A DNA stretch of 64,000 nt, taken from Zanthoxylum bungeanum (taxonomy: Eukaryota > Streptophyta > Magnoliopsida > Sapindales > Rutaceae). Made by a program: the position numbers and the translations under genes. Below, in pieces: positions 1 through 64,000 of the stretch (the stretch's first letter is position 1; the number at the start of each line of letters is the position of its first letter). Location of the stretch: the NCBI GenBank assembly GCA_019454045.1, contig SKCR01036778.1:62001-126000 (forward strand), in the 5' to 3' direction. The notes under the pieces were generated by a model, which was given only the letters and a program-made list of their open reading frames with translations, ran no database searches and was not told the DNA's origin.

Positions 1-1800
1 ACTGTGAAAGACAAAATATTTTCGAATTTGGAAGATATCATGCCAAAAAGTGATGAACCATCCAGATGTGTGTTGTGTATAATTATTAAAGTCATTTTCA
101 ATCATTTTTAAAGCAAAAAATAAATAATAAAAATTATCAAATCACCACCAAACATGATAAGCAATTAGTGGTGCAATTAATAATGGATTTGGTGGAGCAA
201 TTAGTGGACAAATTAATAATGGATTTGGTGGATGATTAGATGGAGGCAAAATTTTGCTTATAAATACCAAGCCATTTCATTTGTAAATTCATACTTTCTT
301 CTAAAGAATTCCTTAAGAATACTAAGAAGATTGTATCTTGTTTGTTTATTTACAGCTTTCAGTAATTAATTTCCGCTTTCGCACTTTCTTTTCTTTACTT
401 TTCAGTTTTTACTTTCCACAATTTACTTTTACGCACAATACTTTTCTTTCTTTAATTTTAAGTTTTTACTTTTCAGTAATGAGGAGGTAACTCCCCTTTG
501 CTGGGGTAAAAGGTAAAACTTTTATCACTAATATTTAGATTAATATACATTAATTATAATATATAAACTAGTTAAAACCTGACTTAACGAGGATACTGCC
601 ATATGGGTCGGTTGGTAATTATTTAAATTGGTTTTAACCTGACTAAACTGGATACCGCCTGATTGGTCGGTTGGTAATTAATTATTAATTTGACTTAATC
701 TGGATACCGCCTATATGGCTGGTTGGTAATTATCATGCAAAGTTAATATATTATATTAAGGGAGATATCTAAAATAGAAGTAATAAAAGTGGATCCTTTT
801 ACCTCATCATTTTTTTTATTGTATTTTTACTTTATTTACTTTTCAACAATTTACTTTCAGCATTTACTTTTCAGCAATTTACTTTCAACAATTTACTTTC
901 AGCATTTACTTTTCAATAATTTACTTTCAACATTTACTTTTCAGCATTTAATTTTCAGTATTTAATTTCATCATTTACTTTCTGTCATTTACTTTTCAGC
1001 AATTTACTGTTCGACATTTTACTTTATGTCTTTTATTTTATTTAAGTTTTTACTACCTGTAAATATGTGTCGTAACTAAGCCTGTTATCTGGGGTTGTGA
1101 TGGAATCCAATACCACTGGTTCATAAGGGGTTATTTTATAGTTTGGGTAATTTAAAAGTTTACTGATTAAGTCTTAAGCTTAATGCGTCTTGTTAATTGG
1201 CCACTAATAAGATTGATCTGGTAAATCTAAAATAAACTTGACAAAGGAATGTTAGGTTTCAGCCTTAGACTTAATAGCCCACGATCTTCCTTGAGGATAG
1301 ATAACCCTTTAATAGATTTCCTTACAGGATAGACATATACATGTCGAGCGGGGGTAGCCATAATTGGAACTTAAACTTAATGAATCCAGGTAATTTGGTT
1401 GACATAGAAATATGGTTCAATTGGGTTAAACTGGGTATTTGCGTCTGACCATCGATAAAGGCTTTTGCATAATCTCGTGTTCCAGGTTAGTAAACCAATT
1501 TATTACACAAACATGAAATAACCGCTTCATCTTTTAAAAGATATTAGAAATATTCACAACCCTAGATAGTTTCCTAATATTGAATTTTCTTAAACCTACT
1601 TTCGTGCAATTTTATTTACTTGTTTTTAAATTTAGAATCAACACCATTTCAAATCAATCAAACAACCTGTTAGATACTAGTAATCATTTGACCTCATAAA
1701 ATTAATAGATTAGGTATTAAGTCCTCGTGGGATCGATACTTTTATACTACTTGAACGATACGTGAGCTTGCATTATATGCGTGTAATTACGCACCGGTCA
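1..1800 (+). repeat. 5' LTR of element B (left part outside window)
   Basis: This stretch matches the B 3' LTR (16891-18655) and, reversed, the A LTRs. It ends in CCGGTCA directly before the primer-binding site. The window opens several hundred bases inside the LTR, so the TGATGAGCGG start is not visible. The LTR contains a TATA-like box near 259. It also holds an imperfect tandem block at about 570-740 built on CGGTTGGTAATT, and a run of CTTTTCAGCAATTTA-type units at about 830-1010. Confidence 0.9.
259..265 (+). promoter_or_regulatory. Probable TATA box of the B 5' LTR
   Basis: TATAAAT lies in a conserved context (AAAATTTTGC-TATAAATACC) that recurs in the B 3' LTR near 17293 and in both A LTRs. 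This is the expected core promoter position for the U3/R boundary, but no transcript data are available here. Confidence 0.55.
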
Positions 1801-1806
1801 AGTTTT

Positions 1807-1824
1807 TGGCGCCCTTGCCGGGGA
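1807..1824 (+). other. Primer-binding site of B (tRNA-Asp type)
   Basis: TGGCGCCCTTGCCGGGGA starts six bases after the LTR end. It differs at one base from TGGCGCCGTTGCCGGGGA, the complement of the 3' end of plant tRNA-Asp used by Athila-like gypsy elements. Confidence 0.85.
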
Positions 1825-1907
1825 CTTATTTATCTTTTACTATTAGTTTAGGGGTTAGATACGTTACTTGTATCTAATTTATTTTTACTTATTATTACTG
1901 TTTTCTT

Positions 1908-2462
1908 GTGTTTGAGGTTCTCAGAAACTACATGAGACGAACCAGAAGCTTTGAACTCCGACCACTTGACCCAGAAATTGAAAGAACCATCAGACATTTG
2001 AGAAGGGAAAGCCGTGAAGACCAAGAAGCTTTAGTCAATATGGAACCCGAACCTTTGGAAGTTACACCATCGATACCCATTCGAGACAGAACCATTCCGG
2101 TGGTCGACGACTTTATTTCTTGTATTGTACTTCCTCCTTTACCAACAAATACGTGTGACATCAAAACATTCATCCAGATGATTCAGCAGTCAGTACAGTT
2201 TGGGGGAAATGTAACTGAAGATCTTAATTCCCACATCAGCAACTTTCTGGAAGTTTGCGGTACTTTTAATTACAACCGAGCAGCTGAAGAAGTAATGAGA
2301 CTGCGTGTTTTTCCATACTCCTTGAAGGACAGAGCTAAAGCTTTGCTACATTCACTACCAGCAGGTTCTATCACAACTTGGAACACTCTAGCCACCAAAT
2401 TCCTTGCAAAGTACTTTCCACTAGCCAGAACTGCAAAGTTGAGGAATGACATCACATCCTTC
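1908..2462 (+). pseudogene. gag: gag N-terminal part of element B
   Basis: This is the N-terminal half of a Ty3/gypsy capsid protein, about 185 residues. The hallmark is the retrotransposon gag core near residues 130-185: RLRVFPYSLKDRAKALLHSL, then SITTW and FLAKYFP. The position of the start ATG seen in element A is GTG here (1908). The first remaining in-frame ATG is at 1932, so initiation is probably impaired. The frame is open up to the insertion point of element A, and the same protein resumes at 11840 after the duplicated target site. The break is therefore a secondary transposon insertion, not an old truncation. Confidence 0.92.
2458..2462. other. Left target-site duplication of element A
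   Basis: CCTTC abuts the LTR terminus of element A. The right-hand partner at 11835-11839 is CCTTT. The uninterrupted equivalent of this site survives inside A's own gag near 9345, where CATCCTTTGTAC reads through. One base has changed since insertion. Confidence 0.85.
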
Positions 2463-4293
2463 TGACCGGCGTAAACACACACGTATAACGCAAGCGCACG
2501 TATCGTTCAAGTAGTATAAAAATATCGATCCCACGAGGACTAAATATCTAATCTATTAATTTTATGAGGTCTAATGATTACTAGTATCTAACAGGTTGTT
2601 TGATTGATTTGAAATGGTGACGATTCTAATTTTAAAATCAAGTAAATAAAATTATTCGAAAGTAGATTTTAAGAAAATTCAATATTAAAAACTATCTAGG
2701 GTTGTGATTTCTTCCAATATCATTTTAAAGATGAAGTGGTTATCTTAAAGTTGGGTAATATATTGATTTATTAACTGGAACACTAAATTATGTGTAAGCC
2801 TCTGTCGATGGTCAGACACAAATACCCAGTTTAACCCAATTGAACCATATGTCTATGTCAACCAAATTATCTGGATTCATTAAGTTTAAGTTCCAATTAT
2901 GGCTACCCCCGCCCGACAGGTATATGTCTATCCTGTAAGGAAATCTATTAAAGGGTTATCTATCCTCAAGGAAGATCGTGGACTATTGAGTCTAAGGTCT
3001 TAAACTTAAAATCCCTATGTCTAGTTCATTTTAAGTTTCCCAGTTCAATTTTATTAATGGCCAGTTAATGAAAAAGCATTAAGATTAAGACTCAATAAAT
3101 AAATCTTTAAATTACCCAAACTATAATTTAACCCCTTATAAACCGGTGATATTGGATTTCATCACAACCCCAGATAACTGGCTTAGTTACGACACATATT
3201 TTTCGGTAGTAAAAAAAAATTAAATAAAATAAAAGACATTAAGTAAAATACTGAAAATTAAATATTGAAAATTAAATGCTGAAAAGTAAATGCTGAAAGT
3301 AAATGCTGAAATTAAATACTGAAAATTAAATGCTGAAAAGTAAATGCTGAAAGTAAATTACTGAAAAGTAAATGCTGAAAGTAAATTGCTGAAAAGTAAA
3401 AGCTGAAAGTAAATTGCTGAAAAGTAAATGCTGAAAGTAAATTGCTGAAAGTAAATTGCTGAAAAGTAAAAACTGAAAATTAAAGAAAGAAAAGTACTGT
3501 GCGTAAAAGTAAATTGCGGAAAGTAAAAACTGAATAGTAAAGAAAAGAAAGTGCGGAAGCGGAAATTAATTACTAAAAGCTATAAATAAATAAACAAGAT
3601 ACAATCTTCTTAGTATTCTTAAGGAATTCCTTAGAAGAAAGTATGAATTTTACAAATGAAATGGCTTGGTATTTATAGGCAAAATTTTGCCTCCATCAAA
3701 TCATCCACCAAATCAATTATTAATTGCTCCACTAATTGCTCCACTAAATCTATTATTAATTACTCCACTAATCTTTTATCATGTGCGGTGATGATTTGAT
3801 AATTTTTATTATTTATTTATTAATTTATTTTTTTTGCTTTGAAAATGATTAAAAGTGATTTTAATAATTACACACAACACACTTCTGGATAGTTCATCAA
3901 TTTCGGGCATGAAATCGTCAGAATTTAAAATTATTCTGTCTTTCAAAGCTGTAGATATTTGAGTCTGCTTTAATCTGGAATTTGAATCAGCTCAATCCGA
4001 TATTGGAGTAAAAAGTTATGCCCAAACTACAACAGATGCGCAAAACTGGAATTTCTAAAACTGCACTTCGTCAAAAACGCCCTTTCAAGTTTCCAATCTC
4101 CAAAATTAAAATATCAAGTCCAATAATTGCCCTTATTTGACCCATATTTCATCCTAAATGATTTCATTGAGACCCGATATTATTTTATCTGAAAAATAAA
4201 ATAAAACACATCAAAACGTTCATCAAACCCGAGAAACTAAACAAAATATTAAGTTAAAGTGGCGGTAAATATTGATATATTTTCCGCTCATCA
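2463..4293 (-). repeat. 3' LTR of element A
   Basis: It is near-identical to 10005-11834. The end nearest the polypurine tract is TGATGAGCGG in reverse complement and the outer end is TGACCGG on the plus strand, giving TG...CA termini. It holds an expanded array of 14- to 19-bp units related to GCTGAAAAGTAAAT at about 3240-3480. It lacks the CGGTTGGTAATT block present in the B LTRs. A TATA-like box is at about 3671-3679. Confidence 0.92.
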
Positions 4294-4310
4294 CACCCCC
4301 AAACCTAACA
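4294..4310 (-). other. Polypurine tract of element A
   Basis: The reverse complement TGTTAGGTTTGGGGGTG lies immediately upstream of the 3' LTR start. The same G-rich tract precedes the B 3' LTR at 16875-16890. This is the expected primer for plus-strand DNA synthesis. Confidence 0.8.
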
Positions 4311-5602
4311 TTTTTCTAGTCCTGAGCAAAACAACAAAATAAAATACAAGAAACAATTAAATTAAACTAAGCCACTTTCGTAGAGATCACAGTTGCATTT
4401 AGCATATGCAACAAGCCTTTAAACCCTTAGGTGTCCCTAGTGGACGAGTTATAGTCTCGTGAGGGCTTACAGCAATGATACCCACAAAAATTTTGTAAAA
4501 GTAAAAAGGTAGTGAAACTAATGCACACAAAAGCAAAAAGACAAGCGGAAAGAGAATAAAGAAGTTAGTGACTAATTAGGTGAAACTTCTACTCCAAGTT
4601 ACTAGTTGTTTTGTTTCTTTTTAAATTACTGAATAAGTAAATTCTCCGATTATATTTACCATTCTTCATATACACAACCAACATAATATTAAACAACTCA
4701 TTTTTGCCCACAACAGTCATAAGTGCAGTTGATAAGAGAGTAATATTTTTCTCCTAAAGTTTTATCAGATTTCACACCTTTTTGCAGCAATGGAATAATT
4801 TTTCAGATTTTTCAGATTTTTTTCTTTATTTTTTATTTATATACAATATCTTCCATCTATGTAACGAGTGTTGGGTCGGTGGTTCCCAAACCAGTTGGCT
4901 TTAGGGCACCAGGCATTAAGACACCCCTAAGGACTTAATTACTCAGACTTCAGATATTTTTGCAGCATCTTTGATCCATGTAGCGAGCTTTGGGCCAGTG
5001 ACTCCCAAACCAGTTGGTTTTAGGGCACTAGGTGTTAAAACACCCTTACAGACTTAATAACTCGGATCTCAGATGTTTTTTGTTTTTTTTTACCCCATTA
5101 CTTTTTGAGATGCTTCCTCCAATTAAACTAGAGCACTGAATATTACAAACTTTTCAATTTTAACTCATGTTCGTATATTACTATGCATGTTGATAATAAC
5201 TGCTAACTGAGCATATAAAGATCTATTTTAGTCCGTTTTATGGAGAATTTACAAATTAAATAATTTAAAAGGAAATAAACAAAAATTAACTTATTTCGAA
5301 AATAGGCTTGAGATACTTCTCAGGAGTGGAAACTCATTACTCAGCTATCTCTTACCAATTTCACATTTTTAGTCAAAAACAAAAACAAAAACGCAAAATA
5401 TTTTTGTAATTTTTGAAAAATTTTCAATTTTTTTTGTATTTTTCGAATAATTTTGGACTAAAAAATAAAAATAACACACAAACTAAAAACAAGGTACTGA
5501 TCAACTAATTGCTTCCCCCAAACCTAAATGAGACATTGTCTTAAACAGTAGAAGAAGAGTTTAGAAGATAATACCTGGTTAGCTGAAATTCTATATGAAA
5601 AG
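4311..5602 (-). other. Long 3' noncoding region of element A
   Basis: No coding potential is visible between the LOG stop codon and the polypurine tract. The region is AT-rich with long A and T runs near 5340-5470. It corresponds closely to 15561-16874 in element B. It contains the duplicated block listed at 4852-5075. Confidence 0.75.
4852..5075. repeat. Imperfect tandem duplication, about 120-bp unit, in the A 3' region
   Basis: Two diverged units start near 4852 and 4972. They share the order ATGTARCGAG, TTGGG, CCCAAACCAGTTGG, TTTAGGGCAC, then ACACCC and ACTTAAT. The same pair occurs in element B at about 16090-16330, so the duplication predates the split of A and B. Confidence 0.8.
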
Positions 5603-6256
5603 TTAAATATTAAGATCCAGATTAACACGACTCCTCTTACCATGATCATCATCGGACCAATTTATCTTTGAAATGATAGGGTCAACTTGTGGTTCATAGG
5701 TTAAGAGTTGGTCTATTAGATCTGGAGCAGTTCTGGCAGTAAAGATGAGTTCTTTTAAAGGTTTTGACACGAACCCATTTCTCCGAGCATCATCAAGAAA
5801 CACACAAAGAAAATCATAAAATCCATCAACGTTGAACAGTCCAAGCGGTTTCTGGTGTATGTTCAGGTTCGCCCAAGATAATACTATAAAAAATTCCTCC
5901 AATGTGCCCAAGCCACCTGGCAAAGTGATAAAAGCATCAGCACAGTTAATCATTTCTACCAATCGTTCAGACATACCTGGCACGATTAGTTCATCTCAAT
6001 TTGATGATCCAATAAGATTTGCCTCTGCCAAGGGTTTTGGGATGATTCCCAAAATGTGACTGCCTCCTTCTTGTACGGCTTTTGAAACGATCCCCATAAG
6101 TCCAAGATTACCCCCGCCATATATTAAGTGCATATTCCTTGCAGCTAAGACTCGACCTAATTCCTGTGCTGCTTCTACATATTGTGGCTTAGTACCAACA
6201 CTACTACCGCAAAACACACAGATGTTTTCAACTCGTCTTCTCGAAGCGGCTTATAT
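5603..6256 (-). pseudogene. LOG-type cytokinin phosphoribohydrolase carried by element A, inactivated
   Basis: LOG enzymes remove ribose 5'-phosphate from cytokinin nucleotides to release active free-base cytokinins. This copy spans 218 codons including the stop and has no intron. It keeps the LOG fold signatures: ICVFCGSS near the N-terminus, YGGGNLGLMG, the Arg in GMSER, and PGGLGTLEE. Three lesions relative to element B are visible. The start codon is ATA instead of ATG (6254-6256), codon 2 is TAA (6251-6253), and codon 87 is TGA where B has GGA (5996-5998). It has exactly the length of the B copy with no indels, at roughly 80% protein identity by eye. It lies in sense orientation between the Cys-rich ORF and the 3' LTR. 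The C-terminus reads NLDLNI. It almost certainly makes no full-length enzyme. Confidence 0.9.
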
Positions 6257-6511
6257 TTTTTATATGTATTTCTTTCTCAACTCTGGATGCCTTCAAAAGT
6301 GCAATGACGACTGAATTTATAGTTCCTGAAAAGGGTGAGTAAAAATAGCACAAGTATCTTCCAGAGGATGATTAGTAGCGAAATAATATCGTGATAGTCA
6401 AAAAGGTCTGGATCATGTCGGAGAAAATAAAAGAAAAAAAAAAAATCACAATTATTAAGAAAAGACAAATAGATATAATATTTACAAGAAAAGAAACGGT
6501 TTGATTGACGT

Positions 6512-7060
6512 CTATGCGTCAGGGACAAGCTTCCCATCCAATTTTCTTATAAACTGGCAAACAGGGTCTTTTTGAGTCAGATTCCCAAGACTTAATTGTT
6601 GTCTTTCTTTTTGGAATTGTGTATGTAATTTGCGAATGGCTATGTGAACATATCCACTGGTATGCGTCTCAAGAGTTGAAGATATATCATCTAAAGACTC
6701 CTTACTCAAGCCATCCCTAATGAATTTAATTTTATCTTCGCGATTATCAGACACCATTCCTAAAGAATGACAATGAGTATTACAATTCCAGCGTGCACAT
6801 TTGTAACAAACACCCATTTGTTTAGCTCTACGTTTCTTTGCATAGGTGCTTCTTCCAAAACCAGGCAGATGTGAAATAAAAGAGTCAGAAGACTCACCTG
6901 CCAATCGGACTCGTGCTTCAATTACCCAACGAATGTCAGTAGGAATACCTTTGATCATCAGTAATCTCATTCGTTCCAAGCGAGATTTGTAGAATTTCAT
7001 CAGAGATTTTTGAGGGAGAGAAGGAAATTGCTTGTGAAGATTTGCGAGAGCTTCTTCCAT
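6512..7060 (-). CDS. Unrecognised Cys-rich ORF downstream of integrase (element A)
   Basis: This intact 182-codon frame starts at the ATG at 7060, which begins MEEALANLHKQFPSL. I do not recognise the family. Visible features are a basic N-terminal half, a Cys cluster of spacing C-x2-C-x4-C-x3-C (CYKCARWNCNTHC) near the middle, and a charged C-terminal half ending LVPDA. No signal peptide or membrane segment is evident. It sits where Athila-type elements can carry an env-like ORF, but nothing here shows it is an envelope protein. A pyrimidine-rich tract ending TTTTTGCAG lies just upstream of the ATG in both A and B, so it could be translated from a spliced RNA. The four Cys are kept in the damaged B copy. 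It could be a captured host fragment or an element-specific protein. Confidence 0.6.
   Translation of the reverse strand: MEEALANLHKQFPSLPQKSLMKFYKSRLERMRLLMIKGIPTDIRWVIEARVRLAGESSDSFISHLPGFGRSTYAKKRRAKQMGVCYKCARWNCNTHCHSLGMVSDNREDKIKFIRDGLSKESLDDISSTLETHTSGYVHIAIRKLHTQFQKERQQLSLGNLTQKDPVCQFIRKLDGKLVPDA
6892..6900 (-). promoter_or_regulatory. Consensus 5' splice-donor sequence inside the Cys-rich ORF (A)
   Basis: The minus strand reads CAG|GTGAGT, a full match to the plant donor consensus. It is conserved in element B at 14291-14299. Whether it is used is unknown. Confidence 0.4.
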
Positions 7061-7231
7061 CTTGAAATGTCTTAATCTGCAAAAACTAAACACACAAAAT
7101 TAAATCATACCAAATCACAATATATACACAAATTGCATGGGTTGCCTCCCTGCGAGCGCTAAGTTTAAAGTCGTCAGCCAGACTTGACTTCTCAAACGTT
7201 AAGCTGGATCTGAAAGTGTAACACTTTCTTT

Positions 7232-7640
7232 TTATCGCTCAAATGATTCTCCCCAGTAGTGCTTGACACGCTTGTTTTTAACCTTGAAAGTCTTGTTGCA
7301 GTCAGGATCATGTATCTCAATGGCTCTATTTGGTAAAACTTTGGTGATCACAAATGGACCTGACCACCGTGATTTTGGCTTCCATTGGAAGAATTTCACC
7401 CTTGATTTGTTTAACAGTACCTTTTGCCCTGGTTCCAGTTGTATGCGTACTAACTTTTCATCATGTCTTTTCTTGCCCTTTTCTTTGTACAATTTGGCAT
7501 CCTCAAAAGGCTGATTGTGAAATTCCTCCAATTCATTGAGCTGGTGGAACTTTTTCTCTTATGTTGCTTGTAGTGCAAGAATTGGCTTCTTCAGTACCAA
7601 ATACGTTTTATCTTTAGGCTCCACAGGCAATTGACATGTT
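7232..7640 (-). pseudogene. Integrase C-terminal remnant of element A
   Basis: The product is the C-terminal DNA-binding end of a gypsy integrase. Visible motifs are QLNELEEF, AKLYKEK, EPGQKVLLNKSRVK, the GPF turn in SRWSGPFVITKVLP, and a final VKHYWGES. The catalytic DDE core and the zinc-binding N-terminus are absent. The remnant is joined to retropepsin sequence through LKTCQLP, and the same junction occurs in B. An in-frame stop lies near 7561. Downstream, at about 7135-7160, is GGGAGGCAACCCATGC in reverse, found at the same place in B (14040-14056), a marker often seen after pol in Athila-like elements. Confidence 0.85.
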
Positions 7641-7660
7641 TTAAGTTTGTCAGTAGAACT

Positions 7661-9897
7661 TTACATTGTATTGGAGTTCTGAATGGTACTGTGTATCACA
7701 TCAAGTCTGAAACATTCCTCCTTCTTTTCATCATCTGGGAAATTCATGGCCTTGAAAACATTGAATGTTACTTCTTGGTCCTGTACCCTCATGGTTAATT
7801 CTCCTTTTTGTACATCAATAATGGTTCGACCTGTAGCCAACAATAGTCTCCCGAGGATGATTGGCACGTCTGCGTCTTCCTCCATAACAAGGACAATAAA
7901 ATCTGCTGGGAAAATAAATTTGTCAACCTTGACCAGCACATCTTAAACTACACCTCTCGAAAATATGAGCGTTCTATCAGCAAGTTGTAGTGAGACTGAA
8001 GTTGGCATTGTTTCTCCAATCTGTAATTTCCCGAAAATAGAAAAAGACATCAAGTTAACACTCGCACCTAAATCACACAGAGCCTTACCGAAGTCATGTT
8101 CTCATATGGTGCAAGGAACAGTGAAACTGCTAGGATCTTTCAACTTTGGGGGAAGTTTCCTCTGAATGATAGCGCAACATTCTTCTGATAATGCTACTGT
8201 CTCATAATCTCCCAATCTCCGCTTTCGTGAAAGAATGTCTTTCATGAATTTGGCATAGCTGGGCATTTGTTCCAACGCTTCTGCAAATGGAATGTTGATA
8301 TGCAGCTTTTTGAACACCTCCAAGAATCGAGCAAATTGCTTGTCCAGTTTATTCTTCTGAAGACGCTGAGGAAAATATGGAGGTGGAGTGATCTGTTTTT
8401 TTTCCTCCATCTGTTGCTTTGTTTCTTTTGGAAAATCTTCAATTATTGTTGCCTTGATTCCAACATCTTTGTTGATTTCAGTAACGCTTTTTAACATGAT
8501 GGCATAACATTGCTCCTTCCCCATGTTCCTTGGATTTGGCTCTGTGTTGCTAGGAATGGTACCTGGCGGTCTGTAACTCTGAGCATTTGCCAGTTGTCCA
8601 ATTTGATTCTCCAGTGCTTTAATAGAAGCTGATTGACTTTGAATTAATGCTGCTTGGGATTGAAACTTAGCATCATATCTTGCTGCTTGAGAGTCGTGTT
8701 TGCTTCTATCTTTTTCAAGTGGGTCAACACTTCTGTTATTCCTGGTTCATTTGCATGTTCCTGGCTTTTGTTATGTTGTTGGAATCCGGGTGGTGGATTG
8801 TTCATTTCCCCTGAATTGTTGCTCCATGCGAAATTGGGATGATTCTTCCAACCTGGGTTGTAGGTGTTGGAATATGGATTGTTCCCATGTCTGTTGAAAT
8901 TATTAACATAATTCACCGTTTCTTTATATTGGTTGAAAGATTCTGACTCAGGTGCTCCTCCAAATGGTGAACTTGTGGATCTACCATTAACTTTTATGTT
9001 AAGAGTTTCCAGATTTTTACAAATCACATCCAGCTTGGAATTCAGTGCTGTGTTGGCTCCAACTTCATAAATTCCTGCAATTCTTTGGATCATGCTCATT
9101 TCTGTTGGACATAAAGAATTGTTGTTGGCCATTTCTTCGATTAGGTCCCAGGCTTCATCTTCTCCTTTTGCCATCAAGGCTCATCCAGCAGCAGCATCGA
9201 TTGTGGTTCTCATTATTCCAGAAAGTCCATTATAGAATGTTTGGACTTGAAGCCATTTTAGAATCTCATGGTGAGGACATTTCCGAAGAAAATCTTTGTA
9301 CCTTTCCCAAGCTTCGTACAGAGATTCTGAATCTTATTGTACAAAGGATGTAATGTCATTCCTCAGCTTTCCGGTTCTGGCTGGTGGAAAATACTTTGCA
9401 AGGAATTTGGTGGCTAAAGTGTTCCAAGTTGTGATGGAACCTGCTGGTAGTGAATGTAGCCAAGCTTTTGCTCTGTCCTTCAAGGAATATGGAAAAAATC
9501 ACAGTCTCATTGCTTCTTCTGATGCTCTATTGTAGTTGAAAGTGCCGCAAACTTCCAGGAAGTTACTGATGTGGGAATTAGGATCTTCAGTTGCATTCCC
9601 CCCGAACTGAACTGACTACTGAATCATCTGAATGCATGTTTTGATGTCACACGCATTTGCTGTTAAGGGAGGAAGTACAATACAGGAAATGAGTATGTCA
9701 ACCATCGGAATGGTTCTGTCTTGAATGGGAATCGGTGGTGCAACCTCCAACGGTTCAGGTTCCATGTTAATGATTGCTTCTTGGCCTTCTCGCCTTTCCC
9801 TTCTCAACTGTCTGATGGTTCTTTCAATTACTGGGTCAAGCGGTCAGAGTTCAAAGCTTCTGGTTCGTCTCATGTAGTTTCTGAGAACCTGAAACAT
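7661..9897 (-). pseudogene. gag-pro: gag-retropepsin of element A
   Basis: The frame starts at the ATG at 9897 (MFQVLRNYMRRTRSFEL). It covers the gag core (KDRAKAWLHSLPAGSITTW at about 9400-9480), an Asn/Pro-rich linker (8880-8750), and the retropepsin active site DLGASVNLM at about 8055-8085. It ends with the C-terminal protease lobe (IILGRLLLATGRTIIDV, 7800-7850). Several in-frame stops and frameshifts interrupt it, for example near 9840, 9615, 9335 and 9180 and between 8660 and 8530. It is therefore not translatable as one protein. Comparison with B shows the original was one long gag-protease frame. Confidence 0.88.
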
Positions 9898-9980
9898 AAA
9901 AAAACAAAAACAATTAGTAAAAAGAAATTAGATACAAGTAACGTATCTAACCCCTAAACTAATAGTAAAAGTTAAATAAG

Positions 9981-9998
9981 ACCCCGGCAACGGCGCCA
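9981..9998 (-). other. Primer-binding site of element A (tRNA-Asp type)
   Basis: The minus strand reads TGGCGCCGTTGCCGGGG followed by T, where a perfect tRNA-Asp complement would have A. It begins six bases inside the 5' LTR. Confidence 0.85.
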
Positions 9999-10004
9999 AA
10001 AACT

Positions 10005-11834
10005 TGACCGGCGTAAACACACACATATAACGCAAGCGCACGTATCGTTCAAGTAGTGTAAAAATATCGATCCCACGAGGACTAAATATCTAATCTATTA
10101 ATTTTATGAGGTCAAATGATTACTAGTATCTAACAGGTTGTTTGATTGATTTGAAATGGTGACGATTCTAAATTTAAAAACAAGTAAATAATATTATTTG
10201 AAAGTAGATTTTAAGAAAATTCAATATTAAAAACTATCTAGGGTTGTGATTTCTTCCAATATCATTTTAAAGATGAAGTGATTATCTTAAAGTTGGGTAA
10301 TATATTGATTTATTAACTTGGAACACTAAATTATGTGTAAGCCTCTGTCGATGGTCAGACACAAATACCCAGTTTAACCCAATTGAACCATATGTCTATG
10401 TCAACCAAATTATCTGGATTCATTAAGTTTAAGTTCCAATTATGGCTACCCCCGCCCGACAGGTATATGTCTATCCTGTAAGGAAATCTATTAAAGGGTT
10501 ATCTATCCTCAAGGAAGATCGTGGACTTTGAGTCTAAGGTCTTAAACTTAAAATCCCTATGTCTAGTTCATTTTAAGTTTCCCAGTTCAATTTTATTAAT
10601 GGCCAGTTAATGAAAAAGCATTAAGATTAAGACTCAATAAATAAATCTTTAAATTACCCAAACTATAATTTTACCCCTTATAAACCGGTGATATTGGATT
10701 TCATCACAACCCCAGATAACTGGCTTAGTTACGACACATATTTACGGGTAGTAAAAAAACTTAAATAAAATAAAAGACATAAAGTAAAATACTGAAAATT
10801 AAATACTAAAAATTAAATGCTGAAAAGTAAATGGTGAAAGTAAATGCTGAAATTACATACTGAAAATTAAATGCTGGAAAGTAAATGCTGAAAGTAAATT
10901 ACTGAAAAGTAAATGCTGAAAGTAAATTGCTAAAAGTAAATTGGTGAAAAGTAAAAGCTGAAAGTAATTTGCTGAAAAGTAAATGCTGAAAGTAAATTGC
11001 TGAAAAGTAAAAACTGAAAATTAAAGAAAGAAAAGTACTGTGCGTAAAAGTAAATTGCGGAAAGTAAAAAATGAAAAGTAAAGAAAAGAAAGTGTGAAAG
11101 CGGAAATTAATTACTAAAAGCTATAAATAAACAAACAAGATAAAATCTTCTTAGTATTCTTAAGGAATTCCTTAGAAGAAAGTATGAATTTTACAAATGA
11201 AATGGCTTGGTATTTATAGGCAAAATTTTGCCTCCATCAAATCATCAACCAAATCAATTATTAATTGCTCCACTAATTGCTCCACCAAATCCATTATTAA
11301 TTGCTCCACTAATCTCTTATCATGTTTGGTGATGATTTGATAATTTTTATTATTTATTTATTAATTTTTTTTTTTTGCTTTGAAAATGATTGAAAGTGAC
11401 TTTAATAATTACACACATCACACTTCTGAATGGTTCATCAATTTCGGGCATGAAATCGTCAGAATTCGAAATTATTCTGTGTTTCAAAGCTGTATATCTT
11501 TGAGTCTTCTTTAATTTGGAACTTGAATCAGCTCATTCCGATATCGGAGTACAAAGTTATGCCCAAAATACGACAGATGCGCAAAACTGGAATTTCCAAA
11601 ACTGCACTTCGTCAAAAACGCCCTTTCAAGTTTCCAATCTCCAAAATTAAAATATCAAGTCCAATAATTGCCCTTATTTGACCCATATTTCATCCTAAAT
11701 GATTTCATTGAGACCCGATATTATTTTATCTGCAAAATAAAATAAAACACATCAAAACGTTCATCAAACCCGAGAAACTAAACAAAATATTAAGTTAAAA
11801 GGGCGGTAAATATTGATATATTTTCCGCTCATCA
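10005..11834 (-). repeat. 5' LTR of element A
   Basis: This partner of 2463-4293 has TG...CA termini. The minus-strand start TGATGAGCGG is at 11834 and the end CCGGTCA is at 10005. A TATA-like box is at about 11212-11218 on the minus strand, followed by the GCTGAAAAGTAAAT array at about 10790-11010. Confidence 0.93.
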
Positions 11835-11839
11835 CCTTT
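11835..11839. other. Right target-site duplication of element A
   Basis: CCTTT follows the outer LTR end of A and pairs with CCTTC at 2458-2462. The gag reading frame of B resumes directly after it. Confidence 0.85.
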
Positions 11840-13477
11840 GTGCAACAAGATTCAGAATCCCTTTGCGAAGCTTGGGAAAGATTCAAAGATTTACTCAGGA
11901 AATTTCCTCATCATGAGTTCACAAAATGGCTACAAGTCCAAACCTTCTACAATGAACTTTCTGGAATAATGAGAACCACAATTGATGCTGCTGCTGGAGG
12001 AGCTTTGATGGCAAAAGGAGAAGATCAGGCCTGGGACTTAATTGAAGAAATGGCCAACAACAATTCTTTATGGCCAACATAAAGGAGCATGATCCAAAGA
12101 ATTGCAGGAATTTTTGAAGTTGGAGCCAACACAGCACTGAATTCCAAGCTGGATCAGATTTACAAAAATCTGGAAACTCTTAACATGAAGGTTAATGGTG
12201 GATCCACAAGTTCACCATTTGAAGGAGCACCTGAGTCAGAATCTTTCAACCAACATAAAGAAACGGTGAATTATGTCAACAATTTCAATAGACAGAGGAA
12301 CAATCCATATTCGAACACCTACAACCCAGGGTGGAGGAATCATCCCAATTTCGCATGGAGCAACAATTCAGGACAAATGAACAACCCACCACCTGGATTC
12401 CAACAACAGTACAAAGGCCATGAGCAGATAAATAAATCAAGAATAACAGAAGTGTTGACCCACTTGAAAAAGATAGAATCAAAACACGACTCTCAAGCAT
12501 CAAGATATGATGCTATGTTTCAATCCCAAGTAGTATTAATTCAAAGTCAATCAGCTTCTATTAAAGCACTGGAGAATCAAATTGGACAACTGGCCAATGC
12601 TCAAAGTTACAGACCGCCAGGTAACCTTCCTAGCAACTCTGAACCAAATCCGAGGAACATAGAGAAGGAGCAGTGTCATGCCATCATGTTAAGCGGTACT
12701 GAAATCAACAAAGATGTTGGAACCAAAACAACTGCTGAGGAAGTTCCAAAAGGAACAAAGCAACAGATGGAGGAAAAAGAAGCAAAGGAAAAAGAACAGA
12801 TCACTAATCTTCCACATTTTCCTCAGCGTCTTCAGAAGAATAAACTAGACAAGCAGTTTGCTCGATTCTTGGAGGTGTTCAAAAAGCTGCATATCAACAT
12901 TCCATTTGTAGAAGCGTTGGAACAAATGCCCAACTATGCCAAATTCATGAAAGACATTCTTTCACGAAAGCGGAGATTGGGAGATTATGAGACAGTAGCA
13001 TTATCAGATGAATACAGCGCCATCATTCAGAGAAAACTTCCTCCAAAGTTGAAAGATCCTGACAGTTTCACTGTTCCTTGCACCATAGGAGAACATGACT
13101 TCGGTAAGGCTCTGTGTGATCTAGGTGCGAGTGTTAACTTGATGTCTTTTTCTATTTTCAGGAAATTGCATATTGGAGAAACAATGCCAACTTCAGTATC
13201 TCTACAACTTCCTGATAGAACGCTCGTATTTCCAAGAGGCGTAGTTGAGGATGTGCTGGTCAAGGTTGAAAAATTCATTTTCCCAGCAGATTTTATTGTC
13301 CTTGATATGGAGGAAGACGGAGACGTGCCAATCATCATCGGGAGACCATTCTTGGCTACAGGTCGAACCATTATTGATGTACAAAAAGGAGAATTAACCA
13401 TGAGGGTACAGGTTCAAGAAGTAACATTTAATGTTTTCAAGGCCATGAATTTCCCAGATGATGAAAAGAAAGAGTAA
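11840..13477 (+). pseudogene. gag-pro: gag C-terminal part and retropepsin of element B
   Basis: This continues the gag frame interrupted at 2462 and stays in one frame to 13477, broken by a single TAA at 12080-12082 where A has GAA. The second section is a 462-codon open stretch from 12089. It contains an Asn-rich linker (NPYSNTYNPGW), a KNKLDKQFARFLEVFKKL segment typical of the gag-protease linker, the retropepsin active site DLGASVNLM (GAT at 13118, residue 344 of that stretch), and the C-terminal flap and lobe motif IIIGRPFLATGRTIIDV. No CCHC zinc knuckle is evident. Apart from one stop and the nested insertion, it is better preserved than the A copy. Confidence 0.9.
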
Positions 13478-13534
13478 TGTTTTAGACTTGATATAATACA
13501 TAGTACCGTTCAGAACTTTGATGAAAGGAAAAGT

Positions 13535-13987
13535 TCTACTGACAAACTTAAAGCATGTCAATTGCCTGTGGAGCCTGAAGATAAAACGTCTTTTGCACTG
13601 AAAAAGCCAATTCTTGCACTACAAGCAACAGAAGAGAAAAAGTTCCACCAGCTCAACGAATTGGAGGAATTATACAATCAGCCTTTTGAGGATGCCAAAT
13701 TGTACAAAGAAAAGGCCAAGAAGAGACAGGATGAGAAGTTAGTGCGCATACAACTGGAACCAGGGCAGAAGATACTATTAAACAAATCAAGGGTAAAATT
13801 CTTCCCATGGAAGCCAAAATCATGGTGGTCAGGTCCATTTGTGATCACCAATGTTTTACCAGACATAGCCGTTGAGATAATGATCCTGACTCCAACAAAA
13901 CTTTCAAGGTTAAAAAAAAACGTGTTAAGAACTACTGGGGAGAATCATTTGAGCGACAAAAAGAAAGTGTCACACTTTCAGATCTAG
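13535..13987 (+). pseudogene. Integrase C-terminal remnant of element B
   Basis: The retropepsin linker (DKLKACQLP) passes directly into the integrase end (VEPEDKTSFALKK, QLNELEELYNQ, EPGQKILLNKSRVK, GPFVITNVLP). The junction is the same as in A, so RT, RNase H and the integrase core were lost in a common ancestor. A frameshift near 13880 shifts the final segment out of the YWGE frame. Confidence 0.85.
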
Positions 13988-14130
13988 CTTAACATTCGAG
14001 AAGACACGTCTAGCTAACGACTTTAAACTTAGCGCTCGCAGGGAGGCAACCCATGCAATTTGTGTATATATTGTGATCTGGTGTGTTTTATTTTTGTGTG
14101 TTTAATTTTTGCAGGTTAAGTCATTTCATG

Positions 14131-14711
14131 ATGGAAGAAGTTCTCGCAAATATTCACAAGCAATTTCCTTCTCTCCCTCAAAAATCTCTGATGAAAGTCT
14201 ACAAAGCTCGCTTTGAACAGATGAGGTTACTGATGATCAAAGGTATTCCTACTGACATTCGTTGGATTATTGAAGCAAGGGTCTGATTGGCAGGTGAGTC
14301 TTCTGACTCTTTTATTTCACATCTGCCTGGTTTAGGAAGGAGCACCTATGCTAAAAAGAGAAGAGCCAAAAGAATGTGTGTCTGTTATTAATGTGCTCGT
14401 ATGTTTTGTGATACTCGTTGTCGTTCTTTAGGAATGGTGTCTGATAACCGCGAAGATAAGATTAATTTCATTTGGGATGATATAGCTAAAACTCTTGAGA
14501 CGCATCCCAGTGGATGTGTGTATCACGAGATTGGTGTGTTATACGCACAATTCCAAAAGGAAAGACAACAGTTAAGTCTCGGGAATCTAACTTAAAAAGA
14601 CCATGTTTGCCAATTTATAAGAAAATTGGATGGGAAGCTTGTCCCTGATGCATATACGTCAATCAAGCCGCTACTTTTCTTGTACATATTATATCTCTTT
14701 GTCTTTTCCTA
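14131..14711 (+). pseudogene. Cys-rich ORF of element B, damaged
   Basis: This is the counterpart of the intact frame at 6512-7060, in the same order between the integrase remnant and the LOG gene. It starts at the ATG at 14131. A CGA to TGA change (14284-14286) stops it after about 51 codons, and further stops follow near 14388 and 14593. The four Cys of the cluster remain (CxxCxxxxCxxxC pattern near 14385-14420), and a short in-frame deletion lies near 14480. The A stop codon is TAT here, so the frame would extend into a hydrophobic tail ending at 14711. Function is unknown. Confidence 0.6.
14291..14299 (+). promoter_or_regulatory. Consensus 5' splice-donor sequence, conserved between A and B
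   Basis: CAGGTGAGT matches the donor consensus at the same position as in element A (6892-6900). Acceptor-like tracts follow before the LOG gene: TTTTCTCCGACAG ending near 14757, and ACCCTTTTTAG ending near 14855. The second is also present in A as ACCCTTTTCAG. The combination suggests a spliced transcript that would place LOG downstream of an intron, but this is inference. Confidence 0.4.
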
Positions 14712-14906
14712 ATAATTTTGATTTTTTTTGTTATTTTCTTTTATTTTCTCCGACAGGATCCAGACCTTTTTTGACTATCACGATTTATTTTGATGTTAAC
14801 TACTAATTGTCATTTGGCAGGTACTACTGCTATTATTTTACTCACCCTTTTTAGGCATTATAAATTCAACTCATCATTGTACTTTTGAAGACATCCAGAG
14901 TAAAAC

Positions 14907-15560
14907 ATGGAAGCCACTTTAAGAAGACGAGTTGAAAACATCTGTGTGTTTTGCGGTACTAGTGTTAGTGTTAAGCCACAATACGTAGAGGTAGCACATG
15001 AATTGGGTCGAGTCTTAGTTGCAAGGAATATGCATTTAGTATATGGCGGAGGCAATCTTGGACTTATGGGGATCGTTTCAAAAGCTATACAGGAAGGAGG
15101 CAGTCACGTTTTGGGAATCATCCCAAAACCCTTGGCAGAAGCAAATATTATTGGACCATCAAACGGAGAGGAACTGATCGTGCCAGGTATGTCTGAACGA
15201 CCGGTAGAAATAATTAACCGTGCTGATGCTTTTATTGCTTTGCCAGGTGGCTTGGGTACATTGGAGGAAATTTTTACAGTATTATCTTGGGCGAACCTGA
15301 ACATACACCAGAAACCGCTTGAACTGTACAACATTGAAGGATTTTATGATTTTCTTTGTGTGTTTCTTGATGATGCCCGGAGAAATGGGTTCGTGGCAAA
15401 ACCTATGAAAGAATTCATCCTTAGTGCCAGAACTGTTCCGGATCTAATTGACTAAATCTTGGCCTATGAACCACAAATTAACCCTATCCTTTCAAAGATA
15501 AATTGGTCTGATCACGATCGTGGTAAGAGGCGTCGGATTAATCTGGATCTTAACCTTTAA
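14907..15560 (+). pseudogene. LOG-type cytokinin phosphoribohydrolase carried by element B (premature stop at codon 183)
   Basis: The family converts cytokinin riboside 5'-monophosphates to free-base cytokinin plus ribose 5-phosphate in the cytosol. The frame opens with ATG in a good plant context (AAAACATGG). It encodes ICVFCGTS (12-19), YGGGNLGLMG (46-55), the conserved Arg in GMSER (94-98) and PGGLGTLEE (113-121), so the nucleotide-binding and catalytic motifs are complete. A CAA to TAA change at 15453-15455 would end the protein at 182 residues. Without it the frame continues to 217 residues and ends INLDLNL. Plant LOG proteins are usually about 200-240 residues, so the copy is essentially full length. 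Host LOG genes normally contain several introns and none is present here, consistent with capture from an mRNA. A 182-residue product might still fold, but that is unproven. Confidence 0.9.
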
Positions 15561-16874
15561 CTTTTCGTGTAGCATTTCAGTTAACCAGGTACTATCTTCT
15601 AAACTCTTCTTCTACTGTTTAAGACATTGGGGACAATGTCTCATTTTGGTTTGGGGGAGGAAATTAGTTGATCAATATCTTATTTTTAGTTATGTGTTGT
15701 TTTTATTTTTAGTCCAAAATTTTTCGAAAAATCCAAAAAAAAATTGAAAATTTTCAAAAATTACAAAAATATTTTGCGTTTTTGTGTTTTTATTTTGACT
15801 AAAAATGTGAAATTGGTAAGAGATAGCTGAGTAAGGAGTTTCCACTCCTGAGACGTATTTCAAACCTATTTTCGAAACAAGTTAATTTTTGTTTATTTCC
15901 TTTTGAATTATTTAATTTGTGAATTCTCCATAAAATTGACTAAAACGGATCTTCATATGCCTAGTTAGCAGGTATTATCAATATGCATGGTAACATACGG
16001 ACATGAGCTATAATTGAAAAGTTTGAAATATTCAGTGCTCTAGTTTAATTGGAGGAATCATCTATAAAAAGCATTGGAAAAAAAAAACATCTGAGATCCG
16101 AGTTATTAAGTCCGTATGGGTGTTTTAACACCTAGTGCCCTAAAACCAACTGGTTTGGGAGTCACTGGCCCAAAGCTCGCTACATTGATCAAAGATGTTG
16201 CAAAAATATATATATATCTGAAGTCTGAGTAATTAAGTCAATAGGGGTGTCTTAACACCTGGTGCCGTAAAGCCAACTGGTTTGGGAGCCACCGACCCAA
16301 CACTCGCTACATAGATGGAAGATATTATATATAAATAAATAAAAAAAAAAAATCAAAGAAAAAAATCAGAAAAATCAGAAAAATTATTCCATTGCTGCAA
16401 AAAGATGTGAATTCTTATAAAACTTTAGGACAAAAATATTAATCTTTTATCAACTGCACTTGTGACTGTTGTGCGAAAAAATGAGTTGATTAATATTTTG
16501 TCGATTGTGTATATGGAGAATGGTAAAAATAATCGGAGAATTTACTTATTCGGTAATTTAGAATGAAACAAAACAACTATTGACTTGGATTAGATGTTTC
16601 ATCTGTTTAGTCACTAACTTCTTTATTCTCTTTTCTCTTGCCTTTTTGCTTTCGTGTGCATTAGTTTTATTATCTTTTTACTTTTGTAAAATATTTGTGG
16701 GTATCGTTGCTGTAAGCCCTCACGAGACTATAACTCGTCCACTAGAGACACCTATGGGTTTAAAGGCTTGTTGCATATGCTAAATGCAACTGTGATCCCT
16801 ACGAAAGTGGCTTAGTTTAATTTTAATTGTTTCTTGTATTTTATTTTGTTGTTTTGCTCGAGGACTAGCAAAAT
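15561..16874 (+). other. Long 3' noncoding region of element B
   Basis: There is no supportable coding sequence here. The region parallels 4311-5602 of element A. It holds the two-unit duplication at about 16090-16330, a short TA run near 16205 and AT-rich tracts near 15715-15790. Confidence 0.75.
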
Positions 16875-16890
16875 GTTAGGTTTGGGGGTT
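16875..16890 (+). other. Polypurine tract of element B
   Basis: GTTAGGTTTGGGGGTT lies directly before the LTR start TGATGAGCGG and matches the tract of element A. Confidence 0.8.
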
Positions 16891-18655
16891 TGATGAGCGG
16901 AAAATATATCAATATTTACCACCCATTTTACTTAATATTTTGTTTAGTTTCTCGGGTTTGATGAATTTTTTGATGTGTTTTAGTTTATTTTGCAGATAAA
17001 ATAATATTGGGACACAATGAAATCATTTAGGACGAAATGTAGGTCAAATAAGGGTAAAAATTGGACTTGACATATTAATTTTGGAGATTGGAAACTTGAA
17101 ATGGCGTTTCAATCATTTTCAAAGCAAAAAATAAATTAATAAATAAATAATAAAAATTATCAAATCACCACCAAACATGATAAGCAATTAGTGGAGAAAT
17201 TAATGATGGATTTGGTGGAGCAATTAGTGGACAATTAGTGGAGCAATTAATAATGGATTTGGTGGATGATTAGATGGAGGCAAAATTTTGCCTATAAATA
17301 CCAAGCCATTTCATTTGTAAATTCATACTTTCTTCTAAGGAATTCCTTAATAATACTAATAAGATTGTATCTTGTTTGTTTATTTACAGCTTTCAGTAAT
17401 TAATTTCCGCTTTCGCACTTTCTTTTCTTTACTCTTCATTTATTACTTTCTGCAATTTACTTTTACACACAATACTTTTCTTTCTTTAATTTTCAGTTTT
17501 TACTTTTCAGTAATGATGAGGTAACTCCCCTTTGTTGGGGTAAAATGTAGAACTTTTATTACTAATATTTATATTAATCTCCATTAATTATTATATATAA
17601 ACTAGTTAAAACCTGACTTAACGAGGATACCGCCATATTGGTCGGTTGGTAATTATTTAAATTGGTTTTAACCTGACTAAACTGGATACCGTCTGATTGG
17701 TCGGTTGGTAATTAATTATTAATTTGACTTAATCTGGATACCGCCTATATGGCTGGTTGGTAATTATCATGCAAAGTTAATATATTATATTAAGGGAGAT
17801 ATCTAAAATAGAAGTAATAAAATTGGATCCTTTTACCTCAACATTTTCTTTTATTGTACTTTTACTTTATTTACTTTTCAGCAATTTACTTTCAGCATTT
17901 ACTTTTCAGCAATTTACTTTCAGCAATTTACTTTCAGCATTTACTTTTCAGTAATTTACTTTCAGCATTTACTTTTCAGCTTTTAATTTTCAGTATTTAA
18001 TTTCAGCATTTACTTTCCATCATTTACTTTTCAGCAATTTACTTTTCAGTATTTTACTTTATGTCTTTTATTTTATTTAAGTTTTTACTAGCCCTAGTTA
18101 TGTGTCGTAACTAAGTTAGTTATCTGGGGTTGTGTTGAATTCTAATATCACCGGTTTATAAGGGGTTATTTTATAGTTTGGGTAATTTAAAGGTTTACTT
18201 ATTAAGTCTTAAACTTAATGCGTCTTGTTAATTGGCCATTAATAAGATTGATATGGTAAATCTAAAATAAACTTGACAAAAGAATTTTAGGTTTCAGCCT
18301 TAAACTTAATAGCCCACGATCTTCATTGAGGATAGATAACCTTTTAATAGATTTCCTTACAGGATAGACATATACCTTTCGGGCGGGGGTAGCCATAATT
18401 AGAAGATTCACAACCCTAGATAGTTTCCTAATATTTAATTTTCTTAAACCTACTTTTGTGCAATTTTATTTACTTGTTTTTAAATTTAAAATCATCACCA
18501 TTTCAAATCAATCAATCTACCTGTTAGATACTAGTAATCATTTGACCTCATAAAATTTATAGATTAGGTATTAAGTCCTCGTTGGATCGATACTTTTTAT
18601 ACTACTTGAACGATATGTGCGCTTGCGTTATACGCGTGTGAGTAAGCGCCGGTCA
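16891..18655 (+). repeat. 3' LTR of element B
   Basis: It begins TGATGAGCGG and ends CGCCGGTCA. Compared with the other copies it carries two internal deletions. One of about 200 bp is near 17110, and another of roughly 150 bp is near 18402, where CCATAATT runs directly into the CACAACCCTAG segment. It keeps the CGGTTGGTAATT block (about 17600-17765) and the TTTCAGCAATTTA units (about 17870-18060). Confidence 0.9.
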
Positions 18656-19791
18656 TACATGCAACAGCCTGACGGTTTTGTCGGGTCAAAACATGCAAAC
18701 AAGGTTTGCATGTTAAATCGATCCATTATAGATTGAAGCAAGCATCGCGTTCTTGGAACCAACATTTTGATGAGATCATAAAAGAATATTGTTTCATTCA
18801 AAACTAAGATGATTCTTGTGTATATAAGAAGGTTAGTGGGAGAGCACTGATATTCATTGTCCTTTACGTTGATAATGTATTGCTTATTGGCAATGACATT
18901 CCCATGCTACCATCGATGAACGCTTGACTTTCATGAAAATTCTCCATGAAAGATCTGGGAGAAGCAGCCTTTATTCTGGGAATTAGGATCTACCGGGATA
19001 GATCTAGAAAGCTGTTTGGACTCTTCCAGAGCTCGTACATTGACAAAGTGTTGAAAAGATTCAACATGGATCAGTCTAAGAGGGGGCTGCTTCCAGTGTC
19101 ACATGACGTCTCTCTATCTAAGGACATGTGTCCTAAAACTTAAGATGAGAGAGATAACATTAGTCAAATCATGTTTTCTTCTGCAGTCGGATCGATCATG
19201 TATGCCATGATATGTACACGACCTGATGTCTCATATGCTTTGAGCATTTGCAGTCGCTATCAGGCCGATCTAGGTGATGGTCACTTGTTTGCTGTTAAGA
19301 ACATCCTTAAGTATCTTAGACGATCTAAGGATGCTTTCACAGTATATGGAGATGGAGAACTTGAGGTGACTGGGTTCACCGACGTAAGTTTCCAATCCGA
19401 TAAAGATGACACTAAGTCACAATCTGGGTACATATTTTATTTGAACAACGGAGCATTGAGCTGGAAATCTTCCAAGCAAGAGACTGTTACCTATTCAACA
19501 ACAGAAGTGGAATATATCGCTGGAGCTGAGGCAGCAAAAGAAGCAGTTTGGATCCGTAAATTCCTAATTGGATTAGGAGTAGTTCTGTTAGCAGCTGAGC
19601 CCGTACCTTTGTATTGTGGCAATAACGGGGCTATAGCGCAGGTTAAGGAACCACGGTCTCATCAACGATCCAAGCATGTAATTCGATGGTTCCATCTGAT
19701 TCGTGAGATCATACATCGTGGCGATGTGAAGATCGAAAAGATCGCTTCAGATGACAACATTGCAGATCTGCTGACGAAAACTATATCTTAG
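18656..19791 (+). pseudogene. Ty1/copia RT-RNase H remnant of element C
   Basis: The segment encodes the C-terminal half of a copia polyprotein. It starts at YMQQPDGFV right at the B insertion point, then KQASRSWN, MKDLGEAAFILGIRIYRD and VLKRFNMDQSK, then RNase H motifs (TEVEYIAGAEAAKEAVWIRK, DDNIADLLTK). The RT catalytic box reads YVDN instead of YVDD (18865-18876). The RNase H motif CDNNGAIA reads CGNNGAIA (GGC at 19618-19620), removing a catalytic Asp. A 1-base deletion near 18730, several stops and a TAA at 19141-19143 break the frame. It is inactive. Confidence 0.92.
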
Positions 19792-19865
19792 TAAAATTTT
19801 GAGCGACATGTACATAGTTCATGTGTTAGATACTTGAGTGATTAGCTATGAGCCAAGTGGGAGAT

Positions 19866-21723
19866 TTTGGAAAATTATGACCCATAGCATCACTATTTAT
19901 AAAAGACATTGTGGTTTTTGTACAAATTAACTATGTGACAAAGAAAATTGCTATTTTATCATTTTGTAATTAGATTACTTGGATATATATAAATGATAAA
20001 AGTCTTTATGATTAGTTGTGGATTAATAAGATATGAGACAATATTAATCCACGAACGGTTTAATCATTAAATATCCATAGTCGTAGTATTATCGAGACTG
20101 GATATTGATAATGCAGAATAGACTAGTATTACACTTGTGCGCGTTATGGAAGCTTAACGGCATAGTTCTCATATATTTAAGTATTGGATACTTATGCAAG
20201 TGTGATAAGAGGTTCTGTTAGCCGTTGGACCGGGAACAACTTCGCTCTGGATAGACCCCTCGGAATCCTATTGGTAGTATGACTTTGTGTCTATGGGAAT
20301 CCGAATCAGGGTAGGTATATGTGGTATTAACCTGAGACAAGCATCGCTAAAACTGGCGACAATCAGTATGCTTTGGTTTTGGTCGTCCGGGGCTTTAACA
20401 GGTTATGTGTACACCTCTTCTGGGTTTATTGAGAATCGCAGTGTATTGGTTGTGATGTCAAGATGGAAGTATCACTTTAGTCATATGGAGATGATGATCA
20501 CACATGATACATAACTTGTACTCGTAAATGCTGCAGCTATCGGGATAATATGACTAGGTCATGATTATCAGATTACAGAGACTAGTTGCTAGTGATCTGA
20601 TATATGCTTCGTACAGGGCTGACACAATTCCAGCCCCAGGCCTAGCATGGGACATCAGATACTGGATCGTATTACGCAATACTTAGTATACTACGCCAGA
20701 TACATATTATATATTCCTCGTTGAATATTTCTGGAGAATTAGGTAGGCACGGTGCTTTGCTAAAAGCGAACCATGTCTTATAAATCGGTAAGAATGTGGT
20801 ACGAGGTACGCACGTGTTCGGATAGTCCGATGACCGTATTTACTGCCAACATATCCAGGGATCTCTTGGGTCGCTTCCCAAAGATTCACCGATGACATTT
20901 GACTCGAACAGAATTAATCTGGGATTAATTATGAGAGAGAAAATTAATCTGGGATTAATTATGGCAAGAATTTATCTGGGATAAAATTATAATAGAAGAG
21001 AGAGAGCGATTAATTTGGAATTAATCAATTAAATAATATATTGGATATATTAATTGAAATCAGATTTCAATGTGGAATTAAATTTGGATTTTAATTCGGG
21101 CGAACGAATTAATTTGGAATTAATTCGTAAGCGACTTTCGTAATAATTTTGCTAGGCATTATTATTTAATTAAGTTGAATTTAATTACGTCGCAATGGAA
21201 AATTTGTTTAATCGGATTAAACGAACCTGAGCCCGAAGTGTGTTCTCTAACCCAACTTGAATTTTGAATTTAAGTGGTGTGACCCACTACCTCACATCAA
21301 TTGTCACCAAACTTATTGAAGTAGATGAGAGCATTTAAAGAAACTTGCTCAACACACTTTGTCTTTTTATTTTTTGAAAAGATATACACCTTTTGGAAAG
21401 TCAGCTTGTTAATTAGTTTTAGGAACTAAAAATATCAAAACAACTTCAATCTCTCTCTTTCTCCCTTTGCCGTGAACATGGTTTTTCTTCTCTTTTGACT
21501 TTACTTCAAAAATCAAACAAGCTAGCACTTAAAGAGTCTTGTGAGGTGATAGGGAAACTCACCATTGGGTTTGAAAGATTCAACAAAGCTTGGAGCTTCA
21601 TCAACAAACAAATATTTTTGAAATCACATATATGTTCAATGTAAGTTTTTTCCGCAAACTCACTTGATCATTCACACACAATATCATGACTTAGAGACCT
21701 TGGACATGTCTAGGACACTAACA
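19866..21723 (+). repeat. 3' LTR of copia element C
   Basis: It follows the polypurine tract CCAAGTGGGAGA. The expected TGTTGG start is altered to TTTTGG by a small mutation. The sequence is homologous to the D and E LTRs (for example GACCCATAGC near the start and the TGGATAGACCCCTCGG segment). It contains ATTAATCTGGGATTAATTA-type repeats at about 20915-21060. It ends near ACACTAACA at 21723, where minus-strand integrase sequence begins. Confidence 0.82.
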
Positions 21724-23556
21724 ACCCTATTAAGTATGTGGGCAACAGTAAGTAAAGCGTAACCGCAAAGGTAATTAGGAAGATCTATATAGCGCATCAT
21801 TGATCGCAACATATCAAATCATGTATGATTTCTACGGTCAGACACACCACTGTGTTGAGGTGTTCCTAGTGGGCTATATTGGGCAAGAATTCCATTCTCC
21901 CTTAAATAATTTCTGAATTCTTCACTCATGTATTCACCTCCTGGATCTGATCGAAGGCATTTAATGAATTTACTAGTTTATTTTTCTACTTCATTTCAGA
22001 ATATTTTGAACTTGTCAAATGTTTCCAATTTATATTTCTTCAAATAAACATATCCATATCTAGACTTATCATCCTTGAAAGTCACGAAGTATGTTGAACC
22101 ATCATGAGCTTTATGATTTAATGTATCACACGCATCGCTGTTTATTAGCTCCTATAAATTTCCAACATGGTGTCCAACACCAAGAAATTGGGCCTTTGTC
22201 ATCTTTTCTTTGATACATAACTCACAAATCAGAAAAGAATCTAAGGTAAGATTTTCAATCAAACCACCCTTAACCAGTTTGGTTAGACGTCTAACACCTT
22301 TGTGGCCCAATCTCATATGTCATAATTCAATATTATTTAATTCAGATTTCCTACTTGTATTTTCCTCTACATTAAATAAATCTCTATATGTTTCCAAAAC
22401 ATAGTGACCATTAGATAAAGAACATTCATATTTCAATAAATTATTTTTATGATATAAACATGAAGTTCCATTCTTAATTTTTATTTTATATCCCTCTTTA
22501 TCTAATATTGTCAGTGATATTATTTGTCTAATAAGTGAGGGTATATAATAACAGTCATGTAAATCTATTTTACATCCATTGGAGAGATCTAGAACGACCG
22601 TTCCTTTGGCCTTGACATCCAATGTCTCGCTATTGCCAACTCTAAGCTAGATATCCCATTTATTCAGCCTTTCGTTAACCCGCATGACTTTCATGTAGTT
22701 TCAAATATGAGTAGGACTTCCAGTGTCTAACACCCATCCACTATTTACATCTAAGGCTAATGAGATATCAATAATAGGAAAATAAAAAGCGTACCTGAGG
22801 GTTATGCTTTTCCTTTCAGTTTTGGAAAATCCTTCTTTCAGTTCTGGAAAATCCTTCTTCCAGTGTCCAGACTTCTTGCATTGTAGACATTGATCACGAG
22901 CTACTTGCGATTTTGCACCTTTGCGCTTCCTTGAGTTTTTATTTAAAAACGTCTTCTTTCCCATTTTTATTTTCTTTGACTTCCCAGAAGTCTTTGAAGA
23001 GCCAACTCCACTATGGAAGTACAAAATGAGATTACATTTCTTCAAATCATGTTCCGCCGTGCGTAACATGTTATGATGTTCTTTATAGCTGGCTTACATC
23101 GAGTGCATATGGAAGTTTAACAAAAGTCAGCAAAAGTTCTAGGTATAGAAGATATAATCAAATTACGACCTAGCCTTTCAGCAATCATAATGCCCTATCG
23201 TTCCAAGTATCGGATCTGGTCAATCATGTTCAAAACTTAAATGCTGACAGTTTCTTCATCATTGAGTTCAGCACAGAACAATTCCTTAAACCTCTGATAT
23301 ATTTTGATTTCTTGATTTTCCTTGAACAACTCCTTGAGTGTTCTCATAATACTCCAAGCATATGGTACCTCTATGTACTGTCTCAGCAAATCTGGAACCA
23401 TCGATCCTAAAATGTAGGATTTCACCTTCAGATTATCATCCTTAAATTTTGCAAAAGTTTCCAGCTCTTCAGAAGTGGAGTCAAAATTTATTTCTACAAG
23501 CAATAGATTGATAGTTACATAAGTCAACTTTTCAAACTCCAAGACAAGGCAGATGT
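21724..23556 (-). pseudogene. Ty1/copia gag-protease-integrase fragment G
   Basis: Read on the minus strand from 23556, this fragment shows copia gag (LRQYIEVPYAWSIMRTLKEL, about 23400-23300) and a zinc knuckle CLQCKKSGHWKKDF whose last Cys is Phe (about 22880). It continues with the protease active site WVLDTGSPTHI (about 22710) and the GAG-pre-integrase segment (CYYIPSLIRQIISL, about 22530). The integrase includes HKRVRRLTKL, YGYVYL and LRSDPGGEY, then GTPQHSGVSDRR and LCGYALLTVAHILNRV at the end. The fragment stops at 21724 exactly where the C LTR ends, so C inserted into G's integrase. Several stops and frameshifts are present. The rest of G presumably lies left of the window. Confidence 0.88.
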
Positions 23557-24008
23557 TGATAAGTACGGTTTATACCCACTTATTCCTGCATTCACGGCTT
23601 ACTATTTTGTTAGATTCTATGTCATTTAATGTATTTTGTAGTTTTTTTATGTTTTATTGATATGAAGCATTGAAACATGGATCTTAGGGAAAATAGACTT
23701 GTTTTGGTACCTTACGGACGCATCAAAAGCATGCGGCAAATAAAAATATGCAGAATACACAATCTTGAAATTTTAGCATAAATAAAATTTTAAGTGTTTA
23801 ACAGATTTCAAGAATCTTCAGTTTTCAGAGTTTCAGACGCATAAGGAGTTCAGGACTTCCCAATTAATACATAAGCTCATCTTAAATCCTAAATAGGACG
23901 CTACGACACAACTAAAGAGTCCAAAACATAATTTTGGAGAGATCCGAAGAAAAAGATTAAAGAACGACAAGAAGAGACAAAGGCGGTGACATCCGAAGAT
24001 GAAAGGAT
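23557..24008 (+). repeat. LTR fragment H, left part
   Basis: At 23557 the copia gag homology ends and TGATAAGTACGGTTTATACC begins. This resembles the LTR start shared by the other gypsy LTRs here (TGATGAGCGG..., with a short inverted copy ACCCACTTAT). No coding sequence is seen. The stretch is interrupted by the solo LTR at 24009-26019 and resumes at 26025. Identity is tentative. Confidence 0.45.
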
Positions 24009-26019
24009 TGACCAGTGCTTACACACGCGTATAACGCAAGCACATGTATCATTCAAGTAGTATAAAAAGTATTGATCCCATGAGGACTTAATACCTAAGC
24101 TATTAATTTTATGAGGTCAAATGATTACTAGTATCTAACAGGTTGTTTGATTGATTTGAAATGGTGACGATTCTAAATTTAAAAACAAGTAAATAAAATT
24201 GTTCGAAAGTAGGTTTAAGAAAATTCAATATTAAAAACTATCTAGGGTTGTGAATTTTTCCAACATTATTTAAAGATGAAGTGGTTATCTTATAGTTGGG
24301 TAATATATTGACTTATTAACCTGGAACACTAAATTATGTAAAAGCCTATTCCGATGGTCAATTACAAATACCTAGTATAATCCAATTGAACCATATGTCT
24401 ATGTCAACCAAATTACCTAGATTCATTAAGATTAAGTTCCAACTTGGCTACCCCCGCCCGACAGGTATATTCCTATCCTATAAGGAAATCTATTAAAGGG
24501 TTGTCTATCCTCAAGGAAGATCGTGGGCTATTGAGTCTAAGGTCTTAAACTTAAAATCCCTATGTCTAGTTCATTTCAAGTTTGCCTAGTCAATTTTATT
24601 AGTGGCCAGTTAATAAAAAGCATTAAGATTAAGACTCAATAAATAAATCTTTATATTACCCAAACTATAATCTAACCCTTTATAAACCGGTGATATTAGA
24701 TTTCATCACAACCCTAGATAACTAACTTAGTTACAACTCATAGCTAGGGCTGGTAAAAATTTAAAAGACATAAAATAAAATTACTAAAAAGTAAATGCTG
24801 AATGATAAATGCAATAAAATAAAATGCTAAGGTAAAAGGAATTAACTTCTACTATTTACTATTTAGATATCTCCCATAATATAATATATATACTTGTGAT
24901 AATTTTCCCAACCAGCCATATAGGCGATAACCTGATTAAATCAAATTAAGTCCAACCAGCCATTAAGGCGGTAATATTTGTCCATAATCCAGCCATAAAG
25001 GCGGAACCAAAATAAACCAGCCATAAAATCGGAACCAATACCAACCGACCAATCTTGCGGTATCCTTGATTAGTCAGGTTTAAACCAGATTAAAATGAAT
25101 TACCAACCGACCAATCTGGCGGTATCCTTTTTAAGTCAAATTTTAAATAGTTTATATATTATATTAAAGGGAGATTAATCTAAATAGCAATAGTAAAAGA
25201 ATTACCTTTCACCCTAGCAGGGGGAAGTTACCTCCTCATGGTAAATAGTAAAAACTGTAAAAATAAAGAAAGTAAATTACTATTTTTACAAAACGTAATT
25301 AAAATTTAATGACAAAACTTAAATTAAAGAAACTAGAGAGAAAAACTCCCTATTTACATCAAAGAAATGAGAGAGAATGGTACAACTGAAACAGAAATCT
25401 TGAGCTCAATTTATAGGAATCCGTAGGGTCTGGGCGTCGCGACGCCAAGCCAGCATCGCGACGCGCGTTGATCTTTGACACGTGTTGTTTGGCTTGGCGA
25501 GATCGTGACACGTGGCACTGTTATGTCGGCCGTTGACTTTTTGATGTCGGCAACATGTGATGGCCACACGTGTCCATGTGCATTTTAGCGTGATCCGTTG
25601 AGATTTTGACATGTGGTAGATGCATTTTAGCGTAGATGATGATTGTCGGCATCTTAAGATGATGACACGTGGCATGCGCAAGTTAGCAGATCGGCTATGA
25701 TGGTGACACGTGGCACGGCGCACGTTAGCAAACTCAACTTTTCAGATTCTGACACGTGGACCAGGCGTACGTTAGCAAGGACTCGACGCACGTTAGGGGT
25801 CGCGACGCTAAGGGTTTAAACGTCGCGACGCGGATAAATTACTGAAATACCCTTTTTGCTAATTTCACTGTTTTGCTCCAAATCACCTCCAGAATGTCCT
25901 GAATCTTTATTTATCTACAAAATAACACAAAACACATCAAAATATTCACAAAGCTCAAGAAACTATACAAAATATTAGGTTAAATGAGTGGGAAATAGTG
26001 ATAGATTTACCACTCATTA
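24009..26019 (-). repeat. Solo gypsy LTR with near-perfect target duplication
   Basis: The sequence is homologous to the B and A LTRs over its outer part (TGACCAGTGCTTACACACGCG and the ATCGATCCCATGAGG-type segment) and over the AACCAGCCATATAGGCGG block (about 24910-25110). The minus-strand start reads TAATGAGTGG. There is no internal region on either side. The flanks are AGGAT (24004-24008) and GGGAT (26020-26024), a 5-bp duplication with one change. It probably arose by LTR-LTR recombination. Its U3 part differs from A and B and carries the G-box cluster. Confidence 0.82.
25477..25760. promoter_or_regulatory. Cluster of six ACACGTG (G-box/ABRE-like) motifs in the solo LTR
   Basis: GACACGTG or CACACGTG occurs at about 25477, 25507, 25565, 25664, 25705 and 25751. 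Several extend to GACACGTGGC, the ABRE/G-box core bound by bZIP factors. They sit in imperfect repeats with GCACGTTAGCA. Palindromic GTCGCGAC motifs flank the cluster (about 25435-25470 and 25797-25833). Function is inferred from sequence only. Confidence 0.5.
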
Positions 26020-26024
26020 GGGAT

Positions 26025-26226
26025 TCGATTCAATTTAATCTTTTAGTTTCTTTCCTTAACTTTAATGATTTCTATTAGATTCATGACCATGCTTTCATTG
26101 TTTTATTTTTTGGTCATGAAGTAACTCTATTGTTCTAGAGGATGGTGTAGCCAATGCTTGAACCAATGTATTATTTGTTAAACTAATTGTTATGAAGTTT
26201 TATTTCAATTTATTTATATATTCTTG
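26025..26226 (+). repeat. LTR fragment H, right part
   Basis: This AT-rich noncoding sequence follows the right target duplication of the solo LTR and ends where copia element F begins. It presumably continues 23557-24008. No gene is seen. Confidence 0.4.
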
Positions 26227-27871
26227 TGTTAGGATGTATGCCATAGAGCTACATGTAATGTAAACAACTTTATGTGTTTTGAAATAAAATGATGCATTAT
26301 TCATTTATCAAAATATTTGTTTAATATTCACATATTATAAATTATCTTGAATACCCTAGATTACTTATGTGCCTTCAAACTTAGTGTACGAGTGTCATAC
26401 ACAAGAGGATTTAAGAATGAAGTTAGTAATCTTAAATAGTCCATAGAGAGAAAACGAAACGGGTGGTTTGTTTGTGGTTTATCTGTAGCTGCGGTCCATT
26501 CTATATTTATATGACGACCTTGATCCGGGATCGTCCATGTAGAGACATGATAATGAAGCCACCTTTTATGATGTGATCATATATGACTGGACCCAGATGG
26601 AAATGACATTCTTATAATATTCGTTAAATAAAGAAAGTCATTTCGATCTACTAGATGGTCATATATGGATTGATCTTAATCCTGAGTGTACTACGAACTC
26701 CTGCTTGGCAGCCTATGTCCTTTGATTTACAAAGGTGGGGTTGGTATAACAGTCTCGACCAAAAGCTACGTACTTTGGGGCATGGTCTGTTGTGTAGCTG
26801 GGAACGTTTTACATAGATACGGAGTTCACTCATTCTTGCGAGAAGTAGAGGAGTATCTTTCTTAAGGGTTGATTCGGTACTTGAATGATTAGAGCGCTCA
26901 AGTCTTTCTATTATGAATAGAAAGATTAAAATTCATAATCGTTATAAATAAATCATTCATTAGAGAATCAATAGTACTTAAGGTAAAAATAATTAGAGGG
27001 GTATAACGGACATTATGACCCGACTCTAATTACGAGATACTCGTGAAGGGTCAATTCGTATCTAGTGACTATATCGATGGACACCGACTTGGTTCAGCTT
27101 AAAATATCATATGCGGCAACGAGAGTGCAACTTCAGGTTTTTAGTGGAATAACCATGAGTTATTAATTCAGAATATTTAATTAAGAGCTTAATTAATATT
27201 TCGAGATTATTGAAGCTCGGAACCGTAGGTCCATTTAGTCCCTATGCTAGCTCGATTTACTATAGCGGATTTAATATAATTGGATAGTCTGATTATATAC
27301 TCACAAAGGTATAAATATTATTGATATGATTAATAATATTATTTTATCACACTACAAACTTTATATTAAAAGTTAATATATGGTTTTATTAAATATATGA
27401 TATTTAAACACATGTTATATAATTATATTTAATTATATTAGATATAATTAAATGAAAAGTTAAGTTAGTAATTTCTAAATTTTGGGTTTTGGAAACCCTT
27501 GGATTTAATTTGGAAGTGACAAATTATTAAATGGAATTTAACCTTTTATTTTGTAACATATCTTTAATTATTGTAATTAAATTTGGTGTTGCAAAATTTA
27601 TTAAAAATACTTGTGTGGCCGAATTTTGGAGGTGGTGGAAGAGTTAGGGTTTTGTTTATTTTGTAAAATTAAACTCTAAGTATAAAAAGGAAAATTTGAT
27701 TTTTCTTTTGACTAATGATTTCATTCTCTAACCCTAACCACGTTTTTTCTTCTTCATTATTCTCTCAAAAGTTGAGAAAAACATAACTAAGAAAAAGAAG
27801 AAAAATAAAATCAAAATTTACAAGTGTGTTTAGATTTCTAAAACGTTTAGAGATCATTTTGTGAGTCTTAC
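26227..27871 (+). repeat. 5' LTR of element F, portion before the solo LTR insertion
   Basis: The first kilobase aligns with 36999-37995. A TATA-like TATAAAA lies at 27681-27687. The LTR end cannot be placed because the downstream part (after 31145) has no surviving 3' LTR partner and no clear primer-binding site was recognised. Confidence 0.8.
27867..27871. other. Left target-site duplication (CTTAC) of solo LTR
   Basis: CTTAC directly precedes TGTAACATCC. An identical CTTAC follows GGATGTTACA at 31141-31145. Confidence 0.93.
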
Positions 27872-28277
27872 TGTAACATCCCGGGTTATTTTGACGCGTT
27901 TGCGTGATTATTATTTTGTGAATGTGAAGTATAACATTTTAAAGGATTAATTTTGAGAAACATTAATAACCAAAATTGAGGGGCTGGAGTGAAATTTTCC
28001 AATGAGTATAAATAACCCAAGATATTTTTTTAAGACACGTTTTTTCTTAATTGACTGATTTTTGGGAAGAAGAATCGAGAAAGAGCTGAGAGATCTAGAG
28101 AGGGACCGAGAGAGAGAGATCAGGGAAACTCCGGCGACGTTGGTCGAGACCCTGATCTATGAGATTTATTGTTATTATTTTTTTTCTTTCAACTCTCTGT
28201 TGGAAAAAAACCAAAAAAGTACAAAAAAGAGCTTTAATCAACGAAATTGGGTCAAAAACCAAGATTTTTGGCATTAT

Positions 28278-28420
28278 GCGCCTAAGGCGCGCCTCATTCA
28301 TTGGCATCAGGCGCGCGCCTCATCGCCTAGGCGCGCGCTTGATGCACGTCGCCTCGCCTAGATACCCTCTTGGCGCAATGGCTAGCGCCTCTACCTAGGC
28401 GCGCCTCAGGCGGCGCGCCT
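28278..28420. repeat. GC-rich palindromic block of GCGCCTAGGCGC-type motifs
   Basis: Within otherwise AT-rich sequence this block repeats GGCGCGCCT, CGCCTAGGCGCGC and CGCCTCGCCTAG in both orientations. It includes TTGGCGCAATGGCTAGCGCC, which resembles a tRNA A-box. It could be a small inserted repeat within the LTR. No flanking duplication was recognised. Confidence 0.55.
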
Positions 28421-29410
28421 TTGATAACACTGTCGGTTTTTTATTTTTAAAATGTGGTTTGGGTGTCCAAACGACGAGCCGTCAGTTCCAAAATAAACTA
28501 GACACATAGGAGCCCGACATATAAAACAATTTAGAACCATTGGACTTAATAAGAATTTTTGCCAGAGTTTCGAAGTGGAGTGATCAGCAGGGACTGATCT
28601 GATTCTGTCCCTGCTGAACAGCTGGTAGAAATCAGTTTGTTTACGGAGTTCCGGGAACTGAAATCAGGATCCTTAAAATTTGGGGTATAGTAGACTCATA
28701 GGGGATTCATCCATAAAATTTTCAAGCCCAAAGTCCTTACCAATTGCTCCAAGCAAAATTCCAAATTCTGACCCAAAAACCTGGAAAATTCTGGTTCATA
28801 TATTCTTATAAGTTCATTAAATATTTCTTTGTTCTAACAATCTCTTTATTCTTATAGATCACATGTCATCAATATATGTTTTAAGATCATGTTTTACTTA
28901 TATGCTCTTGTTTGTAAATTAAGTATATTTATTTATTTTTCAATCACAATTTACCTGTGTGTGTGATATTGTCGGAAGTGGTAAGGATTATATAATATTA
29001 TGGATTTAGTATATAATAAAGTATGGCTAGAGTAGAAAGAAGTATGAGAAATGCATATGCGTATTTGTATGTTAAGATTTTCAGCAGTTGAGCAAAATTT
29101 AAGAATGTTTTCAAAGATTCAAAATGTTTTAAAGAAAAGTTTCAATATGCTTTTGAAAGAAACGTATTTAAGAAAATGTTTCATACGGTTTTGAGATTCA
29201 AGCATGATTTTATGTTTTTCGGGCATGAGGGAAAAACTCACCCCAGTATGTAACTTGAGATTCAGTTGGAATTGACGGTTATCATATGGATTCGGGATTT
29301 GACCCATCCCAGCTGTACACTAATTGGAATTGACGGATTTAGACACATGTGCACATGTGGAGGACTGGGGGGACACTCCTAGATCCTCAGCGCTCAGATG
29401 GTACATTCCT

Positions 29411-29510
29411 GGGCGGAGATGCGCCTACGGGCGGAGATACGCCTTCGGGCGGAGATGCGCCTACGGGCGGAGATGCACCTACGGGCGGAGATGCCCCTTC
29501 GGGCGGAGAT
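29411..29510. repeat. 18-bp tandem array, five full units plus a partial
   Basis: Units of GGGCGGAGATGCGCCTAC type start at 29411, 29429, 29447, 29465, 29483 and 29501. Variation is limited to a few positions (GCGCCTAC, ACGCCTTC, GCACCTAC, GCCCCTTC). The length is a multiple of three, so short open frames arise by chance. Confidence 0.9.
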
Positions 29511-31140
29511 TTGGTTTTCAGAAAAAGGATTTCAGATTTCAGATATTAGTTTTTCAGAAAAGGAGTTTTGAGATTTCAGATTTTTAGAAAATAGTTTTCT
29601 AAGATACAGATTTCAGTCTACAAATATAGTTTTCATAGAGATTTTCTGGAAAGAAAAAGTAAAAATAGAGTTTCAGCAAAAAGTTTTCAGAAATGATTTT
29701 CAGAAAAGAATATTTCAGAAAAGGATTTTCAAGCATTATAGAAGCATGGCATGTTAGAGTAGCGCTTAGTTTATAAATCATGCATATAAATCATACATTA
29801 TGGTTATCATTTGAAATGCATATAATGGGCATTAATGCATAATAGCATGATTATATCTATGTGCATAAAATTGATGTTTTTATGTATTGTAAATTTACCT
29901 GGAATGGGTATTTGGTAAGCACTAATGTATCATAACATGATTTCTTATATATATATATATATGTGTGTGAATGACTACAGTGGGATAAACACGGCAAGTT
30001 AAGGTAGAGCATAACATACAGACTATGCATATTGATTATGATTTATGATTGTTATTAGAAGTGCTTAAATGGCATTGATGCATGATAACATGGTTACATT
30101 TAGTTGTATATATGATTGATGATTGTATGCGTTGTATGTTTACATCGAAGAAGCATTTTGTGAAACACGGGGCAATAATAATGTGGTTACGCAAACATGT
30201 ATGCAAGGTTGATAATAGTATGTTAAGCGTTTAATAGAAATAATATTTTATAATGACCGATTTGATGATATTTCAAAATAAAGGAAGAAAGGAAGTTATA
30301 ATAATTACCTAAACCGGATTACTAAAGAGTAAGTAGGAAAGAGGAAAGATAATCAGAGTAACGCAGCGGAAACGTAATAGTACTTAATATAATAAATGGA
30401 ATGATAAAATGTAAGGACTATATTATAGATATGTAAAGTGTAAGTAGGAAACAAGATGTAATTGTGAGTATGATTCAGAAAAAGAAATTAGTAACAAAGT
30501 GATAATGTTTGAACACTGATAAGATTTTTACAGTTCACTCGGAACTGGCAATTATGTGTGATTATAAAAATTGTTTAGATTATTAAAAGACTAAGAAATA
30601 GACTTACTTGTTATCGCTTAAGGAAAGAGCATAGTTACTTACTGAGTTATTATGACTCACACCACAACAGTGTTTGAGTTTTGCAGGTTGGTGACCTGAT
30701 CGGTCGACCACAGACATTAGAGCTTGAGGAGCCGGATAGCAGCGTTGCAGTCAGCCAGTCACCAAGTCTTGGGAAAGTCGAGTCTTGTGTACAGGTTGAG
30801 TTTAAAAGCATTGTATTTGAGTATTGATGAGACGTGCTGAGCACAGATGCTTTTGTTGTAAAAGTTTTTGTATATTCGTATTTTCGGGCACGGAGCCGTG
30901 GTTGTATTATGTCTTTATGTCTGCATCGCATTTTAGTTGGGCCCTTAGATTGTATTGATGTTGAGATGCTGGCCTGAGGCCGAGATTTTATTTTCAAGTT
31001 GTAAATGGATGCTGGCTATAGGCCAGGTTGCATGACGTTACAATTACATCATGCCGAAATTTTTCTAGAATCAGAGGCTTGTGGAGATGGGTATAGCCTG
31101 TTTCCTACCGGTAACATTGCTGCTAAGGAGGGATGTTACA

Positions 31141-31145
31141 CTTAC
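31141..31145. other. Right target-site duplication (CTTAC) of solo LTR
   Basis: This is the identical partner of 27867-27871. Confidence 0.93.
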
Positions 31146-33314
31146 CCACACAAATTTTCGTTGGTAACGAGATATAGTTCAGAAGACTATGTGGTGTCGA
31201 ACCAATTATCATATACCTCACGGCAATCATATAAACTTGCAGGTTGGTGCGTGACTTCAGGCAAGTAAGGGCATAAGCTCTGATTGAATGATGTGCGCAT
31301 AATGAACAACAAAGACACGACACAATTATATGTGCTTGAATGATCAGTCATATAATAGGTGGACATGCGCATGCTGAATAAATTTGTAAATGAACAAAAT
31401 GAAGATCAATGTGAATGGTTGCTTATGATAATGGAAGCCGAGTAGTCACAGTCCGGTTTTGTGTTGCTGTTAGGGGGCTGAAACATGGCTGATTTTTGGT
31501 CAAAAATAGTAGCAAAACTTCAGTACACCTGCTGGTCCCATTCTGCTAAAGGAGGTGAAGGGAAAAAAAAAATTTTCAAGTCCGATTCGTGTGCCTAAAA
31601 AATTTTCGATGCGCGGGGAAAGTGTTTCCTTCAATTAGCATCGAGAGCGAGGTTGAAAAGTGTTCTTAACCCTTCTCTTTTTCATTTAAAGATACTGTTT
31701 TTAATATTTTTATATGAGTTATAAATATTGATTTGCATATTTAGTTGATTAGGCACAAAATAATATTCATGTGATGAATGTTTATTGGTTTTTCATGTGA
31801 TGAATGGATTTTGCATTGGTTATAAATCTTTCCGGCTCTTATTTATATGTTGGTTTTTTGTTTTTGGGATGTAAGGCCATAAGGCCAATTTTTACAATTG
31901 TTGTAATTTGATTTTCCAATGTAAATTTTCAATTGTTGTAATTTGGAGCACCGAAGCCACAAAAGGAGCCAACACCACCTTGGAGCGTGATTTGAAGACC
32001 AAGGGATGCCTTGGGTATTTTTGTACTAATAAGATTAGTATAGTATAAATAAGAGCCCGGTCAATGGAAAATATTTTTTATGTTATATGTATGTTTATTT
32101 CGAATTGTTTGGATAACATGTCATATAGCTTATGGTGCCTACTTTTGCATTTTACATGCCATAACATGTTTTAGATGCATTATCATTATAGACATGAAAT
32201 ATGATTTTATGTGATTTAAAATGTTTAAATTATATAATGATATGCATGAAAATCTATTAATTGGATTAATTGGATTTATGGTTTAAAATTTGAATTCTAA
32301 TAATTGAGCTTAATTAGTGCATAATAAATTCTATTGGTATATAGGATGGAAACCCGGATATAAATTCCATAGTCGAATTCGAATGGACGGTAATATGGTC
32401 TGCACTCGGGATACAATTCCACGTACCATTGGATTTTATAACGCACTAAGAGTAATTAAATAGTTTAATACAAATCTTGACCTTTTTTAGGATTCTAAAA
32501 TTTTAAATCTATTAGTGTTCTAATATTCAGAGTTAAAATAAAATAGGTAACTAATACACTAATTAAATTAGTTTAATTGAGTAATATTGTTAGTAGAGAC
32601 TAATGGAAATTAGTGATATAAATTTTAAGAGTTGAAATTGGTTAGGTCACTAATGTTGAACTAGTGTTAATAATAATTATGATTTAGCCGCCATAATTTT
32701 ATCCACACTAGTTAAAATAAAATATTAGATATTTTATAAATAAAAACCTTAATTTTAAAGTGGGAGAGGGATATACGACAGTATATCCCGCGATTTCCGT
32801 TGTTAATCCGAAAATATTAGATTCAAAAGGCGCCTCGAGACGGCTTTGCTTTCGTCCCCCTACGGATGGTGTCCATTTTGGGTCAATATCAAGTTTGGAT
32901 TCCGAGATGATATGGATTCCAGATGTATCTTGTGAACTGACCTACCCTACGGCAGCACTTCACTCGTTAAGTCCATGAATCCCGAAACGGCGGGTCACAC
33001 TCACATAGGAATAATTAACTGTTAATAAAATTCTTTGATCGAATGAAACAATAGTTGTTTAAGATATGAATAAGAGTTATTCCCACATATATTAATCGAC
33101 TGAGATTGTCTTGATCTATCATGCAAGTACTTGACCTACCCTATGGCGGCACTTACTTGTGGGATGATATATTTTTGTGGCATAGTAATTCTCTTAGGTT
33201 TCTAATTCGTTAATCATGGTTCACACATCATGTTTAATTTTATGCCAAAATTATTTGATGATTTTAATATGCGATAGATGAATTTTAAATGCATGTTTAT
33301 TTTATTTTTCAGCA
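31146..33314 (+). other. Rest of 5' LTR and untranslated leader of element F
   Basis: There is no coding sequence of note. The LTR/leader boundary was not identified. Two copies of GACCTACCCTAYGGCRGCACTT lie about 190 bp apart (near 32939 and 33132). A pyrimidine-rich TTTTATTTTTCAGCA lies just before the gag ATG and resembles a splice acceptor. Confidence 0.6.
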
Positions 33315-33950
33315 ATGATTTCTCCAATTATTTCCATACTCTCAAACGATAAATTAACGGGAGAAAATTATGTTAAGTGGAAAAGTAACATGAACGCTAT
33401 CCTGGTCTGTGAAGACCTAAAGTTTGTCCTGATAGAGGAGAGTCCTCCCGAGCCAGCCAGAAATACTGGCCAAGCTGTGCACCATACCTACCAGAAATGG
33501 GTCACAACAAATGAGAAAGCCTGCTGCTACTTGCTAGCAGGGATGTCTGAGGTTATTGCTGCAAAGCATGAACCTATGGCTTTAGCATCTCAGATGATGG
33601 AGTCATTGTAGGGCTTCTTTGGGCAGCCTACAGACCGTCAACGTCATGAGGCCATGGTCTCAGCAATGACTACTATGATGAATGATGGGACATCAGTCCG
33701 AGAGCACATCTTGAGGATGATGACCTATCTCAACACTGTTGAAACCAATGGAGCTCATATTGACGAGCGGAGCCAGGTGACCATGATTATGGAAACTCTT
33801 CCGAAGAGTTTCTTGCAGTTTAAAAGCAACTATGTTATGAACAAGTTGACTTTTACTTTGACCCAACTACTTAATGAGCTCATCTACTACGAGTCCATAT
33901 TTATGGTTCATCGTAAGCCCAGTACTGAGGAAAATGTTTATGAGTCTTAA
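33315..33950 (+). pseudogene. gag: gag of copia element F
   Basis: The frame begins MISPIISILSNDKLTGENYV, a typical copia gag N-terminus (LxGxNYxxWK). It continues through HHTYQKWVTTNEKA and the UBN2-type core (VSAMTTMMNDGTSVREHIL, ETLPKSFLQFKSNY). A single TAG at 33609-33611 interrupts an otherwise continuous frame, probably from CAG. After LTFTLTQLLNEL the frame stops near 33950, before any CCHC zinc knuckle. The knuckle and the protease are missing, and about 100 bp of unrecognised sequence lies before integrase homology resumes at about 34150. Confidence 0.88.
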
Positions 33951-34149
33951 AAATCTGCAAAGATAAAGAAGAATAGCACTGGGAAGACTAAGGGTATAAC
34001 TAGTTGACATACCTAAAGACCTTGCTGAAGGTAACTTTACTATGAGAGTCAGGACATGGGATGATATTTCCGTAAAACAGTGGGAGTTATCAGTTTTCAA
34101 TTTTTTCAAATAAAAGTTATTTGAATTTAAACAAAGTGGTGTTTGTTCC

Positions 34150-36985
34150 TGTTTTGTCATGGAAATTTGATTTATGTTTCAAAACTATTGCAAGATGGTT
34201 TTCATTTATCTAACAATAATAGTTATTATTTCAAAAATGGATTACTTATATGCTAAGGAAACTAGGAGATAACTTGTAAGTGTTAAGACCGTTAACACAT
34301 AAGTCACTGCTCAATACTGAAATGTTTAAGGTTGAGAAACTTAAAACTAAATGGCAAAAGATTTCTCACGATCACACATATCTGTGGAATCTTAGACTCG
34401 GTCATATCGACCATGACCAGATATATAGATTGTTAAAGAACGCAGCCTTAAACTAGTTAACGCTCGGAACTTTACCAGTCTGTGAATCCTGTTTAGAAGG
34501 AAAAATGACCGAGAGACCTTTTGCTGGAAAAGGTATAAAAGCCAGTCAACCACTTGAGCTAATACATTCAGACATTTACGGACCGATGAATGTAAGAGCC
34601 CGAGGTGGTTATGAATACTTCATCATATTCATTGACGATTATTCTAGCTATGGGTATGTTTACCTTATGCAGCACAAGTCAGTTACTTTTGAAAAGTTCA
34701 AAGAGTATCGTGGTGAGGTTGAGAACCATTTAGGTAAAACAATCAAAACTCTACGATCGGATCGTGGAGGAGAATATCTTAACAGAGATTTCGAGGAATT
34801 CTTAGTTGAGCATGGGATAGTATCCCAACTCACAGCATATGGAACACCACAATAAAATGGTATTGTAGGGAGGAGAAATCAGACTCTGCTAGACATGATA
34901 AGATCTATGTTTAGTTATAGATCACTACCTAGTTCGTTCTGGGATATGCACTACAAACTGTAATGAATATCCTTAATGTAGTTCCATCTAAGTCTGTTCT
35001 AAGATTCCTTAGAGTTATGGAATGGTCGTAAAACTAGTTTACGACATTTCCACATATAGGGGTGTCCAACACATGTTCTGAAGAATAATACTGCAAAGTT
35101 GGAGCCACGTTCTCAGGAGTGCCTATTTGTAGGCTATCCTAAGGAGACTAGGGGTGGATTTTTCAATAGTCCTGATGATAACAAAATTTTTGTATCGACA
35201 AATGCTACGTTTCTAGAGGAGGACTATATGAGGGAGTTCAAGCCTCGAAGTAAAATGTTACTCGATGAGTTACTTGCTGATTTGACCACAGCACACATCG
35301 TCAATGACGGTTGATAAATACATAACACCTTCGACATCTGAGTGTCAGATGCAAGTTAGTCAGAATGATCTACCACCTAGACGTAGTGGGAGGGTTGTAT
35401 GACAACCTGATAGCTACCTTGGGGTTGGACATGCATAAGTTGTCTCATCCAATGATGGTATAGATGATCAATTGACTTATCGTAGTGCAATGGATGATTC
35501 TAACAAAGAGGAATGGCTCAAAGCCATGAACCTAGAGATGAAGTCCATATACTCAAACTCAGTCTTGGAACTTGTCGACCAACCTGATGGGGTGAAACCC
35601 ATAGGTTGCAATTGGATCTAAAAAAGGAAGAGTGGAGCAGATGGGAAGGTACAGACCTTCAAGGCTAGGCTAGTGGCCAAGGGTTATACCCAGAAAGAAG
35701 GAGTTGACTATGAGGAAACTTTCACGCCAGTAGCCATGCTTAATCCATCCACACTCTTCTATCCATTGCCGCATATTATGACTATGCCATTTGGCAAATG
35801 GACGCCAAGACTGCATTCTTGAATGGCAATCTTGATGAGAGTATCTATATGATACAACCAGAGGGGTTCATATCCCAAGGTCAATAGCAAAAGGTTTGTA
35901 AGGTGCAAAGGTCCATTTATGGACTTAAGAAGGCATATTTGTCTTGGAATATAAGATTTGATACCACAATCAAGTCTTAAGATTTTGACCAGAATGTTGA
36001 TGAGCCTTGTGTATACAAGCGCGTCATTGACGGGAAGGTGGTTTTTCTTGTTTTATACATCGATGATATTTTACATATTAGGAATGATGTGAAATCATTA
36101 TCGGATGTGAAAACCTGGCTAGCTAACCAATTCCAAATGAAAGATTTGGGAAATGCTAGTTATATTCTTGGGATTCAGATACTTCAGGATCACAAGAAAT
36201 GACTGTTAGCTATATCTCAAGCATCCTATATCGACAACATCCTTGTGCGATTTGGGATGCAGAATTCCAAGAAAGGCAACCTGCCTTATCGATATGGAAT
36301 TCATTTGTCAAAGGAACAGTCTCCTAAGACACCTCAAGATGTTGAGGAAATGAGACATATCCAATATGCCTCAGCAGTTGGTAGTCTCATGCATGCTATG
36401 TTATGCGTGAGATCAAACATCTGTTTTGCAGTGGGAGTAGTCAGTAGGTTTCAGTGGAACCCATGATTGTTTAACTGGTGGCTGTAAAACACATTCTCAA
36501 ATATCTTAAGAGAACAAGAGATTATATGCTTATATATTCTGATGAGGATATGATCCTAAGGGGATATACGGACTTTGATTTTCAAACAGATGTTAATTAT
36601 AGGAAATCACCATCTGGATCAGTGTTCACCCCTAGATGGTGGGGCTATAGTATGACAGAGTATAAAGCAATCTTGCACTGCTGACTCCACCATGGAGGCT
36701 GAATATGTAGTAGCTTGTGAAACAGCTAAGGAAGCTGTCTGGCTCCGTAAATTCTTGGTTGATGTGGAAGCTGTTCCAGATATGGATAGACCACTCACAC
36801 TTTATTGCGATAATAGTGGTGCAGTGGCAAATTCTAAAGAACAAAAAAGCCACAAGAAATGAAAGTATATATAGAGGAAATTCAAACGAACATGGTTGAT
36901 TCATTTACAAAGATCTTGCCGGCTAAAGTGTTTAAAGGTCACCTAGATGTTCTAGGATTACGTGACATGTCCCATTTGGTCTAGT
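34150..36985 (+). pseudogene. pol: Integrase, RT and RNase H of copia element F
   Basis: The domains follow the copia order. First is GAG-pre-integrase (LWNLRLGHIDHDQI, about 34390), then the integrase core (LELIHSDIYGP, FIDDYSSYGYVYLM, LRSDRGGEYL) and the Pro-rich segment (LFVGYPKETRGG, about 35120). RT follows ([27 protein letters not shown] at 36056-36070, FQMKDLGNASYILGIQ), and RNase H ends the series (STMEAEYVVACETAKEAVWLR, YCDNSGAVANSKE). Catalytic RT and RNase H residues are kept, unlike in C. Even so, at least ten stops or frameshifts are spread over the region, so no polyprotein can be made. Confidence 0.9.
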
Positions 36986-36998
36986 GCAAGTGGGAGAT
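36986..36998 (+). other. Polypurine tract of element F
   Basis: GCAAGTGGGAGAT precedes the LTR start TGTTGGGATG. Confidence 0.8.
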
Positions 36999-37995
36999 TG
37001 TTGGGATGTATGCCCTAGAGCTACATATAATGTAACAACTTTATGTGTTTTGAAATAAAATGATGCATTATTCATTTATCAAAATATTTGTTTAATATTC
37101 GTATATTATAAATTATCTTTAATACCCTAGATTACTTATGTGCCTTCAGACTTAGTGTACGAGTGTCATACAGAAGAGGATTTAAGTATGAAGTTAGTAA
37201 TCTTAAATAGTCCATAGAGAGCAAACAAAGCGAGTTGTTTGTTTGTGGTTTATCTATAGCTGCAGTCCATTCTATATTTGTATGGCACCTTGATCCGGGA
37301 TCGTCCATGTAGAGATATGAGAATGGAGGCACCTTGTATGATGTTATCATATAGGACTGGACCAAGATGAAAATGACTTTCTTATATTATCTGTTAAACA
37401 AAGAAAGTCATTTCGATCTAATAGATAGTCATATATGGATTGATCTTAATCCTGAGTGTACTACGAATTCCGGAATGGCAGGCTATATCCTTTGATTTAC
37501 AAAGGTGAGGTTGATGTAGAAGTCCCGACCAATAGCTACGTACTTTGGGGGCATGGTATGTTGTGTAGCTGGGAACGTTTTATAAGATATGGAGTTCACT
37601 CATTCTTGCGAGAAGTAGAGGAGTATCTTTCTTAAGGGTTGATTCGGTACTTGAACGGTTAGAGTGCTCAAGTCTTTCTATTACAGATAGAAAGATTAAA
37701 ATTCATAATCGTTATGAATAAATTGTCCATTAGAGAATTAATGGTACTTAAGGTAAAAATAATTAGAGCGGTATAACAGATATTGTGACCCGGCTCTAAT
37801 TATGAGATACTCGTGAAGGGTTAATTCGTATGTAGTGACTATATCGATAAACACCGACTTGGTTTGGCTTAATATATCATCTGCGGCAACGAGAGTGCAA
37901 CTTCGGTTTTTAGTGGAATAACCCGGAGTTACAAATTCAAAATATTTAATTAAGAGCTTAATTAATATTTCGAGATTATTGGAGCTCGGAACCGT
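36999..37995 (+). repeat. 3' LTR of element F, truncated
   Basis: It aligns with 26227 onward up to GAGCTCGGAACCGTA. At 37995/37996 it switches without warning to sequence of the C/D/E LTR family (TCGATAATGTGGAATAG). This is a breakpoint, not an LTR end. Confidence 0.85.
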
Positions 37996-38689
37996 ATCGA
38001 TAATGTGGAATAGACTAGTATTACATTTGTGCGCGTTGTGGGAGCATAACAACATAGTTCTCATATATTTGGGTATATGATACTCATGCAAGTGTAATAG
38101 GAGGTTGTGTTTTATCGATGGTACGGAAAACAGCTTCGCTCTGGATAGACCCCTCAGAATTCCATTCGTAGTATGACTATGTGTCTATGGAAGTCTGAAT
38201 CAGGGTAGGTGTATTTGGTCTTAACCTGAGACTTGCACCGCTAATACTTGCGACAATCAATATATTTTGGTTTAGGTCGTCCAGGGCTTTAACAGGTTCT
38301 GTGTACGGCTCTTCTGAGTATATTGAGAATCCTAATGTATTGGGTATGATGTCGAGATAGAAGTATCACTCCAGTCATAATGGAGATGATGATCACATAG
38401 GATACGGAACTCGTTCTCTTATATGCTGCAGCTATCGGGATATTATGACTAGGTCACGTTTATCCGATTATAGAGACTAGTTACCAGAGATCTGATATGT
38501 GCTTTTTACGGGGCAGACACATTTCCAGCCCCAGGTCTTGCACTTGACATCCGATACTGGATCGAAATATGCAATACTATGTATAATACGCTTGATATAG
38601 ATCACTTATTCCTGTAAGGATATTTCTGGAGAATTGGGTAGGCGTGGCGCTTTACCAGAAGCCAACCTTAAGCAAATAGTATTTTCTTT
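37996..38689 (+). repeat. Internal fragment of a C/D/E-type copia LTR
   Basis: It matches the middle of the LTRs at 51098-53114 and 58910-60926 (segments such as GCTTCGCTCTGGATAGACCC and TGACTAGGTCACG). Both true LTR ends are missing. Both borders are illegitimate junctions. Confidence 0.8.
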
Positions 38690-38895
38690 TGTTTATTTTA
38701 TTTATTTAATCAGCAAATCCATATTCAACCAATCAATCAAGCGATCATTCTATTCCCCATTAATTAGATACCTGTAAATAAATAGTATCAAAAATTAATA
38801 AAACAGTAGGAATTAAGTCCTCGTGGGATCGATATTTTTTTACTACTTGAACGATATGTGCACTTGCGTTATACTCGCGTGATTACGCCGGTCAC
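38690..38895 (+). repeat. 3' end of an A/B-type gypsy LTR
   Basis: The tail reads GTCCTCGTGGGATCGAT, then ACTACTTGAACGATATGTG, ending GCCGGTCA, as in the A and B LTRs. The start is missing and no primer-binding site follows, so this is a truncated LTR relic. Confidence 0.8.
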
Positions 38896-39800
38896 TATAC
38901 CATTGTGTGAACCCGTCCATTATACTGGAATAAGTAAGGGACCATTATGAACCCAACGGTTTGAGGTCTTCCTTTGCGAGGGGTGAGTGCGGCCATAAAT
39001 CTTTTCCCAGTTCACATTAGCTGGCGACTCCTTTATTCTCCAGTTTAGTCCATCGCGGGCTAATTCATACTCTGTACGGGCTACGAGCCCAACAATGTCA
39101 TGGTCGCCGAGCATCATAGGCATAGTGGTAAACCCCGTTTTGCTCCTACAAATGGTAACTCCACTGGGGATAGAGAATCGGCCCTGAAAAAATACCTTGT
39201 AGTGTTCGAGGCTTTGGCTTTGGTTATCCAAGTCTCATATATTTTTCATACCCTTTTTACCCTGATGGCATCATGTATCGTAAAGTCTCTTTCACTCAAA
39301 GTGGCGGATAGTTATGGGATGATAACCATCACTCGTTGGCACATACCCTAGGGTAAAAAAAGGCACGCTCACTTAGTCGTTCGAACCCTTGAGTGGGGAG
39401 ACCTAGTTGTGGGCAACCCTTCGTCGATGAGAACCTTATCCGTACCCTTGTAAGCCCACATATGAACGATAGTTATATGTCCTATAGAAGTTACACATAT
39501 GCTTGTGTTTTGGTCCATTGTCATTTGGATCCATTTGGGCTTCTCATCATAGGATCCGACCTTGTTGGGCCAGTTAAACTGGGACGAGTTTGTATGGTGA
39601 TTGTACCAAAAGTTTTCAATGTGATGATGGGCCATCTTGTGTTTGGGCCCCCTATCATTTGAAGTTATTTAGCCACCTTATCGCAAAAGTGTAAACATGT
39701 TGGGCCTTTACAATTGGGACAAGTTTGCGCCTCGTGATAATTTGATTGAACGCTTTAAAATGATAATGGGCCAACTTGTATGAAAACCTTGATGGGCTTA
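38896..39800 (+). mobile_element. Tat/Ogre-like gypsy fragment: LTR end, primer-binding site and leader
   Basis: TGGTAACTCCACTGGGGA at 39153-39170 closely resembles the tRNA-Arg-type primer-binding site (TGGCGACTCCRCTGGGGA) of Tat/Ogre elements. It lies three bases after an LTR-like end (CTCCTACA, 39150). The sequence before it would be the LTR end and the sequence after it the leader. No gag or pol is present. Short frames across it (for example minus 38920-39231) cross the proposed LTR/leader boundary and are not credible genes. Confidence 0.55.
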
Positions 39801-41197
39801 TGACCGGTGCGTAATCACACGTGTATAACGCAAGCGCATGTATTGTTCAAGTAGTATAAAAAGTATCGATCCCACAAGGACTTAATACATAGCTATTAAT
39901 TTTATGAGGCCAAATGATTACTAGTATCTAGCAGATTGATTGATTGACTTGGTGGTGACTTAAAAATTAAAACAATTAAATAAAATGGCGTGAAAGTAGA
40001 TTAAATAAAATTCAAATTTATAAAACTATCCAGGGTTGTGATTTCTTCCAATATCTAATTAAAGATGAAGTGGTTATTTCAGGTTTTTGTAATATATCGG
40101 TTTACTAACCTGGAACACGAAATTATGCAGAAGCCTCTGTCGATGGTCAGATGCAAATACCTAGTATAACCTAATTGAACCATATGTCTATGTCAACCAA
40201 ATTACCTGGATTCATTAAGATTAAGTTCCAATTGTGGTTACCCCCACCCGACATGTGTATGTCTATCCTGTAAGGAAATCTATTAAATGGTTATATATCC
40301 TCAAAGAAGATCGTGGGCTATTTAGTCTAAGGCTAAAACCTAAAATTCCTTCTTCAAGTTTATTTTAATTTAAGTTTACCAGATCAATCTTATTAGTGGC
40401 CAGTTAACAAGAAGCATTAAGCTTAAGACTTAATAAGTAAACCTTTAAATTACCCAAACCATAAATAACCCCTTATAAACCGGTGATATTGGAATTCATC
40501 ACAACCCCATATAATGGGCTTAGCTACGACACATATTTGCATCTAGTAAAATCCTAAATAAAATAAAATACATAAAGTAAAATGCTGGAAAGTAAAATGC
40601 TAGAAAGTAAATAATAAAAGAAAAATGATAGGGCTAGAGGATCCACTTTTATTACTACTTTATAGATATTTCTCTTAATATAATATATTAACTTATTTGA
40701 TATTACCAACCAGCCATATAGGCGGTAACCTGATTAAGTCAAATTAATATTTAATTACCAACCAGGCGGTATCCATGCTTAGTTAGGTTAAAACCAATTT
40801 ATGAATAATTACCAACCGACCAATATAGTGGTATCCCCATTAAGTCATATTTTAATTAGTTATTATATTATAATTAAGGGAGATTACTCTAAATAGCCAT
40901 AGTAAAAGCTTTACCTTTCATCCTAGCAGGGGGAAGTTACCTCTTCGTTGTTGAATAGTAAAAACTAAAAAGTAAAGAAATTAAATTACTATTATAGAAA
41001 GTATCTAAAATTAATTACAGAACTGAAATTCAAACAAACTAGATACAAACTCCTTATTTATATCAGAGAATTCAGAGAGGAAGGTACATCTGAAACTAAA
41101 ATTTTGAGCTGAATTTATAGGGGTTGTCGCACGTCGCGACGCACCGTGTTTTCCGGTGCATAATGCGGCATATTTTCCAAATCGGCTGACACATTTT
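39801..41197 (-). repeat. Truncated A/B-type gypsy LTR
   Basis: It begins TGACCGGTGCGTAATCAC and carries the ATCGATCCCACAAGG segment, the AACCAGCCATATAGGCGG block (about 40705-40840) and a GTCGCGAC motif near 41133. Its distal part, including the TGATGAG start, is cut off at 41197 by the copia D LTR. It most resembles the solo LTR at 24009-26019. Confidence 0.82.
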
Positions 41198-43230
41198 TGT
41201 TGGGTTTCTACGGTTCCGAGGATCGATTAATGTGATGAAACATACATGTGAATACACGAAGAATTTGCGGAATACTTACATCGATCGGTTGGGGCGATGC
41301 GTCGAAGAAAAAAAATTCTTTTCTCCCTCCAATGTGGTCTCGACAGTGAGCAGATTTTTAAACTCCAAATTTTCGGTCACCACCTCCAAGTGTGCTCCAA
41401 GCTCCAAGCTTCTCAAATGGTGATTCCAAGCTCACAAGTGGGTTTCCCTATCACCTTAGGATGACTCCATTGTGTGCTAGCACTCTTGATTTTGCAACAA
41501 AATCATCATCTTGCTTCTCATTGGCTCACGGCAGTGGGCAAAACAGAAGAAGAAAACTTGCCTTGAGGCCGTGAGAGAGAGGGAGAGGTTTTGGCTCCAA
41601 AACCGTAAGTATTGAAGAAAAGAGAGAGAAATGTGTGTTTTTATTGGTTTTTGGCAAAATGTGTATCTAATACACTTATGAATTTTAAAATCCATTTACC
41701 AAAAAATTGGCTTTCCAAAAGTCAAAGGCTTTAAGCCATCCAACAAGTACATCAACTATTCATATCACAAGGAATACACATCACATCACTCAAAGTGACA
41801 AGTGATTTGACGCTTGATGTGACTTGTGGGCCGCACTCGAATTCGAGATGCGAATGCGCCCGCAAACACTCCTGGGCTCGGGTTCGTTAATTCCAAATTA
41901 ACGAATTTTCCGTTCCGACGTAATTAAATAATTATGCCTAGCAAAATCACTATTCACGTCGCTAATGAATGAATTCTAAATTAACTCGTTCGCCCAAATT
42001 AAAATCTAATTTCAATTCCGCGTCGAAATCTAATTTCGTATAATATATCGAATATATTATTTTATCGATTAATTCCAAATTAATCATATTCTCTATTTAA
42101 TTAATATTTTATCCTAGATAAAATATCTCTGTAATTAATCCCATATTAATTTTCTCTCTCATCTAATTAATCCCAGATTAATAAAGTGTGAGTCATACGT
42201 CATCGGTGAATCTTCGGGAAGCGACCCATGAGATCCCCAGATATGTTGGCAGTAAATCCGGTCGTCGGACTATCCGAACACGTAAGTACCTAGTACTACG
42301 TTTTTACCGATTTACAAGACAAGGTAGGCTTCTAGCAAAGCGCCATGCCTACCCAATTCTCCAGAAATATCCTTACAGGAATATGTGATCTATATCAGGC
42401 ATAATATACGTAGTATTACGTATTTCGATCCAGTATCGGATGTCACGTGCTAGGCCTGGGGCTGGAAATGTGTCTGCCCCGTACGAAGCACATATCGGAT
42501 CTCTGGTAACTAGTCTCTATAATCGGATATACATGACCTAGTCATAATATCCCGATAGCTGCAGCATATAAGAGAACCAGTCCCGTATCCTACGTGACCA
42601 TCATCTCCACTATGACTAGAGTGATACTTCTGTCTTGACATCACACCCAACACACTACGATTCTCAATATACCCATCAGAGGCATACGCAGAACATGTTA
42701 AAGCCCCGGACGACCAAAACCAAAGTATATTCATTGTCGCAAGTATTAGCGGTGCAAGTCTCAGGTTAAGACCAAATACATCTACCCTGATTCGGACTTC
42801 CATAGACACATAGTCATACTACCAATGGAATTCTGAGGGGTCTATCCAGAGCGAAGCTGTTTTCCATACCATCGGTAAAACACAACCTCCTGCTACACTT
42901 GCATGAGTATCCTATACCCAAATATATGAGAACTATGATGTTATGCCCTCATAACGCGCATAAGTGTAATACTAGTCCTTTACGCATTATCGATGTACAA
43001 TCTCAAAAATACTCTGACTATGGATATTTAATGATTAAACCTTCGTGGATTGATACTGTCTCATATCATCTCAATCCAGGAACTAATCATATGGACCTTT
43101 CATCATTTATACATCTTGGTGATCTAATCACAAATGATAAAAAAGCAATTTCCTTTGTCACATAGTTAATTTGTACAACAACACCATGATCTGTACAAAT
43201 AGTGACGCTATGGGTTATAACTGTCCAACA
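41198..43230 (-). repeat. 3' LTR of copia element D
   Basis: On the minus strand it runs TGTTGGACAG (43230) to AACCCAACA (41198), about 2.03 kb. It is about 95% identical by eye to the visible part of 62984-64000. It contains the ATTAATCTGGGATTAA-type repeats near 42060-42180. Confidence 0.9.
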
Positions 43231-46200
43231 ATCTCCCACTTGGCCTATAGCCAGTCACTCGAGTTTCCTACACCCGAACTATGTACGGTTCGCTCAAATT
43301 ACTAAGGAAAGGCTTTCGTCAGCGGATTTGCATGATTATCATCTGATGCGATTTATTCAATCATCACATCGCCACGATGTATGATCCGAACGAATTAGAT
43401 GAATAGTCAAAGTATATATATGGATCGTTGACGAGACCATTAATTCTTTAGCATGTGCTGAAGCCTAGCTCAGCTGCTAGCAGAACTACTCATAATCTAA
43501 TTAGGATTATTATCGACCGAAATGGCTTCTATTATTGCCTCAGCTGCAGGAATAACCCGCTTTTGTTGTTTATTCGGTAACAGTATCTTGCTATGAAGAA
43601 TTTCCAGCTCACTGTTCCGTTATTCAAACTGTATAGTACCGTTGTTACTACTTATAGTCGTTATCGGTTTGGAAACTTGCAGCAGTGAAACTAGTCACTT
43701 CAAGTTCTCCTTCTCCATAGATCATCTAAGATACTAAAGCATGTTGTAAATTCAATCCAATAACCATCACTTGGATTGGCCTGATCGTGACTCCATATTC
43801 TCAAAGCGTATGAGACAGCAGGTCAAGTACATTTTGTCAATGTACGAGTTCTCGGAGAGTTTCAACAACTGTAAATCTATCCCAGTAGATCTTTATTCCT
43901 AGAATAAAGGTTGTTTCTCCCGAGAATTCTACGGAGAATTTTATTATGAAAGCCAAACTTTCACCGATTGTATTTGGGAATATCATTTCCAAGAAATGAT
44001 ATATTATCATTATTTAGGACATTTATGTCTGTGCGCTCCCACTATCCCTCTTATTAACACAAGAATCATTTCGTTTTGAATTAAATTATATACCATTATG
44101 ATTACATCAAAACGATAATTCTAAGAACTTAATGCTTGCTTCAATCCATACATGGATCGAATAACCTGCAAACCTTGTTTGCTAGTTTTGATACGACAAA
44201 ACTGTCAGGATGTTTTAAAATCCTCCGAAAGGTTTCCGTTAAGGAAAGCGGTTTTGGCATTACAGCTGCCATATTTTATGAATGAAACATGCAGCACCAA
44301 CAAGCATTATCCAAATGGATTTACCAATGGCAACAAGTAAAAGGTTTCGTCGTAATCCACACAATGTTGATAACGATACCTTTTCGCTACAAGCCCAGCT
44401 TAGTACGTTGGTTTGTTGCCTTCCATGTATGTCTTCCTTGAAGACTTATATAGTACCAATAGGCACAATGCCTTGCGGTACATCAACTAGTGTCTAAACT
44501 TAGTTGATATACATGGAATCCATTTCGGACATCATGGCACTTTTCCATAATAGGGAGTCGATACTTCCTCTATGAGATTGACATCTATATGAGGTGAGAT
44601 CAGAAACCCATACCCCAGGTTGTTTTCTGACTCTCTCCGACTTACGTGGTTCTTGTGTATTCGAAGATTATTGGTATAGTTTCATCCTTGATGAACTATT
44701 TGTGTTCCATTAAGGACTCGGTGCCTGGAACAGCATTACTCCGATTTTCATCGAGTTTTACTTTCCTCCCACTTACCACTGCATATAAGTATTCCTCTTA
44801 GAAACAACCGCATGGCGAGCAATAATTACATTGTTCTCTTGTGAATTGTATAAGTACTATACTTTGGTATCCCTAGGATAACCTACAATTTGGCACTTAT
44901 CCGATTTGGGTTCTAGTTTGGTATCATCCAAACATATGCCCAGCATCCCAAATCTCCAGGAATGAGAAAACCCAGTTTCTTTCCTGTTCATATCTAATAT
45001 GTAGTCTGTCAAACAGATTTTTATGGAACCTTATTCAAAATAAGTTTTGCACTGTTTATGCGTATCCGTTGAAGGAAATGGTAGCTCAGAGCGACTCATG
45101 ATTAACTTTATCATGTCCAACAAAATTTGGTTTATCCATTCGGACACACCGTCAGATTGACGTGTTCCGGGAGGAGTCCTCAATGAAAGAATACTATACT
45201 CTTTCAAGTATATGAGAAACTTATTTCTTAAGTATTTTCATTATGGTCTAACCGTGATGTTTTAATCCTTTAGTCGATCTGTTTGTTTATTTCGTGTTGA
45301 AACATTAAAAGTTTCTGATTTGTGTTTCATAGGAAACACATGACCATAACGCGATTCCACATCCGTAAAGGTCACAAAATATTCATATCCACCTCTAGCC
45401 TAGCTAGACATGGGCCCACTTACGTCACTATGAACAAGGGCTAACAGATCGGTGGCACTTGCACTTTTACCAAGCAAATAGTGTTTTAGGCACTTTGCCT
45501 AATAAACTACATTCGTAGACTTTATTTGATTATAATCAAATTTGTCCAAGTATCCACTCTTCAAAAGTGTGGATATACGAGTCTTGTTTAATTGTGTCCC
45601 AGACAACAATGCGACAATTAAGTTTCTTCTGATCAAATCAGTTTGAGCTATTTGTTTGTCTTGTCATATGTTTGAGATATATTTATATTCAAAATATAAA
45701 TACTGTTATTCACATCTAATGTGTTTATCTCAATATCATCTTTATATAATAAAACACTTTAGTGTTCTAGAATATAAAGGTACATCCGCAATGGATTAAA
45801 CCTTGATATAGAGATAATGTTTCTAGTCAAACTAGTTATATTATAACAGTTTCCTAATTTAAGTACATACCCAAAGGGTAGTTCCTAAACTTAGGTATCT
45901 ACGGTTGAAACAGCGACTTTCGTCCCGTTTCCGATTCGCAGATAAATTTCAACTGTAGTCAGTATCCTGCTCATAGCAGATTCTGCACACCAGTACATAT
46001 TTATGTACCACACTAAGTATTTAAAATCCAATTTTAATACTAGTAGTGAACATATTTATAACAAATATATTTGAAGTCGGAGCCTTGCCCGTCTTCAATT
46101 CCTTCATGTCTGCCTTGTCCATACGGTAGTCACGCTTCGGTGATCCCGTTTGCCACAATTTAGGCAGACATCTTGGGATATGTCCTCTTATCTTCCCAGA

Positions 46201-47172
46201 AGATTATAATGATTTTGCCTTTGCCCTTTTTACATCTCAGAAGCGTTCGGCCTAGCCTTGGATTTCTGGGATGTCGAAGTAAGGTGTGCCTTGCGCTTCT
46301 TGCCTTATTGCAAACTTTGGCTTTGTCTCCTTGAGAATAGCCATTAACTCTCCAAGAGTTTACTTTTGAAATTTAGTACTTCTAAGATCTAAGGATAGAT
46401 CTATGAAGATCCTTTAATTTCATTATCATATTATATGGATCTAATCCTTAGTTCTAATTAAGAAATTAATGAGTCTATTCGGCAAGCTTAATGGATTAAG
46501 CACTAAAGTTATCATCATATGAATATTCCAAATATCATGTTCTACTATTTGCTTAACTCCGGGCTTAGGCTTAAGATGTTATTTTATCAAATAAAGTAAC
46601 TTCTTAAGTTTCAGAACTATCCTGATGCATTATTCTCAATTTGAAAATTAAAGTCGTTTAAATACATTTTCGCCCATGATTATGTTTTAAACACTAATCT
46701 TTCAATTTCATCTAGATTCCTATAGTCCAACCATCCAATCAATGATTTAGGTACTATTTATTATAATGATTATTATAGTCTAACTATATAATCAACTATA
46801 ATTTAATATGTTAAATTCAATTATATTGATTACTATAATCCAATTATAAAATCAACTATAATTAAATAAATCAAATATATTGATTACTATAATCCAATTA
46901 TATAATCAACTATAAATGAAATAGTTTGAATACAGTCCAACTGTTTAATAAAACAACGATTAAATATTAGTCCAACTAATATATTAATTTATTTGACGAA
47001 ATATTTGAATTAAGCGCGTATGGCAAGTAACTAACTGAATATTGCAAATTTAATACTTGCCTCCCACTATTTTTCGGCGAGCCTCTAACCCTCTGTCGAG
47101 TACTCGAGAAACCGTGTTTCCTAGTGGGCTAGGATCCCGTTAAATAACACACAATCTTGACTTTGGCCAACA
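43231..47172 (-). pseudogene. Copia element D: internal coding region, degenerate
   Basis: Reading leftward on the minus strand, the order starts with leader repeats (46740-46930) and a gag end with knuckle-like CLNCGKRDHRS (about 46170-46140). Next come a decayed protease active site WILNT (about 46030), integrase (for example GTRQSDGVSEW, about 45150), an RT stretch (44600-43800) and RNase H to the DDN motif near 43340. The polypurine tract CCAAGTGGGAGAT is at 43231-43243. Stops and frameshifts are so frequent that no domain has a long frame. Homology to the E copies is clear along the whole length. Confidence 0.78.
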
Positions 47173-47238
47173 AATTATCTTGATTCTAATAGTCTAACTA
47201 TTTAATCAACGATTTAGACTATTAGAATCAAGATAATT
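47173..47238. repeat. Perfect 24-bp hairpin at the centre of the large inverted repeat
   Basis: The left arm 47173-47196 (AATTATCTTGATTC...) and right arm 47215-47238 (...GAATCAAGATAATT) are exact reverse complements around an 18-base loop. The hairpin separates minus-strand D sequence from plus-strand E1 sequence. Confidence 0.9.
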
Positions 47239-50200
47239 ATTAGATACATTGGCATAAGTAATATGTTTAGGACTTGGATGTCCACCTAACCGGATCTAGG
47301 AATTGGATTGGATCCAATTGATCTGTGAGATCTACCTAGTTAAATAGCATACAGCTTGTTGGCCAAAGTCAAGGTTGTATGTTATTTAAACGGGATCCTA
47401 GCCCACTAGGAAACACGGTTTCCCGAGTACTCCACAGAGGGTTAGAGGCTCGACGAAAAATAGTGGGAGGCAAGTATTGAATTTGCAACATTCGTTCAAT
47501 TACTCGCTAAACACGCTCATTTATATTTTACTCGTCATATTAATCAAAAGTATTAGTCGGACTAATATTTTATGTTGTTTTTAAAAAAAATATATAGTTG
47601 GACTATATACAAACTTATTCAAATATATAGTTGATTTTATAATTGGATTATAGTAATCAATATAATTGAATTAAATGATAGTTGATTTTATAATTGGATT
47701 ATAGTAATCAATATTAAAATTATAGTTGATTAAATAATTGGATTATTGTAATCATTATAATAAATAGTACCTTATTAAATTGATTAAATAGTTGGACTAT
47801 TGAAATCAAGAAAGAATTGAAAAGTTGAATATTTAAAATATATAATCATTGGATTAAATGCTTTAAATGATTTAATTTTCAATTGGGAATTAATAATAGG
47901 TTAATTTATTTGATAAAATAACTTATTATGACTAAGCCCATTAAAGCAAATAGTAGAGCATAAAGTCTTTGGAAGATTTATGTGATGATGACTTTAGTGC
48001 TTAATTAATATACTTTAATAAATCTATCTTTAGATTTAAAAGTATTAAAGTTGCAATTAATTGACCATTCTAGTGGAGAAAAGTCAAAGTTTGCAATTGG
48101 GCATGTAGCACAAGGTGCACATCATTTCGATATTCTAAAACCCAAGGCTTGGCCAAAGGTTTGTGAAATATTGAAAAGGATGATTGACATATCCCGTAGC
48201 GACTACCATTTGGATATGGAAGACACGAAGGAATTAAAGATAGGGCGAGGCTCTAACTTTAAAAATATTTGTCAAAGTTATGTTTACTACTAGTATTGAA
48301 ATTGGATTTTAAATACTTAGTGTGGTACATAATACATATATGTATTGACGTTCAGAATCCGCTGTGAGCTGGATACTGGCTTCAAGCCGAGATTTCTCTG
48401 CGAATTGGAAACGGGACGAAAGTCGCTGTTTCAACCGTAGATACCTAAGTTTAGGTACTGCCCTTTGGGTATGTACTTAAATTAGGAAATGTTATAATGT
48501 AACTAGTTTAACTAGAGACATTATCTCTATATCAGTGTTTAATCCATGCGGATAAAACCTTTATATTCTAGAACACTAAAGTGTTTCAATATATAAAGAT
48601 GATACTGAGATAAATACATTGGATGTAAACAACAGAATTTATATTTTGAATATAAAGTAAACTCAAACAACATAAAATGACAAATAAATAGCTCATATTG
48701 ATTTGATCAATAGAGACTTATTTGTGGCATTGTTGTCTAGGACACAATTAAAGAAGACTCGTATATCCATACTTTTTAAGAGTGGGTACTAGGACTGATT
48801 TGACTATTCAAATAAGGTCTACGAATCTAGTTTATTAGGTTAAATACCTAAAATACTATTTACTTGGTAATAGTAAAAGAGCCACCGATCTGTTAGCCCT
48901 ATTCATGGTGAATTAAGTGGGCCCATATCTAGCTAGGCTAGATGTGAACATGAATATTTCGTGACCTTAACGGATGTGACATCACGTTGTGGTTATGTGT
49001 TTCTTTTGAAGAACACAAATCGGAAACTTTTAGAGTTTCGACACGAAGTAGACAAACAGATCGGCTATAGTATTTTTCCGCCACAGTAATACCGTAATGG
49101 AAAATACTTAAGCAGTAAGTTTCATACGTAAATGAAAGAGTACGGTATTCTTTCATATGAGGACTCCTCCCGAGACACGTCAGTTAGACGGTGTGTCTGA
49201 ACTAAAACCGAATTTTTGTTGGACATGATAAGGTTTATCACGAGTCGCTCTGAGCTACTATTTCCTTCAACTGGATATGTATTAACAGTGCAAAACTTAT
49301 TTAGAATAAGGTTCCATATAAATCTGTTTGACAGATATCATATAGGATATGAACAGGGAAGAAACGAGGTTTCTCATTCCTGATAATTTGGGTATGCCAG
49401 GCATAACGTTTGGTTGATACCAAACTAAGGACCCAAATTGGATAAGTGCCAATATAAGTTATCCTAAGGGAAACCTTAAGTATAGTACTTATAAATCCCA
49501 CTTGAGAACAATGTAATTGTTGCTCACCATGCGGTTTTCCTGAGAGGAATACCGATATGCAGTGGTCAGTGGGAGGATAGTGATACTCGATGAAAATCGG
49601 AGTAATACTGTTCAAGGCACGAAGTCCTTAATGGAACACAAATAGTTCATCTATGATGAATCTATACCATTAATCTTCAAATACACAAGAAACTAGTAGA
49701 TCGGATAGAGTTAGAAAACAACCTAGGGTATGGGTTTCTGATCTAACCTCATAAAGATGTCAATCTTATGGAGGTGTACCATCCGACTACGTTATAAGGA
49801 AGTGATACGAGGTATCGACTCCCTGTTATGGCAAAGTGCCATGAGTCCGAAATGGATTCCATGTATAAAACTATGTTTGGATACTAGTTGTTGTACCACA
49901 AGGCATTGTGCCTGGTACATTAAAACGTCTTCAAGGAAGACATACATGGAAGGCAACATACCAACGTGACAAACCTAAGGTTTTGACGGAAAGGTATCGT
50001 TATCAACATTATGTTAATAACGGTTCAACCTTTTACCTGTTGCCATGGTAAATCCATTTTGAAGATGCTTATTGAAATTGTATATTCATTTATGAAATAT
50101 GTCAGTTACAAATCAAAAAATCGCTTTCCTGAAAATGAAACCTTTTGGAGGATGTTTACAACATCCTGACGATTTTGTATAACCGACAAACAAGGTTTGC

Positions 50201-51097
50201 GGGTTATTCGATCCATGTTTGGATTGATGCAAGCATAAGGTTCTTGGAACTGTCGTTTTGAAATAATCATAATGGTTTATGATTTGACTCAAAACGAAAT
50301 AATCTTGTGTATATAAGGAGGTTAGTGGGAGAGCGCACTGACAGTTAAATTCCCATAAAACTATTGTTGAAAGCTTGGCTTTCAATAGAAATTCTCCGTA
50401 GAATTCTGGGGAGTAGTAACAACCTTTATTCAAGGAATAAAGATCTACTGGGATAGATTGGAGTTGTTAACACTCTCTAGGAAATGTACATTTAAAATGT
50501 ACTTGTATTGGTGTCTCATACGCTTCAAGCATATGGAGTCACAATCAGGTCAATCCAAGTGACAGTCACTGGATTGAAATTAAGAACATCTGTTAGTATC
50601 TCAGAGAACTAAAGATGCTATCTTAAACTATGGAGAATGAGAACTTGAAGTGACTGGGATCACTGCTGCAAGTTTCCAAACAGTTAAATACTGCGGTACT
50701 ATAAAGTTTGAACACCGGGACAGTGAGCTGGAAATCTTCCAAGCAAGATAACTGTTGCCGAATAAACAACAAATGCGGATTATTGCTGCAGCTGAGGCAG
50801 CAATAGAAGTCTTTTGGGTCGAAAATAAATCTAATTAGATTAGATATAGTTCAGTTAGCAGCTGAGCTAGGCGTCAGCACAGGCTAAGGAATTAAAGGTC
50901 TCATCGACGATCCAGATATATACTTCTATATCATCTGATTCGTTCGGATCATACATCGTGGCGATGTGATGATCGTATAAATCGCGTCAAACGATAATCG
51001 AACAAATCCGTGACGAAAACCTTTCCTCAGCATTTGAGCGAACGTACATATTCAGGTGTAGGACACTGAGTGACTCGCAATGTGCCAAGTGGGAGAT
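47239..51097 (+). pseudogene. Copia copy E1, internal region lacking leader and 5' LTR
   Basis: It is nearly identical to 55042-58909 of E2. It contains leader repeats (TATAATTGGATTATAGTAATCAAT type, about 47625-47760) and an 80-codon gag-end frame at 48051-48293 in which the zinc-knuckle Cys are lost. Decayed protease, integrase, RT (50150-50500) and RNase H follow to the polypurine tract at 51084-51097. RT is shortened: the motif region passes quickly into RNase H. No functional protein is possible. Its 5' end stops abruptly at the hairpin. Confidence 0.82.
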
Positions 51098-53114
51098 TGT
51101 TGGACAAAATGACCCATAGCGTCACTATTTGCACAGATCATTGTGTTGTTGTAGCAATTAACTATGTAACAAGGAAATTGCACTCTCGTCATTTGTGATT
51201 AGATCACCTTAGATATATAAATGAAGAGAGGTCCCTATGATTAGTTCCTGGATTGAGATGATATGAGACAGTATCAGTCCCGAAGGAAGGATTAATCATT
51301 AAAATCCCTAGCCGTAGTATTATCGAGACTGGACATCGATAATGCGGAATAGGCTAGTATTGCACTTGTGCGCGTTGTGAGGGCACAACGGCATAGTTCT
51401 CATATATATAAGTATTGGATACTTGTGCAAGTGCGATAGGAGGTCGTGTTTCACCGATGGTACGGGAAACAGCTTCGCTCTGGATAGACCCTTCGGAATC
51501 CCATTGGTATTATGACTAGGTGTCTATGGGAGGCCGAAATCAAGGTAGGTGTGTATAGTCTTAACCTGAGACTTACATCGCTAATACTTACGACAATCGG
51601 TAAACTTTGGTTTGGTGGTGGGGGATCTTAACTGGTTCTGTGTTCACCTCTTCTGGGTTTATCAGGAATCGTAGTGTATTGGATGTGATGTCGAGACGGA
51701 AGTGTCACTCCAGTCATAATGGAGATGATGTCACGCAGGATACGGTATTAGTGCTCTTAAAGTGATGCGCATCCAATCGTGATATTATGACCAGGTCATG
51801 AATATCCGATTATAGAGACTAGTTACCAGACATCCGATATGTGTTTCGGACGGGGCAGACACTTATCCAGCCCCAGCCCTAGCACGTGATTATCCGATAC
51901 TGGGCCGATATGCACAATACATTGTATACTACGCTTGATACAGATCTAGATATTCTTTGATGAATATGTCTGGAGAACCTGGGAAGACTTGGTGCTTTGC
52001 TAGGAGTCGACCTTGTCTCGTAAATCGGTAGAACGTAGTACTTGGTACGTACGTGATTCGGATACTCCGACGACCGTATTTACTGCCAGATTATCCGGGG
52101 ATCTCATGGGTCGCTTCCCGATAATCCACCGATGACGCACAACTCGCACTCTTGAATAATCTGGGATTATAATAGAAGAGAGAGAAAAATTAATCTAGGA
52201 TTAATAACGGAGATATTTTATCTGGGATAAAATGTCGTCTAAAGAGAGAGAACGATTAATTTGGGATTAATCGATGAATTAATATATTCGATATATTAAA
52301 TGAAATTAGATTTCGACGCGGAATTAAAATTAGATTTTAATTCGGGCAAACGAGTTAATTCAGAATTAATTCGTTAGCGACGTAAATAATAATTTCGCCA
52401 GGCGTAATTATTTATTTAAATTCGATTGAATTAACGTCGCGACGTAAGCTCGGTATTTCGGAAATATCGAACCCGAACGCGTGAGTGCACGTGGGCCCAC
52501 TTTCATTTGGAAACGTGTGGGGCCCACATGACACATGTCATTCTAATGCTTTGCATGTAGATAGTGTACAATGCACTCAATGTTATTGCATGGAATTGAG
52601 TGTTTGACACTCTAAGCTATTGCATGTGTTGTGTCATAAATTATTATTAATTTAATAAATTATGGCATAAATATAAATTGATTTTTGGTAAAATCATTTT
52701 AATTAACATAACACAACTTATTCTCTCTCAAATTCTCTCTTCCTCTCCACGGCAATGGAAGCAATTCTTCACTGGTTTTGAACCAGTTTGGCGTGACTTT
52801 AGGAAGCAAAGGTGTTTTCTCATGGTGAGAAATCAAGTGCTAGCACACTACGAGTCTTGCGAAGGTGGTAGGGAGGTTCCCCCATGAGACGGGATCCATC
52901 CGACGAAGATTGGAGCTCCGTTTCTTCACCCAATTTTCTGTTTTGCAGGGCAGTGGACTGCATGCAGTGGGCTGTGAAAGGTAGTGCGTTTTTGGGCTTG
53001 AATCGTCTCCAAATCGACTCAACCGATCAATGTGAGTATTCCGCTACCTCCGTTGATGTGTTCACACATAATTTCATGTCTTGTTTGACCTTGGGACCTT
53101 ATAGAAAACCAACA
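51098..53114 (+). repeat. Shared LTR between E1 and E2 (5' LTR of E2)
   Basis: It runs from TGTTGGACAAAATGACCC to AAACCAACA, 2017 bp. It follows a polypurine tract (serving E1) and is followed by a primer-binding site (serving E2), so it acts as 3' LTR of one copy and 5' LTR of the next. It has the same length as 58910-60926 with only scattered differences. Confidence 0.9.
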
Positions 53115-53115
53115 A

Positions 53116-53128
53116 TGGCATCATGAGC
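53116..53128 (+). other. Primer-binding site of E2 (tRNA-Met-i type, altered)
   Basis: TGGCATCATGAGC lies one base after the LTR and resembles the copia consensus TGGTATCAGAGC (complement of initiator tRNA-Met), with a substitution and a small insertion. The intact form is present in D at 62971-62982. Confidence 0.7.
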
Positions 53129-55041
53129 TAAGTTGCAAGCATGAAATTTGTAGGGTTTAAAATTTGGGTAAATGTTTGTTGAGCATGATTTGAATGAATT
53201 GTTTGTTTGAGTATGCTTATAACATGTTTAAATTCATTTTGGTTGGACTAATTTGATGAAAAATGATTTGGAATTATTTTCCCCAAATTATATGCCTTGG
53301 CCGAATGCAAAATTGATTTTGAATCTTGGAATTTTGTTGATTTAATTCATTGGATGAGTTAAAATCATGTAGGATGATGTTAATTTAATGTCAATTGGAT
53401 TGTACTTTGAATTGAACATAAACCCTAAATTCCATGTGTTGGCCGAATTGGATATGCCCTAATGTCTTGGTTTTTTGATTTTGTGACATTGGATGTGTAT
53501 GAAATCAAATGGATGGTGATTTAATGTCGATTGTAGGTTCGATTGGATCGAAACCGAATCGGACACAAAATCCCTCCTTGGCCGAGAGCATGAAAGCATG
53601 TAAATGGGTTTGATTTTTCATATGTGTGTTTGACATGTAATAATGAATTAAGTATGATTAATTGGACTAATTTGGTGTTTAAAATATTGATTTAGTCGAT
53701 TAATCATGTAATGCACTTTAGGTAATTAAATTGCGTTAATTGGATTAGTGTATTTAATTATTTAGACTTAAATTGGATTTGGGCTTGCTTGAATTGTTGT
53801 AATTGGGGCTATTGGGCTTGATTTATCAAGTTTGTTTAGGCCAAGTGGATTGGATCCAATTGGGCCCAAAACCTTAACCATAAAGCCCAATTGCGACTAA
53901 TGAACCTTTAATGTTTAATTGGGCCTAATGGGCCGAAATTGATTTCTAAGGCATTTTGGGTGATTCCACTATTGGGCTTTGGTTGCCGAAGCCCATGCCT
54001 AAAGAAATTAATTGAAGCCCATTAGACTTAAATTAAATTGACGTTGGACGTTAATCGGACTTTGAGTCCCGACGCGATTGAATTTGGAATTTAAATCGTA
54101 AAGGTTTATTAATAAAGTGTAATATTTAATTTGGAATTGAATAATGAATTAGTATTAAATACATGTTAAATTTGATTTAATGATGTAGTTTAATTTAATT
54201 CATGAATTCGTACTTTGAGTACTTATTCGCAAAAACGAGTTTGACTCGATCAAAATCAAATCGTTGTTTGAACATTGGATGATCACTTAATTATCAGATT
54301 AATTAATTGATTAGATTGATTGATAGCATGCTTGTGTGTGTGAATACATGGTGGTTGTGTTGAATGAATAATGTATATCGGATGGATATTAGTGGGTGGG
54401 CAATTTTGGAAATTGTAATAAATTCGATTTTTAAATTGGACCTGCGTGTCCAGCCTTATCACCTTCTTTCTCTTTGTATTCTCTTCTCACCTATTCCCCT
54501 CTATGTATATGAGGTTTCTTTAGAAGTGTAGTGTAACGGGTAGAAGTAGTACAAGTGCTAGCTTGAGTGAGAAAGGGAGAGATTTGATCTAGGATCAATG
54601 TGTTAAGTATCCATCCGCATATCATTATTATTTTATTTCATACTCGCTTTATTATGTATTTAGAATGCATGTTTAAGGGTGTATGATGATGAGACCTAAC
54701 AAAGATAATTAAATTGGTAGCCAATTTGCACGCGAAAATCCCTCAATTTATATTAAGCGATTATCCTTCCATTGAATGGTTCTTGTTCAAGATCCGATTG
54801 GCTTTGGTTTGTTGGCCAAAGTCAAGACCTTGTCAATGGATGTATTTGAATCATGAGAGTTTTGTTCCACATCGGTGTCTTGTCCAAGTTGTGATTTGTT
54901 GGCCAAAGTCAAGATCACTTCTTGTCCAAAACATTGATTACGAAACTTTCCTTGTCAATGGGTCCCGCTTAACTGGAATCATTAGGTTTGTTGTGCCAAA
55001 GCCAAGGCCTAGATGATTCGGAGGATAAGGATAGGAAAATG
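53129..55041 (+). other. Untranslated leader of E2
   Basis: There is no coding sequence. Many GGGCCC/TTGGGC-type words occur at about 53780-54010. The motif GTTGGCCAAAGTCAAG recurs at 54811, 54898 and, with changes, at 54990; another copy lies just downstream at 55160. The D leader at 60927-62970 is homologous in reverse. Confidence 0.7.
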
Positions 55042-58000
55042 TATTAGATACATTTGCATAAGTAATATGTTTCGGACTTGGATGTCCACCTAACCGGATC
55101 TAGGAATTGGATTGGATCCAATTGATCTGTGAGATCTACCTAGTTAAATAGCATACAGCTTGTTGGCCAAAGTCAAGGTTGTAGTTATTTAAACGGGATC
55201 CTAGCCCACTAGGAAACACGGGTTTCCCGAGTACTCCACAGAGGGTTAGAGGCTCGAAGAAAAATAGTGGGAGGCAAGTATTGAATTTGCAACATTCGTT
55301 CAATTACTCGCTAAACACGCTCATTTATATTTTACTCGTCATATTAATCAAAAGTATTAGTCGGACTAATATTTTATGTTGTTTTTAAAAATATATATAG
55401 TTGGACTATATACAAACTTATTCAAATATATAGTTGATTTTATAATTGGATTATAGTAATCAATATAATTGAATTAAATGATAGTTGATTTTATAATTGG
55501 ATTATAGTAATCAATATTAAAATTATAGTTGATTAAATAATTGGATTATTGTAATCATTATAATAAATAGTACCTTATTAAATTGATTAAATAGTTGGAC
55601 TATTGAAATCAAGAAAGAATTGAAAAGTTGAATATTTAAAATATATAATCATTGGATTAAATGCTTTAAATGATTTAATTTTCAATTGGGAATTAATAAT
55701 AGGTTAATTTATTTGATAAAATAACTTATTATGACTAAGCCCATTATTAAGCAAATAGTAGAGCATAAAGTCTTTGGAAGATTTATGTGATGATGACTTT
55801 AGTGCTTAATTAATATACTTATAATAAATCTATCTTTAGATTTAAAAGTATTAAAGTTGCAATTAATTGACCATTCTAGTGGAGAAAAGTCAAAGTTTGC
55901 AATTGGGCATGTAGCACAAGGTGCACATCATTTCGATATTCTAAAACCCAAGGCTTGGCCAAAGGTTTGTGAAATATTGAAAAGGATGATTGACATATCC
56001 CGTAGCGACTACCATTTGGATATGGAAGACACGAAGGAATTAAAGATAGGGCGAGGCTCTAACTTTAAAAATATTTGTCAAAGTTATGTTTACTACTAGT
56101 ATGAAATTGGATTTTAAATACTTAGTGTGGTACATAATACATATATGTATTGACGTTCAGAATCCGCTGTGAGCTGGATACTGGCTTCAAGCCGAGATTT
56201 CTCTGCGAATTGGAAACGGGACGAAAGTCGCTGTTTCGACCGTAGATACCTAAGTTTAGGTACTACCCTTTGGGTATGTACTTAAATTAGGAAATGTTAT
56301 AATGTAACTAGTTTAACTAGAGACATTATCTCTATATCAGTGTTTAATCCATTGCGGATAAAACCTTTATATTCTAGAACACTAAAGTGTTTCAATATAT
56401 AAAGATGATACTGAGATAAATACATTGGATGTAAACAACAGAATTTATATTTTGAATATAAAGTAAAATCTCAAACATATAAAATGACAAATAAATAGCT
56501 CATATTGATTTGATCAATAGAGACTTATTAGTGGCATTGTTGTCTAGGACACAATTAAGACAGACTCGTATATCCACACTTTTTAAGAGTGGGTACTAGG
56601 ACTGATTTGACTATTCAAATAAGGTCTACGAATCTAGTTTATTAGGTTAAATACCTAAAATACTATTTACTTGGTAATAGTAAAAGAGGGCCACCGATCT
56701 GTTAGCCCTATTCATGGTGAAGTAAGTGGGCCCATATCTAGCTAGGCTAGATGTGAACATGAATATTTCGTGACCTTAACGGATGTGACATCACGTTGTG
56801 GTTATGTGTTTCTTTTGAAGAACACAAATCGGAAACTTTTAGAGTTTCGACACGAAGTAGACAAACAGATCGGCTATAGTATTTTTCCGCCACGGTAATA
56901 CCGTAATGGAAAAACTTAAGCAGTAAGTTTCATACGTAAATGAAAGAGTACGGTATTCTTTCATATGGGACTCCTCCCGAGACACGTCAGTTAGACGGTG
57001 TGTCTGAACTAAAACCGAATTTTTGTTGGACATGATAAGGTTTATCACGAGTCGCTCTGAGCTACATTTCCTTCAACTGGATATGTATTAACAGTGCAAA
57101 ACTTATTTAGAATAAGGTTCCATATAAATCTGTTTGACAGATATCATATAGGATATGAACAGGAAGAAACGAGGTTCTCATTCCTGATAATTTGGGTATG
57201 CCAGGCATAACGTTTGGTGATACCAAACTAAGGACCCAAATTGGATAAGTGCCAATATAAGTTATCCTAAGGGAAACCTTAAGTATAGTACTTATAAATC
57301 CCACATGAGAACAATGTAATTGTTGCTCACCATGCGGTTTTCCTGAGAGGAATACCGATATGCAGTGGTCAGTGGGAGGATAGTGATACTCGATGAAAAT
57401 CGGAGTAATACTGTTCAAGGCACGAAGTCCTTAATGGAACACAAATAGTTCATCTATGATGAATCTATACCATTAATCTTCAAATACACAAGAAACTAGT
57501 AGATCGGATAGAGTCAGAAAACAACCTAGGGTATGGGTTTCTGATCTAACCTCATAAAGATGTCAATCTTATGGAGGTGTACCATCCGACTACGTTATAA
57601 GGAAGTGATACGAGGTATCGACTCCCTGTTATGGCAAAGTGCCATGAGTCCGAAATGGATTCCATGTATAACAACTATGTTTGGATACTAGTTGTTGTAC
57701 CACAAGGCATTGTGCCTATGGTACATTAAAACGTCTTCAAGGAAGACATACATGGAAGGCAACATACCAACGTGCAAACCTAAGGTTTTGACGGAAAGGT
57801 ATCGTTATCAACATTATGTTAATAACGGTTCAACCTTTTACCTGTTGCCATGGTAAATCCATTTTGAAGATGCTTATTGATAATGTATATTTCATTTATG
57901 AAATATGTCAGTTACAAATCAAAATCGCTTTCCTGAAAAGGAAACCTTTGGAGGATGTTTACAACATCCTGACGATTTTGTATAACCGACAAACAAGGTT

Positions 58001-58909
58001 TGCGGGTTATTCGATCCATGTTTGGATTGATGCAAGCATAAGGTTCTTGGAACTGTCGTTTTGAAATAATCATAATGGTTTATGATTTGACTCAAAACGA
58101 AATAATTCTTGTGTATATAAGGAGGTTAGTGGGAGAGCGCACTGACAGTTAAATTCCCATAAAACTATTGTTGAAAGCTTGGCTTTCAATAGAAATTCTC
58201 CGTAGAATTCTGGGGAGTAACAACCTTTATTCAAGGAATAAAGATCTACTGGGATAGATTTGGAGTTGTTAACACTCTCTAGGAAATTGTACATTTAAAA
58301 TGTACTTGTATTGGTGTCTCATACGCTTCAAGCATATGGAGTCACAATCAGGTCAATCCAAGTGACAGTCACTGGATTGAAATTAAGAACATCTGTTAGT
58401 ATCTCAGAGAACTAAAGATGCTATCTTAAACTATGGAGAATGAGAACTTGAAGTGACTGGGATGGGATCACTGCTGCAAGTTTCCAAACAGTTAAATACT
58501 GCGGTACTATAAAGTTTGAACACCGGACAGTGAGCTGGAAATCTTCCAAGCAAGATAACTGTTGCCGAATAAACAACAAATGCGGATTATTGCTGCAGCT
58601 GAGGCAGCAATAGAAGTCTTTTGGGTCGAAAATAAATCTAATTAGATTAGATATAGTTCAGTTAGCAGCTGAGCTAGGCGTCAGCACAGGCTAAGGAATT
58701 AAAGGTCTCATCGACGATCCAGATATATACTTCTATATCATCTGATTCGTTCGGATCATACATCGTGGCGATGTGATGATCGTATAAATCGCGTCAAACG
58801 ATAATCGAACAAATCCGCTGACGAAAACCTTTCCTCAGCAATTTGAGCGAACCGTACATAGTTCAGGTGTAGGACACTTGAGTGACTCGCAATGTGCCAA
58901 GTGGGAGAT
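55042..58909 (+). pseudogene. Degenerate gag-pol of E2
   Basis: It is near-identical to E1. The only frames of any length are the 80-codon gag-end segment (55857-56099) and short pieces of RT and RNase H, for example around 57990-58060 and 58590-58830. The polypurine tract CCAAGTGGGAGAT is at 58897-58909. Differences from E1 are mostly single-base indels. Confidence 0.82.
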
Positions 58910-60926
58910 TGTTGGACAAAATGACCCATAGCGTCACTATTTGCACAGATCATTGTGTTGTTGTAGCAAATTAACTATGTAACAAGGAAATTGCACTCTC
59001 GTCATTTGTGATTAGATCACCTTAGATATATAAATGAAGAGAGGTCCCTATGATTAGTTCCTGGATTGAGATGATATGAGACAGTATCAGTCCACGAAGG
59101 ATTAATCATTAAATATCCCTAGCCGTAGTATTATCGAGACTGGACATCGATAATGCGGAATAGGCTAGTATTGCACTTGTGCGCGTTGTGAGGGCACAAC
59201 GGCATAGTTCTCATATATATAAGTATTGGATACTTGTGCAAGTGCGATAGGAGGTCGTGTTTCACCGATGGTACGGGAAACAGCTTCGCTCTGGATAGAC
59301 CCTTCGGAATCCCATTGGTATTATGACTATGTGTCTATGGGAGGCCGAAATCAAGGTAGGTGTGTATAGTCTTAACCTGAGACTTACATCGCTAATACTT
59401 ACGACAATCGGTAAACTTTGGTTTTGGTGGTGGGGGATCTTAACTGGTTCTGTTGTTCACCTCTTCTGGGTTTATCAGGAATCGTAGTGTATTGGATGTG
59501 ATGTCGAGATGGAAGTGTCACTCCAGTCATAATGGAGATGATGTCACGCAGGATACGGTATTAGTGCTCTTAAAGTGATGCGCATCCAATCGGATATTAT
59601 GACCAGGTCATGAATATCCGATTATAGAGACTAGTTACCAGACATCCGATATGTGTTTCGGACGGGGCAGACACTTATCCAGCCCCAGCCCTAGCACGTG
59701 ATTATCCGATACTGGGCCAATATGCACAATACATTGTATACTACGCTTGATACAGATCTAGATATTCTTTGATGAATATGTCGGAGAACCTGGGAAGACT
59801 TGGTGCTTTGCTAGGAGTCGACCTTGTCTCGTAAATCGGTAGAACGTAGTACTTGGTACGTACGTGATTCGGATACTCCGACGACCGTATTTACTGCCAG
59901 ATTATCCGGGGATCTCATGGGTCGCTTCCCGATAATCCACCGATGACGCACAACTCGCACTCTTGAATAATCTGGGATTATAATAGAAGAGAGAGAAAAA
60001 TTAATCTAGGATTAATAACGGAGATATTTTATCGGGATAAAATGTCTTAAAGAGAGAGAACGATTAATTTGGGATTAATCGATGAATTAATATATTCGAT
60101 ATATTAAATGAAATTAGATTTCGACGCGGAATTAAAATTAGATTTTAATTCGGGCAAACGAGTTAATTCAGAATTAATTCGTTAGCGACGTAAATAATAA
60201 TTTCGCCAGGCGTAATTATTTATTTAAATTCGATTGAATATAACGTCGCGACGTAAGCTCGGTATTTCGGAAATATCGAACCCGAACGCGTGAGTGCACG
60301 TGGGCCCACTTTCATTTGGAAACGTGTGGGGCCCACATGACACATGTCATTCTAATGCTTTGCATGAGATAGTGTACAATGCACTCAATGTTATTGCATG
60401 GAAATTGAGAGTGTTTGACACTCTAAGCTATTGCATGTGTTGTGTCATAAATTTATTATTAATTTAATAAATTATGGCATAAATATAAATTGATTTTTGG
60501 TAAATCATTTTTAATTAACATAACACAACTTATTCTCTCTCAAATTCTCTCTTCCTCTCACGGCAATGGAAGCAATTCTTCACTGGTTTTGAACCAGTTT
60601 GGGCGTGACTTTAGGGAAGCAAAGAGTGGTTTCTCATGGTGAGAAATCAAGTGCTAGCACACTACGAGTCTTGCGAAGGTGGTAGGGAGGTTCCCCCATG
60701 AGACGGGATCCATCCGACGAAGATTGGAGCTCCGTTTCTTCACCCAATTTTCTGTTTTGCAGGGCAGTGGACTGCATGCAGTGGGCGTGAAAGGCAGTGC
60801 GTTTTTGGGCTTGAATCGTCTCCAAATCGACTCAACCGATCAATGTGAGTATTCCGCTACCTCCGTTGATGTGTTCAGACATAATTTCATGTCTTGTTTG
60901 ACCTTGGGACCTTATAGAAAACAACA
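58910..60926 (+). repeat. 3' LTR of E2
   Basis: TGTTGGACAAAATGACCC to AAACAACA, 2017 bp. It matches 51098-53114 with scattered single-base changes, including one lost C near the end. The sequence after it is minus-strand D leader. Confidence 0.9.
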
Positions 60927-62970
60927 CCTTATATATTAGTCCAACTAATATATTAATTTATATTGACGACAAATTGAAATGAGCGCGTTATAGAAAGAAC
61001 TAAACTAATATTTCAAATTTAATACTTGCCTCCAACTATTTTTCAGCGAGCCTCTAACCCTATTGAGTACTCAGGAAACCTTGTTTCCTAGTGGGCTAGG
61101 CTCCCGTTAATAACACACAATCTTGACTTTGGCAAAAAAAATTGTTTGATATTTAATAGGTAGTCTCTAAGATCAAATATATTTCCTAACCTTTTTCCTC
61201 TAAATCAACTAAGCCTTAACTTTGGCATAACTAGGGATCCTAGTTAAGCGGAACCCATTGACCTTGGGAAAGTTCGTAATCAATGTCGATGAACAAGAAG
61301 TGATCTTGACTTTGGCCAAAAATCACATTGGACAAGACGCCGATATGGAACAAAGCCTTCATGATTCAAAACACATCCTCGACGGATAAAAGCCTTGACT
61401 TTGCCAACAAACCAATGCCAGTCTTGGATCTTGAGTAAGAATCACTCAATGGAAGAACAAAAACGATTAATATTGTGTGCGGGTTTTTCGCGTTGCAATG
61501 GCAACCAATTTATTATCTTTGTTAAGGTTCATCATCATACACCCTTAACACATGCATTCTAAACGCTAATAAGGCGCATATAAAATATAATAATGATGTG
61601 CGGATGGATACTTTACACATTGATCATAGATCAAATCTCTCCATTTCCTCTCTCCCGCTAGCACAAATATTACTTCTACCCGATTACATAACACTTCTAA
61701 AGAAACCTCATTTACATTGAGGGGAATAGGTGAGAAGAGAAATAAACAGAGTAAGGAGGTAATAGGCTAGACACGCAGGTCCAATTAATAAATTCTAAAT
61801 TTATTACAACAATTTCCAAAATTGCCCCACCCATCTAATATCAATCTGATATACATTATTCATGCATCGCAACCATGTATTCACACAAGCATGTTATCAA
61901 TCAATCTAATCCAATTAATTAATCTGATAATTAATGACCATCCAATAATCAAACAACGATTTGATTTTTTGCGAGTCCAACTCGTTTTGCGAATAAGTAC
62001 TCAATGTACCAATTCTTGAATTAAATTAAACTACAACATTAAATCCAATTTAATATGTATTTAATACTAATTCATTATTTAATTCCAAATTAAATATTAC
62101 ACTTTATTAACGAACCTTTTGCGACTTAGATTCCAAATCTAATCTTTACGGGTCTCAAAGCCCGATTAACATCCCATGTTAATTTAATTAGAGTCCAATA
62201 CGCTTTTAATTAATTTCTTAAGGCATGGACTTTTGGTCAACATGGGTCAAACCCAATTACCAAAGCCCATTTAAGGAATCACCCTTATATGCCTAGACAC
62301 CAATTTAGGCCATTAGGCCCAATTAATGTTAAAGGTCCATGAAATCATAATTTTACTTTATGGAAATGGTTTTGGGCCCAATTGGATCCAACCAATTTAG
62401 CCTAAACCCATCTTCTTACAACCAAGCCCATTTAAGCCCAATTACAACTTTTCAAGCCCAATTCCAAATTTGGCCCAACATAATTAAATTCCAAAATTCC
62501 AATTTCACCATTTAATTACTCGAAGTGTAATGCCATAATTAATCACCCAAATTAACATTTCTAAAACATCAATTAGCCTAATTAATTATGCTCATTATCA
62601 ACAATTAGTGTCCAACATAATTGATTCAAAAATCAAACCCATTTCATTTGCTTATAGTCTCGACAATTTGGGGTTTTATATGTCCAATTCAAATTAAATT
62701 AAATTAAATCCACAATCAACATTACCCAATGTTTTCCAACTCATCCAATGATCAAAAACACAAAAATTACCATGAAGATTAGGGTTCATCATTCTCGGCC
62801 AAGCCTAAAAATTAGGGGAAAAATGTTTCAATACAATTTTCATGAAATTGATCCAATACAACTTCAATAAAACATCATTCAAGCATACTCAATCAATTAA
62901 TTTAATCAAATCATGCTCAAAATCAATTTACCCAATTTTAACCCTAAGTCCAAGTTTCATGCTCAACTTC
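60927..62970 (-). other. Leader region of copia element D
   Basis: This is reverse-oriented leader sequence homologous to 53129-55041, reaching the primer-binding site at 62971. Nothing coding is seen. Its first about 200 bp (60937-61137) repeat 46969-47170 in the same orientation at an estimated 85-88% identity. Confidence 0.75.
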
Positions 62971-62982
62971 GCTCTGATACCA
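62971..62982 (-). other. Primer-binding site of D (initiator tRNA-Met type)
   Basis: The minus strand reads TGGTATCAGAGC, the exact copia consensus, one base inside the LTR end. Confidence 0.88.
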
Positions 62983-62983
62983 T

Positions 62984-64000
62984 TGTTGGGTTTCTACGGT
63001 CCCGAGGATCGATTAAAGCGATGAAACATACATGTGAATACACGAAGAAGTTTCAGAATACTTACATCGATCGGTTGGGGCGATGCGTCGAAGAAAAAAA
63101 ATTATTTTCTCCCTCCAAGGTGGTATCGGCAGTGAGCAGATTTTTAAGCTCCAAATTTTTGGTCACCACCTCCAAGTGTGCTCCAAGCTCCAAGCTTCTC
63201 AAATGGTGATTCCAAGCTCACAAGTGGGTTTCTCTATCACCTTAGGATGACTCCATTGTGTGCTAGCACTCTTGATTTTGCAACAAAATCATCATCTTGC
63301 TTATCCTTGGCTCACGGCAGTGGGCAAAACAGAAGAAGAAAATTTGCCTTGAGTTCGTGAGAGAGGGGGAGAGGTTTTGGCTCCAAAACGGTAAGTGTGT
63401 GTTTTTATTGGTTGTTGGCAAAATGTGTAAGTAATACACTTATGAATTTTAAAATCCATTTACCACAAATTTGGCTTTCCAAAAGTCAAAGGCTTTAAGC
63501 CATCCACAACTACATCAACTATTCACATCACAATGACTACACATCACATCAGTCAAAGTGACAAGTGATTTGACGCTTGATGTAACTTGTGAGCCGCACT
63601 CGAATTCGAAATACGAATGCACCCGCAAACACTCCCGGGCTCGGGTTCACTAATTCCAAATTAACGAATTTTCCATTGCGACGTAATTAAATAATTATGC
63701 CTAGCAAAATCACTATTCACGTCGCTAACGAATTAATTCTAAATTAACTCGTTCGCCCGAATTAAAATCTAATTTCAATTCCGCGTCTAAATCTAATTTC
63801 ATATAATATATCGAATATATTATTTTATCGATTAATTCCAAATTAATCGTTTTCTCTCTTTAATTAATATTTTATCCCAGATAAAATATCTCCGTAATTA
63901 ATCCCAGATTAATTTTCTCTCTCATCTAATTAATCCCAGATTAATAAAGTGCGAGTCATACGTCATCAGTGAATCTTCGGGAAGTGACCAATGAGATCCC
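62984..64000 (-). repeat. 5' LTR of copia element D (continues past the window end)
   Basis: It starts TGTTGGGTTTCTACGG on the plus strand, which is the LTR end on the minus strand. It matches 41198 onward at about 95% by eye. The window ends inside it. Confidence 0.88.

Follow-up and report, generated by a model that had tools for sequence, protein, structure and literature searches.

The occurrence of a YgdH domain in gypsy retrotransposons is reportedly in line with work by Steinbauerova in 2011. This domain, which belongs to the LOG family, is mentioned for gypsy consensus sequences from two species of Citrus and, when one filter was omitted, from Populus trichocarpa in the accessible text of PMC9289625, contrary to the original prediction for the DNA studied here, which knew of no description of a gypsy element with a LOG gene. 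The extra frames of plant retrotransposons are mostly without known function according to the available part of PMC7264820. In the literature searched, outside which most subscription papers lie, we found no description of selection on a LOG gene in gypsy elements or of a neighbouring gene for a protein resembling viral cysteine-rich proteins (CRP-like), and the mention found for lysine decarboxylase together with retrotransposons concerns genes in eccDNA-rich regions. LOG in gypsy elements is known in outline; what is new here is the selection result and the CRP-like neighbour.

The window, that is the whole stretch of 64,000 nucleotides of Zanthoxylum bungeanum DNA that was analysed, contains two gypsy elements of one family, A and B, nested one within the other as revealed by self-comparison of the window. 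Their features are the following:

1..1800, plus strand: 5' LTR of element B, the first part of which lies beyond the left window edge, as judged from the LTR of A
1908..2462, plus strand: gag start of element B, before the insertion of A (Retrotrans_gag PF03732, E 6e-9)
2463..11834, minus strand: element A, inserted in reverse into gag of element B, with LTRs at 2463-4294 and 10005-11834 (K2P 0.043)
5603..6256, minus strand: LOG-family gene of element A, which lacks its start codon and is interrupted at codons 2 and 87 by stops
6512..7060, minus strand: CRP-like gene of element A, an open frame with its ATG at 7060-7058, for a putative virus-type cysteine-rich nucleic-acid-binding protein
9982..9998, minus strand: primer binding site of element A, TGGCGCCGTTGCCGGGG, just inside the 5' LTR
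12089..13477, plus strand: gag-protease frame of element B after the insertion of A, assigned by position and similarity to Athila gag, with no Pfam match
13562..13987, plus strand: integrase C-terminal remnant of element B; reverse transcriptase (RT), RNase H and integrase core are absent directly upstream
14131..14652, plus strand: CRP-like gene of element B, disrupted by stop codons
14907..15560, plus strand: LOG-family gene of element B, interrupted in frame by a stop at codon 183; unbroken relatives have 217 codons
16891..18655, plus strand: 3' LTR of element B (K2P 0.058 against part of the 5' LTR, 1274 sites)

The two LTRs of element A are 96.2% identical. This element is flanked by the bases CCTTC and CCTTT, which would be compatible with a single 5-bp target duplication carrying one change, and the internal part of element B continues after it, beyond position 11834. 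At substitution rates of 0.7-1.3e-8 changes per site per year, the LTR divergences (A, 0.043; part of B, 0.058) would correspond to 1.6-4.2 million years. LTR-like sequences of the same family (about 79-90% over aligned pieces) were also observed at 24008-25279 and 39797-40988, with no LOG match at either position. Directly after the 3' LTR of B lies a retrotransposon copy (18662-21241) with relatives at 41866-44214, 50159-52440 and 57962-60249; judged from the motifs in the frame at 19171-19791, these copies look Copia-like.

Regarding the lineage, the primer binding site of element A is presumably of the tRNA-Asp type, which we take to be the Athila type, and the B frame at 12089-13477 would likewise be Athila-like, by its resemblance to Athila gag. 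The gypsy pol order RT-RNase H-integrase was seen in the frames of two copies found elsewhere in the genome (L012 and L013), the RNase H and integrase frames of L012 standing 104 bp apart. No second RNase H or chromodomain was present among the Pfam matches of the frames scanned. The absence of these two domains fits Athila by the lineage key in the accessible text of PMC6317226, in which Athila has neither.

The claim that positions 14907-15560 encode a LOG-type protein with two characteristic motifs is borne out by the translation, in which YGGGNLGLMG occupies residues 46-55 and PGGLGTLEE residues 113-121, and by the match of the 182-aa frame of B to PF03641 (E 7e-33). As also claimed, LOG has the same location at both loci: it follows the integrase C-terminal remnant, precedes the 3' LTR and is oriented in the sense of its element. 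The LOG sequences of A and B share 89.7% DNA identity; the same gene is therefore present twice, as proposed, but not as an intact frame of 217 codons, since both frames are broken. It should be noted that the LOG of element A is read from the minus strand, the plus-strand translation of 5603-6256 being noise. Upstream of LOG, when a spliced sub-genomic mRNA was considered, two possible acceptor AGs were seen, one of which is poorly conserved.

The LOG of B was then used as query in a six-frame search of the 3,956,113,105-base genome, which gave at least 149 places besides B. All of the 150 scored places (B included) are 85-100% identical over at least residues 2-181 of 182, and 127 of the 150 listed places, a list ranked by protein score, have no stop inside the match. 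A local duplication limited to two copies, the alternative that accompanied the original prediction, is ruled out by these further places. The proposal that the gene entered the gypsy family before A and B diverged and was then mobilised is supported. An Arabidopsis LOG query of the same genome gave at least 150 long matches at 47-50% identity. First-pass candidates, which are unverified and not copy numbers, amounted to 64,133 for LOG, 46,312 for the CRP-like frame and 6,387 for the 3' flank.

Fifty-five copies were examined, namely L002-L054 together with A and B (L001 is B and was left out of all counts). Forty-eight of them, all found via their LOG, had sufficient upstream DNA for structural typing: pol lies upstream in 13, pol is deleted in 27 and 8 have another structure. 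In the pol-deleted type, to which both A and B belong, the gag-protease frame stands close before the integrase C-terminus. Seven of the eight others (L029, L033, L037, L039, L041, L047 and L048) constitute a short type that has the LOG leader, LOG and the 3' part in common with A and B, in which tblastn found neither pol nor the CRP-like frame upstream. Gag-like frames occur in the three short-type copies inspected, with a zinc-knuckle-like motif recognised by eye in L047 and L048; the frame of L047 has no Pfam match of note. The eighth copy, L035, has no clear type. Pfam recognises the integrase in L012 and L013 and RT-RNase H in L012; in these two copies pol is split into several frames and LOG is whole. 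Three pairs of copies with identical LOG lie on different contigs (L017/L018, L027/L028 and L053/L054) and are probably duplicated contigs of the assembly.

Because the list is chosen by protein score, eight copies, taken from 40 places found by the 3' non-coding flank, were added. The flank is only 80 bp from LOG, and all eight contain LOG sequence. Open frames in the protein-ranked list alone were rejected as a gauge of selection, this list being biased by the score. A strict test of the whole LOG frame (ATGGA start, 218 codons and a single final stop) was passed by 22 of 53 protein-ranked copies and by none of the eight flank-chosen copies.

The selection test follows the logic of PMC9073684, whose accessible text predicts that N:S falls with frequency only if a product preferentially favours its own copy; variant frequency was used in place of a tree of element copies. 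Variants were split by the number of copies carrying them, stop variants being counted as N. Across 63 copies, N:S of LOG was 156:54 for variants found in one copy and 44:60 for those found in four or more (p 5.5e-8), a decrease of the ratio from 2.9 to 0.73. Similar decreases were obtained with 60 copies, one of each identical pair having been dropped (162:55 versus 40:59, p 7.8e-9), and with the 53 protein-chosen copies (130:53 versus 31:55, p 6.8e-8). When the frequent class was set at two or more copies, A and B with the eight flank-chosen copies gave 89:32 versus 29:28 (p 0.0038), and the latter eight alone 71:26 versus 18:24 (p 0.001).

One explanation would be that LOG is a passive passenger that spread and decayed neutrally after its capture, as the lack of a whole frame in both window copies and in all eight flank-chosen copies might indicate. 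This is very improbable, however, as the LOG frame is the only one in which N:S decreases as variants become more frequent: among the same bases read in the wrong frames, frame 1 shows no significant change (p 0.42) and frame 2 rises (161:51 versus 90:14, p 0.037), and in the eight flank-chosen copies neither wrong frame falls significantly (p 0.55 and 0.11). Moreover, 11 stop variants of the 63 copies occur in one copy and 11 in two or three, as opposed to none in four or more. The signal might also reflect the mutation spectrum, through decay of methylated cytosines in old copies, rather than protein function. Transversions alone gave no significant fall (84:31 versus 20:11, p 0.38, with few variants), and the non-coding flank shows a small fall in two of its three readings (p 0.69, 0.03 and 0.022), both of which are in keeping with such an effect. 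Yet the same bases show no fall when read out of frame, the fall persists without C-to-T and G-to-A changes (106:44 versus 22:25, p 0.0047), and LOG and the flank are unlike in their shared variants (235:92 for the three readings of the flank pooled; p 7.9e-8), so that we regard an origin in the mutation spectrum as extremely unlikely.

The CRP-like frame behaves in the same manner in 48 copies (160:40 versus 88:56, p 1.5e-4), with p 0.8 and 0.45 for the other two frames of this region. As yardsticks, gag-protease (25 copies) gave 306:96 versus 106:97 and the integrase end (48 copies) 124:32 versus 78:52. Among shared variants, LOG is also distinct from gag plus integrase (p 0.024), and on the same 23 copies these variants amount to 15:31 for LOG and 93:89 for gag-protease. 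Pooled dN/dS of LOG was 0.43 in the 10 copies that had not been picked by protein score (codon-model omega 0.58) and 0.245 in the 53 others, compared to 0.33 for gag-protease, 0.39 for the integrase end and 0.67-0.71 for the flank control; it was 0.44 for the CRP-like frame and 0.86-0.88 for its other frames. By dN/dS, the constraint on LOG is comparable with that on gag and integrase, not stricter. In most copies, the LOG tail (window positions 15525-15557 in B) ends with GKRRRINLDLNL, which we take to resemble a nuclear signal and an EAR-type repression motif. The N:S of this tail goes from 40:11 to 11:8 (stop variants omitted), and the constraint on it looks weaker. Taken together, these data show that LOG and the CRP-like frame are under purifying selection during copying. 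LOG is indeed carried by the element, but cargo, as it had been called, is too weak a word because of this selection.

The CRP-like frame, of about 181 aa, is located between the integrase and LOG; the original prediction on LOG makes no reference to it. In element A, its translation (6512-7057) matches Carla_C4 (E 1.8e-7, 31.5 bits, cut-off 20.9) and Viral_NABP (E 2.1e-6, 28.3 bits, cut-off 23). A script found 33 copies with the hallmark motif in an open stretch of at least 100 aa. A genome search with this frame gave at least 150 places, all 150 scored being at least 92% identical, and several of them adjoin listed LOG places (contigs C9648 and C33947; C41828 and C38689). An alignment of the CRP-like copies had no relative in a collection of viral contigs. 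The basic stretch and cysteine motif could produce a chance profile match, the frame then having no relationship with viral CRPs; the Carla_C4 match indeed spans just 35 residues, and the shorter frames of L012 and L013, which exceed the Carla_C4 cut-off, remain below that of Viral_NABP. Such an accident is nevertheless decidedly unlikely, given that the frame of A exceeds both cut-offs, that all 13 aligned open copies match both families (E up to 0.01), although these copies are close relatives and not independent, and that none of eight shuffled controls matches either family at E up to 1. According to the available text of PMC12172455, viral CRPs are silencing suppressors and pathogenicity determinants; those of mandariviruses possess a nuclear signal and a zinc finger, and that of chrysanthemum virus B is also a transcription factor causing hyperplasia.

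The LOG of the elements (retro-LOG) matches PF03641 and TIGR00730 above the curated cut-off, and its best solved relative is 2a33 (Arabidopsis At2g37210, E 2.7e-56). It scores 117 bits with the cytokinin-LOG model NF058542, against a cut-off of 300, these models being built for bacteria and archaea. In a tree of eight sequences, the four retro-LOGs included group on a long branch (0.63), apart from the two enzymes of Arabidopsis. The Corynebacterium LOG uses Arg99 and Glu122 for catalysis and has a prenyl site made of Met96, His97, Lys100, Glu125 and Trp129, the latter five residues being common to AtLOG3 (PMC4979012, accessible text). With residues matched by position in an ungapped alignment, the catalytic pair is kept, R98 being present in 61 of 63 copies (the other two have stops) and E121 in all 63, and the PGGxGTxxE motif is also present. 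Within the prenyl site, M95 is retained in 62 of 63 copies and W128 in L012; by contrast, the His is replaced by S96 (61/63), the Lys by L99 (56/63) and the Glu by T124 (I in 20/63), so that retro-LOG differs from the set of AtLOG3 at three of five residues. The conserved Arg and Glu together with the changed pocket suggest that the chemistry is probably kept and the side-chain pocket altered. Activation of cytokinin by retro-LOG is a possible but unproven function, because the prenyl-pocket residues differ from those of plant LOGs.

It could be argued that retro-LOG is a nucleotide-pool enzyme that serves the replication cycle and has no part in hormone signalling, in the way that some retroviruses carry captured dUTPases. 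Retention of the catalytic pair, when nearly all of the 63 copies have altered prenyl-binding residues, would agree with such a role, as would the selection pattern, which is that expected of a product helping its own copy, and a weak similarity to the PpnN nucleosidase, below the cut-off. On the other hand, we know of no plant retroelement with a nucleotide-pool enzyme of this kind. The bacterial LOG studied in PMC4979012 was, in the text available, assayed with AMP too, and a changed pocket is for that reason no proof of a new role. We consider this nucleotide-pool function unlikely.

To compare the gene of the elements with those of the host, a 32-aa canonical LOG piece was searched. Among the 150 listed places, 23 match it at 86-96% identity starting at residue 4-7, and the remaining 127, whose matches begin at residue 1 with 66-75% identity, resemble copies of retro-LOG. 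The match edge at residue 4-7 is as expected for an exon edge of host-type LOG. The host genes thus appear to be split by introns and the LOG of the element to be without introns, which supports the original prediction on this point and would be consistent with capture through RNA. LOG-like sequences on two contigs (C2730:2351-2518 and C42560:158915-159079; 68-69%, starting at residue 11-12 of a 66-aa piece) are unlike most of the matches listed for that 66-aa piece.

We read LOG and the CRP-like gene as accessory genes serving the element. The explanation that we favour, and hold to be probable as a whole, is that an Athila-type Ty3/gypsy family acquired a CRP-like gene and an intronless LOG, that both were kept working in source copies, and that LOG releases a cytokinin or related base. 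The two genes would have been gained between the integrase and the 3' LTR, LOG through RNA. They would have been maintained in the copies giving rise to new copies and would decay after insertion. Both proteins would be expressed from the element. Like the CRPs of viruses, the CRP-like protein may have RNA silencing as its target or act in the nucleus, and LOG may cleave a nucleoside 5'-monophosphate, thereby increasing the cellular level of active cytokinin or of a related base. This, in turn, could favour division or a meristem or germ-line state and hence help new insertions to be inherited. Of all parts, the hormone step is the least certain, and among the points against this explanation are that a hormone, which diffuses, is an unexpected product where selection acts on individual copies, and that many LOG copies are broken, as the strict test of the frame indicates.

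A more far-reaching proposal, which we offer tentatively and think possible rather than probable, is that a virus-type silencing suppressor and a hormone-releasing enzyme together form a two-gene host-control module of a selfish element, creating cells in which new copies are made and inherited. The two would then be accessory genes like those of retroviruses, but in a plant retrotransposon, and the CRPs of plant viruses and the second frame would descend from a common ancestor that passed between RNA viruses and retrotransposons. As two extra frames here combine recognisable domains with a selection signature, the role of such frames becomes testable. If LOG works, the mobile element represents many potential hormone genes, which it could supply to the host, or it could disturb the control of cytokinin. 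If the CRP-like frame suppresses silencing, a shared counter-defence gene would join plant RNA viruses and retrotransposons.

The family described here has likenesses to several known systems. In common with the plant LOGs 2a33 and 1ydh, to which L012 is 51% and 44% identical over 176 residues, retro-LOG belongs to the LOG family and has the catalytic Arg and Glu and PGGxGTxxE; it differs from them by its long branch and by three changed prenyl-pocket residues. With Athila elements having env-like or other extra frames that follow pol and precede the 3' LTR (PMC7264820, PMC6317226 and PMC11728184, all as far as accessible), it shares the lineage features and the position and sense of these frames, whereas enzyme and virus-type domains are recognisable here. 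As in the CRPs of carla-, allexi- and mandariviruses, the second frame combines Carla_C4 and Viral_NABP matches with a basic stretch followed by cysteines (PMC12172455, accessible text); unlike these, it is encoded by a retrotransposon. The gypsy elements of Citrus and Populus similarly harbour a LOG-family domain, to which the accessible text of PMC9289625 devotes one sentence that mentions neither its position nor selection nor any neighbouring gene. The same text describes Phalaenopsis gypsy elements that also retain a host-type enzyme as an extra frame, an AlkB-type RNA demethylase; that enzyme is a different one and was active in vitro, whereas the activity of retro-LOG is predicted from its sequence.
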